Assembly (NCBI GenBank): GCA_903813345.2
Contig: CAIIXF020000011.1
Span: forward strand, 5,046,571-5,110,570
Direction of reading: 5' to 3'
DNA length: 64,000 nucleotides
From: Owenia fusiformis
Taxonomy: Eukaryota > Annelida > Polychaeta > Sabellida > Oweniidae
Shown: positions 1-64,000 of the stretch, one piece after another
Layout: every line of letters begins with the position of its first letter
Position numbering within the stretch: position 1 is the stretch's first letter
Program-made: the position numbers and the translations under genes
The notes under the pieces: generated by a model
The model's database searches: none
Told to the model about the DNA's origin: nothing
What the model saw: the letters and a program-made list of their open reading frames with translations, nothing else

Positions 1-445
1 CTCAATTCTAAAGTCTAAAGTCAGATTTGAACTTCTGATAACTTGTAGATGATTTTTAAAAAAAAATTGTCAATTTGAAGCAAGTTGAAAAAAGACCCTT
101 TTGACTATGAAGGTCAGATCTCATATCTAAAGTCAGATATAAACTTCTGATGACTTGTAGATGATTTTGAAAAAAAATTGGTTAATTTGATTGAAAAAAA
201 ATTTGGTCAATTTGAAGCAAGTTGAAAACAGACCTTTTCGATCTTGAGAAGGTCAAATCTCAAATGTAAAGTCATATTTTAACTTCTGATAACTTGTACA
301 TGATTTTGAAAAAGAAAATTGGTCAATTTGAAGCAAGTTGAAAAAAGACCTTTCTTGACCTTGAAAAGGTCACTGAAGGTCAAATCTGAAATAAAAAGTG
401 AGATTTGAACCTCTGAAAACTTGTAGATGATTTTGAAAAAAACTG
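1..445. repeat. Tandem array of a ~110-140 bp repeat, four copies
   Basis: The phrase AACTTCTGATAACTTGTAGA and its variants recur near 30, 142, 281 and 408. Each is followed by an A-run, a TCAATTTGAAGCAAGTTGAA block and a GACCTT...GAAGGTCA block. The same unit occurs in inverted orientation in the intron at 45695-45935, so it is a dispersed satellite-like repeat. It has no coding capacity. The array is cut by the left window edge. Confidence 0.8.
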
Positions 446-794
446 AAGTAAGTCTAAACAGTATTTGTTAAGTTATTAGAAGTTTCGTTACATTACAATT
501 TGTTACAGATGCTAACCGCCGATCGCCGACCACCAACCGCCGTCAAAAAAAACGGAGACCATAACAATATGCACCCACTTTTTGGTGGTGAGATAAAAAT
601 GGCAGCCATTTTGAATTGAGTGGCCATATTGAAAGTTTATTCTCAAGCAGAGGTCCTACACAGTCATAAGGCATAAGCCTATAAAATTTGAATCAAATCC
701 GTCAAGCGGTATTTGAGTTATCGTCTGATACATGAACGGACGGACGAACAGAAGGCTTCTCTATATCCCCTCGAATTTTGTTCCGTGGGATAAC
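446..794. other. Non-coding stretch, nothing firm
   Basis: I see no gene here. It contains one AAAATGGCAGCCATTTTG motif near 598, a word that recurs in many repeats of this window. Short ORFs here have no recognisable product. Confidence 0.5.
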
Positions 795-1004
795 AAAGGA
801 AATTTTTAAAAAATTTTCCATAATATTGGAAGGCTTTAAATTATTCAATTGCAATTCAGTACATGTGTGTAGGCACACACACTGAAGGTGGGTCATTCAT
901 TTAACCAATAGAAATGCAACACATTTGTCTGTCTGAACGGAGGTGAAACCAACATCATTTCAGAGAAATTAATAAAATAAACATTATGAAACACAATATA
1001 AATA
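795..1004 (+). pseudogene. Remnant of a third fibrinogen-gene promoter copy
   Basis: The block with TTTCCATAATATTGGAAG, then ACCAATAGAAATGCAACACA, CTGTCTGTCTG and AACACAATATAAATA matches, in the same order, the sequence just upstream of exon 1 in both intact fibrinogen-domain genes (about 3440-3630 and 10890-11078). It ends in the same TATAAATA word at 997-1004 and is cut off there by a mariner-like insertion. No signal-peptide exon follows, so this is a promoter fragment from a decayed third unit of the cluster. Confidence 0.7.
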
Positions 1005-1680
1005 CAGGGTGTGCCAACAAATTTTGCAACTTTTTCAAAAGGCTAGAAAAGTATCATAACTTTAAGGTATTAACATAAAAATTGATTTATAGAAAATTTA
1101 AGATAGGCATATTTTACCATTCAAATATTTAAGCTAATACTGAATTTTTTTGACAGTTCTTTGAATATCAGTGGTAAATTATTCATGTGTCCGAGATTTA
1201 CTGCTTTTCCAAGAAAATGTGACTTTTTATGTGATTAGCAATAACACATCCATTATGTTCACTAAATCTGCTACAATCTCTGAATCTGTTTATTCAATAT
1301 CTAGTACAGTTTTATATCAGTATCTACTCACTATGGTATTATGTTATACTCTATTAATTATTTATTATTTATTAATCACATGTTCCAAATCCACCTTTTA
1401 CCTTCACTATCGCTCCCAGCCATCGGGCAAGGGTCACTTTGGACTGGAGGAGGATACCTCTAGATTTATCAGTCCTGATGAATTGCTGCCCAGTACACCA
1501 GATGCCAACCCCTGTGACTATCTCACATGGGGGCATTTGGTGCAGTTTATTGCAGTTATTGGTAATCCCCACAGAACCTATTCATCAACTAAAAGAAGTT
1601 CTGCAGGAGAATTGGAACGAACTACCACAAAATCGCTGGATGGCGTCATTGCAGTCCGTGAATTGACTTTGTGAATTGAC
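1005..1680 (+). mobile_element. Decayed mariner-like (Tc1/mariner) transposon fragment
   Basis: The left end starts CAGGGTGTGCCAACAAA directly after a TA dinucleotide, as in mariner-type elements. Between about 1400 and 1666 a degraded transposase C-terminus is readable: LEEDTSRFIS, then PSTPDANPCDYLTWG (equivalent to the family's SPDLNP-DY motif that carries the third catalytic Asp), then in another frame HQLKEVLQENWNELPQNRW. At least one frameshift separates these two parts, and the upstream region has no transposase-like reading. I could not place the right terminus. It inserted at the TA ending the TATA word of the promoter remnant. Confidence 0.6.
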
Positions 1681-1834
1681 ATAGATGAGCCCATGTCAAT
1701 GAAAATATTCACTTCTCGTTTATTCATGTATTCATGTACCCATTTTGGTAATTTCAGGTTAAAACCAAGTCAATATCTAAATGCATTTTGTCAATGACTT
1801 AAGTACATACTTAAATACTTGTACCTTTAAAGAT

Positions 1835-2025
1835 GGAGAAAATATTTTTATTATTTTTTAATTCAATATTATAATCAAACTTATTTTAAAGAGAATTTTA
1901 AGGAGAAAATATTTGTATTATTTTTAATTTAATATTATAATCAAACTCATTTTAAAGAGAATTTTAAGGAGAAAATATATGTATTATTTTAAAATTCAAT
2001 ATCATAATCAAACTCATTTAAAAAA
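1835..2025. repeat. AT-rich tandem repeat, ~66 bp x 3
   Basis: GGAGAAAATAT starts near 1835, 1902 and 1968. Each is followed by an AT-rich block ending ATAATCAAACTCATTTTAAA. Nothing suggests coding. Confidence 0.75.
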
Positions 2026-2039
2026 GGATTTATTTAATC

Positions 2040-2335
2040 TTTTGGCATGAAATCGCAGAATCTGAATTAGCGTTCATAATAGCTGTCATGAATGTATTAA
2101 TAATTCTAAAGCTGCTGGAGACATGTCTGTAGCAGCATTATGTACAAAAACTCAGTTCAATAGATGACGGTAAGTGATTTAAACTTATAGCCTGGGGGGG
2201 GGCCATACCCAATAATAAAAATAAAACCATAGATAGAAGAAAAAAAGAGCTTTAGAATGCAAATTTTTATTTGAAGCTTCTAACTCAGTCTTGAAGGAAG
2301 TTGCATCAATTTTTGTAAAATTCAAATAAAATATC
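2040..2335. repeat. Two dispersed repeat segments of mobile-element origin
   Basis: 2075-2190 resembles 30765-30900, inside the non-autonomous element at 28855-32238 (shared GTCATGAATGTA and GCAGCATTATG words). 2235-2330 (AAAGAGCTTTAGAATGC, TTTGAAGCTTCTA, GAAGTTGCATCAATTTTTG) resembles 40620-40700 and 63600-63685. These are probably fragments of MITEs or of one old element. The rest of 1680-2604 holds nothing I can name. Confidence 0.55.
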
Positions 2336-2729
2336 TTGTTTGTATTTGTTTTAGTAGTGAAACTTTGTCAACTTTTACACTGAACAAACTTTAATTGTGC
2401 AAACCTTCTTTTATCAAACTTGTCTGGTAATGTCGATAATGTCATTATTGCAGTTATATGATTATTTTTATAAAACAAGTTGCATCGCTCAATACATGAA
2501 ACACGCAGTTGGCCTTTACGTGTACGTACTTCGCTCAGCTGTGTCAACGACAAAGGTATACAGTCGTGATGGAAAATAATTTAATTGCTTCATAATATCG
2601 CTTCAAATAAAATAGCACAAATAACACAACCCTATGTAAAGGTTAACCAACTTGTACCTAAAGGTCATTGTCTGTTGTCCTGTTATTTTCTAAAGGACAC
2701 CTAAAATTTACCAATATAGTTCTGTGGTG

Positions 2730-2790
2730 GAAATTTTCTATGATGCAGCAGTCCTGGGTTCAATCCCAAGTTCAGGCAAATTTGCTTGTT
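2730..2790 (+). repeat. tRNA-like (SINE or tRNA remnant) box
   Basis: CCTGGGTTCAATCCCAAG followed by TTCAGGC has the shape of a tRNA T-arm with a B box and acceptor tail. The same segment is at 10548-10610, with a better paired CCAG. The 5' half is not a convincing tRNA, so a tRNA-derived SINE tail is the likelier reading. Confidence 0.4.
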
Positions 2791-2804
2791 GCGAATTAAG
2801 AAAT

Positions 2805-3107
2805 GAAGTCAATGAAAAATTAATTGAGATTTCAGCTCACTTCACTAGTCAAGCTTTTAAAGCTCTTGATCAAGATCTTTTTAATAACTAGGGTAAAGAA
2901 TTGAGGTAGAGGGTGGGGCAAGCAGAGTAAACACAGTAATACATTCCATATTATTGCAAATGTTCAGTGTATTTTCCTAATCAATCAATATTTTTGTCAA
3001 ATTAGTTACAATTGCCGCTAATATTATCTAATAACCTTGGCAATTTTTCTTATGTACACATTTGATGATTGAACGAAATAAACTGGAATATTAAAAAAAA
3101 AAATTAA
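2805..3107 (+). mobile_element. 5'-truncated non-LTR (LINE) 3' end
   Basis: The insertion reads NEKLIEISAHFTSQAF then a stop, matching the C-terminus of the LINE fragment at 24646-25323 (NEKLIELMSHFVNQSL). A 3' UTR follows with ATTGCCGCTAA...TTGGCAAT and a poly(A) run. It is flanked by AATTAAGAAAT copies (GCGAATTAAGAAAT at 2791-2804 and again at 3133-3146). Unit 2 has an uninterrupted sequence at the matching place (10621-10640), confirming the insertion. Confidence 0.75.
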
Positions 3108-3204
3108 AAAAATTAAGAAATTACACAAAGTTGCGAATTAAGAAATTACACAAAATTTTATTTTAGGAAATTTTTCTCAATTGTAATTTTCCTCTTAAAC
3201 CAAC

Positions 3205-3363
3205 AAATAAACGTAAAATGACTGTTGTTTGTGGATGTCAACCAACAAACAAGTGTAAAATGACTGTTGTTTGTGGATGTCAACCAACAAACAAGTGTAA
3301 AATGACTGTTGTTTGTGGATGTCAACCAACAAACAAATGTAAAATGACTGTTGTTTGTGGATA
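3205..3363. repeat. 42-bp minisatellite, four copies
   Basis: Four copies of a 42-bp unit carry AAATGACTGTTGTTTGTGGA. The unit length is a multiple of three, so several frames stay open on both strands by chance. Unit 2 has three copies at 10699-10815. It lies about 260 bp upstream of the TATA word of the lectin gene. Confidence 0.85.
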
Positions 3364-3621
3364 GAGGAGCATGATTCACACATTAAAATATAAAAAAAAA
3401 TATCAAGGGAAAGGCCTAAAAAGCAAGAAAATGTTAAGAAAAATTTCCATAATATTGGAAGACTCAATTATAATTAAGTACATGTGTGAAGGCACATGTA
3501 GTGAAGGTGCGTCGCAAATTCAACCAATAGAAATGCAACACATCTGTCTGTCTGGCGGAGGTAAAACCAACATCACATCAGCAAAATAAATAAAACAAAA
3601 TAAACATTATGTTAAACACAA

Positions 3622-3629
3622 TATAAATA
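3622..3629 (+). promoter_or_regulatory. TATA box of fibrinogen-domain gene 1
   Basis: TATAAATA sits 83 bp before the start codon at 3712, in a block conserved in all three copies of this promoter (997-1004, 3622-3629, 11070-11077). A CCAAT motif (ACCAATAGAAATG) lies about 100 bp further upstream. Transcription probably starts 25-35 bp downstream of the TATA word. Confidence 0.6.
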
Positions 3630-3711
3630 CATGTACACGGTTTGAAGAGATCATAACTTTGTTCCGGACAAGTACAAAGCTCAACATAAAATTTTAACAA
3701 GAATACGAAAG

Positions 3712-6599
3712 ATGAGAATGAATAATTCTATTGGAAAACTGTTCTTGACAGTATCATTGATGTTTAACATCATCCAGGGTGAGTAGAGATTTACTTTATG
3801 TTTATTATTCTTGTTTATTCATAAATAAATAAAATATCATCCAATCTCATGCTGACTAATGTACTAATTATAAAATATCATGAAAAATGTACACAATTTA
3901 AAATTCTTTGTAAAACAATGATGAATGCAAATCAATGCACCAAATTAAGTAGGCTATTCAACTTTTTTTTATTTTAAAGCATTTTCTTTCTAACAATAAT
4001 TGAAGATATTTTCTCACGGTCAAATCAGTGAATTTGATTTTTATCTCAAGCCAGCTTAAGCCCTTAACAATGAAAAGTACATTGTAAACAGTTTTGTATC
4101 CAGCATACAATCAGGCTGTTACACCCCAGTCACATTTGTCGTACGGAGGCCATGCGTCAACCGCAGATCAATTAAATCAGTGAATTTCTGCGGTGAGCGT
4201 ATAAAAACTACGCTCGCCTTGCGGCCTCCGTACGGCGTATCCAGTTTTTTACAGGCCAAAGGGTCACCGTAGAAATTATAACTCGGAGTTATAATATTTG
4301 TTCATTTCTGAGGTCCCCGTAGAAATCAACTGGCTCAACAAGATTGAATCATTATTTTTCAATATTTCACGATCACTTTTCATTTGATATTACATCCTAG
4401 CACTATGAATAACATTTACAAATTGTCCTGATGTAAATAAAATGAAAAAAGTATTATTTATCAACAGAAATTTAAAATTCACCGTGCGGCTGCCGTGGGA
4501 AATGTGACTGCAAAAGTATGAGAGCACAGAAATTCTACGGCGAGCGTAGAAAAGTTTCTGGCCGCAGAAATGATAGACCACACGACGGCCGTGGGAAATG
4601 TGACTGGGGTGTTAGTTACACAAGTGGATATGATCCACTGTTATATCCAAAATGATGTAGTTTTGTGTTTTAATATTATTTACATCAACAGGAATACGTT
4701 CTGTTCAATTCACAACAAGCAGTTCTAGGGGGTATCACAAAATAATGTAGTTTTATGTTTTTATCTGTTAACTAGTAGTATTCATCATCAATGTTCCTTT
4801 TCCAGACAACAATGCCGAAGGTGGAACCTGTGGTCAGAAGTTAAGCCAGAAGAAAGATTTGTGGGAAATTAGAGATACCATTACAGGAGATGTCATTACA
4901 CTGAAAGAAGAGGTTTCAAACTTGAGAGAAGAGGTTTCAAAGCTGAAAAACGTAGTTTCAACTTGTGTGAATAAACCTGATGTAAAGTGTGACAATGCAG
5001 AGTTAAAAGATGATATACAGAAAATAAGAAATGATTTGCAGATGTTACTTAGTGCAAGTGAGTGTTTGAAATAATTTTTGTAAGGGCAGCTGTGATTTAT
5101 GTTACCACACTTGCAGATCCCGGGGGGGGGGACTTCACTCTTCACTCATTTTAAACCTAATATGGACCTGAGAAAATATGCCTTATTATGAGAAATGACC
5201 ATATGGTAGCTAAAATCTTCATAAAGGTCCTAACTGTTTTGCAAATAAGGACTTTGCAATTTCCGTGAAGCCTCATATAAATTTGCCATGGACTTTCTAT
5301 TGGTAACTAAGCCAATATTATGACCAATAAACTATGGTAATCAATTATGACTGTTTCCTTATCGACAATATTAATGCAAAGTTTCATTGTACAGACTTTA
5401 CCTACATGTATTAGGCTACATGTATATATAATGCACATCATACCACAAAATAATTTAGATCAAATATAAAGTCAATACTGTAAATTGCTTTAATTTGATG
5501 GCCGTTTTAATTTGGTGGATTTGGCGGATGGATAGAAACCACCAAATTAAGTCTCCAACAATTTTTTTAAAATGAAATTCCCAGGATTTTTGTCCAATGC
5601 CTTTTTGTTCGACAAAACTTTGATGAAAATCTGAAATGAATGATGGATAAAATGGATAAACGCTGTGAAGTAAGTAATACGATTGATGATGGTCAATCAG
5701 CCAAATTATATAGCAGCCAAAATTTCAAAATTTGCCAAAATCCGCCAAATTAAACAGTGCCAAATTAAAGCAATTTACAGTATTTGTATACTAGTATGCT
5801 CCTTTTCTGTTTTAAGCTACTTCTTCCAAGAACTCTCATCAGATTGGTCAACTAGCTATTGTACAATATAGTAATGATCAACAAATGCATGCCATTATAC
5901 CAAATACTAGATAAAAATAAATCAAAAGTCAGCTTTGCCTCTCTTTTGTTTTAAGCTACTGTAGGGGTACCAGACTGTGAAAATCAACTCGATGGCAGGG
6001 TAAATATCAGAGCTACAGACAGAGTCTTCAAAACGCAATGTCTCAACGGTTGGCTTGTTTTCGCCAGGAGGTTTGATGGATCAGTTGACTTTTATAGGAA
6101 CTGGACAGATTACAAAAATGGATTCGGGCACACTGACGGTGAATATTTCTTAGGATTTAATCAAATATTATCAGTTTTGAAGCAGGGGAGTTACAAACTT
6201 CGTATAGAACTCACTACTTGGCCGGATCAAGGGAATGTCACAAAGTATGCAGAATATAGTACGTTTGATCTGGCAGGAGAGAGTGAACAATTCAGAATCA
6301 CTGTGTTGGGATACTCTGGAACAGCGGGTAATAGCATGTATTACCACAACTACGCGAAGTTTAGTACGAGGGACAAAGAGCATGATACATGGAGTGGTAA
6401 CTGTGCAACTATGTGGTTGGGAGCATGGTGGTATAAAGGTTGTTTGATTACAAATCCTTTTGGACCATACATGTCTTCATCACAATGTGATGTGGCTGCT
6501 CAATGCATGTATTGGGGTAATTGGCCAGAAAATATTGGTGGTCCATATAATAGGAACTACTCATTTAGAAAAATGAGGATGATGATAAGAAGAGTTTGA
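3712..6599 (+). CDS. Secreted coiled-coil fibrinogen-domain lectin, copy 1
   Basis: Predicted exons are 3712-3778, 4806-5057 and 5956-6599 (about 320 aa), all joined in phase 1 at GTGAGT donors. Exon 1 encodes a signal peptide starting MRMNNSIGKLFLTVSLMF. Exon 2 encodes a heptad-rich coiled coil (LKEEVSNLREEVSKLK) likely to drive oligomerisation. Exon 3 encodes a fibrinogen C-terminal domain: WLVFARRFDGSVDFYRNW, GFG, GEYFLGF, YKLRIEL and the calcium-loop region with DTWSGNCA, then AWWYKGC. Known relatives are ficolins, tachylectins and FREPs, secreted pattern-recognition proteins. The C-terminal subdomain around CMYWGNWP is divergent. The start is the first ATG after the TATA box. Exon 3 has two in-frame acceptors (exon start 5956 or 5965). 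The gene lies antisense within the VPS13D locus. An immune role is inferred from the family. Confidence 0.85.
4122..4611. mobile_element. CACTA-like MITE with proven 3-bp target duplication
   Basis: The inverted ends CACCCCAGTCACATTT and AAATGTGACTGGGGTG are flanked by TTA on both sides (4119-4121, 4612-4614). Unit 2 keeps the empty site (GGCTGTTAGTTACACAAG near 11553), which fixes the boundaries. Inside there are further inverted GTACGGAGGCC and GGCCTCCGTACG words. CAC ends and a 3-bp duplication fit the CACTA/EnSpm group. It has no ORF, so it is non-autonomous. Confidence 0.8.
5478..5780. mobile_element. TA-flanked MITE in intron 2 of lectin gene 1
   Basis: The ends CTGTAAATTGCTTTAATTTG and CAAATTAAAGCAATTTACAG are perfect inverted repeats flanked by TA, with inner inverted GGCGGA/TCCGCC words. 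A Tc1/mariner-type MITE is likely. The same element lies at 12782-13088, so it was present before the unit duplicated. Confidence 0.8.
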
Positions 6600-6983
6600 G
6601 TTTGATTTTATTCCATGAATAAACATTTCTGTAAAATACTAACAAAACAAATATTTTCTTTTAAAATCAACTTTCAAATACAATATAAGCAAAAATACCT
6701 GTGCATGATCTTACTATCATACAAAATCCTGTGTTAAATCCTCGGTATATAACCAATTTCAACTATAAATAAGTACTAGTATATGTAATAAATATTGATA
6801 ATTGAAGACATTTAGAGAGTTGGTTCATACTCTGTATACCTCATGGATGGAATAGATTTCTATCGAACAAGCAACATTATTGGAAATTAGAACTCGAACA
6901 TTATCAGAAAATTCAGAATTCCCCAAATCAAGTGATTTTGGTTCAACAATGGGGAAATATTGCCCTTTCTCTGTTGTTAAAAA
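6600..6983. other. 3' flank of lectin gene 1
   Basis: An AATAAA word near 6618 can serve as the poly(A) signal 20 bp after the stop codon. The rest up to the GACCCC repeat is conserved with unit 2 but holds no gene. Confidence 0.5.
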
Positions 6984-7048
6984 GACCCCTGACCATGACT
7001 AAAAAAAAAACCCTGACCATGACTAAAAAAGACCCCTGACCACGACTA
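6984..7048. repeat. Short GACCCCTGACC minisatellite, three copies
   Basis: GACCCCTGACCACGACTAAA and variants occur three times here and seven times in unit 2 (14294-14450). The array has therefore changed in length since the duplication. Confidence 0.85.
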
Positions 7049-7395
7049 AATATACCATCAAAGGGACAATACATGACTCTGTGTTATTCCAATTGACTCT
7101 GGCCTAGTGTAAAGAAAGTAGTTAAAAAATCAAGTTATCATTCTATTTTCAATATTGACAACCAAAACCCCTGTACAAACCTTATCTTTGAAATATTCAC
7201 TTACATATATGTCACATAATTGACCATTAACTAAGGGATGATCTAGTGGGGCAAAAAGCTACCGAAGCCTAAAATGTCCTCTACAGTCCTTATTGTAGCC
7301 TTGCCACAATACTGTGTATCCCCCCCCCCTCAAATACTTCACACAGTGTTGAAGTTGAGGTATGGGGATACAGTCTTGAAGCAAGATCCTTAGGT

Positions 7396-7663
7396 CACTG
7401 GCAGATTCAGGGGGGGACACAGGGGGAATGGGCCAATAAAAACATTTTTGGCCCAAAAATGTTGTAGGGCTTCAATTAGTGGGCCTTTTTGGGTATGACT
7501 TGGCCTTTTTGGGCCTTATTTTCTAATTTTAGACCAAACTATCTTAAAATTGAGCCTTAAATTTTCAAAATTTGGGTCCAATTTTTGGTTTTAAGGGCCA
7601 CAAAAAAATTTCTGGCTTGAAATTGAGCCCCCTGTCCCTTGTTGGTTTCTGGATCCTACAGTG
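7396..7663. mobile_element. CACTGGCGGATCC-type MITE, copy in unit 1
   Basis: Degenerate inverted ends CACTGGCAGATTCAGG and CTGGATCCTACAGTG enclose GGGCC-rich words such as TTGGGCCTTA. Relatives are at 14772-14997 (the paralogous insertion) and 61123-61380. CTAG follows the right end. Non-coding. Confidence 0.65.
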
Positions 7664-7689
7664 CTAGTTGCCCCTTTAACCTTTAAGGT

Positions 7690-10434
7690 CTAGACCCCTA
7701 GAGTAAGAAAATAGGTGATAGCATTGCAGCTAGCATTGGTAGCTTAATAGGTGTTATCACTCATTTTTCAAAATGGCCGCCGGTGCGCTTGCTACCAAAT
7801 AAAAGAAGTTATATCTAAGTATACTGAGAACCTAATTCTGGGTTTTAGGGGTCAATGATTTGAGTTATCTCTAAATCCAAGTCATCAAAACATTAATTCA
7901 TATGAAAATCTAAGATGGCCGCCAAATTTGGTTCAAAAACAAATATGTACTAATGATACAAGCTCAAAAACGTTTCAACATGATTTTCAAGAGTTTTAGA
8001 AGAGGTTTTAGAGTCTAAAGATTTTATTCATGTCTAAAGCTATGTCATCAAAGGATAACTTTATATTGAAATCCAAGATGGCCGCAAAATAGGTGCCAAA
8101 ACGAATATGTCATTACAGAATTGATATACATATAAGTTCAAGGAACAGATAAAAAGCAATTTTGTAGATAATGAAAGGGTTTAGGGGTCAAGGATTTCAT
8201 TTATGCCTCATTTAAGTCTAAGTCAGCAAAGAATTGCTTTATATGGAAATCCAAGATGGCCACCAAAATGAAAATGTAACTACATGTATTGATATAAGCT
8301 CAAAGAACAGATAAAAATTAATTTTTTGACCATGAAAGTGTTAGGGGATCAATGATTTTATTGTCTTTGTCACCGAAGAATAACTTGATGTGGAAATCGA
8401 AGATGGCTGCCAAAATGAATATGTTACTATTAATATATGTTCAAAGTGATTTTTGAGACCATGTCTAGGTTTCAATGGTCGAGAACTTTAATTAAGTCTA
8501 AAACTTAGTCATCAAATAATTCTTTTAAAATAATTCTTAACCAAAATGGCTGCCAAAAGAATAAGTAATTTTGGAATACATTTATTTGAATATCCAAGAT
8601 GGCCCTAATGGGATGTACCATCTCAATTGTACCCTCTTCATTGCAGCAATGAACTGGATTGTGAAAGCAGAAGAGTCCAAGTAAGGTGGTCTCAAAGTGA
8701 ATGATGACACAAAACATCCTTCTTGCCAAGCCTTTATGGATATCATCACTGTTATGCCCTAGTCATTCCCTGGAGCACAACGGATTCTAAGCTGCCTTGA
8801 GATGATGGCCAATTGGGCATGTATCTAGGGCAATCCAAGAAATCTTTTCAGCTGAGTGGTATACAAAGGCAGCTAATGTGCAATTATTCATACTATCCAT
8901 GATGAGATAATTGAATATCTAGGGAAATATTTTGATGAGTTTCTTTAAGATATCGAGAGCATCTGTGAGAACTAGAAAAATGAATGAAAGCTATTGACCT
9001 TAGCCATGTAGGGAGTTGGTTCAAAGTCACATGCTTTCAGTTTGGTGTTATTCTCCTATGACTTTTCCAACTATGTAACTTCCATTACAACAACAGAGGC
9101 TGAGGAGAAAGAGCAACATCAACAGAGTAAGAAGGGGTGACTTGCAAAGGTTACCTGGGAGTAGATAGGCAACTTTGGTTCCAATAATCTCAGACAAACA
9201 CACACCCAAAAAGGTTAATAAGTATTTTAGCACTCTGGGAATTAGCTCTTGACAATGGACCAAGTTAAATTTTGGTGTATCCCAAAAGCTCTAATTGACT
9301 CTAATTCCAAGAAAAAAAAGAGAAAAACAAAGAAAATGAAAAAACGAAGACAACACAAATGAGAAAACACAAATAAAACAAGAAAATTGAAAGGCAGCAA
9401 AGAAAATAACAAAGAAAACAAAAAACAAAGAAAAAAATGAAAACAACAAAGAGCACTGAAAAATATAGAGGTTATAACAGATAAAGAGAGAAATAAGCTA
9501 GAAAATAGGAAAAAACTTAACCAACAGCCAATTTGGCAGCCATCTTTGATTTTTATCAAGACAACAATTTAACAATTAAAGTAAAAAGAAAAAGTTTCAA
9601 TGGTAACTGAAATCCTCAATCCCTAGATCCTAGTTAACTAGTCAAGATACCACAATCACTTGCCAACATCCTCTGTTAATGCTTATAGATATACATGTAT
9701 GTACATGTAAATATTCATTTTGGCAGCCATTTTGGTGACCATTTTGGATTTTAATATGAGGAAGGGTTAAGATGACTTTGGTAAAGGGTAAATTGAAACC
9801 ATTTTCCCCTGAAACCTAGTTTCAGATATCTATTATGTACATTACTTTTCCAACTTTTCTATGTGCGTATAAATTCATTTTAGCAGCCATATGTTTGGCC
9901 ATTTTGGCAGGCATTTCAAGTTTCTATATGAAGGTGTTCTTTAATCACTTAGATTTATCCATGGAGGGAATCTGTATTAACCTCTAAAACCCTATCATGG
10001 TCTGCAAAAGCACTTTTTAACTGTTCTTTGAGTTTATATAAATAGTTTACATATTTTCATTTTGGCACTCATTTTGGTGGACATCTTGGAATTTCATATA
10101 AAGGATTTCTATTATTACTTACATTTAGACACAAATAAAATCCTCAGCCTCTAAAACCTATTTATGGTCTCCAAAGTCACTTTAAAACGTTCTTTGAGCT
10201 TTTTTTTAGCTTATATCAATAGTAACATATTTGTTTTGAGACCTATTTTGGTGGCCATCTTGGATTTCCATATAAAGCAATGTTTTGATGACTTAGATTT
10301 TGACATAAATGAAATCCTTGACCCCTAAAAACCCAAGAATAGACTTCAAAATCACTGTTTTGCCTCTCATTATACTAAGATATGATTTCTTTTATTTGGT
10401 AAAAAGCGCAATAGCAGCCATTTGTAAAATGCTT
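7690..10434. mobile_element. Foldback-like element: inverted arms of ~170-bp subrepeats
   Basis: Left arm 7740-8600 carries the word AAGATGGCCGCC (or close variants) near 7914, 8078, 8251 and 8401. The right arm, 9715-10434, carries the complement near 9720, 9890, 10065 and 10250. The outermost parts match as inverted repeats (ACCAAATAAAAGAAGTTATA near 7795, and its complement near 10388). A loop of about 1.1 kb (8600-9715) lacks an intact ORF; some short stretches there may be decayed coding sequence. The architecture resembles foldback transposons. It fills the gap between the two lectin units almost exactly. Confidence 0.7.
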
Positions 10435-10698
10435 AAAATAAAATAGCACAAATAACACAACCCTATGTAAAGGTTAACCAACTTGTACCTAAAGGTCATT
10501 GTCTGTTGTCCTGTTATTATCTAAAGGACACCTAAAATTTACCAATATAGTTCTGTGGTGGAAATTTTCTATGATGCAGCAGTCCTGGGTTCAATCCCCA
10601 GTTCAGGCGAAATAAATTTGCTTGTTGCAATTTAAGAAATTACACAAAATTTTATTTTTGGAAATTTTTCTCAATTGTAATGTTCCTCTTAAACCAAC

Positions 10699-10815
10699 AA
10701 ATAAACATAAAATGACTGTTGTTTGTGGATGTCAACCAACAAATAAATGTAAAATGACTGTTGTTTGTGGATGTCTACCAACAAATAAATGTAAAATGAC
10801 TGTTGTTTGTGGATA
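10699..10815. repeat. 42-bp minisatellite, three copies (unit 2)
   Basis: Same unit as 3205-3363, with three copies instead of four. It lies at the same distance class upstream of the lectin promoter. Confidence 0.85.
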
Positions 10816-11069
10816 GAGGAGCATGATTCACACCTCCAAATATAAAAATATCATGGGAAAGGCCTAAAAAGCAAGAAAATGTTAAGAAAAATTTCCATAA
10901 TATTGGAAGACTAAATTACAATTAAGTACATGTGTGTAAGCACAGACACTGAAGGTGCGTCGCAAATTCAACCAATAGAAATGCAACACATCTGTCTGTC
11001 TGGTGGAGGTAAAACCAACATCACATCAGCAAAATAAACAAAACAAAATAAACATTATATTAAACACAA

Positions 11070-11077
11070 TATAAATA
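11070..11077 (+). promoter_or_regulatory. TATA box of fibrinogen-domain gene 2
   Basis: TATAAATA lies 83 bp upstream of the start codon at 11160, the same spacing as in gene 1, inside the conserved promoter block. Confidence 0.6.
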
Positions 11078-11159
11078 CATGTACACGGTTAGAAGAGATC
11101 ATAACTTTTTTCAGGACAAGTACAAAGCTCAACATAAAATTTTAACAAGAATACGAAAA

Positions 11160-13905
11160 ATGAGAATGAATAATTCTATTGGAAAACTGTTCTTGACAGT
11201 ATCATTGATGTTTTACATCATCCAGGGTGAGTTGAGATTTACTTTATGTTTATTGTTCTTGTTTATTAATAAATAAAATATCGTCCAATCTAACGCTGAC
11301 TAATGTACTAATATCAATACAATATCATGAAAAATGTACACAATTTAAAATTCTTTATCAAACAACGATGAATGCAAATCAATGCACCAAATTAAGTATT
11401 TAACGTTTTTTTATTTTAAAGCATTTTCTTTCTAACAATAATTAAAGATATTTTCTCTCAAATCAGTGAATTTGATTTTTATCTCAAGCCAACTTAAGCC
11501 CTTAACAATGAAAAGTACATTGTAAACAGTTTTGTATCCAGCATACAATCAGGCTGTTAGTTACACAAGTGGATATGACCCACTGTTATCCAAAATAATG
11601 TAGTTTTGTGTTTTTATTGGTAACTGTACATCCTCCTAAGCAGGTGTCCAGCATCCGTACCTCCTTCTTCCCCCTGCTATAACCAATTTGGAAGCGCCCG
11701 ATAAAACTGAATCATGTGATCTAATTATGTGCGATGACGTATACATGATTGCTATCGCAAAGTTGCGACAGTGAATCAAATTGCGAGTTCTAAATCGGGG
11801 AAATGCCAACTGCTTATCACAGGAGGTAAAAAGAAAGAAGATATTCTGGATTTTGAAGCCCTGTGATCGGAGGATGGTAACTGTACAACATGAGTAAGTG
11901 TTTATTATCAATGTTAATCTTCCAGACAACAATGCCGAAGGTGGAACTATTGGTAAGAAGAATTGCAAGAAGCAAGATTTGTGGGAAATGAGAGATACTA
12001 TTACAGGAGATGTCACTACACTGAAAGAAGAGGTTTCAAACTTGAGAGAAGAGGTTTCAAAGCTGAAAAAAGAAGTTTCTACTTGCGCAAATAAACCTGA
12101 CACAAAGTGTGACAGTGCAGAGTTAAGAGAAGATATACAGAAAATACTTGGTGAGTGTTTGAAATTTTGTTAGCAATTATACAGGGCATCAGTGAAACAC
12201 TCACTTGCAGATAATGGAGAAATCACTCATTTTAGCCCTAAATGGGACCTCTTTTTGAGAAAATATGCCTTAATTTGAGAAATGGCCATATGGTAGCTAA
12301 ATTTTCATAAAGGTCCTAACTGGTTTGCAAATAAGGACTTTGCAGTTTCGGTGAAGCCTCATATAAATTTGCCATAGACTTTCTATTCGTACCTAAGCCA
12401 ATGTTATGACCAATAAACTATGGTTTGAATCTGTTATGATTGTTTCCTTATCTACAATATTAATGCAAAGTTTCATTGTACAGACTTTACCTACATATAT
12501 ATGCATATAAGTTTTAAAAACTATACCCGATATGAATCAAACTAAGATTAGACATCAACTACTTTTTTAAAAGAACTATATTTAATTCTTGTTTGGTAAA
12601 TCTGATTATCATTATTAGATAAAATTGAGAGGGTCTATTCCTCATTTTCATGATTCATTGTTACAATTGTTAATGAAAATTTTTTAATCACTTATCAGAT
12701 TTTCTTTATTTAGCTCATTTAGTCAAAATTGTAATGCACATCATATCACAAAATAATTTACTATCAAATATAAAGTCAATACTGTAAATTGCTTTAATTT
12801 GATGGCTGTTTTAATTTGGTGGATTTGGCGGATGGATAGAAACCGCCAAATTAAGTCTCCAACAATTTTTTCAAAAATGAAATTCCCAGGATTTTTGTCC
12901 AATGCCTTTTTCATGTGTTACCAGTTGCTCGATAAAACTTTGGTGAAAATCTGAAATGAATAATGGATAAAATGTCAATTTTAAACTATTTCTGATGACC
13001 TACAGAGTCCCCTCTAATTTGTATTATAAACAATCTGATTTGCCAAAATCCGCCAAATTAAACAGTGCCAAATTAAAGCAATTTACAGTATTCATATATG
13101 CTCCTTTTCTATTTTAAGCTACTTTTTCCAAGAACTCTCATCAAACTGGTCAACTAGCTATTCTACAATATAGTAATGATCAACAAATGCATGCCATTTT
13201 ACCAAAAACTAGATAAAAATAAATCCAATAGTCAGCTTTGCCTCTGTTTTTTTTTAAGCTACTGTAATGGTACCAGACTGTAAAAATCAACAGGATGGAA
13301 GAGTTAATATCAGAACTACAGATAGAATCTTCCAAACGCAATGCATCAACGGTTGGCTTGTTTTTGCTCAGAGGTTTGATGGGTCGGTTGACTTTTATAG
13401 AAATTGGGCAGATTACAAAAATGGATTCGGACAAATTAACGGGGAATACTTTTTGGGCTTTAATAACATATTATCAATTTTGAAGCAGGGGAGTTACAAA
13501 CTTCGTATAGAAATCACTACTTGGCCGGATCAGGGTAATGTCACTAAGTATGCAGAATATAGTACGTTTGATCTGGCGGGAGAGAGTGAGCAATATAGGA
13601 TCACTGTGTCGGGATATTCTGGAACGGCAGGTGATGGCATGGCGTACAGCAACAACGCGAAGTTCACTACGAGGGACCAAGATCGTGATACATGGAGTAG
13701 TGGTAACTGTGCAACTCGAGAATTTGGAGCATGGTGGTATAAATTCTGCACATATGCTAACCTATATGGACCTTACATGTCTTCATCACAATGTGATGTG
13801 AGAGCTAGATGTATGTATTGGTATAAATGGCCACAAAGTATAGGTCATCCAGATAATTTTGGCTACTCATTTAGAGAAATAAGGATGATGATAAGAAGGG
13901 TTTAA
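11160..13905 (+). CDS. Secreted coiled-coil fibrinogen-domain lectin, copy 2
   Basis: Predicted exons are 11160-11226, 11926-12150 and 13259-13905 (about 312 aa), in the same phase-1 arrangement as copy 1. Exon 1 is the signal peptide and exon 2 the coiled coil. Exon 2 is 27 bases shorter at its 3' end than in copy 1, losing about nine residues of the stalk. Exon 3 is the fibrinogen domain with WLVFAQRFDGSVDFYRNW, the acidic calcium loop TRDQDRDTW, SSGNCA and AWWYKFC. At the exon 3 acceptor only the upstream AG (13257-13258) survives; the second AG of copy 1 is AA here. The C-terminal subdomain differs most from copy 1 (ARCMYWYKWPQ), as expected if ligand binding diverged. Role as for copy 1; the family is clear, the ligand unknown. 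Confidence 0.85.
11629..11876. mobile_element. Short MITE with 9-bp target duplication
   Basis: The ends CATCCTCC and GGAGGATG are flanked on both sides by GTAACTGTA (11620-11628 and 11877-11885). A 9-bp duplication fits a Mutator-like element. It is absent from unit 1, so it is specific to this copy. It lies about 50 bp upstream of exon 2 of lectin gene 2. Confidence 0.7.
12782..13088. mobile_element. TA-flanked MITE in intron 2 of lectin gene 2
   Basis: Paralogue of 5478-5780, with the same CTGTAAATTGC/GCAATTTACAG ends and TA flanks. Confidence 0.8.
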
Positions 13906-14293
13906 GTTTGAGCTTTTATTCCATGAATAAAACTATTTTCTGTAAAATACTAACAAAACAAAAGTCATATTTTAAAATCCACTTTCAAATGCAATATTAG
14001 CAAAAATACCTGTGCGTGCTCTTACTATCATACAAAATCATGTATCAAATAATCGGTATATAACAAATTACAACTATAAATAAGATGAGAATATGTAATA
14101 AACATTAACAATTGAAGACATTTAGAGAGTTGGTTCATACTCTGTATACCTCATGGATGGAATAGATTTATATCGAACAAGCAACATTATTGGAAATTAG
14201 AACTTGAACTTTATCAGAAAATTCAGAATTCCTCAAATCAAGCGATTTTGGTTCAACAATGGGCAAGTATTGCCCTTTCTCTGTTGTTAAAAA
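13906..14293. other. 3' flank of lectin gene 2
   Basis: An AATAAA near 13926 follows the stop codon by about 20 bp. The remainder parallels unit 1 and holds no gene. Confidence 0.5.
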
Positions 14294-14450
14294 GACCCCT
14301 GACCACGACTTAAAAAAGACCCCTGACCACAACTAAAAAAGACCCCTGACCACGATTAAAAAAAGACCCCTGACCAGGACTAAAAAAGACCCCTGACCAC
14401 GACTAAAAAAGACCCCTGACCACGACTAAAAAAGACCCCTGACCACGACT
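14294..14450. repeat. GACCCCTGACC minisatellite, seven copies
   Basis: Seven near-identical copies with a ~22-bp period, against three in unit 1. Confidence 0.85.
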
Positions 14451-14771
14451 AAATATACCATCAAAGGGACAATATATGACTCTGTGTTATTCCAATTGAC
14501 TCTTGGCCTAGTGTTAAGGAGGTAATTAAAAAATCAAGTTATCATTCTATTTTCAATATCAACAACCAAAACCCCTGTACGAACCTTATCTTTGAAATAT
14601 TCACTTATATATATGTCATATAATTGACCATACTAAGGGATGATCTAGTGGGGCAAAAAGCTACTGAAGCCTAAAAATGTCCTCTACAGTCCTTATTGTA
14701 GCCCTGCCCCCATACTGTATCCCCCCTCCCGTTACGGGGGATACACAGTCTTGAAGCAAGATTACCCTAGT

Positions 14772-14997
14772 CACTGGCAGATCCAGGGGGGGATACAGGG
14801 GGAATGGGCCAATAAAAACATTTTTGGCCCCGAAAATTTTGTAGGGCTTCAATTAGTGGGCCTTTTTAAGGTATGACTTGGCCTTTTTGGGTCTTATTTT
14901 TTAATTTTAGACCAATTTTTGGTTTTAGGGGCCGAAAAAAATATTTCTGACTTGAAATTTAGCCCCCGCCCCTTGTTGGTTTCTGGATCCACCAATG
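14772..14997. mobile_element. CACTGGCGGATCC-type MITE, copy in unit 2
   Basis: CACTGGCAGATCCAGG at the left and CTGGATCCACCAATG at the right, with CTAGT on both outer sides. It is the paralogue of 7396-7663, so it was inserted before the duplication. Confidence 0.65.
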
Positions 14998-15032
14998 CTA
15001 GTTGCCCCTTTAACCTGTATTTAGTGCCTTAC

Positions 15033-15110
15033 CCGCCATCTATCATCCAGTTCTTGAAGTTGCTGTTGTTTCCTCTGCAGATCGCCTTCCCTCTCCTCTT
15101 GTTCATTATA
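15033..15110 (-). CDS. VPS13D: VPS13D exon 4 (78 nt)
   Basis: Minus strand, after a CATTTCAG acceptor, reads YNEQEEREGDLQRKQQQLQ then ELDDRWR, and ends at a GTAAGG donor in phase 0. It aligns with the charged linker after the first beta strands of the VPS13D chorein domain. It follows exon 3 in phase 0. Later exons must lie at lower coordinates and were not recognised, so most of the gene is outside the window. Confidence 0.75.
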
Positions 15111-15824
15111 CTGAAATGAAATCAATCTTACCAGATTTATTGGTGTTTTTGCACATTTTAAACAATGTAGCAAATAAAAAGGTATAAATGTGACAAACTA
15201 TCACTAATTGGTAATTTTTTGCAAATATGTAACAATTGTTACAATTAAACTGAATCCCAGTGACAGAAAATTGGAGTAATTGAGAATATTAAGTAAATTG
15301 AAAGTAACTTTCAAAAGATGGCATTTACATGACAAAATGTGACTCACCGACTGCCATAACCAAATGGTAACAATTGTTACAACTGCTTATTGCTGATTGG
15401 TGGCAGTAACAAGATGTCACAAGTTCATCATGAAAGTGACATTAAAATATACATCAAATGCACATAGGGACTGACTGAACCATAAAAACAGTTAAACTTA
15501 AAATTTTCATGAAAAGTTAGTTCAGTTAAACATGTATCTGAATACCTCTCTGAAATCTGAAAACCTATCAAAACACTTTTTGCCAGTCTAAATTTTTGAC
15601 CTCACACTGACTTCCTTGATAAAAAAAAACTTAACAAGTAAGCATATTTTTATGTAAGTTAATCTCTCTGGTTTTTATATATTTAAACAACTTCATTTCT
15701 TCAGAGAAATTTTAAATAAAATAATAAAAAAATTCTCTAAAGAAATTAATAAAGTTGTTTAAATTAGTCAAAGTGACATTCAGATTAGACAAGTTTTACC
15801 ATACAACAATATACAACAATATAC
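15111..15824. other. VPS13D intron 3
   Basis: No gene, repeat array or element with clear ends is visible. AT-rich intronic DNA. Confidence 0.5.
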
Positions 15825-15937
15825 CTCGACATTCTCTTTTGGGCCTGTCACCATATAAAGGTTTTCTATAGAGATAACCCAGGCTTCTGATGTCATATGC
15901 CGGAATGGGATGTGCAGGGAAATACGACCAATGAAAC
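15825..15937 (-). CDS. VPS13D: VPS13D exon 3 (113 nt)
   Basis: Minus strand, after a TTTCAG acceptor, reads (G)FIGRISLHIPFRHM, TSEAWVISIENLYMV and TGPKENVE, then a GTATAT donor in phase 0. FIGR-I-L-IPF followed by a W-VISI-L motif is characteristic of the chorein_N region of VPS13 proteins. It is separated from exon 2 by a 10-kb intron that contains the Academ-like transposon and other insertions. Confidence 0.85.
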
Positions 15938-15958
15938 CTGAAATTAAAAGACACTAAC

Positions 15959-16453
15959 TTAAAGATGCATTATGCCATAGGTTTTTGACCCAGACAATCA
16001 ATAACGTCCTATTGTTATTGCTCATATAATATCTCACATACCATGGATATATCTTGATAATAACTTTTGGGTATATTATTGCCAAAATATCAGAAATAAT
16101 CAACAGAACAACCAAACTCAAGAATTAAACACAATCGATTCCTTGGCTAGCGAGGGGAATCCCTATTGAGTCACAGAAGCGCCTTGAACCAGGCAGCCAA
16201 TCAGGTTTATGATAAACAAATTCAACGACCAATTAGATAACAGGAGGACTTTCCCGGAATATTCAAACTTCAGATTGAATTAATTTCTTCGAAAATAATT
16301 AGATCGGCAAGCACAATCACAAAATTAACACTGAGAGGGGGATTTGGGACTTCTTCTTTGGTAAGTAGATGGGTATATATGTGGTGCAACTCAATATGCA
16401 AAAAATCAAGAGGGGTCTTGATTTTGCTATCCTATGGCATAGAGCCTCTTTAA
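15959..16453. mobile_element. TTAA-flanked MITE
   Basis: The ends TTAAAGATGCATTATGCC and GGCATAGAGCCTCTTTAA are inverted repeats of about 24 bp (TATGCCATAGG core) that include TTAA at both ends. A TTAA target fits piggyBac or Kolobok derivatives. It lies about 20 bp upstream of VPS13D exon 3 (minus strand), where it could disturb the branch-point region. No ORF. Confidence 0.7.
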
Positions 16454-16682
16454 TGTTTAAAATTTAAGTATTTGTGGGACAGACAAGAGTAAAACAAAGG
16501 CTCGTAATCTTGAATGATTTATTTATAATCCTGAATCATATTACAATCTTGAAATATAATATAATCTTGAATAGGGGTTCATGCAATTCCCCCCCCCCCT
16601 TGGCCCAACAATTCTTTCAAAATCATGCAGTTTTTCACCATTCTGAGCACTTTTCACATTGTTTTGGGCACTTTTGGGCTAA

Positions 16683-16835
16683 TAGTCCGGATGTAGAGCC
16701 AGTAGAGGTGGAAATGCTTATTATATGAACTTTTTTTGCATTTTCTGTTTAAACATGATATCCATATTCAGAAACTGCCGGATGCCCAACGGGCATCCTT
16801 GAGGATTTTTTTTGGCGGCCATTTTGAATTTTCAC
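16683..16835. repeat. Left inverted repeat arm of the Academ-like element
   Basis: Matches the complement of 22722-22869, in particular GGAAATGCTTATTATATGAA and CAACGGGCATCCTTGAGG. It contains a short inner hairpin (GGATGCCC-AAC-GGGCATCC). Confidence 0.75.
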
Positions 16836-17206
16836 ACGTTTTATGTATTTTAGCCAGCATATTAGAACAGAAAACTAGCATACACATAAACATATCTTGC
16901 TGTTTTATCTATAATAGAGTTTTAATATGATGTAAACCAATATGTTAGGTTTAAGAAATGTTTCTTGACAAAAATAAAAAAAATTCAAGATGGCCGCCAA
17001 CCTTACAATTTATGAAATGTCTCATTCTGTGATAATATCAAATTGATATTAGTGTTTCCTACAAAATTATCAATAAATAATACTAAATACATCTGATTAT
17101 GATCTCTTTCTCACATATAAAATATCTGAAATGAGTAAAAAGTAACCTACATAATAATAATGATGTTCCACAAGGGTCATTTCTTGGTGCAATATATATC
17201 TTGAAT

Positions 17207-18814
17207 TTATGAATTATCTTCTTTCACTAAAATTTCATCAAGGATTTCCTTCAATAAATCCTCATCAGTTTCTTCCAATTCCTGTTCAGTTACTGTCTTA
17301 GTATGTTGGTTATTGCACTCATTCCCCTTGCAAACACAGAACAATGTACATGATAAAGATGCCTTGGAGCATGAACATCGGCCAGTTCCACATACATTGC
17401 CCTCTGATGCACATGTGCACTTAATGAGCTGGAGAATTCCTTCAGGGGCACAGGGTATGTCCTTGGGCATTGTTGTTGGGACAAGTGAGCCCGTGCTGTT
17501 AATTTCCCAACCATAATCTGTTGGAAGGATAAGTGGGGGGTCAGGCATATCAGCATTTTTCCATATAGCTACTTGGAAATGAGCTCGCTTCACATGCTGG
17601 GAAAATGCTTCTGTTGTTGGTGGGAGGGATTTTAGCTTTGGTGCATTTGTAATGTGTTTTGCAGCATTTTTCTTTGCCCATACAGCATATCTCACATCAG
17701 ACATTTTGTCAGTGACTTTAGGTGTAATTCCATAACATCTAGAAACAAATTCTGTTGAAGTTTTCTCAACTTCAGTCATGTCTGCATTGACATCTCCCAA
17801 GTTAGCCAGTGAGTATCTATTTAACACCTTCAGGACTGTTAGCTTGCCAATTCCATGCATGCAAGATGTCGTATCACTGCCAGAGAGACCATGCGCAGCT
17901 AACAAGTTTGGGATTTTTAATTTGTGTTCATTTAGGGTTGCATTAATGTTAATGTTTGCTCGGCCAGATGATGTTCCCTCCATTACGATGTTATTTTCAA
18001 TTAACTTGTGCTTGAGACAGTGATGAAGAAGTAGAAGGAAAACATCAGTATCATCACTGCGTACACTGATATTCTGTTGGCCTTTACTGGCAGCATGCAG
18101 AACCTGGTGTACGATAATAACATCTGCTTCTTCTTGAGTGTTCCTTAAGTCATCACGTTGGTCAATATTTCCTTTGTGAATTTGTACAGGTGTTGGATCA
18201 GGACCTGTGATAACAAGGATGTTGGAGAATGATCCTTCACTAGCTTTTTGAGTGAGATGGTCGATGACACACTTTATCAACTGGACCTTGTTCTCAGTCA
18301 CATTCAGAACAACATTCTGTGCAGGGAGAGGTGTGTCAGAGCTGAACTTATACACTCTACTGGCTGATTGAGCTCGAGATGACCTGGTGCTGTTCTTTAT
18401 GCTATTGTCTTTATATCTGTCAAAGATAAGGTATACATCTGATTCGGTTAGGAGTCTCAGGATGTATTTAGTGAAAGCAATACAGAAGTTTTCAATTTTG
18501 CCAGCCATCGGCCATGTTATGATCCAAAGGATGGCACACCCATCAACGACACGTGCATTGCAATTGTTTCCTCTTGAGGTCACCTCAATCTGTAACTTTT
18601 GTTTCAGTGTTGATTTTGAAGTTGTGATATTAATTTCTCCATTTTCATCAAATAGTGATGTCGGTATTGGGGAGAGTTCATGGGATATTACTTCAGGGAG
18701 GTCTACAGTGCGAGTCGCAATCAACCCAATTACTCTGGAGTATATAAGCTCTGTATCAAATACAGGGGTGTCATTAACTTGCACTCGCTTTTTGCTGACA
18801 GCCATTGTAACAAC
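17207..18814 (-). CDS. Academ-like element: XPG/PIN-like nuclease plus CXC domain (second exon)
   Basis: The ORF from ATG 18805 encodes 532 aa. A TTTCAG acceptor just upstream lets it be read from 18814 as the second exon of the transposase gene. Acidic motifs of the XPG/FEN1/PIN nuclease fold appear in order: VVDG (D88 of the 532-aa ORF), LIFDRY (D129), EEADVI (E225/E226, D228), SDDTDVF (D251, D252, D254) and HGLSGSDTTS (D311). Around residues 462-499 a Cys-rich tesmin/TSO1-like CXC segment (CTCASEGNVCGTGRCSCS) could bind DNA or zinc. The tail is acidic. A role in processing transposon ends or flaps is inferred. There are no stops or frameshifts. Confidence 0.8.
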   Translation of the reverse strand, partial: VVTMAVSKKRVQVNDTPVFDTELIYSRVIGLIATRTVDLPEVISHELSPIPTSLFDENGEINITTSKSTLKQKLQIEVTSRGNNCNARVVDGCAILWIITWPMAGKIENFCIAFTKYILRLLTESDVYLIFDRYKDNSIKNSTRSSRAQSASRVYKFSSDTPLPAQNVVLNVTENKVQLIKCVIDHLTQKASEGSFSNILVITGPDPTPVQIHKGNIDQRDDLRNTQEEADVIIVHQVLHAASKGQQNISVRSDDTDVFLLLLHHCLKHKLIENNIVMEGTSSGRANININATLNEHKLKIPNLLAAHGLSGSDTTSCMHGIGKLTVLKVLNRYSLANLGDVNADMTEVEKTSTEFVSRCYGITPKVTDKMSDVRYAVWAKKNAAKHITNAPKLKSLPPTTEAFSQHVKRAHFQVAIWKNADMPDPPLILPTDYGWEINSTGSLVPTTMPKDIPCAPEGILQLIKCTCASEGNVCGTGRCSCSKASLSCTLFCVCKGNECNNQHTKTVTEQELEETDEDLLKEILDEILVKEDNS

Positions 18815-19151
18815 CTGAAATGATTGAACATGAATGTTAAATGTAAATACAGTAAAACCTACTATAAGTATACATTTTTACATTTTGAGCCTATCAAATT
18901 CAGTTTCCAGTGCCCTATAAAACTCTCTGTAAAACTAAAACATAAAGTGGAAGTAATGAAAATTAATACATTAATAAAATCTTATTTGTCAAATTGGTGC
19001 TTGGTTGCAATATATATGTGTATACTCTGTCAATCAATATCATATTATTCTTCAAATCAAATCCATTTACATTCCCTACCATTAATAAAAAATTATATTA
19101 ATTTATCTATTCTATATTTTATGCAGAAAAATAATCAATCATTTTGGCTAC
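18815..19151 (-). other. Predicted intron joining transposase and nuclease ORFs
   Basis: On the minus strand, TCTAAG|GTAGCC at 19152/19151 is a donor in phase 0 and ATTTCAG|GTTGTTACAATG at 18815/18814 an acceptor in phase 0. Removal fuses codon 952 of the first ORF to V-V-T-M-A-V-S of the second, giving 1487 aa. The first ORF otherwise reads only ten more codons past the donor before its stop. Confidence 0.7.
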
Positions 19152-22007
19152 CTTAGAGGTTAATGATCCATAGAATCCCTCAGGCCAGGTCTCCTCATAC
19201 TTCATCCATTCTTCTGTGCCAAGTCTAACAGAGTCATAGGCATTAACAGTTACAGGACTCAGCTTTCCGGTGTTAATATTGATGAGAGATGCTGGATGTG
19301 ATTCTGGGTCCAATGGATCGATACATGTGACCAGCTTGTCACAAAGTTTCAAGCGGTCTGCTAAATCAGACTTTATTCTGGAGTTTCCTTCCTCCTTATG
19401 TGCAGTAATCACCTGATCTTGCTTTCCAGATATGCTTGCAAGATCATTCATCAGCTGACTACATACATGAAGACTGAGAGCCCACCTCTTTAAACTATTT
19501 GGGTTTAGGGTATTACCTATGATTCCACCTGGTCCATGACCATAGCGCATGAATGTAGTTTCAATATACATGTCTGACCATATCCCATTCCAAACACCTG
19601 GGGAATGACGGGTGACATGTTCCCCATTGAGAAAATGTTTAAGGACTTCTTCAGGTAGACCTTCCATGTCTCGTAAGTAGAACAAGCCATATTTTGCATA
19701 GTTAAAATGCCTTGCTGCGAAGAAATACGGGATCATGGCTTCAACAGCAGCTAAATGCAGCAGCCAATCAGCCTCACGTTCGGCCCTTACAAATGACATC
19801 ATAATAAACACAGGCTTGATGAGGTTTTCAAGCCACAGTTTGGAGGTCAGACTACTTGCAGCTTTGGTTTCAAGTGTGGTAATCAGGTCTTCATAGTTGG
19901 AGCACTGGTTAATAGTTGTCCTCAGAACCTCTTCAGTTAGCATTCTCAATGCCCTGGTGTTATTTGGAAAATTCTTGCCAGATAGCATTTTGGCTACTCC
20001 TGCGAATGTTGAACTGAGGATGTCCTCAATTCCACTTTCAGCCATCAATACTCCAACACACCCCACAAAACTCATGAGCATGTGCTTGCCACCAACTCTG
20101 TTAATAACATTATTCAATTTCAGGGGATAATGGAATTTGACTCCAACCACTATCTTGTACAGTTGCAGATCATTTGTAAGAACAACATAGGCTTGTCCAC
20201 AGTCCTTGGTGAGCTGCTGACTTTCCACAATTACAGTCAGCATTGAATTTGGGTCAGCAGGCTTCATGTCTATCAATGGTCTGTACTTTACTTTAGTGTG
20301 GTGTACAGTGGGGTGCTTTTTTTCTCTCGCTACTCTTGAATTATATCCACCAAATTCTGGTGTGTCTGGTGCACTTGTGATTTCAGAGAAGAAATTGAAA
20401 TCTAACTCTCTTGCTTTTTTTACAGTTTCAGATTGGTCATTTTGGAGGTCTGGAGAAAGCAGAGTTTTGGTAGCATAGGCTTGGGACATAGGTGGATTTT
20501 TAGGTCCTTCATATATTTGGGATGGGACATCAGGACAGCTTTCCCGAGAATCACTCAAAGGTAGCCTTGGGACAGTTGTATCATATTCATCATCTGCATC
20601 ATCAGTAGAATAACCTGATTGGCACTGTGTTAGAAGGAGCGCTAAGGCATGAGTTGACTTTAAACCATTTTGGGAAGAAATATTGGCATCAAAGTTATCA
20701 CTCATTAGTTGTATGAGTCCATCTTTATGGTCAAATGGACCATGATCATCGCCCTCTTTAGATACAGCTGATGCCACTGATGACTTGAACCTATTAACCT
20801 CTTCATAAGAACAGCAGACATGGAAATCAAAAAGGGAATTGATTAAGCACTTTTGTCTCAGTAAAACACCTAGAGCAACTTGCAGGGGGGTGTATCTTGT
20901 TGTTACTACACTGGTGATGATGTTACCAATCAATATTGTTGATAAGGATGATTTATTTAATTTTGGTGATATTGCCTCTAAGAGCATGATCAAGGTAGGA
21001 CTGACTGGTTCTGAGGCTATCCTTCCATTTATTCTTGTTTTGTATGATTTATTATTAGGACATACTTCTTTGCACTCTTTGATTATAATGGATGCAAGTT
21101 TTTTAACTTGAACATTTGTCTCATCTTCATCGACATTTTCATCATTATATAGCTTGGTCACTTTACTAGCAGCTGATTTATGAACCAATATATTGGCATA
21201 TCCTGGTGATGATAGCACAACATAATCATTCATAATTTCAGAAAGTCCATCAGTAAAACTTCGGCGGCACTTTTCACCATCAAATGTACAGTACAACTCA
21301 TACAGTTCATTCGTATTCCAAAACTTTGATAAGTCTTTTTCCATTTCTTCCGACACCTTGTACAAAGCAAGATCATGTGTTGAAGATGATGCACAACTTG
21401 ATGCCGCCTTTTTTACACAACATGCATTCATGAACTTGTGATAGCAGGCCTGGTGATATCTCCCATCTGCAGCATGTAAATCTGATACAGCACCCTGAAG
21501 TCTAACTTCTACTTTTTTAGACCATTCATCTCCACGCTCTTCACACTTCTGTAGAATATTATGTTTAAATGAGCCTTTATCACCACGATCAGCAGTTTTG
21601 CATTCTATAACTTTTTTCCACCTTTTAGGGTTATGAGGATCTAATGGTTTGCATATTTCCCCACAAAAAATGCAGTGTTCGAGGAAATTAAATGTTGGAA
21701 TATCAGATCGTCTCACACGTTTTGTCAAGACAGGAGAAGTATCTAATGCTTTGGTCGGTTTTGTTCTTTTCAGCTCTCTCTCGATATGAAACTTGGATGT
21801 ATATGTTGAAACACAGCTTTTGTGACTTTTTATTGTCCAGTCAGGATTACTATTTAGCTGAGTTGAAATGTCAATATGTATACTATCTTCCCGCTGTTTA
21901 CTAGAGGCTATGATCTTTTCAATTCTTTGGGCACCATTAATTTGCAAGTCTGTGGTACTATCTAATGAGCATTTCAAGAACTTTTTAAAATAACATTCTG
22001 TTGACAT
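19119..22007 (-). CDS. Academ-like DDE transposase (first exon/ORF, 962 aa)
   Basis: The N-terminal ~200 residues carry a Cys/His cluster: C112, C115, C119, C136 and the DLHAADGRYHQACYHKF signature (H178, H185, C188), probably a DNA-binding zinc finger. A likely catalytic region follows: LIQLMSDNFDANISSQNG near residue 437, GGKHMLMSFVG near 640, then RHFNYAKYGLFYLRDME and WSDMYIETTFMRYGHGPGG near 816. By analogy with RNase H-fold transposases, the Asp in SDNFD and the Glu in YIETTFMR are candidate DDE residues. The ATG at 22007 follows a TTTCCAG acceptor-like site, so an upstream non-coding or short coding exon may exist. The reading frame is uninterrupted. Transcription runs antisense to the lectins and parallel to VPS13D, whose intron 2 hosts it. 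Confidence 0.75.
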   Translation of the reverse strand: MSTECYFKKFLKCSLDSTTDLQINGAQRIEKIIASSKQREDSIHIDISTQLNSNPDWTIKSHKSCVSTYTSKFHIERELKRTKPTKALDTSPVLTKRVRRSDIPTFNFLEHCIFCGEICKPLDPHNPKRWKKVIECKTADRGDKGSFKHNILQKCEERGDEWSKKVEVRLQGAVSDLHAADGRYHQACYHKFMNACCVKKAASSCASSSTHDLALYKVSEEMEKDLSKFWNTNELYELYCTFDGEKCRRSFTDGLSEIMNDYVVLSSPGYANILVHKSAASKVTKLYNDENVDEDETNVQVKKLASIIIKECKEVCPNNKSYKTRINGRIASEPVSPTLIMLLEAISPKLNKSSLSTILIGNIITSVVTTRYTPLQVALGVLLRQKCLINSLFDFHVCCSYEEVNRFKSSVASAVSKEGDDHGPFDHKDGLIQLMSDNFDANISSQNGLKSTHALALLLTQCQSGYSTDDADDEYDTTVPRLPLSDSRESCPDVPSQIYEGPKNPPMSQAYATKTLLSPDLQNDQSETVKKARELDFNFFSEITSAPDTPEFGGYNSRVAREKKHPTVHHTKVKYRPLIDMKPADPNSMLTVIVESQQLTKDCGQAYVVLTNDLQLYKIVVGVKFHYPLKLNNVINRVGGKHMLMSFVGCVGVLMAESGIEDILSSTFAGVAKMLSGKNFPNNTRALRMLTEEVLRTTINQCSNYEDLITTLETKAASSLTSKLWLENLIKPVFIMMSFVRAEREADWLLHLAAVEAMIPYFFAARHFNYAKYGLFYLRDMEGLPEEVLKHFLNGEHVTRHSPGVWNGIWSDMYIETTFMRYGHGPGGIIGNTLNPNSLKRWALSLHVCSQLMNDLASISGKQDQVITAHKEEGNSRIKSDLADRLKLCDKLVTCIDPLDPESHPASLININTGKLSPVTVNAYDSVRLGTEEWMKYEETWPEGFYGSLTSKVAKMIDYFSA

Positions 22008-22721
22008 CCTGGAAATTAAAACGGAAATGTGAATTAAGAGAGCATTATGCGGATAGAAATTGGTATATTAATATTCTAAAAACTGAACTTATATATTTCA
22101 ACTATGAAATACAATGTTATATTTAATTTCTATAATAGAAATACTTATGTTCAGTAAAAATTAAGAAATTACAGTATTCACCATAATATACATGTTATAT
22201 AAACAGAATGTGTTGGAAGAAATTACCTGAAAGTGTAGGAATTAGCAGAGAAATAACTGACTCAGCACATGGCTAATTTTCAAAATGGCTCCCTTGAGAT
22301 TACTGGGGATTCCCTCCATTGCAAAGGGAATTGCCTGGGTTAACCCATGCATGACATCACTAGGGAAAATCCCAGCATTCTTATAAAGAATTATCTGGGC
22401 TTATCTATAATGCCATTAATGGGGTATAACATATTACTTGAATAAAAGGTTAGTCTATAAAATTCTTTTAGACACAGTTTAGAAATATTTATATTTAATG
22501 GATTCACGATCTTTGTACATGAGAAATTCAGCCATTTTGAAATTATCATGTGAAAAAACATCAAACTGGGCACCTGGAAGCTAAATCTATATGTAAGGGT
22601 TATGAAATTCAACATAATCAGTACTATATTATTTATAAATGTGCAGTTTCACTTATACATTGAATAATTAGCAATTAATTTTTCGCCGTTTTGGGCAAAC
22701 TGGTGTTACTTTTAAAATGGC

Positions 22722-22869
22722 TGCCAAAAAAATTCCTCAAGGATGCCCGTTGTGCATCCGGCAGTTTCCAAGAGCCAATACCCTGTAGAAATAGAAAATG
22801 CAAAAAAAGTTCATATAATAAGCATTTCCACCTTCACTTAAAATATGGCACTTCACATCCGGACTATAA
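22722..22869. repeat. Right inverted repeat arm of the Academ-like element
   Basis: Complement of 16683-16835, with CCTCAAGGATGCCCGTTG and TTCATATAATAAGCATTTCC. Confidence 0.75.
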
Positions 22870-22942
22870 AGTTGTCAGAAGTGAACCACCACTGGAATTT
22901 TCAAAAAGTGAACCCCTTGGCAAATCCTGGCTACGGGCCTGC

Positions 22943-24645
22943 TTAAAGGAACAAAATGCGTAAATTAAGTCTCACTTTTGATCTTCATAGTACAATGTAT
23001 TTCCAATGGATTAAAAAGTACCTTATCTTTCATTTGAGACAAAAAACAGCTCAATCAGATCACATCAGAGTCTACAGTAGATCATGAAAAAATATTTTCG
23101 ATCTATCAATTTATAAATTTCAAGTTTTTAGCAATGCCATTGGAAGATGGCATTGTTGTTTGCATTAATTATCCATTCATTTTTGATAGGATTTTCAACC
23201 ATACGCCATCTTTTAATCCAAGAGTTATTTAAACACATACACTTTGTGAAAAGTGGTAATTCACTTCTTTTGATCTCTGAACTTCAACTGCTGTTTTCTA
23301 TGCAAGTCTTTTTTTCACTTCAGTATTGACCCAATCTAAAGTTTTTATCACATTTGATTGAGTGTACCATGAGTACCATGTCTCAAATAATATTTTTTCC
23401 TTTTCCTTCAAAAATAGGCGCATTGTCTGTTTTTTTGTATTTTGTTTACCACCAACGAAGGTGAGCAATACCTCTTGGGTATGTCCCGTATATATACGGT
23501 CGTAATTTACGTAATTAACATGGAAGATAGACCCAGAAACCCCTCCTTGAAGGAGCCCTGTGTTCTTTTATGTGCACTTATACATAGACATACAAGTACA
23601 CACCACAGCCTTTTGTACGAGTTGCGGACCACTCAGTCAAACACCCTGAAGTACTTCACGCAAACAAGCAAATTAAGTCTTGCCTGAACCGGGTGTTAAA
23701 ATAAATATCTACGCTATTATGTTAAGCAAAATCCTGTCGTTTTGTTTCTTTAATTTCATCAAGAGATCCTTGGAAATGAGAGCCATCTATTTAACATTAT
23801 TAAAGCTCTTTTGATTGGCCAGATTTTAAATCAAACACTGTCTTGAGCCATATCAGCCACATGTTTTTTCTCTAAAGTATGAACAAATTTATGATGATAG
23901 GATTTATGAAATTCCCCTGAAATGTAGAGTATCAACTACCCTGCGCACAGAGTCTAGTTGTAAACTACCCTCTGCCTAGTATAGACTATATTACAGTTTA
24001 GCAGACCCGCCCCAAAGATTGGTGCCTGTGACAACCCGGGTAATTAATCATTTCAAATCTTCCACGCTGACCCTTTCTCAACCAATCAGTGAAGTGGAAG
24101 GAACACCTGTTAAATACTTCCTCATTAATGATACAATAACGTCAGAGGAAATGACCATATAGAAAGTCGTCCGTATTTCAACGATGATCTCTGATTGGCT
24201 CGGTGAGATCAGAGATTTATTGTAAACTGAAAGAGTGAAGATGGAGCTCTCTTCTAAGAAGTGAAGTCGAATGAATGCAAAGGGTAAGTATCAACTACAA
24301 GCCTTTTTACTTCATTCCTTGTTAATTCCTCTATGTTTTACTCTATTTTCATTTTTAAACATGAACATCATGAAATCTTTCTTTAGGTATTAATTACAAT
24401 TTATCTTACGTTTTAAATATCAACACACACAGAGGGTAAAGGTGACTCAATTTTGTTGATTTATTTCATTCATAATCCTTATCACATTACACATAACTTT
24501 GTGTTTATAGTTCAAGGTACTTCAAAAATTCCAAACAATTTTTGGCAGAAATTGTTTATTTATTGCATTATTTATTACTGAGTCATTGAAATTAACATTT
24601 GCCAGTTAAAGAATAAAATAAAATGAGTAACCAAGACTTAACATT
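22943..24645. other. VPS13D intron 2, no firm gene
   Basis: No recognisable coding sequence. Near 24080-24300 two CCAAT-type words (ACCAATCAGTG, CTGATTGGCTC) precede AATGCAAAGGGTAAGTATC. This could be a promoter and short first exon of a plus-strand transcript, but no downstream exon was found. Confidence 0.35.
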
Positions 24646-25323
24646 TACACCTTGACACGAGAAGAGGTCAACCAATATCTCGCTTCAAAAGATTAGTAAG
24701 AGATTACAGGAGCCCTGTCTCCATGCTACCCACTACCAAAATGGTAAACGAAATGCCTAGATATGTTGAATCTGCTTTTAACAAACTCAGAGTGGGTCTC
24801 CTTTTAAAATCACAGCTATATGCTCATAATTTCACCAGTGTTAGTGATCCTTTTTGTAAATGTGGATTACCACAAACACCTTCTCATTTTATCTTAAAAT
24901 GTCCTCTGCTTGTAAACGAGCGTGACACTTTATTTGCAGGACTGCGAACTTCAGATCTTCATCTTTTGGTTCAGAATTTGAACACAGTTGACAAAATTCA
25001 GTTTCTTTTGTATGGTGATGAAGATTTAGATAATTCATTAAATGAAAAATTAATAGAACTTATGAGTCATTTTGTTAACCAAAGTCTGAGCCAAATTGAT
25101 CGGTTTGGCTAATTTTTGCATGCATGTGTTAACACATCCCTGGCCCATGGGATTATAGTTTCTTATATGTGTGAAAACATTACTTTGATAAATTTTTAAT
25201 TTTAATGTATTCCTATTCATATTGTCTAAAATTGCCGCTAATGTTTTTTTTATAAAACTTTGGCAATCAATTGCATGTCTTATATTGTTTACTAAAGGAA
25301 TAAATTTATGTATATAAAAAAAA
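24646..25323 (+). mobile_element. 5'-truncated non-LTR retrotransposon (LINE)
   Basis: 24723-25112 encodes the last 130 residues of a LINE ORF2, including the C-terminal Cys/His motif CKCGLPQTPSHFILKCPLL. A 3' UTR follows with ATTGCCGCTAA...TTTGGCAAT and a terminal poly(A). The insertion is flanked by a perfect 13-bp duplication AAGACTTAACATT (24633-24645 and 25324-25336), so the boundaries are exact. The family resembles CR1/jockey-type elements, but the reverse transcriptase core is absent and the assignment is open. The same family inserted at 2805-3107. Confidence 0.85.
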
Positions 25324-25612
25324 AAGACTTAACATTCCTTTTTAATGTTAAGTCACATTTCCAACCTTTTAAATTTTTATGCTGTCATGCTAGATGCGTT
25401 ATAGATGGTTGGACTTTACTAACTTTAGGTAGGGGTGGAGGATGGTGCCTCTTTTTACCCAAAGCATTTTCCCAGGCATTTTTGGAGGGATGATGACATG
25501 ATGTAGGCCCCTCCCAGGAGGAGGATATTTGTGTGCCCCCACCTCCCCCCCCTTCTTTATCAATAACTCTCACAAAGGAAGGGGTTGGGACACACATAAA
25601 CTAATCAAATAA

Positions 25613-25817
25613 CAGGGCTCTCACCAGGAAATATTTAGGGTGTGGTGCTAACATCTTCAGAATAACCATTCAATCATGATAAATCATATATATGTTATAT
25701 TTTATCCTTTTTACATGCTATAATAGTACATTCAGTCAACATTTGCCAATAGGGTGTGGAGGGAGCTAAATAGAGTGTGGTGCTGCGCCACAGTCTAAAA
25801 GCCTGGAGAGAGCCCTG
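25613..25817. mobile_element. 205-bp CAG...CTG MITE, 5-bp duplication
   Basis: The ends CAGGGCTCTCACCAGG and CCTGGAGAGAGCCCTG are inverted repeats flanked by AATAA on both sides (25608-25612, 25818-25822). It has two internal AGGGTGTGG words. It may belong with hAT families that make 5-bp duplications. Confidence 0.75.
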
Positions 25818-26076
25818 AATAATGTGAAGCTTCAATGAGGTCACTGTCAATATATAGCCAGGAATACAGCAGGTTTAACAAATAAACTTAAAAGAAACAA
25901 GCTTCTTAACAATTTCTTGTTTTCTCTACGATGTGAAATGTGAATAAATTAATATTATATCAAGAGATTTTTTTTGTTTGTTTCAAAACTCCACAGGGTA
26001 GGGCTTGTGAAAAAGAATGAGGTCATATAGATCAGGGCATATAAATTGGACCATATAAATCAGGGCATATTCTTAC

Positions 26077-26154
26077 CTGACTTTACTTCTAATGGCAGAT
26101 TTAAATGTTTTAATGCATTTTTCTTCAGGGGTAGATTTTCCAGTTCAACATCTC
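26077..26154 (-). CDS. VPS13D: VPS13D exon 2 (78 nt)
   Basis: Minus strand, after a TTTTCAG acceptor, reads (G)DVELENLPLKKNALKHL then NLPLEVKS(G), and ends at a GTAAGA donor in phase 1. V-ELENLPLKK-AL and LP-EVK-G are the signature of the chorein_N domain at the very N-terminus of VPS13 proteins. ELENLPLKK rather than ALKNLQIKE points to the VPS13D branch over VPS13A/C. It joins exons 1 and 3 in matching phases. Confidence 0.9.
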
Positions 26155-27012
26155 CTGAAAATGGATAACCATAGGATATGATTAAAGCTCTTATTTTCAA
26201 AGATTTTTTAATGGAACCAGCTGGGTCTTTTTCCCTAAAGTCGATCAAAGTTCAAAGTATTGTTTTAACATACAGGCACTAGTTACTTATCAATTTCTGG
26301 ACAAAACAAAGCCAAAAATACTTATCTTTTTGATCCAAAATATTTATATTAAAAAGCATTACGGGTATGAAGAGTACTTGACAGCTTGCCACATATAAAA
26401 TTTTTAAAACCTTTTTTTCTGAAGGTCAATCGAAGTTCAAGATATTTTTCCCAACAAATGTTTCAGAATGTAACAGTATAGTAACTTGTCACTTTTGGAC
26501 AAAAAACAGGCCAAAAAGAATTTTGGACAAAATATGTGAAATCATTTTAGGCCTGCCCCCCCCCCCCCCCCTTTATCCAGTAAAAGATTGTTTAGAGATT
26601 GTGGTTTTTATGGCTCTCGGATATGCTTGAAAATGTACCAGAGAGAGTCTAGTAAATGTCAAAATTTTTTTTGGAGGGGGCAGCCCCAAGACCCCCTAGC
26701 TTGTGGCGCTCTGTGCCAGTAATGCTTTGCATGGGCACATGTTCCAGGCACCTCGTCTATCCACAACACAACCCCTCTGTTTGCAGTCCCCCTTGAGAAA
26801 TCCCCCTGCCTTGGGAAATCCCCCTTGGGAAAACCCCCCTTGGGAAATCCCCCCTTGGGAAAACCCCCCTTGGGAAATCCCCCTTGGGAAATCCTTCAGA
26901 TGTGCCTGCATTTTACGCATTTACTTTAAGTAGAATGATCCACTTAAAATGAAACAACCAAAGGTTTAGGTTTTAATGTATTCAGTAATTAAATCATTAT
27001 GAAAGCACTTAC
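26155..27012. other. VPS13D intron 1
   Basis: Non-coding. It contains a poly(C) run near 26557 and, at 26785-26895, a ~16-bp minisatellite of CCTTGGGAAATCCCCC units (about seven copies). The SQGG-type peptides readable there are an artefact of the repeat. Confidence 0.6.
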
Positions 27013-27109
27013 CTTGCAATAATCCAATAGACAACTGATCTGTGTTAAGATTCTCGACATAATCTCCTAGATAGTACTGCAGCACCCAGGCTGCTAAACC
27101 CTCTAACAT
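27013..27109 (-). CDS. VPS13D: VPS13D exon 1, start of bridge-like lipid transfer protein
   Basis: Minus strand from ATG 27109 reads [20 protein letters not shown], then [12 protein letters not shown](G), and ends at a GTAAGT donor in phase 1. Vertebrate VPS13D begins with a nearly identical [23 protein letters not shown], as I recall it. VPS13D is a very large bridge-like protein that moves lipids at contacts between the ER and mitochondria or peroxisomes and is needed for mitochondrial clearance. The frame stays open upstream of this ATG, but MLEGL is the family start. Only the first four exons (about 122 codons) are in the window; full length in the family is over 4000 residues. Its introns carry a transposon, a LINE and probably the lectin gene pair on the other strand. 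Confidence 0.9.
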
Positions 27110-27822
27110 TGTACTGAAAGTAAAAATATTATTCTCTACATATTCTCCCATGTAGTAGAGTACATGTAGAGAATTTTCGCTGCTCCCGTCATTGAAAATT
27201 GCAGTTTGTATTTTCAACCTGTAATGAACCTGGAACAATTTGGTTGCAATTCATTGTTCGTCAAAATTAATAAACACAAGGTCATCACATGTCCCAAACT
27301 CAAAACATTATCAGTGTTCTCCACGAATTTCTTTCTCAAGTGGGTGCGAAATTCTCATTTTCACAAAATCAGTCCAAAATTGAACAAAATATGCCCAGTT
27401 TTCATGATTTTTCTCATTTTCAAATGGGTGCAAAAGGATTTTCAGGTGGGTGCAAGCCTTTATTTAAACCTCAGATGGGTGCTGCGTCTACTTGCTTTAA
27501 AGCTGGGTACATCACTGATTATTATTGTTATGGCGCCATGCCTAGCTTAGCATGTTCAGTGTTTTTGACCGCTCACCCAACTTAAACCCAAAATGATTTT
27601 TTCATCAGCCAATCTGACTATAGAGGGAATAGTTAAGTGGCCTGAAGATATGGACTGATGTGTTTGTATTCATGAAGTATGTATGCTTGCTTGGATCTCA
27701 TTATTTTTGAGTAATTTATCTGAATCAAGAAGTACATGGTTACAGTACAGAATTGCATTCACACTGCTAGTACAGATGATATATGGTGGGCAGTTAAACC
27801 TAATCAAGCCAAATCTTGTCAC
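27110..27822. promoter_or_regulatory. Region upstream of VPS13D
   Basis: It should contain the VPS13D 5' UTR and promoter (minus strand), but I see no decisive core element. 27310-27560 has a repeated GTGGGTGC/ATGGGTGC phrase that looks like dispersed repeat DNA. Confidence 0.35.
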
Positions 27823-28436
27823 CATGGCCAGACAGCTTTGAATAAGAAACCTCGTACCCACATACGTGGGACATTATACATTCTTTGAAGGGTTCAATTT
27901 TTAAAATATTAAGATTATTCAATCTACTGTGCTGAATTTTGATGCATTAATGCACTCGTAGGCCTTCATACATGTATGCATCTTGCAGATCTTACATTTG
28001 TCCTTCATCAAAATTGCACTCAAAATGTTAGTTCAGTATGAAAGCAATCCACACTCATATCTTTTTTTATTTGCTGGGGAATGCAAGGAAGTTGTCTAAA
28101 AGGTGCCACTATATTTCCCTATTTTGATTGTATAACAACTTTGTCTTTATGGGTGTACTACTCTCCCCATCATTCAATTTTGAACCAGATTTTAGGGAAT
28201 GGAGCTATTTTTACAAATAATGAATTAACAATTCTGGCTTTATTTTATAACGCTATATCTATCTATCTTTGACTAGACAAATTTCTCATCTGTAAATGCT
28301 ATTAGTCCATTAGTAGATCTAAGTAAGAATAAACTTAAGATTGAATAATCTTTTAACCCTTTAAAAATTGAACCCTTCAAAGACTGTATCATGACCCACG
28401 TGGGTATGAGGTTTTGTATACAAAGCCTGGCCAGAC
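27823..28436. mobile_element. Inverted-repeat element, arms ~115 bp
   Basis: CATGGCCAGACAGCTTTG near 27823, GTACCCACATACGTGGG and CTTTGAAGGGTTCAATTTTT match the complement of 28340-28436 (AAAAATTGAACCCTTCAAAG, CCCACGTGGGTA, CAAAGCCTGGCC). The ends and target duplication were not resolved. No ORF. Confidence 0.6.
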
Positions 28437-28517
28437 TGAGGGCCCTAAGAGACATCGGATTAATAATCAAGCTGCCGGAGTGGGGTTGGGTTCAACTGGT
28501 TGAACTAGAGCGGCTTA

Positions 28518-28655
28518 TTTGCCTCCATAGCTCAGTCGAAAGACTTACTTTATTTGCTCAAAGCCGACTTTCTAGAGACAGGTTTGTGCAAATAAAGTAA
28601 CAGTAGACCATCAGACTTTGAATCCAAAGGTCTTGAATTTGATTCCTGGGCATTG
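28518..28655 (+). repeat. tRNA-like sequence (SINE head or pseudo-tRNA) with hairpin insert
   Basis: CCTCCATAGCTCAGTCG is an A-box-like tRNA 5' half. CATCAGACTTTGAATCC and GGTCTTGAATTTGATTCCTG are an anticodon stem with TTG (Gln type) and a B-box T-arm. Between them lies a 56-bp hairpin with perfect ends TTACTTTATTTGC and GCAAATAAAGTAA. The insert makes it non-functional as a tRNA gene. Confidence 0.55.
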
Positions 28656-28854
28656 ATTTTAAAAAAATAGAAGGAGATCCACATTGTTACCTTGACCATG
28701 TTGAAATGTCCGAGTACTTCGAAGTAATACCTCAATGTGCTTTTTGTCCTGAAGAAAATATTTACCGTACAATCTTCCATTGATTTTGATCCTTTAAATA
28801 AGAGAGCTCCAATCCATTTACATTTCTCTGACACTCAGAATTCAGAAAAGAACA

Positions 28855-31800
28855 GGCCCTAGCAAGGGGGTTCGAGCAAACCCCCTCCCCCATGGCCTAA
28901 AATTCTTCAAGAACCATGCAGTTTTTCACCATTCTGAGCACTTTGTAAGTGATTTTGGCCATTTTTAGGGAAAAATTGTTAAAAGAAAACCCCCTGGAAT
29001 ATTCTAAGGCCAGGGTGTATGTTCGGAATTTTGCTGCATTCCTCAATTGAGTCACATGTTATTATCCCCACATTGTCTACATCTACCAGTTTTACACAAA
29101 GAGTGCACATATGTGCCTAGAAAAGACTGGTGCTTGTAAAATGTATAAAAAACGAGAAAAATCAGTGAAAAAAATTTCTGAAAATATTTCTGAATTTTTT
29201 TGTTTTTTATACATTTTATCAGCACATTCTTCTCCCCTACATTCTTTTCTATAGTGCTGATGGGCTTGAGCAAGCTATTGGTAGCACTTTTGGTCCCAAA
29301 GAGGTGGATTTTCAGACTTGCCAGAAGAAAACATTTTCCTGAATCATAATTTTACTTAATGTCTTACCTTTCATTTTTTATTGACCCAGAGATAACTTTT
29401 TGCATCGATTGGCTCTTCGGAAAGGACACACACATAATTGCAATTATTAAAGGGTATATATAAGTTTCATATTATGTTCTGCATATTTTGTTTTAAAGCA
29501 TGCACATTAGGGCCGTGCCATTCGACCGGAATCGGTCCGAACCGCGGACTTTTGTTAAAATACCGGAATTCGGAATTTTAATATCATGTTCCGAAGGGTT
29601 TCGGAACAATATCGGACCCTTACCTTAGTACTTGCTTTGAATCGTTAATATCCGTGACCATTGTTCCTCCAGTGATGTTTTCCTTCAAACTACATCCAAT
29701 TTGCATGTGTATTACTCGCATAAACAAAATAAATAGCGGAGAAATCAACAGAAATCAAGTTTTGTTTTACGAACTTTGACCTTCGGATTTCATTGGAAGT
29801 AGGAATCGACGGGGCGAAAATACTCATAGATAAATGAATAAATTTACTTTTCCATGACGTCTTACAATCTAACAGCGTTAATTAATTACATTTTAACTCT
29901 TACAATATCAGATTAATTGATTTAGAAGAAATTATCTTCCCCATGACAGATTTTCCTCGAGTAGTTTCAAAACTTTTTCAATTACGCATGCGCATTATGG
30001 TCAGAGCAGCCGGAAGTGAAAACAAGTAGAAAAAAGATCGAATTTTCTCTCTTTTTACAGATTTTAGAGTCTATTTCTTTCGTAAAAACATTCAAACTTG
30101 CTTGACAGGAAAGGTAAGTGTTAACCTGACAAACTTGGACGACGATATCGTCATGATCGCCGTCGAACTCACTCATACATAATTATTTTCATTTGTGAAC
30201 CAAAAGGGGTTCCGAAAGTTCCGATTCCGTGAGACCAAGTTCCGGTTCCGATTCCGAACCGTCCGAACCGGTTCCGGCACAGCCCTAATGCACATATATG
30301 GTTCTTAATAACTAATAGTTTTTATCTGAATCATTATCATAGAAATGAAATAGGAAGACCAATCTCGTCACTTGGCATGTGATTTTGGCAAAAAAGTTCA
30401 ATCATTTTTCCAATTATGATAATACTTAATAACGTTGAATATCCTGTTGATTTTTCCTTCTGTCTGAATCATTACAAAGTCCTTAATAATGTTTGTTTAT
30501 ATATGAGACAATCATGATAGTATATATGTGTACCATATGACTAAACTACACTTGTCCAAAGCTCTTCGGAAAGGACATTTTTAAGTGTATTGCCAAATAC
30601 TGTTAAATAGATTGAATTTGTGGGAGCAATTTTTGGTGATTGTACATTTGTTTCTATTCGTGTATTCATGTTTTCAAGATTTACCACAGATTACAACATT
30701 ATCTGCGATTTTTCATAGGTAAATATATGGGCGATAATAGGGCAGAACATCATTTAAGTCATCACTTTAAGGCTATCATGAATGTACTTATAGTTTTTTA
30801 GCTACTGGGCCAGGGATACATAGGCCTATGAAACAGCATTATGCACAGAAACGACTCAATTGTTGGTGGTTATTGTCAGTGAATTGAACCTTTTATCACA
30901 AGAAAAATAGTGATGAAGATACAATGTTATATTTGTGGCATTCTTCATTTGCAATTTTACACTCAAGTTTTTTAAAGGGTTTTACAGTACTGTACAAATC
31001 AAGATTCAATGTAATATTTGTAAACATTGTGCTAATGCCTTTATACATGAGTAGAAAAGTTAGTTATAGACATCCAATACGGGAGCATTCCTAATCAGAG
31101 ATTGGATTGCTCTTCGGAAAGGACACATTTAATTTTGTAGTTCCTGTTTAAGTCTTAGTTACTTCAGTAAAGATATTTTATGTGTGAAAGTTCATCAGAA
31201 AATATATTCCAGTGTGTTTCTCTTTAATATTGTTGGTAAATGTACTGTTTTGACATTCAGTACTTTTGATATCATCTTAAAAAAACAGTTAGCAAAGATT
31301 GGAAAATATGTTGAAAAAGTCTTTTTTAACATAAAATTTACAATGAAATGTTACACCAACGGTTGTGTGCTACAAGCGGTTATAAAAACTCTATACACTG
31401 TTATGGACACACTTGTTGCATATCATTTTAAAGCAAATTCCTTAATCTTTCCAATGCAGCCAAATTACTTTAACTTACTCTCTTCAAGTACATGCTTGAA
31501 GTATATGTAAATGTGGATTTTTTCTTGGGAATTTGTTACATAGAGAATAAGGCATATTTTGATACATGAAAATTTATAAAAAAAATTATCATTCATCTTT
31601 CAAAAAAATGATATCTTCCTCAGACATATAGTGGATATACCTAATTAATAAGACAAATTTCCCATCTGTATCTTAAACCTTGCATTTTTTCTGGGTGCGA
31701 ATATGAAAGTGCTACCAATAGCTTGCTCAAGCCCTGATACAAAATAATTGATAAGTTGTATAATTGGCATATTTTCTTGAATTTTAACATTTAATGTCCC

Positions 31801-32238
31801 AAACTCCCACAAACTGCAGAAAAGTATACACCGTAAATCATATTTACCTACCAAAATGAGTGTCTCCAAGGCTCCAAGACATGTTGGACCAAGTACAGAA
31901 TTAACAGGTAAAATCACTTCGAATTTTGAAGAGAACTTTTCACCTATAATAGCAAAACTTTTGTTTTATTTGTATATTCTATCTAATTAGATAAGAGTCT
32001 CAGTCTGTAGACAAATTCATTTTGGTAGGAGCACTCTGTTTAGTTTGAAAATGCACCCTTTGTACATTAGTGCACTCGTTGTGCAAAAGTGAGTGATGGA
32101 GACATTGTGGGGAAGGAGTGATTCAAATTTAAAAAATAACATGTGACTCTATTGAGGGTTGCAGTAAAATTCCGAACATGCACCCTGACCTTAACAAGTG
32201 ACACCCCCCCTTGGCAAAAGCTGACTAAGGGCTCTCTT
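28855..32238. mobile_element. Non-autonomous relative of the Academ-like element
   Basis: The left end, CAGGCCCTAGCAAGG then ATGCAGTTTTTCACCATTCT, matches the outer left flank of the big element (16640-16655). Long inverted arms pair 29010-29061 with 32127-32180 (GTTCGGAATTTT and AGTCACATGTTA words) and 29265-29300 with 31695-31735 (GCTTGAGCAAGCTATTGGTA). The right end is GGGCTCTC near 32238. No intact ORF of note. A 780-bp hAT MITE is nested inside. Confidence 0.6.
29508..30287. mobile_element. hAT-type non-autonomous element, 8-bp duplication
   Basis: The ends TAGGGCCGTGCC and GGCACAGCCCTA, plus GGTCCGAACCG-type subterminal words, are inverted. ATGCACAT flanks both ends exactly (29500-29507, 30288-30295). 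An 8-bp duplication and TAGGG ends fit hAT. It contains CGCATGCGCAT near 29984, an NRF1-like word. It inserted into the 28855-32238 element. Confidence 0.85.
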
Positions 32239-32436
32239 GAAAGCTCATGATGGCACTGCTCATTTTGAAATTCTCATGTTAATAAGACAGAGTTGCATAC
32301 CCTTCTCTCGATCTTGAAAGCACCTAATTTTCACAGGAACCTGTATCAACACCTGACAGTTACAGTGACATCTATTGGTGACAGAACCCTGGGAATAAAT
32401 CTCTTATACAACATGTACAAGGAGAGTAACAATCAC

Positions 32437-33480
32437 TGGAAAATCACGAACCCTTTTTTAAAAGTTACAAAATTGTTATTTTTCTTTGCCTGTGAGCCTT
32501 CATGTTTTTCCTGTTTGTTGAAAACATATCCAAAGACTTGAAATGAGCATAAAATTCAATTCACTGTCGATTAATAATGATAATTTGATGACTGAAGTTG
32601 GTCAACTTTTCGTACGACTATATAATGGTTGTGGCTCAAAATTTTCAAAATTTCATTACTCACCTTTTGTTCGTTTATCGCTATTTTCGGCACAAACAAC
32701 AATCTGAAAATTGCAGAGATCGTCTCTGGAATGTATTTGCGACTGAATTTCCATGTTTTACTTCGGTTGACAATATAAATCTGCAATGTTTTTGTATCTG
32801 GGGGTAAATTTAAAAATATTTTCAATAAACGAAAACGAGGCTGTCGAAGTTACCCGTCAAAAAAATTCAATTTAGTGCTCAGTTTTCGTCTCTATATCAC
32901 TAGTTTCTATTGGATATTTCACACTCCGGATGATGAGTTATTTCTTGAAACACAACTCGATCATAAAGCTTGATCAATTAGAATTTTAAAATATGAATAT
33001 ATTGAGATCTGAGTACTTTTGTGACTTGACTTAACTTTTTCTTCCGAACCAAATAGGTCATCCTCGGGGTCAGCCTCGTTTTCGTTTAATTGAATATATT
33101 TTTAAATCTAACACCAGATACGAAAACATTGCAAATTGCACGGTTCAAATGAAGTAAAACATGGAAATTCAGTTGCAAATACATTCCAAAGAAGTGGATG
33201 AAGTATCTCTGCAATTGTCAGATTGTTGTTTGTGCCGAAACTAGCGATAAACGAACGAAAGGTGAGTAATGAAATTTTGAAAATTTTGAGCCACAACCGT
33301 TATATAGTCGTACGAAAAGTCGACCAACTTCAGTCATCAAATTATCATAATCAATCGTCAGTGAATCGAATTTTATGCTAAATTTTAGTCTTTTGATATG
33401 TTTTTAACAAACGGGGAAAATATGACGGCTCACAGGCAAAGAAAAATAACAATTTTGTAACTTTTAAAAATGGGTTGGTA
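32437..33480. repeat. Large imperfect palindrome, arms ~420 bp
   Basis: 32437-32860 is closely matched by the complement of 33060-33480, including GTTACAAAATTGTTATTTTT, GATGACTGAAGTTGGTC, CTTTTCGTACGACTATATAA and ACTCACCTTT. The ~190-bp centre is not shared. The right arm reads AACGAACGAAAGGTGAGTAA, a consensus 5' splice site; the left arm has the mirror image. It may be two head-to-head copies of a transcript start or an inverted-repeat element. Confidence 0.75.
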
Positions 33481-34178
33481 GAGTCAATACGTCCAAATCC
33501 AAACAGGGGGGTAAACACTAACGGGTTCCAAATAATGGCAAGCAGATCATTGAATTGAATAATAGTACCTCTACATAATATTTATAGCCTGAAAGATACA
33601 ATATAATGATGTATACCAACAATCTTACAATAAAATAATCAATTATGATGATTTAGGTGTTCGGAATTACCCCCATGCTAGTGTTTGGAATTACCCCCAC
33701 AAACTCTGTGCGTTTAAATAAATAGATGTCAGTAATAAATGATTTAAATTTGGGTTTCTTGATATGCAGGGGTGACAGGATCCAGTATCATAAGTTAAGG
33801 GTATCATATAATGATATACCATCAATCCAATAATTAAAACAATTAAGTTTAAGTTAAGTGTTTGGAATTACCCCCATGCAAGTGTTCGGATTTACCCCCC
33901 AAAAAAACTCCTGTTCGGAATTACCCCCCTAAAATACCTTGTACAGTGGGGATCATAAAGAATTGCAAAAGCTATGAAAATTACATGCTGTCGCACATGT
34001 AATAAATTCTTTCCTCAGTGTATTCAGTGCTCTATTTTCTCTGTCTTAGAAAGTCCAAATATAGTGGAATTTGTGTCCCTAATGACAAACAAGAACTTCA
34101 AAAGTTGAATTGGATATTCACATGATATGCCGACTCTTCAAATGTTGAGGTGATTTTGTCGCCCGATTGCGCCGGAAC
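33481..34178. repeat. GTTCGGAATTACCCCC repeat region
   Basis: GTGTTCGGAATTACCCCCAT and variants occur near 33658, 33690, 33856, 33880 and 33911, embedded in two ~190-bp direct repeats (ATAATGATGTATACCA / ATAATGATATACCATC). The complement GGGGGGTAA with TTTGGA words lies near 33490, so this may be a terminal-repeat element. No gene. Confidence 0.5.
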
Positions 34179-34301
34179 GGAGGATTGGCTCCCAGAATGC
34201 AACATGACACGTGCCAGCTTTCAAAATGCTGTTCCGCCATTTTGAAACCTGTCATGAGTAAATACGGTTAACTGATGTTGCATTCTGGGAGTCAACCGTC
34301 C
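34179..34301. mobile_element. 123-bp MITE-like hairpin
   Basis: GGAGGATTGGCTCCCAGAAT (left) and ATTCTGGGAGTCAACCGTCC (right) are inverted repeats of about 27 bp ending in TGCAACAT/ATGTTGCA. The target duplication is unclear. Confidence 0.6.
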
Positions 34302-35539
34302 TTGGAAAACAAACATGGCGATTCATGAAAACATTCATTCGATTTGGTAGGAATTTATCCATTATTTGCAGGTATGAAGCTTTGGATTCATTTATTGTGC
34401 TACTTTAGTGAACGGGAATTATTTTTCTACCGCTTGGGAGAGTTTGAGACACGAAACTTGGAAATAAGCTCATTGTGACAACTTGTGAACGTTGAGTTTT
34501 ATTTTTGTCCCCTACTGTAGTAAAAATGGAATAACCCAGATATTTTTTACAATTTTTCGTAATTTTTTCTGCAAATGCATTCTACAGTGGATAATACACA
34601 TAATATATATAGAATCATAGCATAGATGTGCAGTACAGCCAAGCTAACTACATTTTTTGATGGGGGTGTTTGGAAATAGACGTACCGACTCTAGCTATTT
34701 TCGGTCTGATCGAGGAGCTCCTTTTTAAGAGATAAAGTGATATTTCCGGGGTTTGGTCACCAATAAATGTCACTGTCAGGTGTTGATACAGGTTCTTGCG
34801 TTGAAAACTTCAGAAAAGTGAAAAATAAAAAAATCAGAAAAAAACAATCCTCCAAAAACCTGAGCATCCTTTGCGAATTGTTCAAGGAGACTTTTGAGAG
34901 AAAATCGAACCTAATATGCTTACCTTGCTTACTGTGTCACATCTGCTTCGTTTTGGGTTGTATAAATATCATATTATCTTTCATTTTCATGATTATTTCC
35001 ATTTCTGAATATTATTTTCGTGGTTTATTAATTTTCGACGATAGATGTCAGGCTGAAACTAGGCCAATGACACGCCACGAAGAGTTTTAAATTTAAAAAA
35101 CGGAAAATTATATGTCAGAAATACTTTATACATTTCTACCGACAGAAGGATAACTCTGTTCATTCAGCTCGCCTTGAGCTTATCGTTTGGTAAGTGATTC
35201 AATTGTGAACGAATGTTATAAGTTCTTCTCCCATTATTCTAGCATTTCAACGCAATTTCAAACCCGCCATCTCATTTTTTGTGAACCCGGGTTTTTGAAC
35301 ACAGATCCGGAGCCAGATCCAGCGGTTCTTGTGCTATGCTCACCTACACGGGAATTTAAAAAATGCAAATACAAGTGTATCATTCGTATCACCCACACGG
35401 GAAATTTGAAATGTCCGTATAACCCACATGCCATTCTCACAAACAGTGATATTTAAATGTGCTATGCACAGATGAAGATGCATCCATATAACATGAGCAC
35501 AGGTTGTCATTTCATCAAAATACATGTTGTACATGAAGG
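34302..35539. other. No supported gene
   Basis: A short plus-strand ORF (34767-35090) contains a hydrophobic stretch but has no recognisable domain or splice context. I treat the stretch as non-coding. Confidence 0.4.
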
Positions 35540-38500
35540 TAACAGTGTGTATGTATGCCTACGGTGGATCCTATGGTGTGTATGTATACCTATAGACTCA
35601 TGTTTTGATGTAGCAAGCGTAGTTGGCGTAGTCAACATACTATCATGTAGTTAGTTCAATAAAATACCCGTAGCAGACGTAGATATACATACGGTGGATC
35701 CTATGGTGTGTATGTATACCTATAGACTCATGTTTTGATGTAGCAAGCGTAGTAGGCGTAGTAAACATACTATGATGTGGTTATTTTCAATAAAAATACC
35801 CGTAGCAGATGTACAGATGTACCGAGGGTGGACCCTACAGTAAGTATGTATACCTATAGTCTTATGTTTTGATGTAGCAAGCGTAGTTGGCGTAGTAAAC
35901 ATACTAGCAGACGTAGACATACCTAGGGTGGGCCCTACAGTGTGCATGCATACCTATAGACCCCTGTTTTGGTGTAGCAAGCGTAGTTGGCGTAGTCAAC
36001 ATACTATCATGTGGTCATTTGCAATAAAATACCCGTAGCAGACGTAGCTATACCTAGGGTGGACCATGACAGTGTGTATGTATACCTAGAGACCAATGTT
36101 TTGGTGTAGCAAGCGTAGTTGGCGTAGTCAACATACTATCATGTGGTTATTTGCAATAAAATACCCGTAGCAGACGTAGCTATACCTAGGGTGGACCATG
36201 ACAGTGTGTATGTATACCTATAGACCAATGTTTTGGTGTAGCAAGCGTAGTTGGCGTAGTCAACACACTATTATGTGGTTATTTGCAATAAAATACCCGT
36301 AGCAGACGTAGCTATACCTAGGGTGGACCATGACAGTGTATGTATACCTATAGACCAATGTTTTGGTGTAGCAAGCGTAGTTGGCGTAGTCAACATACTA
36401 TCATGTGGTTATTTGCAATAAAATACCCGTAGCAGACGTAGCTATACCTAGGGTGGACCATGACAGTGTGTATGTATACCTATAGACCAATGTTTTGGCG
36501 TAGCAAGCGTAGTTGGCGTAGTCAACATACTATCATGTGGTTATTTTCAATAAAATACCCGTAGCAGACGTAGCTATACCTAGGGTGGACCATGACAGAG
36601 TGTATGTATACTTATAGACCAATGTTTTGGTGTAGCAAGCGTAGTTGGCGTAGTCAACATACTATCATGTGGTTATTTTCAATAAAATACCCGTAGCAGA
36701 CGTAGCTATACCTAGGGTGGAGCATGACAGTGTGTATGTATACCTATAGACCAATGTTTTGGTGTAGCAAGCGTAGTTGGCGTTGTCAACATACTATCAT
36801 GTGGTTATGTTCAAAAAATACCCGTAGGAGACGTAGTTATACCTAGTGTGGACCCTACAGGGTGTATGCTTGTTTTGGTGTAGCAAGCGTAGTTTGCGTA
36901 GTCAACATACTATGATCTGGTTATTTTCAATAAAATACCCGTAGCAGACGTAGGTACACCTAGGGTGGGCCCTACAGTTTAAATCTCGGTCGTGGCAAAG
37001 TTATTTATCTCTGGCCCCCAATGTTTTTTAAATCTCTTTTTATATAACATATAGTCATATCTATTACTTTTTGGGGTTAAACCACCAAATATGGGGTTGG
37101 AAGACCATAGCCTTAATCATAATCCACTAGATCAAGTTGAGATGAACTGGTAATTTCTAAGCTATCTCACCTTCCGGGCTACGCCAACTACCCTTGCTAC
37201 ACCAAAACATGAGTCTATAGGTATACACACACAGTGCCATGGTTCACCCTGGGTATAGCTACGTCTGCTACGGGTATTTTATTGAAACTAACCACATTAT
37301 GTATGTACTGTGTTGACTACGCCAACTACGCTTGCTACACCAAAATATGAGTGTATAGGTATACACACACACTGCCATGGTTCACTGTGGGTATAGCTAC
37401 GTCTGCTACGGGTATTTTATTGGAAATAACCACATCATAGTATGTTGACTTCGCCAACTACGCTTGCTACACCAAAACATTGGTCTATAGGTATACATAC
37501 ACACTGGCATGGTCCACCCTAGGTATAGCTACGTCTGCTACGGGTATTTTATTGAAAATAACCACATGATAGTATGTTGACTACGCCAACTACGCTTGCT
37601 ACACCAAAACATTGGTCTATAGGTATACATACACACTGTCATGGTCCACCCTAGGTATAGCTACGTCTGCTACGGGTATTTTATTGAAAATAACCACATG
37701 ATAGTATGTTGACTACGCCAACTACGCTTGCTACACCAAAACACTGGTCTCCAGGTATACATACACACTGTCATGGTCCACCCTAGGTATAGCTACGTCT
37801 GCTACGGGTATTTTATTGCAAATAACCACATGATAGTATGTTGACTACGCCAACTACGCTTGCTACACCAAATCATTGGTCTATAGGTATACATACACAC
37901 TGGCAGGGTCCACCCTAGATATAGCTACGTCTGCTACGAAAATAACCACATGATAGTATGTTGACTACGCCAACTACGCTTGCTACACCAAAACACTGGT
38001 CTCCAGGTATACATACACACTGTCATGGTCCACCCTAGGTATAGCTACGTCTGCTACGGGTATTTTATTGCAAATAACCACATGATAGTATGTTGACTAC
38101 GCCAACTACGCTTGCTACACCAAATCATTGGTCTATAGGTATACATACACACTGGCAGGGTCCACCCTAGATATAGCTACGTCTGCTACGGGTAATTTAG
38201 TGAAAATAACCACATGATATTATGTTGACTACGCCAACTACGCTTGCTACACCAAAACATTGGTCTATAGGTATACACACACACTGCCCTGGTGTACCCT
38301 GGGTATAGCTACGTCTGCTACGAGTATTTTATTGAAAATGACCACTTCATAGTATGTACTGTGTTGACTACGCCAACTACGCCTGATACACCAAAACATG
38401 AGTCTATAGGTGTACATATACTCTGTAGGGTCACCTTATGTACAACTACGTCTGCTACGGGTATTTAATTGAACAAAATCAGTATAGTATGTTTAATACG

Positions 38501-39330
38501 CCAACTACGCTTGCTACACCCAAACATGAGTCTATAGGTATACCACACACTGCCATGGTGTACCCTGGGTATAGCTACGTCTGCTACGAGTATTTTACTG
38601 AAAATGACCACTTCATAGTATGTACTGTGTTGACTACGCCAACTACGCCTGCTACACCAAAACATGAGTCTATAGGTATACATATACACTGTAGGGTCAC
38701 CCTATGTACAACTACGTCTGCTACGGGTATTTAATTGAACAAAAACAGTATAGTATGTTTACTACGCCAACTACGCTTGCTACACCTAAACATGAGTCTA
38801 TAGGTATACACACACATTGCCATGGTGTACCCCGGTTACAGCTACGTCTGATCAGGTACAGCTATGTATACTGCTACGAGTATTTTATTGAAAATAACCA
38901 CATCATAGTATGTACTTTGTTGACTACGCCAACTACGCCTGCTACACCAAAACATGAGTCTGTAGGTATACACACACACTGTAGGGTTCACACACTGCCA
39001 TGGTGTACCCTGGGTACAGCTACGTCTGCTACGGATATTTTATTGAAAATGACCACTACATAGTATGTACTGTGTTGACTTCGCCAACTACGCCTGCTAC
39101 ACCAAAACATGAGTCTACAGGTATACATACACACTGTAGGGTCGCCCTTATGTACTACTACGTCTGCTACGGGCATTTATTTGAAGAAAAACAGTATGGT
39201 ATGTTTTACTACGCCAGCTACGCTTGCTACACGGAAACATGAGTCTGTAGGTATACTCACACACTGTCATGGTTCACCCTAGGCCTACGCCAACTACGCT
39301 TGCTACACCAAAACATGATCAGGGTACATT
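35540..39330. repeat. Head-to-head satellite: two inverted arrays of a ~131-bp monomer
   Basis: From 35540 to 36970 about 11 monomers run forward, each with TAGCAAGCGTAGTTGGCGTA, AATAAAATACCCGTAGCAGA and CGTAGCTATACCTAGGGTGG. From 37180 to 39330 about 17 monomers run in the opposite sense (CTACGCCAACTACGCTTGCT). A ~210-bp spacer (36975-37180) is unique. Spacing of the TAGCAAGC word is 130-133 bp across most of the left array. The monomer carries no sustained ORF. The whole forms a ~3.8-kb palindrome of tandem repeats, like the arms of a foldback element. Confidence 0.9.
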
Positions 39331-39588
39331 ACGTATGTACGCGTGATTTTACATGTTGGTTGCGCTTTCTACACATGTGCGAGCCTACCAAAGCCACATT
39401 TGTCTGCATGTTACAGAAATCATCACGAAATATGTTCACCTATCTATGGGGTTGTAACATGGGCATGTTATATTGATACATGTCAAGTAGGTGATCACCG
39501 CACACGTGCCGATCCAGCCCCTATTGGTAGTAGGCTCAAAGGACAAATGGGAAGATAAGACACGAGCCAAAAGTGGTACATCAAAAAA

Positions 39589-42144
39589 CAGAGCTGTCAA
39601 GTGTCCCGCGAATGGCGGGATTATCCCGCGAATTTGATCAAAATTAGGCTAATTCGCGTGTCCCGCAATGTCCCGCGAAGTCCCGCAAATGTGGTTTTTG
39701 ACCTCCGCGAATTTCCGAAATTGTTGCAATCCCCTATATTGTGATTATCTTATCTTATAAAAGAAGCTAAGTTTTTGCACTTTTGAGGAGTAAAGTTTAC
39801 CTAATTTTAAGTACCTAGCATGCTGTTGTTTGGTATCAAAATAAAGAGGAAGGGTTCAACTTTCATTTTAATTACGAAAATATGGATGTAGGTCAAAAAT
39901 AGTTCTAACGTTGGGCTTTTTGCTATCCGTGTGGCCTTCATCTCAGAACTGAGCAAATGTTAGCAAACGCGAGTTACAATAAATGGACGCTGATATCTAG
40001 AAAGGGTGCATTGTAGAAATACCGGGTAGTAAATCCTCCATGCTGGGTTCAAACTTGGTACCCGGTACCCGGTCAAAAAACGGGTACCCAAAAAACGAAA
40101 AATACGAATATATAACATAATTAGATTATGAGAAAACGTGTAAGATTTGTTTTGAATTCACAAAAATGTATGTAACATCCTTCAAAATTGAGCTAGAAGC
40201 TTCAAATAAAAAGTATATTTAAGGCTCTTTTCTTCCTCTATCGTCATGGCCATATTTTCATCGGTTATGGGGGGGGGGGGGTGCGATCGCACCTTCTCCT
40301 GGCTACGCCTATGACATTGTAAGACATAACAATTTACAATTCAGTGGACATTTTGTCGAAAATTGGGATAACTTAAATTATGATTAATAATCAAAATCAT
40401 GTAAATTAATACGTCACCTCCCTGCTAAAGCAACGATAGCTATTTACAGATTTAAATCATAATCAAAACAATTCACGTACCAACAAACGAACTATTGAAA
40501 ATAGAGTAAGATTGATTTGTCTTGTTTTTCAAATCGTCTTACAATGTCATTGGCGTAGCCAGGAGGGGGTGCGATCGCATCCCCCCCTCCCCCTTTCATT
40601 ACCAATGGAAATATGATGATAGAGGACGAAAAGAGCCTTAAAATGCTTTTTATTTGAAGCTTCTAGCTCAATTTTGAAGGAAGTTACATACATGTAAATT
40701 CAAAACAAATCGTACACGTTTTCTAATGATCTAATTATGTTGTATATTCGTATATTTCGTTTTTGGGTACCCGGTTTTTTCGACCGGGTACCAAGTTTGA
40801 ACCCAGCATGGAGGATTTACTACCCGGTACCCGTTTTTTTCTACAAACCCTATCTAGAAAAGTAACCCCATTCCCTATAATTTGATGTAGAATAATCGAA
40901 CCCCTATATCATGGGCTTTCAATTGAAAGAAAATGCCATGAATAGGTACATTTTAATATATAACATTATGGGGGTAAGCGTTTCATAGTTGTTCACGACG
41001 CCAGAAGTGCAAAGTATTGTTCCGAATTTTTGAATTTCGTGTTAGATTACGGTACTCACACCTGAAGCATGGTTTTTGCTTTTGAAAAATTACAATAAAG
41101 TTTAATAATATTCCTATACGTATTTTGTGAAATTGTGTTGACGTTTATTTAAGTTACAATGCAACGGTGCATTGTATTTGATTAATCAGTATCTGGAAGT
41201 TTGATTTAAAGGGTTCCGATAAGCTTCCCGTATAAAAACAATATGGCGGCTCCTGGATCAGTCCATTTTTTAAGAAATAAGGGGAGTTCTGTAAAATCCA
41301 GTTTAAATTGTCTTTGAGATAAAGTAATCCGTTTATAATGATTTTGAAAACATTATCCATAGAGTGATTGCGTTCAAAGAATATGTACAACAGCCAATAT
41401 AAATCCTTGTATTAGAACTGCTTTGTTTCATTTGTAGGATATTTCATATGCCAAGCTGTGTGCTATTTCGTTATGGGGAAATTTAGATGTCAATTTTTCC
41501 TAATTATACACAAATAGAAGATCCTGAAACTTCACCCATAAATGTGGAATTGATTTGTCAAAATAAAAATCACCCTTTTATAAATGTGTGACGATCTATA
41601 ATATACTTATGCTATATAACAGTTAGAGGTGTTGACACAACGACCTCGAGCCTGTGAACCCTTGAGTATTATTCCGGGATCGGGCCTTTTATACTAAACG
41701 GTGACTCGGTGAGCAACACCAGAAACGAGCGTTCGATTTGCTAAACGATATGCGTCACCCTTTAAGTACTTTTACACGCTTTTACATTAGTCCCAATCAC
41801 GCAAATCCTTGAATGTCCCGGGACATCCTGCAAATTTAGGTGAATGTCCCGCGAAATCCCGCAAATTTAGGGCACTTTGTCTAAAAAATCTGTCCCTCTA
41901 TCAAGTTTTTGGTGGTAAACCTGTTAACTATAGCGCAATTAGGGTGTTTGTCCCTCGAATGGTCCCGCGAAATCCCGCGAATTTGATAAAAAAAATTTGG
42001 CTTATCAGCGCAATCACGCAAATCCCTTAAATGTCCCGCGAAATCCCGCGAATTTAGTAGATGTCCCGCAAAATCCCGCGAATTTTGGGCACTGGGTCTA
42101 AAAAATCTGTCCCGCGAGAAAATCTTTAGGGGTTGACAGTACTG
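39589..42144. mobile_element. CAG...CTG element with CCCGCGAA subterminal repeats
   Basis: The ends CAGAGCTGTCAAG and GTTGACAGTACTG are inverted. AAAAAA flanks both sides (39583-39588, 42145-42150). Within ~130 bp of the left end and ~350 bp of the right end the words TCCCGCGAA and TCCCGCAAAT recur many times. A palindromic hAT-type element is nested at 40003-40851. Without it the element is about 1.7 kb. No intact ORF. Confidence 0.65.
40003..40851. mobile_element. Near-perfect palindromic hAT-type MITE, 8-bp duplication
   Basis: ATCTAGAA flanks both ends (39995-40002, 40852-40859). The arms of ~400 bp mirror each other: GGGTAGTAAATCCTCCATGC at the left, GCATGGAGGATTTACTACCC at the right, and GTGCGATCGCA with GGCGTAGCCAGGAG nearer the centre (~40437). 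The ends are AGGGTGCATTG and CTACAAACCCT. No ORF. Confidence 0.8.
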
Positions 42145-42950
42145 AAAAAATGACCACCCAAAAATATGACCCTCATACTGACCTTTATTTTTTCCATCTG
42201 TCAGACATTGATTGATCAATATTTACTAGATGTAATCTCTTCTTTATGTATTAGTTTGAATGGTTGCATGATATTCATTATTGACGCTGTATTATATAAT
42301 TCGACTTTTCCCGGGACATTTATTTCAAATTACGTCACATCGCAACAAACAGCAGATGAAAGTAAAGGATCGGGTAGCCTAACAAACCATTGTTATTGTT
42401 TCTACAGGAGTTTAAAGAAATGTCATGGGACTTCTCAGTAATCTCTAACGTGACGTCATCTGGAGTGGCATCACATTCTCAGAAAAGGCATTTGACTTCA
42501 GGAATAAACATTTGAACAACGGAGAGAGCCGAAGCACTCCATTAAATATACGCTCGCTTATTTTATGCTTTTATCAACAGACGCATTTTTGGATGTGTGG
42601 CTTTAGTGATTGGAGTCGAAGCTAATAACAGTACGCATTGTTTGAGGTATGACATGTGATATTTATTGATAAACTGACTCCAAAATCAGGGAAAAATAAA
42701 TTTTCCGAAGATCTCGTGTCTTGTCCATGAGTATATTTATTGAGCCTAGTGTAGACACAGAGGAGGTAATCTGGCAGAGGTCCGTGCTTAGACCTAACAT
42801 GGGCTTTCAATTAGAGTTGAAAGCCAATGGACCTAAGAATTCTTCTTCTTTACCCTAGACGCTGTAATGCTGTAAGAAGCCTATGTAGGCTTATAATAAT
42901 ACTGTAGTTTATTTTTATCCCATATTCCCTCTATACACTAGAATAATATA
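42145..42950. other. No supported gene
   Basis: Two TGACGTCA-like words (ACGTCACATCG near 42333 and GTGACGTCATCTGG near 42451) are the only regulatory-looking sites. This could include the promoter or first exon of the gene at 44783, but nothing proves it. Confidence 0.3.
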
Positions 42951-43185
42951 CAGTTTGGAACAAAATAAATGACAGGTTGATTTGCTCAAGTGAGAATTTC
43001 CCATGTTAAAAATAAGAGGATTTTCAAGAGGCCATACATCAGTGGATGAGATTACTTAAAATGTAAAATATACAAATTTTAGGGGATATGTATCTGGACA
43101 ATATTGGAAACTATGGGCCTTCAGACGACCATGGTTAGGAAATGGTGATAGAAAATTCACCTGTCATTTATTTTGTTCCAAACTG
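42951..43185. mobile_element. TA-flanked MITE (Tc1/mariner type)
   Basis: The ends CAGTTTGGAACAAAATAAAT and ATTTATTTTGTTCCAAACTG are perfect inverted repeats with TA on both sides. A diverged second copy, lacking good ends, lies at about 43887-44060 (TTTTAGGGGATATGTATCT shared). Confidence 0.85.
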
Positions 43186-44782
43186 TAGATCTAGTCACAC
43201 AGGCCTTGATTGAATCAATAGCTCTAGAGATGCGGGCCCAACTTGGCTACTTGGGGCGTATTGAAACTAGATCTACTGTTTATTTAGATTTTAAACCTAC
43301 CAGGTGTTTGAAAATGTAAATGCAGCGATGGAGGTTTGTAATAGGTAATAGGACTAAGAGGTACAACAATTACGAAACAAATGCGTGACATATACAAATA
43401 TTTCGAACCGATTGACACAGAAATCATGTGAAAAGTCCGAACGGAATGCATTCGTTTTATGGTGTTTCTTTAACCGTATCAGAGCTTTATAAAAAGCAGA
43501 TTGTTTTAAATATCAACATAATGCGTGATTTGCGTGACATTTTATCATACACGCAAAATTGATGCGTGAATTCCATTAGGCGTGACAATCACGCTCAATG
43601 CATGAGGGTTGACAAGGCAGCATATAAGAGATAATGGTCTTTATTTATTATGAATTCAGAATAGCATGTGCATTTAAAACATTCCTGATTTGAAATGTTA
43701 ATACATGGAAGTTCTTGCAACCATCAATGACATGCAAATTAATGAACACAAGTTTATATGGCGGGAAATTTGAATTAGATTTTTTAGAACTTTGATCTTT
43801 ATCAATTCTAAACCACCTTGGCTTGTAAATGCAATCTCTAGCGAGCTATCCAATTTTTGTCTCTTCCCAAAAATCACAGCTACAGTTAGGGCTTGGTCCA
43901 AAAATAATTAATCATGGATTTGCTGAAGTGATGATTTCCCATATAAAAATAATGGAATTTTCAAGAGGATTAGAGAGGATGAGAGTATACAAAATGTAAA
44001 ACAACTTTTAGGGGATATGTATCTCTACTATTGGAAACTACGGGTTCTCAAAACACCATTCGCTTAATCTCTGCCAAATTTGCTTAGATTTGCCAAATTT
44101 GCCTAAATGCCAAATTTGCTTACATTTTGCCTTTGCTTAATATTGGGCCAATTCATTAATTTTTGCCAGATTGCTAGAATTTAAAGGTTTTACCTTTGCC
44201 TACAAACAACAAAAAATGCAAAAACATAAGTGAAATATCCCATTTTTCCCCAATTTTGTTCATTCAGAAGATTTAAGGGCAAAAATCTAGAACCTTTTTA
44301 TGCAAAGGCCTATTTAAATCCCTTTAAGTTTTACTTTTTCTTAGGTCAGAAAAATAAACCCCAAATAAATAGCTCAAGGACATATCAGACCACAAAATTA
44401 TCAGACATAGAATCCCCCCCCCCCCCAATTTAATTCAAGCATTGGTTGTGTAATTCAATTGACTCCTGGTTCAAAAGCTTGTCTTTTTTCAAAATGGTCG
44501 CCATTTTTGTCTTGCGAAATTCACTTGTGGCCCATTTCCTAGCTTTACAAATAATTTCAGGTGTCCTGCATTGTACAGTTGTAAAAAGCCATGTCACTGT
44601 AAAGAGTAGTTGTATGAAATAATTTTGTTACAACAAATCGGCAAAAATTACATCCATTTTTTTTATTTTCTGCCATTTTAGCCATCATTCACTTTTGAGC
44701 AACACCATGTGAGCCCAGTACCCACAATACTATTTATTCATTCACTTATCCATTACAAAGTATCTCTTGTTTGTATTTACAG
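43186..44782. other. Non-coding, with a degenerate MITE copy and AT-rich repeats
   Basis: 43887-44060 is a diverged copy of the MITE above. 44080-44160 is a short GCCAAATTTGCTTA repeat. 44410 has a poly(C) run. No exon was recognised upstream of 44783, although one should exist. Confidence 0.5.
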
Positions 44783-44787
44783 TTCAG

Positions 44788-47700
44788 ATGGAGGGTTTGG
44801 AGTCATTTGAAGAGGGTGAACTTCCCCCTTCACCTAAAGCTCAATCGCATCACATCTCCAAAAACAGACGGCCTAATATACAAGCATGGCAATCATTGAA
44901 CAATATCCTTCAAAAGACAAACCTTATTAAGCCGGCTCCAACGAAACTAACACAGAATGCCAATTATGCTGTGACAATTGGTAAATCGACTAAACCGAAA
45001 CATATCAGTCCTGTTAAACCACCAACTCGCCCATCAGGAAGGTCATATTCTCCAGTTCGTTTATCAACAGGGGATGACTACACTGATATGCTTAAGAACT
45101 TTAAAAAGGTCCGGGAACATCAGAGGTCAAGGTCAACAGAAGATGAGAAAATTAGGAGGAGGAAATATCGGGACCATCCAAGGAACAGGCATTTTAGCTG
45201 TACTGATTACAAGGAAACCATTGATCTCACACTGTCAGATAGGTAATGTATATTTTACACAATTGCATAGGTAACAAATTCTTACAACTTCCAATAACTT
45301 ATCAAATACTGTTTAGACCATCATGATATACCATGACATCTCATTTCTTCTCAGCCCTGAGATGCCATGATATAATGAGCTTGATTTGGCGATCCAGGAG
45401 AGCCCAAAATTGAGGATTTTTGAGATCTTTCATCCCAGCTCATATTTCATTTAATTGGGGTCATTAAACTTGTGTACACGTGCCTGTGCTAATATCTGCT
45501 GTTAAATACAATGCCTATTATGTAATGTATTGACATTAGGAAAATGATTACATGATATCTATCACACTTATTGACAGTTATAACTCTTCCTATCTGATGT
45601 GCTCAGATCACAAAATATGCCTCATAATATCAGAGCATGTTTCAGGTGAAACAGAAAGATGCTATGAGTATCAGAATGTGTTTAGACTGACTTCAATTTT
45701 TCAAAATCATCTACAAGCTCTCAGAAGTTCAAATCTGACTTTGATTTGAGGTTTGACCTTCAATGATCTTCTCAAGGTCAAAGAGTCTTTTCAACTTGCT
45801 TCAAATTGACTGATTTCTTTTCAAAATCATCTACAAGTTTATAAATAGAAGTTCAAATCTGACTTAAGATTTGACCTTCAATGACCCTCTCAAGGTCAAA
45901 AGGTATATTTCAACTTGCTTCTAATTGACCAAATTGTAATACTGTATTTATATCTTCTTCACTTCCAATAATTTATGTATTAGGTCAGTTATCTTAATTC
46001 TTTTATTCAGAAAATAAAAATAGGATGATGAGGGAAATATTGACTTGTTTTTATGTCACCAACAGAAGTTTTATAGTCTCCAACTTTTTTGTGAACTGTG
46101 TTTAGCATTTGGCAGCAGGTGGTAGGTAACAAATGACAGGTGGTGACATTTTGCATGTTAATGCCTTGTTGACGGCTGCTTTTAACACTTTACTTTCTTT
46201 CCCTTCTTGTTCTGTAAGGCCCTCATCGTCAGCTAGTGTTAGCCAGACCCATATTCTCAAAAATATACATGGTGATTCTGAGGAAAACCCTCTCGTCTGT
46301 TTTCCATCATCAAATGCTCATTTTATGAGGGTCCATACAAACATCATTTAAGCCCATTAGTTTTGGCTCCTACTTTTTGCCATGTTTTGGAGAAATCAGC
46401 TTTTATATAGTTCAAATATTTCTTTTTTTCACAATATTATAAGTTATTGAATGCTTTGAAGTGCAATACAGGATATATTCTGTTCGATAAATTTTGTATT
46501 GGAACGAGACGAAGTCGAGTGCCAATACAGAATATCGAGACAGAATATATCCTGTATTGCACTTCAAATCATTCCGTAACATTTTTATCGTGTGATCCTC
46601 TGTATTGCTACTGAGATTGTCCCCTCCGTAACAATATTTTCTGTATTGCGACAGAGATGATCAGCGAGGATAACCTCAGTAGCAATACAGATTGGTACAG
46701 CACAAGAATGGACCAATCAGAGGGCTTCATTTTACAGATCATAAGATAAACACAAGTACAATTGCCATATAAGAAAATTGTTCTGACATATTTCTAAATT
46801 TTCACTGTCATTTAGTGGGTTGTTTGCCACCTAAAGATTCTTTATTTGTAAATTTGTTTGGCACAATTGACAGACTAAACATAAACATAAGCTAAATTTA
46901 AATGAATTTAACATGGAAAAGTAGAAAAGTCCCTAAAAACAACAGATTTGTGAAAACAACCAGTGAAAATTGCCTGCTGCTAATGAAACCCCTGTATTCA
47001 TTAATTTCTGTGAAGTTGAAAATCACGTATAATCATTGTCTTTGAACTCTTTAAATCGTATGCATTCTATATATTTGCAGTGAGCCTATGGAAATCAAGA
47101 GGCCATTTCAGGAAAAGATGAGTGCCAAAGATAATACAAGGAGACAACTCTACAATGTTCCTGATAAGAAAGTATTTAAATGGGTCAATGGTGAACTGAA
47201 GCGTACAGCTGAAAACAAACATACAGGTGTAAGTAAACATTCGGGTGAAAATAAGCCTACAGGTGAAAATAAACATACAGGTGACAGTAAACATACAGGT
47301 GAAAATAAGCCTACAGGTGAAAATAAGCATACAGGTGACAGTAAACATACAGGTGAAAATAAATCTAGAGATAGAAATAGACATTCAAGTGAAAATAGAT
47401 CTACTGGAAGAAGCAAATCTGGAGGAGGAAATAAACCTTCAGATGCAAACACTGTGCCAGATCCCAAAGTTTATGAATCTACAAGATTGAGTCAATCAAC
47501 TGCTGCAAAGAAACTTAGTGGTGCAAATTCTGAGGCAATTTCTGTAGGTGAAAGGCGAAAAGATTTTGTAAGTCTAGTGACTGAGTATAAATCTTCGGGT
47601 GCAAATAAAACTGGTGCAAAGAAACATATAAGTGAAAGTAAATCTAGGGTTGCAATTAAATCTGCTGATGCAAAGAAAGTTACTGGTGCAAACTCCATGC

Positions 47701-50700
47701 CAATTTCAACTGATAAACAAAGAGATTTTGCAGGTCTTTTTAATGAAAATACTTCTACTGATAGTGCAGATAAACCAACTGGTGCAAATAAACCAACTAG
47801 TGCAAATAAAATCACTGGTGCAGACTCGGGTGAAAACCAAAAATATTTTCCAAACCTATTCACCGAGCATGCCAAATGTTCCAGAGTAGGTTCAAAACCT
47901 GTCATTAAAACTCCACTTTGGGTTACTAAAGACTTTGGCTTTGTATCTGGAGGTCTATTACAACCAACTCATACAGGTGATTCAAAACTGAAAGACAATG
48001 AAGGAAAAAACCAACTTAACACTCTCCTCAAATGTAAATGGAAACTGGAGCCATTAACGAAATCAGACCCTTCTCCTAACTCCAATGGTGCTAAATCAGA
48101 TGATAATGTAAGATATACCAAGAAAAAGAAGGGAAATACAAAGAAGGATGCATTGGCATCTAATATAATCACTGTTTCTAAGTGTCATAATCCCAACTGC
48201 AAAAATAGATATGTCTGGCATAATCAGGGAGTGCAGTACAAACATGATGGAGCACCATGTTGTCGTCTCACTGCTTCAGAACATGCTGTTCTCTATAAGT
48301 CGCCACAAGACTATAGAAGTAACTTACCCAATGTACGTAGCAAGCTCCTAAGTACAAAATTCAAAACCATAAATCGAAAGAGTAAGAAAAATAACAAAAA
48401 ACAAACAACCCAAAATCAAAAGAGTAAGCAACAAAGTACAAAAAGAACAACCGCAAATCAAAAGAGTAACCAAAAACAAACAACCGCAAGCTCAAAAAAT
48501 AAAAGAAAAAGAGAAAGAAGGAGAGAAAGAAAAAAGAAAAAATTGAATACAGTATTTGCAGCAAGCACTCCTACAGAGACTCTAGAATTTAATTCAAGTC
48601 ATATTTTGAAACCTGACACACATCTTAAAAACAACAATATTGATGTTAACTTCAAGCCTTCAAGTGAAATTAATAACAAAAATCCCCCATTGTCAACAAT
48701 CACATCTGAACCATCCATTTTATCGAAACTGACACATCCATCATTCAAGCCCTCACTTGCAACTCCTAAAGTAAAATCAAAGCAAGTTAAGCCATACACT
48801 GATAGCCCAACAATCATTTGGAGAAAGACTCCTTACATTAAAGACACTCATAGACTTATAAGCAGCACACCGGCAGCAGAAACACCCATTTATAAAGACC
48901 AATCCAAAACTGGATATTTACCAAGATATTGTCATCGTATTGAGCCAATTTTGGAAGAAGATGAAGATGAAGTGATGAAGAACCTTGATTTCGATGAGAG
49001 TAAAGGTAATGAGACTGTTCTACATGTTCTTGATGATAAGGATGAAAAAGTAACTGATGTAAAGGATGATGTCTCAGAAGTACCAGCTGAGGATGAAATT
49101 GATGATACTGATGACACATTCAATGAATTGATGAACACTATCATTGAAATTAACACACACAATTCTGAAGCTTCTCAAGAGAACAAACCAAAGACACCAG
49201 CTTCTGAGAAAAAGCCAAATAAACTGACTTCTGCAAAGAAACCCTCCACAATTATCAAAAATGATGACAATCAAAGAAGCATTGAAATTGATCAAAGTCT
49301 TTTGAAAACTGAAGGAAACTCCACCAATATTGATATTATAGATATCACTGATGATGTTCCAAGCAAATATCTAGTTTTGGATGAAACAGGGGAAGTTGAT
49401 GACGACCACAGCCTCTTTATATCTCCCGAAGTTAAAAGAGCAGCTGCAAAACCCACGAATGAAAAGACCTCCATTGCCCTAAATACTGAGACTCCTACAC
49501 TATATGATCTTACACTTAATGAAATAGATGCCACCCTGTCTAGGGGATCACTCAGCACCATTAATGTTCCAAGCATAATAGATATGACCAGATTGGAAAA
49601 TGAAAGTATTCTTGAACCACCTATAATTGGATCGCAAGCGTCTGCTCCATTTCTCTCATTCACGTCATCATCACCTGCAAAGTGCAGGGAGCTTTACATG
49701 CCTTTCGATGATTCTCTTTCAAAGGCTTCAAACCAAGCTCTCACTAAAAATAATCCAAGCCATGTTGAAGTGAATTTGATGGACATTGATTCGAAAACTA
49801 ATGTGGAAGATGAAAGTGTTCTTGAAGCACCCATTATTGCTTCACAGGTGTCTGTGCCTCTTCATTCTTTTACTTCATCAACGCCAGCAAAATCTGGATA
49901 TCTTTATAAGCCTTTTGATGAGTCCCTTTTGAAAGAAGCAAACAATATTCCTAATCTTGAGGAAAGTAAGTATGAGACACAAGGAAATGGACGTTTCAAA
50001 GGCATAAATGTAAGTCGCCATTCCTGGCCAGAAGATAGAAATAAACATGAAATGTCAGCATTTCTCCCTTCAACACATATTAATGATGATAAGTCTGACA
50101 CACCAAAGCATAAGGAAAAGAAACTAACTGAAAACACTGGTGGCAGAGCAGAAACATGTGAGAAAACATTAAATGCTGGGGATAAAACTATAACAGCAAA
50201 TTCTGTACACATGGAAGACTTTGTTGTTGTGGATGAATATGTAAATGAGGATACTGAAGCAGAACAGACAAGTGATAAGGATAAAATTGATGTTGATGCT
50301 ACAGTGAATGACTCTATTCACCCAGTGACACAATACAATGACTTCCCAAGTGAACAAGATCAGATTGTACTTGATGAGTATGTTGCACCAGAATCTGATG
50401 ATGAACTGCAGAAGAAAAACACATCAAAGATAAAGAATGAACCAACCTCTAAGGACAAGGATACACCAACTATGACCAACATAAAGAAGGAAAAATCAAT
50501 GAATATTAAGGAAGAACAAGAGAAAATTGACGATCATCAGCATGCAAGCAATGACCAAGCTCAGTCTAAATTCAAGAATACATCATTTACATCTAAGATA
50601 AGCAATGTTCCAACTCGTCACAGTCCAAGCTGCAGAAATGTTTATTTCTCGAAGTATCAGGGGACCCAATACAAACAACAGGGTGGGGCACCATGTTGTC

Positions 50701-53700
50701 AAGGTGCTGTCATCGCTGCAAAGCAAAGGAGTGTAAAGAAAGAACCAGTAACGATAAAGAAAGAAATAAAAACTGAGCGAAATGAAGCCATTGCTAGCAG
50801 TATCAAAAAGAAGAAAGACACCATCAAACAAGAGAAAAATACTGCAATAAAACAAGAGAAGACTTCGACTGTTAAACTAGAGAAAGTTGGAGATGAATCT
50901 TTAACTGTAAAAACTGAAAGTTCTCAAGTTGAAATTGATTCAGCTGCCACTCATGTGAAGATAGAACAGAACAATAGTCAAATCACTGTTTCTGAATCTA
51001 GTGTTATGGTCTTGGATGTACCCTTAGATCCTGAACCAGAGGTAATAACAATAGAAGATGATGATACTTTTATAGAGACTGATTACATTGTACTTGATGG
51101 ACATATCTCTGAAAAGGAAAACGTTACAGATGATGACATTGTTATAGATGATGATAGTGAATTTGTATGGGACCTTGATGATTCATTGACTGTTATATAT
51201 CCAGAAGTTAATTCAACAAAATTCATGAATAATCTTTCGAAAAAAGTAAAATTAGAAACTTATGGCGAAGTTAAACTGGAAATTGACAATAAAGTTAAAT
51301 TGGAAATTGACAATAAAGGAGACAGAGCTATCAACCTACAGCAGAAACCTACAAATGATAATCAAAATCTTATAGATGTTGTTAACAAACTTAAAAGGGA
51401 AGATGATAATGCGGGAAATGAGAAACTCAAAGCATCTGAGCCTCGAAACAACATAAAGCAAGACTGTGTTAGGATAATAGTTGAAGATGAAGAAATTATT
51501 AGTCTGGATAATGAACCAGGAATCACAAACAATGATAAAGTTGATGGAATTCAAGCATCCAAAATAACCTCTGCTCCATCACTTGGAAACTCTCTACAGG
51601 ACTCGATGGCTTCAACCAACACTACATCAATGTCATCAGGAAGTATATCTCTGTCAGTAGCAGCTTGTGTATCAAGCAATGTTCCTTATTCAAGTCAACC
51701 AGAATCTAAAAGTCAGTCACAACCCAATTGCCAGTCACAGTCTGAAAGTCAGTCACAACCCAAAACCCAATCACAGTCTGAAATTCAGTCACAGTCTGAA
51801 AACCACAAAAGCCAGCTACAGTCTCAAAGCCAGTTACAACACAAAGCCCAGTCACAATCTGAAAGCCAATCACAACCAAAAGGCCAGTTGCAATCTGAAA
51901 GCCAGCCACAACCCAAAAGCCAGTCACAATCTGAATGCCAGCCACAACCCAAAAGCCAATCACAATCTGAAAGCCAGTCACAACCCAAAAGCCAGTTGCA
52001 ATATGAAAGCCAGCTACAGTCTGAAACCAAGCCAGAGTCTGATAACCATCCACAATCTGAAAGCCAGATGCAATCCAAAGACCAATCGCAATATGAAAGC
52101 CAGTCACAGTCTGGAAGCCAGTCACAGTCTGATAATCATCCAGACTCTGAAAGTCAGACACAACTAAAAAGCCAGTCACAATCTAAAAGTCAGTCACATT
52201 CTGAAAATATGGATGGTGGGTCAGAATGTTCTAAGTCTTCTAAGACACAGCATGAAAATAAGGATGGTGGGTCAGAATGTTTTGAGTCACAGCCTGAAAA
52301 TAAGGATGGTGGGTCAGAGTGTTCTATGTCTTCTGAGTCACAGCCTGAAAATAAGGATGGTGGGTCAGAATGTTCTGAGTCACAGCCTGAAAATAAGGAT
52401 GGTGGGTCAGAATGTTCTACATCTTCTGAGTCACAGCCTGAAAATAAGGATGGTGGGTCAGAATGTTCTGAGTCACAGCCTGAAAATAAGGATGGTGGAT
52501 CAGAATGTTCTACATCTTCTGAGTCACAGCCTGAAAATAAGGATGGTGGGTCAGAATGTTCTGAGTCACAGCCTGAAAATAAGGATGGTGCATCAGAATG
52601 TTCTGAGTCACAGCCTGAAAATGAAGATGGTAGATCGGAATGTTCAAAGTCATCCGGAGAGCTAAATCTAAGCTCAAATTCAACACCTCAAAAGTCCTCA
52701 GAAAATCAGCCAGTAGGATCAAGTATGAAAAGATTGAATATCACACCTTCAGATGCTAGAGGACAAAAGAAAATTTGCCTTTTAAGAACATCCCCTATCC
52801 TAAGTCATCATAATACGCCCCCAAAGAATTTCAAAACATCTAGCCCCATAAGACCAGCACACATGGAATCCATTTCTACAAGAGCAACCCCACGTAACAC
52901 AAAGACAGACATCGAGGAACACCCTGGTAAAACTACCCCAATTAAAGATATCACAAATACACAAGCATTAAATGCTCCTAAACAAACAACTAACATCCCA
53001 ACCCAAGCTGAACACAAGGATACAACAACTAATGAAAAGACTAAGAGGAGGATAATTAGAGCAAGAAAGACTACAGGGGTCTCCTTGAAGAAGACTGAAA
53101 AGGTGATCATGTTTTCAGATCAAAACAACGAAAAGGTAAATGAAATTATGAAAAAATGGAACTCTGTTGGTATTCCATCTAGTGAAATTAACTACACGTG
53201 TGCATCATTTCTACGGCGACGCCTATCGAGTGCTGGAGCCACACCATCTGGTGAAGTAAAAAGTGTACTCGAAGGTGAACAGTCCGAAGGAATCGCCGCT
53301 ACGTTCCGGACTGAGAGAAAACGTAAGCGGGGTATGGATGAATCTTTCGAAGGAGAGGCTGCTGCAAAAAAGTCTAAACCAAATATACTGAGTGCTAATG
53401 ATATCAGGAAAAAGCGTGAAAACTATGTCTTAGACACTGAAGCTGCCATATATAAGCAGTACAAAGTGTGTAAAGAAATTGAAGAGAAGCAATATAAAAT
53501 CGATGCAGAAATTCTACAGATCGATTCAATCGGAAAAACATCTGCAATGAATGCACTTCATAAACAAAGATGTACTATTTTATCTCGGCAACAGCAAATT
53601 GAGATTCAACGATTATGGACTCAATGTGTGTCTACGTACTCTGCGTCCTGCTATCCAAACTACCTTCGTCGCCTGAAGATGGAGCATGCGGAACAATATC

Positions 53701-54026
53701 GCCAACTGCAAAATGAATCTCAAACACAATTAGGAATTCTTCAATACAAATTAATCTCTCTAAAAAGAGAATTTGAACAAAAGCATTGTAACAAGATGGA
53801 GAATATCACCAAGATAAAAGATCAGAAAATCCTGAACTTAAAACAGCAACAATTGAAGAATCGTAATGCAGATGTTGATCATGTTTATGTCCATATACCT
53901 TTTCCCCCAGGACGTAAAGCACGTAGGGGGGAGAAAACAAGTCATAACGTGTATCTACCTAAATCGTCTGCCGAAAGTATGATACATGAGGACTGGATCT
54001 ATGATAGTAACTATGTATATGAATAA
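44788..54026 (+). CDS. Giant SIM- and SUMO-site-rich disordered nuclear protein
   Basis: Exons 44783-45242 (ATG 44788) and 47081-54026 join in phase 2 (AG|GTAATG donor, TTTGCAG acceptor), giving 2466 aa. The family is not recognised. Acidic SUMO-interacting motifs are seen: IDLTLSDSEP at the exon junction, IDIIDITDD, YLVLDETGE, DFVVVDEYVNED, DQIVLDEYV, EVITIEDDD, DYIVLDGH and DDIVIDDDSE. SUMO-attachment consensus sites cluster near residues 1270-1565 (IKNEP, VKKEP, IKKEIKTE, IKQEK, VKLEK, VKIEQ, VKLEIDNK). Two Cys motifs ending GAPCC lie near 518-547 and 1332-1359. Repeats are ENKHTGDSKHTG near 195-260, an SQ-rich tract near 1690-1858 and SQPENKDGGSECS units near 1862-2005. A coiled coil lies near 2259-2420. 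A nuclear-body or chromatin scaffold role is inferred from the SUMO features. An upstream exon is likely because only 5 nt precede the ATG. Confidence 0.8.
45243..47080 (+). other. Intron of the SIM-rich gene, with repeats
   Basis: 45695-45935 is an inverted copy of the window-start satellite. 46130-46165 carries a dispersed AAATGACAGGTGGTGACATT motif shared with 55925 and 57045. 46455-46695 is a hairpin element. Branch and acceptor sequence TATATATTTGCAG precedes exon 2. Confidence 0.7.
46455..46695. mobile_element. Double-hairpin MITE-like element
   Basis: 46455-46568 is a near-perfect palindrome (TTTGAAGTGCAATACAGGAT and its complement) with GACGAAGTCGAGTG at the centre. 46598-46695 is a second hairpin (CTCTGTATTGCTACTGAG / CTCAGTAGCAATACAG). 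Together they look like one non-autonomous element. Target duplications were not resolved. Confidence 0.6.
51690..52640 (+). repeat. Coding minisatellites inside the SIM-rich gene
   Basis: 51700-52200 repeats CAGTCACAATCTGAAAGC-type units encoding SQSQSESQSQPK. 52205-52640 repeats CAGCCTGAAAATAAGGATGG units that alternate 17 and 14 codons (93-bp higher-order unit). Both arrays keep the reading frame. Confidence 0.85.
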
Positions 54027-54638
54027 CCTGGAGGATAGGAGGAGAAAATTAATAGAATATATGAATAACCTGGAGGAGAGGAGGAAATTAATAGAAAAAA
54101 TAGAGGATGACAATAATAATGAAAAAGAAAGATTGTCGGAGTAGAATCAGGAATGTTATCAAAAAAGAGGATTATACTCAATGTGAAAAAGAGGAAGACA
54201 ATCACAGTGAAAGACAGGAAAAAATGTGAAAAGGGGAAAAAATTATAAATAATTAAGGAGGAAAACCAGAATTTAGGATAAATTAATAAGGGAGGAAAAC
54301 TGTATTGTAAAAAGGAGGATAATCAGTGAAAAAAGAAGAGACTGCGCATAGAAAAACAGAAAGTTATCAATATTCATAAAAAAATCTAAATGAAAATAGG
54401 TGAAAAAGGAGTTGGCCTATGATCACAGTGAAAAGGAGGATGAACATAGTGAAAGAGGATCATTGACAAGTGATGCTTACTATGACAACAAAAAACAGGA
54501 AGATTGAGTAATATTCATAGAGAATGGAAAATAGGTTAGGTGATAATTGGAATGAACAGAGAGTTGAACCCATTATTGAATCATGAATAAAGTGAACAAG
54601 GTCTTTAAAAATCATGAATAAACATATATCTGTTAAGC
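54027..54638. other. 3' region of the SIM-rich gene
   Basis: A 40-bp direct repeat (ATGAATAACCTGGAGGA at 54019 and 54060) spans the stop codon. The rest is purine-rich with GAAAAAGGAGG-type words. A poly(A) signal AATAAA occurs near 54617. No further gene. Confidence 0.5.
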
Positions 54639-54734
54639 TAAGTTCACACCAATGGCACTTTGATGGCGCTTTAATGCGGCGTGCAAAGCGGCTATGCACT
54701 CCGCATTAAAGCGCCGTTGGTATGAACTTAGCTA
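54639..54734. mobile_element. ~95-bp hairpin MITE
   Basis: TAAGCTAAGTTCACACCAA and TTGGTATGAACTTAGCTA are inverted, and GCGCTTTAATGCGG with CCGCATTAAAGCGC form an inner stem. The loop is about 20 nt. It may be a tiny MITE. Confidence 0.65.
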
Positions 54735-57450
54735 CCACATATTGACTGCTACGAAGAAATGCTTATTGTTTTTAGTGGTCACATTAATAGATTGGTTATA
54801 AGAAAATACAAACATGGGTCATAGAAATCGTGTAATTAGAAGAACTTATTTGGTATATTGCATCACTTAATGGCAACATAGGGTTGTTTTTAAAGACTTT
54901 GTAAGAGGAGGGAAAACCCCAGAGGTTAGAGATGACCTCATAATTACCTCTCTTGTTTATCACCTTCGCATGTCCAAATTTTCACTGTCTCGTTTTCCAA
55001 TACCACAAAAGATGTGATGTTGAAATTGTTTTAGACATTCCCTACATCTTTATTTTTTTGATGTGCTATAACTGGCAATTATTTGAAGCAATTTTACAAA
55101 ATTTTGAATCCACAATTTTTTGTCAGTCTGTGCCATTTGACCAATCAGCGATGGTCATCTCTATATAAATTTCCATTGAAGTTACGGTCATCTCTGACCC
55201 CTGAATGTTCCTTCCCCCCTCTCAGATTCAGAATTGCATGGTTTGTGGTTCGATTCAAGTGCAATTATGCTAGTACATGTAGTATCCTTCTTTTCATGTT
55301 AGCCTCTTCAATTTCTGAAATACAATTTATCAAGAATATAAGAACATGTGACACATTAATATGTGTATTGTAGGAACCCTACATTTATTATTGATATAAG
55401 CATGATTTGCAGATATAGGAGGTGCAGTTTTGTTCCCGTTATTCATTTATTGAACACACTTATACATATCACCAGTCTAAATATATTATCAATTAATATT
55501 ATTTTTAATACATATATGTATTTATAACAGATTATTTTTAATTAGCGAGCTTAGCTGATATGTTTTTAAGACCTATGTTTAAAATGTCACAGCATTTACA
55601 TTTTTTAGCAATACAAAATAAGATTTGTAATATTGATATAATTTCTGCAATAATGTCACTTTACTATACCTTGCATTTGGCTTTCATGAGCAACGAATTT
55701 GGCTTATTAGTAATGATTATATATTTGTTTTTATTTGTCTGTTCCTTATTAATGATTTATCGGTTTAAAGTTTGATGTTGATAAGGTACTTTCAAGAATA
55801 TACTAAACAATCCAATTAGACAAACAAAGTATCTTATGCATTTCTAGGTGTTAGGTATAGTAGTGTGAATGAATAGTTTTTACGTCACCACTTTGGCATT
55901 CGTAACAAACTCTTGCAGCATCTGCAGCAAATGGCAGGTGGTGACATTCTTCATGTTAATGCTTTCTATATGTACATATAGTCTTGCCACAAGCCCTTGT
56001 GACTAACCCCCCCCCCCCCACCTGAAGGGGATTTAGACTCTGTAGGGTCCAGGGACTCGACTCATGAATAAGTTTTTATGTTAATGTTTATGTTGTGACA
56101 TTGTAGTGACATTATGTCACATCAGGGTGCTCATTAGGCTTTCAACCTGAGGTGAGGTGCTTTGCTTGAAATTTACCTCACCTATTTTGGCTCCCTAAAT
56201 AACCAAATTTTGCCTCACTGAAAAAGCAATATGCAATTTTTCGAAATGAAAGAAGCAAAAATTTTTGAAACTCTCTTCAGTCTATAAAAACTTGGTGATA
56301 TATTTTACATTTTTAATCAAACATAGGCATAGTACTATATTTGTTTTAAGTGCAAGTCAGTTAGGAAAGTATATAGCTCATTTGAACTGCTGATCACAGG
56401 TTTTGCCTTCACTTTTGACAAATACAAAACCATGCATTGTATCTCTAGAATATGCAGTTAGGCAATATTAACAAAAATGTATATATTTTTATATGTATGA
56501 CAAAATGTAAGTCCAATTTCTCTGTATATTTAGCCAAAGTAGATAGCAGATTCTTAGATATTATGATATGATATCAGGGTTAGATCTGGAAACATGTATA
56601 GTATCAAGGGGGGGGGGGCATTTAACGTGTTTAAGAAATGTGAATGCCTTTTTGAAAATTAAGGTGGCCTTTTGAGAAATATGAGGCATTTTCAGAAAAT
56701 GCAAATACAAGTTTTTAAGTTAAAAAAACAACAAGAAAGCCCGAAATTTTATTTGGAGGGGGGTCACCAGCCTTCTCCCCAGATCAACCAGTGATCATGA
56801 CTATTATTACATGACTATTGGCTATAATACCATGACTAAGTACTCTGATCGTTTCTTTAAATAATTCAAAATTTTATTCAGTTGGTGTAACAGAGTTTTA
56901 ATTTTTTAGAATCTCAGCTAATTAGATTTTCCTTTGCATTTAAACCAAGGCTTTGGTAGATTAGAAAAACCTAAGTGAAATTTACCATCAGAAGTGGTGA
57001 CAGTCTGCACCTTTTTTGTGGCAGCAATTGGTTTTGGTGGTGACAAATGGCAGGTGGTGACATTCTGCCTTGTTAAAATCTTGTAATTCTTAGGACTTTG
57101 GATACATCTCGTTTGTGTATCAAAACTATATGCAATAGTAAATGTTGCTATTTTAACAAACTGATTTTCAAAGCTGTCATGTAAACAAATCAATAAGGAA
57201 ACAAATGCTTGAACATGTATTGTTCACCGCAGTCTGTATTCTGTATGTATAATAAAATGTAAATAATTATCATGATACTGTTAAAATTATTCAATATGTT
57301 TTGTCAGTTTTTGAATGTGATCAGAAGAGTGCATAAAAATTGACAAGGGGAGATGAAAAAGTCATTTTCATAATCCTTGTTATGCAGGAAATGGGTGACT
57401 TAGGGAGGTTTCAATAAGGGATCATACATTCAAAAATTCAAAAGTCTATA
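54735..57450. other. Long non-coding stretch
   Basis: No gene is supported. Dispersed motif CAAATGGCAGGTGGTGACAT is at 55928 and 57046. Poly(C)/poly(G) runs at 56008 and 56608 mark decayed repeats. Short ORFs are AT-rich and lack domains. Confidence 0.5.
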
Positions 57451-57750
57451 TTAAAGGCCCCATATAAAGTATAAACCTCTTTGGATTTTATACATGTATC
57501 GTAGTCTTACCCATTTATATCCTTTGTTCAGTTTTTGTATGAAGTTAAAAAGAAACGCCTAATATATTATGCAGTTGTATAGTGGAATGTTTGATGATTA
57601 AAAACTTTTTGAAAAATGGCAGGAAATTTGAATATTTGAGAAATAAAAAGCTGACAACTTTTCTCCAAAACGAAAATATTCAAAAGCATTTTAAATACAG
57701 TCATGAAAAATAGTAAATGGTTGATAAAAACATATTTCCATGGGGCCTAA
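57451..57750. mobile_element. TTAA-type MITE
   Basis: TTAAAGGCCCCAT at the left and ATGGGGCCTAA at the right form short inverted ends. The right target is CTAA rather than TTAA, so the boundary or target has drifted. Confidence 0.5.
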
Positions 57751-57766
57751 GGCAAGTGATATATAT

Positions 57767-58166
57767 TTAAAGGGGCAACAAGGACTGTAGAGAGAAAATT
57801 TGAAATTTTTTACTTTTTCTGAGCTATCAGGGCAACATTTAGCTAAACATCTTCTTTGACATACCTATTTTCTCAAAATGTATGGATAAATTATCAATTT
57901 CAGCATTAAGAAGTATAAATTCAGTTCAAAGCTTCTATAAAGGGAGTTCCACTTATACTGTAGCTTTTCAAGATCCACCACGTATATCAGCTGAAATAGT
58001 ATTCTTTCAGGGGCTTTCTTTGGAAATAATAAAAATATATGTTAGTCTTGATGAAATATCCAAACTTAAACATGTTAGTCTTAATGAAATATCAAAATTT
58101 AAACATATTTTGCCATTGGTCCATGATCGTTGAATGGCCCCTCTGCACTAATTGTTGCACCTTTAA
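57767..58166. mobile_element. TTAA-flanked MITE
   Basis: TTAAAGGGGCAACA and TGTTGCACCTTTAA are inverted ends with TTAA on both sides. It lies 16 bp from the previous MITE. Confidence 0.65.
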
Positions 58167-58330
58167 AAATAAATAGCAAGGATGAAAGTAAAATGCCTTT
58201 TTGAAAGTGAGATCCTGCCATAAGGAGGCACATACAAATTTGATCCCCTCCCATGTTCGCCATTGGTGATATTATATGTAATTGGTAACCAGGCAACGGT
58301 CTCGCACACATCAGTAAGGATGTTCATAGG

Positions 58331-58818
58331 CACGACGCCTAGCCATCGACAACGTACAGTAACAAAATATACGGGTGTACACTTCTGCTGTACGTTATCA
58401 TATATTAACGATTTGAATCAAAAACTTTGATTTAAAAAAAATTTAAGGATATGATGAAGTATTTCTTGCTTAATCATTGCATGCGCATGCTCTTGGCAAG
58501 ACTTTTGACTGTCTTATTTCGTTAACAGATTCTCGAGCAATACTCTTGCTTTTTCTAGGTAATTCCACCCACATAATTGGCCGATTGGAGAATGTTGGTT
58601 ATATTGACATATCCATTTTCATTTTAAGTATTAGAAAGCTAAAAGTCTTGCCCAGACCACGTACTTGAAATCAAACGTGAAATACTTCATCGTATTCTTA
58701 AGATAATTTTTTAAACCTACGTACATCACAGTATTTGCTTCAAATCTTAATATGGGACTGTAATATTAAATGTATATCCGTATATTTTGTCACTGAACGT
58801 TGTCGTTGGTTAGGCGTG
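58331..58818. mobile_element. Palindromic element with CACG ends, 5-bp duplication
   Basis: CACGACGCCTAGCCATCGAC and GTCGTTGGTTAGGCGTG are inverted ends that continue inward (ACAAAATATACGG, GATGAAGTATTTC, GGCAAGACTTTT words). ATAGG flanks both sides. CAC ends and a 5-bp duplication are reminiscent of Transib, but the assignment is weak. Confidence 0.6.
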
Positions 58819-59411
58819 ATAGGTGGATTTTAAGGAATTAAGCTTGCTTTTCACAACCTAAACGAAACCTAAAATATTTAGCGATACATTTGTGTGGGTG
58901 ATTGATTATCCGTAAAGGTTTGCGTTTCTATTTTATATGCAAGCTTAAACTCCCCATTATTGAAATTGAAGGTCTGGCTGAAACATGAGTTATTCAGCGT
59001 TGTTACTTCGGGTTTATGTAAATCGAAAACGTTGATAAGATTTGACATTTTATAAAATAAAATCTAGACATTTGAAATAGTTTCAGTCTTCATGACCGTG
59101 TGAAATAACATTCTTTTCCACTTAAAATGAACTTGAACTCACTATTGTTAACCCTTTTCAAGCGTTTGGTTTCTGGAAAGATCCTCAACTACACTCTTTT
59201 AACAAACAATTTAGCCTAGTCCAATCAGACTGCCCTATGCTGTTGATTTCGTCAATTTGAATGCTAGCTCATTCTCAATCTTTTAATTCTAGAAGCTGTG
59301 CGCCAGACTGGTGGTATTTGGGGTTTTAGTACAACTTTGTATTAGAAATAAGTTTAATGTGAACAATATGAAACGGGCCCGTAAAAAGTGTCAGCGCTCA
59401 ATAGGTGTAGG
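58819..59411. other. No supported gene
   Basis: AT-rich, non-coding; nothing recognised. Confidence 0.4.
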
Positions 59412-61080
59412 CAGACTTGCCAACCTCCCGTTTTTTTTTTGTTTTTCCGTAAAAAATACCAAACTCCCGTACCGTTTTCTCCCGTAAAAACTACCGTAAA
59501 CTCCCGTACCGTATTTCTACTAAAATCTCCCGTAATTTTTTTAAAAATATGGCCATAAAATCTCCCGTATTTTTGCTGAAATCTCCCGTAAAATCTCCCG
59601 TATTCTGGTATAACTCCCGTAAAATCTCCCGTATTCTTGGTATAACTCCCGTAAAATCTCCCGTTTTCTGGTATAACTCCCGTAAAATCTCCCGTATTCT
59701 TGGTATAACTCCCGTAAACTCTCCGTTTTTTGCTGTCGAAATCTACCGTATTTAAAAGGAATTTGACAAATTTGTGACCTTGATTATTGCAGGCACGCTT
59801 CTTTCTTTTACTCCAAGAAGGATTGGCTCCCATGGTTCACTATCGATACTTTCATAAATAACTTAAAAGTACTTCATTCCCATGATTCAAATTGCTTTTC
59901 TGCGATCAGTTCGGTATAAGTTTGCACACCAAATGTCCACAAACGGGGGCCAGTTCATATTCTGTCATACTTCTGTCGGGAGAATAGATTTTGTTTTTAT
60001 ATGGCGCTAAACAAAATATTCCCGCAATATAAGGCGCATTATGGGTAGGGACTACTGTGAAATAATGAACGTAAGTGACATCTATCTTAGATTATAAGTT
60101 CTAATTAATTTATTAACTGCGCATGCGTCATAATAATATCAACCAATTAAGTCACTGGATTTAATGCTCATGCGCGAAAAACCGAACCTAAAAATGGAAC
60201 CTCACGCAGATTATAAAAGTAAAGTAAACTCCCGTTTTTTACCGTAAAAACTCCCGTTTTTTCAGATATCTACCGTAAAAACTCACGTTTTTTCAAAATC
60301 TACCGTAAAAACACCCGTTTTTTCAGAAACCTACCGTAAGAAAAGTCCCGTTTTTTCCGAAATCTACAGTAAAAACTCCCGTTCTTTCAAAATCTACCGT
60401 AAAAACTCCCGTTTTTTCAAAATCTAAAGTAAAAACTACCGTTTTTTTCAAAAATCTGCCTTAAAAACTCCCGTTTTTTTCAAAATCTACCGTAAAAACT
60501 CCAGTTTTTTCAGAAATCTACCGTAAAACTCCCGTTTTTTCCGAAATCTACCGTAAAAACTCCCGTTTTTTCAGAATCTACCGTAAAAACTCCCGTTTTT
60601 CAGAAATCGACCGTAAAAACTCCCGTTTTTTTTCAGAAATCTACCGTAAAAACTCCCGTTTTTTTTTTAAATCTACCGCAAAAACCCCCGTTTTTTCAAA
60701 GCCTACCGTAAAAACTCCCGTTTTTTCAGAACCTACCGCAAAAACTACCGTTTTTTCTGAAATCTTCCGTAAAAAAGTCTCGTTTTTTTTAATTTAGCGC
60801 GGAAAAATACCTTTTTTCAAAAATCTCCCGTAAAAACTCCCGTTTTTTTCAAAATCTCCCGTAAAAACTCCCGTTTTTTTTCAAAATTTACCGCAAAAAC
60901 TCCCGTTTTTTTAAATCTCCCATAAAAACTACCGTTTGTTGAAAAATCTCCCGTAAAAACTCCCGCTTTTTTTCAACAAACTCCCGCAAAAACTATCGGA
61001 TTTGTAAAAAAACTCCCGTAAAAGTACCGCAATTTTTTTTAAATCTCCCGAAAAATTTTCATTTTAGGTTGGCAAGTCTG
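59412..61080. mobile_element. CAG...CTG element with CTCCCGTAAAA arrays
   Basis: The ends CAGACTTGCCAACCT and AGGTTGGCAAGTCTG are inverted, with GTAGG on both sides (59407-59411, 61081-61085). 59435-59730 and 60225-61060 are arrays of ~30-bp units (AAAATCTCCCGTATTC and ACCGTAAAAACTCCCGTTTT). A ~490-bp unique core lies between. The repetitive 159-aa minus-strand reading (GRFYGSYTKNTGDFTG) comes from the array and is not a gene. Confidence 0.75.
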
Positions 61081-61122
61081 GTAGGTGTTCACTTTAACAG
61101 GTCTTAGTATTGGGTCGTACGG

Positions 61123-61380
61123 CTCTGGCGGATCCAGGGGGCCGCCTCTCACCCCCCCCCCCTTTCGGGCCCAGAATAAAAATTTAGGGCCTTGAAAATG
61201 GGCCATTAGGTAATAAATTGGCCTTTTGGGCCGTATCAACAAAATTGGGCCTTAAATATTTCAAATTTGGACCCAACTTTTGGTTTTAGGGGCACAAAAT
61301 TTGAGTAAGGAACATTTTTTGAGTTAGGAACATTTTTCCTCACTCAAAATTTGCTTGTTAGTTTCTTGATCCGCCAGTGC
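61123..61380. mobile_element. CACTGGCGGATCC-type MITE, third copy
   Basis: CTCTGGCGGATCCAGGGGG and TTGATCCGCCAGTGC are inverted ends, with TACGG on both sides (61118-61122, 61381-61385). It shares GGGCC words with 7396-7663 and 14772-14997. It ends about 100 bp before the next gene. Confidence 0.7.
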
Positions 61381-61481
61381 TACGGTAAAGGTCAATACCA
61401 ATCTTAATTAATAAGAGCACCAATTGACTTTAATTAATATTTCAACCTGTTTTCTTAATGTATTGTACTGATAGATAGAAT

Positions 61482-62865
61482 ATGTTAAAACTCCTTTACG
61501 TGTTATTGGTTGCATGTCTCTGGGGATTGACGCTGGGACAAGGGGGTGAAGGAGAGGAATGTCCTTGTGTCTCTGGCGCTTCCTGTCATCCTCTATTAAA
61601 CACGTGCTTCAGTGATCCTGCGCCAGTCGATGTCCCCCATATTTGGATAGGTATGTATAGAGATTATTTTTCAAGAGTGAATGCAGGGTCTGAAAAAAGG
61701 TGAGGCAAATTGTTGATAGGTGAGGCAAATTGTTGATATGTGAGGCAAAAAAATCAATAAGACAGTCATGTTAATTTTTTCAGGAAATGCCCCGAATTGC
61801 GATGGAACTCAAGACAAATGTGCGATCTTCGACCTAGATTTTGACACGTCTCATCCGCGTGGGGATAATGGCTCAACCTGGTGCACAAACGGTACTAAAG
61901 TGCGATGTCTCGCAAAACCCGCGCCTCCTTTAAATGACCCAACTCCAGCAAATACTATGAATATTGTTTCGTATAATATTTGGGAGAGGGATAGTCTAGC
62001 GAGTCACGATGGGCAACGGGAAAGGAGCTGTAGAATTCCGAGATTTTTATTGACACGATTCCCCGATCTTGATATCATCGTTATGGAAGAAGCGTTCATG
62101 GGAGGCTGCTGGCCCCGGGGTTTAGACTTGAGAGATTTGTTGAAATTTTACGGATTTCCATATATAACAGACACTATTGATGCTCCGAATGACTTTACTA
62201 AATTTGAAAACGGCGGAGTGTTCATTGCATCAAGGTGGCCAATTCTTGAACAAGACCAGGTTATATTTGACAACTCACCACCCGGGACGACTCATCATTT
62301 CACCGCTTTGGGTGCAGGCTATTCAAAGGTTAATAAAACAGTAAATGGGACATCAAAGATGTACCACATATTTGGAACACATACCGCATCATCTGGCTCC
62401 AACCAAGTGCGAGTAGACCAAGCAAGAGCTGTTTACAATCTCCAGAAATCGAAGTCGATCCCTGTTCTAGAACCCGTTCTGTATGCTGGAGATTTTAATG
62501 TCAATTACTACAACCCAAACATCAGTGAACCACTCCTGTATGCTCTTAATGCGAACGTCCCGGCTATTCCAACTAATTCTGAAATCTACACGTTTGATCC
62601 TGATAACAACGATCTTTTGAACACAACTGGAGGTAGTAGACAATGGTTAGATTACGTAGTATACAGTTCTGAACATCTGGCCCCTGTAAGTTCACAACTT
62701 GTATGTTTCCTAGCAACGGCTCCGAGTGTGTTTCCTGTATGTTGGTGCCATGATTGTGCACCATTTGTAGGGTATAGATATCCATACGCTGCTGATTGTG
62801 CTTCTACTAGGAGGATACTCCATCTCTCAGATCACCACCCGGTCATTGGAACATTTATATTTTAG
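61482..62865 (+). CDS. Secreted EEP-fold phosphodiesterase, sphingomyelinase C-like
   Basis: Exons 61482-61650 and 61784-62865 join in phase 1 (GTATGT donor, TTTTTTCAG acceptor), giving 416 aa. Residues 1-19 are a signal peptide (MLKLLYVLLVACLWGLTLG), then a Cys-rich spacer. The endonuclease/exonuclease/phosphatase fold follows with all expected motifs: NIVSYNIW near 116-122, VMEEAF with the metal-binding Glu near 159, GGVFIASRWPI, FGTHTASS, AGDFNVN near 290, WLDYV near 344 and LSDHHPVIG near 404. SYNIW..., MEEAF, ASRWP and SDHHPV are typical of neutral sphingomyelinase C, which cleaves sphingomyelin to ceramide and phosphocholine using Mg2+. Extra cysteines near the C-terminus suggest disulfides. 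Extracellular lipid hydrolysis is inferred; another phosphodiester substrate is possible. The gene looks intact. Confidence 0.85.
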
Positions 62866-63432
62866 CATTTTATTGATTTCAGGATGTTACTTTTGCTTAA
62901 TAAATATAGATTTTTAAACTCTGATAAAATTGTATTAGTCCATTTGTCATTTTCTGAACGTAGAAATATCTGAGACTAACATAAAATGTTAGTCTATGTT
63001 AGTCTCAGGAAATATGTAAAAGTATGATGTTTTATTGTGTAATCACTATTATTAGAGATTTATGAAGTGATTCAGCTGGGTTGCACAAAAATCAACTTTG
63101 GGGAAAAAATATATATGCAAATGAAGGTGGCCATTATCGAAATAGTGACTATCTTCAATATTTTGAATACTAAGCTCAGAAACATCATAATATCGGTGTC
63201 TCAACCCAGGTTTTCAGGGTCAGAGAATAAGATGAAATTATAAAAATCAAGATTAGAACAATTATTTTATTGTTAATGCAAAAAGGTGTATATATTTATA
63301 TCATACCATATCATATCATACCATAACATAACATACCATAAAATGGTACGATATTGTAATTATCAACCTGGAAAGCAGCGGTGTACAATTTAAAATTCTT
63401 CTTTGTTTATTAAGGAGAAACGAAGGGTGCCA
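62866..63432. other. 3' flank of the EEP gene
   Basis: AATAAA near 62899 is a probable poly(A) signal. A short hairpin near 62980 (AACATAAAATGTTAGTCTATG region) and an ATACCATATCATATC microsatellite near 63301 follow. No gene. Confidence 0.5.
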
Positions 63433-63716
63433 GGCCCGTAGCCAGGAGGGAGTTCGCAGGGTTCGGCCTGGGTCCATACTAGAGTTAATATTGACATCAG
63501 GATCAGTTTAGGCACCACTGAAATATTCACTCAGTCTAATTTCAATTGCAACTGAAATTCACAACAAAATCCATAATGGGGTTTATTGTGGTTCAATAAA
63601 GAAAAGAAAAGAGCTTTAAAATGCTTTTTATTTGAAGCTTCTAGCTCAATTTTGAATGAAGTTGCATCAATTTTTGTAAAATTCGCACCACCCCTCACCG
63701 ACTGAAAGCTGGCTAC
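63433..63716. mobile_element. MITE with CAGGCCCGTAGCCAGG end
   Basis: The left end CAGGCCCGTAGCCAGG and right end CTGGCTACGCCG are inverted. The interior contains the TTTGAAGCTTCTAGCTCAAT segment shared with 2260 and 40645. The same terminal word closes the Academ-like element at 22927-22942. Target duplication not seen. Confidence 0.6.
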
Positions 63717-64000
63717 GCCGCGACCGTGTGGCTAATTTTAGGCATTTTAATCAATAACTAGTAATTATTAATTTTTGTAGACTAGTATATTATTCTGGAA
63801 AAAGAAATCCAATTAGTTGCATTATTTTGTATTTAGTCTTTTTCAAGTCCCCGTCTTTCCTTGTGTTTACTAAACCGCAAAGCAAGTACTTTGATTCAAA
63901 CTATTGGATTCATTTATAAACATATTTCACAAAAATACATGAACCTAATTTGTAGCAAACATGTTGCGTTATTAAAGTGTAGTAAACCCAAATATTTCCC
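63717..64000. other. Window end, nothing recognised
   Basis: AT-rich non-coding sequence. Confidence 0.4.

What the first reader, a model, noticed from the sequence alone, without database searches (positions are those of the whole stretch)
17207..22007. Academ-like transposon in which a phase-0 intron fuses transposase and XPG-like nuclease
Two uninterrupted minus-strand ORFs lie end to end. A donor (exon end 19152) and acceptor (exon start 18814) are both phase 0, and splicing yields one 1487-aa protein: Cys/His finger, DDE-like core, XPG/PIN acidic motifs and CXC tail. A transposase carrying its own flap-type nuclease is mechanistically unusual. The copy looks intact and sits inside a VPS13D intron.
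Basis: partly seen in the sequence, partly recalled or inferred. Interest (0 to 1): 0.85.

Follow-up and report, generated by a model that had tools for sequence, protein, structure and literature searches.

The report
Spliced transposase-nuclease of an AcademX transposon
An intact-looking animal jumping gene makes, most likely by splicing, one large protein that joins a DNA-moving enzyme to a flap-cutting type of nuclease; this pairing is already described for a transposon lineage called AcademX, so the copy is a well-preserved example rather than a new kind of thing.

Summary

Exact 3-bp duplications occur in 7 of 8 copies with both ends located. Both halves show purifying selection.

Transposase plus nuclease with 3-4 bp duplications is the published description of AcademX, so the "mechanistically unusual" part is known. 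New here, as far as seen: a junction intron in one clade; a fold-back derivative lacking the transposase; a start-like ATG after the acceptor in 5 of 5 families. Splicing was not observed; no RNA data were available.

The parts
16683..22866 (-). Whole element, 6184 bp, TAGTCCGG...CCGGACTA
   Evidence: Ends shared with other genomic copies; uninterrupted copies of the target repeat
16680..16682 (.). Target site duplication TAA, left
22867..22869 (.). Target site duplication TAA, right
16683..16828 (+). Terminal inverted repeat, left (3' end of the gene)
   Evidence: about 81% to the other arm over 157 alignment columns
22711..22866 (-). Terminal inverted repeat, right (5' end of the gene)
22009..22010 (-). 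Acceptor-like AG just before the start codon; suggests a non-coding 5' exon (inferred)
   Evidence: same signal in 4 of 4 intron-bearing families with a readable exon 1 start
19152..22007 (-). Coding exon 1: transposase half, 952 aa
   Evidence: relatives; Pfam DUF6589 in 4 of 8 family members, best 3.3e-5, not in the window's own protein
19560..20699 (-). Span of the candidate DDE residues D437 (or D440), D613, E816
   Evidence: Invariant in the 8-row alignment; catalytic role inferred; the model is low-confidence around D437 and E816
18815..19151 (-). Intron, 337 nt, GT..AG, phase 0
17207..18814 (-). Coding exon 2: nuclease half, 535 aa, stop codon included in the coordinates
17522..18586 (-). 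XPG/FEN-fold region, exon 2 residues 77-431
17309..17413 (-). CXC-type cysteine tail, exon 2 residues 468-502
   Evidence: Invariant cysteines; the name is recalled; Pfam MSL2-CXC only at E 0.65 in 1 of 8; model pLDDT under 50 here
28867..29007 (+). Uninterrupted copy of the repeat into which the element inserted (related empty site)
   Evidence: 77% over 145 columns, continuous across the insertion point
15828..15941 (-). Host VPS13-family exon downstream of the element
26075..26161 (-). Host VPS13-family exon upstream of the element
27008..27109 (-). Host VPS13-family exon, profile positions 1-34

Best explanation
This is an autonomous, intact-looking AcademX-type DNA transposon whose single gene encodes a transposase fused to an XPG/FEN-family nuclease. 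Shown: inverted-repeat ends, an exact 3-bp target duplication, uninterrupted copies of the target repeat elsewhere, two coding halves under constraint, an intron conserved at their junction, an intronless relative with both halves in one frame, and an EXO1/FEN1-like predicted fold for the second half. Inferred: splicing removes the 337-nt intron; cysteine/histidine and CXC parts bind DNA; the DDE-type core (candidates D437 or D440, D613, E816) cuts the ends and joins them to target cuts staggered by 3 bp; the tethered nuclease cuts or trims the non-transferred strand or the 5' flaps left at the ends. The intron is probably a gain in one clade, since the deeper-branching relatives examined lack it.
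Confidence: 0.83

Rival explanations
1. In this clade the gene has become two translation units: the transposase stops inside the intron, a few codons past the donor, and the nuclease is translated separately from an ATG at codon 4 of exon 2.
For: All five intron-bearing families have an ATG at codon 4 of exon 2 in the context ACN-ATG-GC, and the three intronless rows have Phe there. Reading into the intron meets a stop after 5-10 codons in the five families (window, L019, L021, L022, L023); in the C9 copy of the window's family it takes 19.
Against: The phase is kept across the intron in every family, and residues 1-3 of exon 2 stay open and alike (VVT/VIT). An early stop is expected in an AT-rich intron. 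The ATG context follows automatically from the residues Thr-Met-Ala. 171 of 520 gap-free exon 2 columns are invariant among four families, so one conserved Met is not surprising.
Confidence: 0.11
2. The nuclease half is an XPG-fold protein without catalytic activity, kept as a DNA-structure-binding or dimerisation part.
For: Sequence identity to EXO1 over the aligned fold is only 13-14%.
Against: Acidic residues D91, D132, E229, D231, D255, D257 and D314 are invariant in 8 of 8 family rows down to 25% identity; that they are the XPG-family catalytic acids is assigned by motif from recall.
Confidence: 0.07
3. A domesticated host gene that merely derives from a transposon.
For: Open frames under constraint inside a host gene intron.
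Against: Inverted repeats, an exact 3-bp duplication and uninterrupted copies of the target repeat show a simple insertion; the constraint was measured between two separate insertions.
Confidence: 0.02

Closest known systems
AcademX lineage of Academ DNA transposons (as described in Kojima 2023, PMC10045372, passages; the paper it cites, Kojima 2020, was not held)
   Same: Transposase with a nuclease in one element; inverted repeats; 3-bp duplications within the stated 3-4 bp; length of the same order as the Academ mean of 5565 bp given for bivalves (PMC10294476, passages).
   Different: An intron exactly between the two enzymatic halves in this clade. Whether published AcademX families have it could not be checked.
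AcademH lineage
   Same: Same superfamily.
   Different: Helicase instead of nuclease and 9-10 bp duplications (PMC10045372, passages); neither seen here.
Kolobok lineages with nucleases (KolobokE, KolobokD, KolobokP; PMC9587614, passages)
   Same: Transposase accompanied by a nuclease: the general idea recurs.
   Different: Different nuclease folds and a different superfamily.
P element (recalled, from no call)
   Same: An intron whose retention gives a shortened transposase is a known control device.
   Different: No evidence here that the intron is regulated.

Membership tests
AcademX | Nuclease encoded in the same element as the transposase | tested here: met
AcademX | 3 or 4 bp target site duplication | tested here: met
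   Exactly 3 bp in 7 of 8 copies with both ends located; the eighth, L007, has an altered 3' end and no exact duplication; L006 lacks its second end
AcademX | DDD/E transposase | tested here: inconclusive
AcademX | Transposase groups with named Academ transposases in a tree | not testable with these tools
   No Repbase sequences held
AcademH | Helicase encoded | tested here: not met
   No helicase family among Pfam matches of the two coding halves or of their 8 + 8 family rows
AcademH | 9-10 bp target site duplication | tested here: not met
   3 bp
XPG/FEN nuclease family | Fold | tested here: met
XPG/FEN nuclease family | Conserved active-site acids and the G.D..GIGK helix-turn motif | tested here: inconclusive
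   D91, D132, E229, D231, D255, D257, D314 are invariant in 8 of 8 rows and the weak EXO1 profile match falls on the FDRY and GCD..GIGK stretches, but residue-by-residue correspondence to the known active site was not computed
XPG/FEN nuclease family | Structure-specific nuclease activity | not testable with these tools
   needs biochemistry

The most novel reading that the evidence does not exclude
In this AcademX clade the intron placed exactly between transposase and nuclease is a splice switch: splicing makes the fused enzyme, retention makes a transposase without nuclease (possibly a repressor, as recalled for P elements), and the start-like ATG just after the acceptor allows the nuclease alone, so one gene yields three products with different transposition outcomes.
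Probability: 0.12. Interest if true: 0.6.

Novelty: new member of a known kind. Interest (0 to 1): 0.34.

Why it matters
It gives an intact-looking AcademX copy with exact ends, a second complete copy showing constraint on both halves, and natural with- and without-intron relatives in one genome. That makes the role of a tethered flap-type nuclease in transposition directly testable; the one paper passage seen here on AcademX offers only a link to duplication length (PMC10045372). It does not by itself reveal a new kind of element.

Tried and rejected
Searches that found nothing: relatives in viral contigs with either half or with the alignments, and in prokaryote genomes with the nuclease alignment. 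Pfam with the two halves gave nothing above cut-off. A loose recalled pattern for the first VPS13 exon found nothing; the family search did. Papers holding Academ, XPG and transposase together: 0; DUF6589 with transposase: 0. 6 papers held AcademX or AcademH, of which one held AcademX, so absence from this library says little. The bacterial promoter scan is not meaningful for an animal gene.

Full report
What was checked first. Exon 1, 22007-19152, ends AAG|GTAGCC; exon 2, 18814-17207, begins after TTTCAG|; the 337-nt intron is phase 0 and the joined product is 1487 aa without a stop. Unspliced, the exon 1 frame ends ten codons further on.

The ends of the element. Long inverted repeats flank it. 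The window's own genome (G000, 498 Mb) was searched with the flanks; the lists are capped, with 40 of 1328 and 40 of 1505 candidates scored. With the 3' flank, 36 of the 39 rows other than the window itself begin at query positions 119-124, which is the element's left end. The element is 16683-22866, 6184 bp, TAGTCCGG...CCGGACTA. Among fetched copies with both ends located, 7 of 8 have an exact 3-bp duplication: window TAA, C9 copy ATA, L003 TAG, L004 ATC, L005 TTT, L008 TAG, L031 TAC. The eighth, L007, has an altered 3' end and no exact duplication, and L006 lacks its second end. With the flanks joined, the sequence matches another repeat continuously across the insertion point at window 28867-29007, 77%, and in 40 of 40 scored genomic copies at 87-90%, out of 2311 candidates. 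The element therefore inserted cleanly into a copy of an abundant repeat.

Is the fusion real? In L017 (G000:C10:32838000-32846900) a single uninterrupted frame of 1468 codons matches the whole spliced protein, 623 of 1476 columns identical, aligned through the junction. A search with that protein lists 8 further-diverged rows matched as one piece from about residue 704-713 to 1451-1467, all 8 without a stop; some may be near-copies of each other. Two of these, L054 and L055, were read and are open through the junction. Seven loci in five families carry the intron: window, its 98% copy L018, L019, L020, L021, L022 and L023, with introns of 337, 545, 138, 214 and 227 nt for window, L019, L021, L022 and L023. 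All seven have AAG|GT and AG|GT at the same residue and phase. Protein identity between families is about 50%. The fetched stretch of L022 holds exon 1 only from about residue 335, and L023 has a frameshift in exon 2. On a tree of eight proteins the intron-bearing rows lie on one side of a branch, support 99/97, one change. The root is placed by midpoint only and the two deepest rows have long branches, so intron gain is favoured, not proved.

Constraint. Between the window copy and the C9 copy, exon 1 differs at 18 synonymous and 13 nonsynonymous places (ratio 0.20) and exon 2 at 9 and 9 (ratio 0.29). Fisher p is 1e-5 and 0.009. Codons with gaps were left out and codons with more than one difference were counted as nonsynonymous. 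Overall divergence is 2.4% in the intron, 1.9% in the 3' part, 1.1% in both exons and 0.6% in the 5' part; the low value of the 5' part means that the exon value alone is no proof of constraint. The C9 copy has a frameshift in exon 1. Both halves were thus, by the codon counts, under selection as protein in the lineage that made these copies.

Mechanism. The most likely course is cut-and-paste transposition by the DDE-type core with target cuts 3 bp apart, while the tethered XPG-type nuclease cuts or trims the non-transferred strands or 5' flaps. Kojima notes that duplication length in Academ differs between the nuclease-bearing and helicase-bearing lineages (PMC10045372, passages), which fits an active role but does not prove it.

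Comparison with what is known. Transposase plus nuclease with 3-4 bp duplications is how that paper describes AcademX. Kolobok lineages with other nucleases show that the idea recurs (PMC9587614, passages). The paper that defines AcademH and AcademX was not held, and no Repbase sequences were at hand. The present element is best called a new, well-preserved member of AcademX, with a clade-specific intron as its one unusual point.

The splice-switch idea. In all five intron-bearing families an ATG stands at codon 4 of exon 2; the three intronless rows have Phe there. Together with the early stop on retention (5-10 codons in the five families, 19 in the C9 copy) this permits three products. Against it: the ATG context follows from the amino acids, early stops are expected in AT-rich introns, and one conserved Met is not surprising where 171 of 520 columns are invariant. 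I keep it as the boldest reading not excluded.

Host setting. The species was not identified.

Noticed in passing
L003, L004, L005, L006, L007, L008, L031 and further rows: A fold-back derivative of this element. In the three full-size copies mapped (L003, L005, L008) both ends come from the element's 3' end as inverted arms of about 1.3 kb (96-97% complementary in L005); the middle keeps only part of exon 2 and the transposase is gone. A stop at the codon of W379 is shared by 6 of 6 copies checked. L031 is a shorter form.
   Followed up: partly
window 22008-22040: Acceptor-like tract and AG immediately before the start codon, also in L019, L020, L021, L023 and, a few bases upstream, in L017: a likely non-coding 5' exon.
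   Followed up: partly
window 16574-16682, 22867-22945 and 28867-29007: Abundant interspersed repeat into which the element inserted; at least 40 further copies in the genome.
   Followed up: partly
window 5955-6599 and 13258-13905: Two similar fibrinogen C-terminal domain frames on the same strand, about 7 kb apart, with similar short frames around them; looks like a duplication.
   Followed up: no
window 47055-54026: A single open frame of 2323 codons with runs of short repeats (such as SQPENKDGGSECS) and no Pfam match above cut-off.
   Followed up: no
window 61744-62865: Frame of 373 codons matching Exo_endo_phos, E 3e-9.
   Followed up: no
window 14287-14456: Tandem array of a 23-bp unit.
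   Followed up: no
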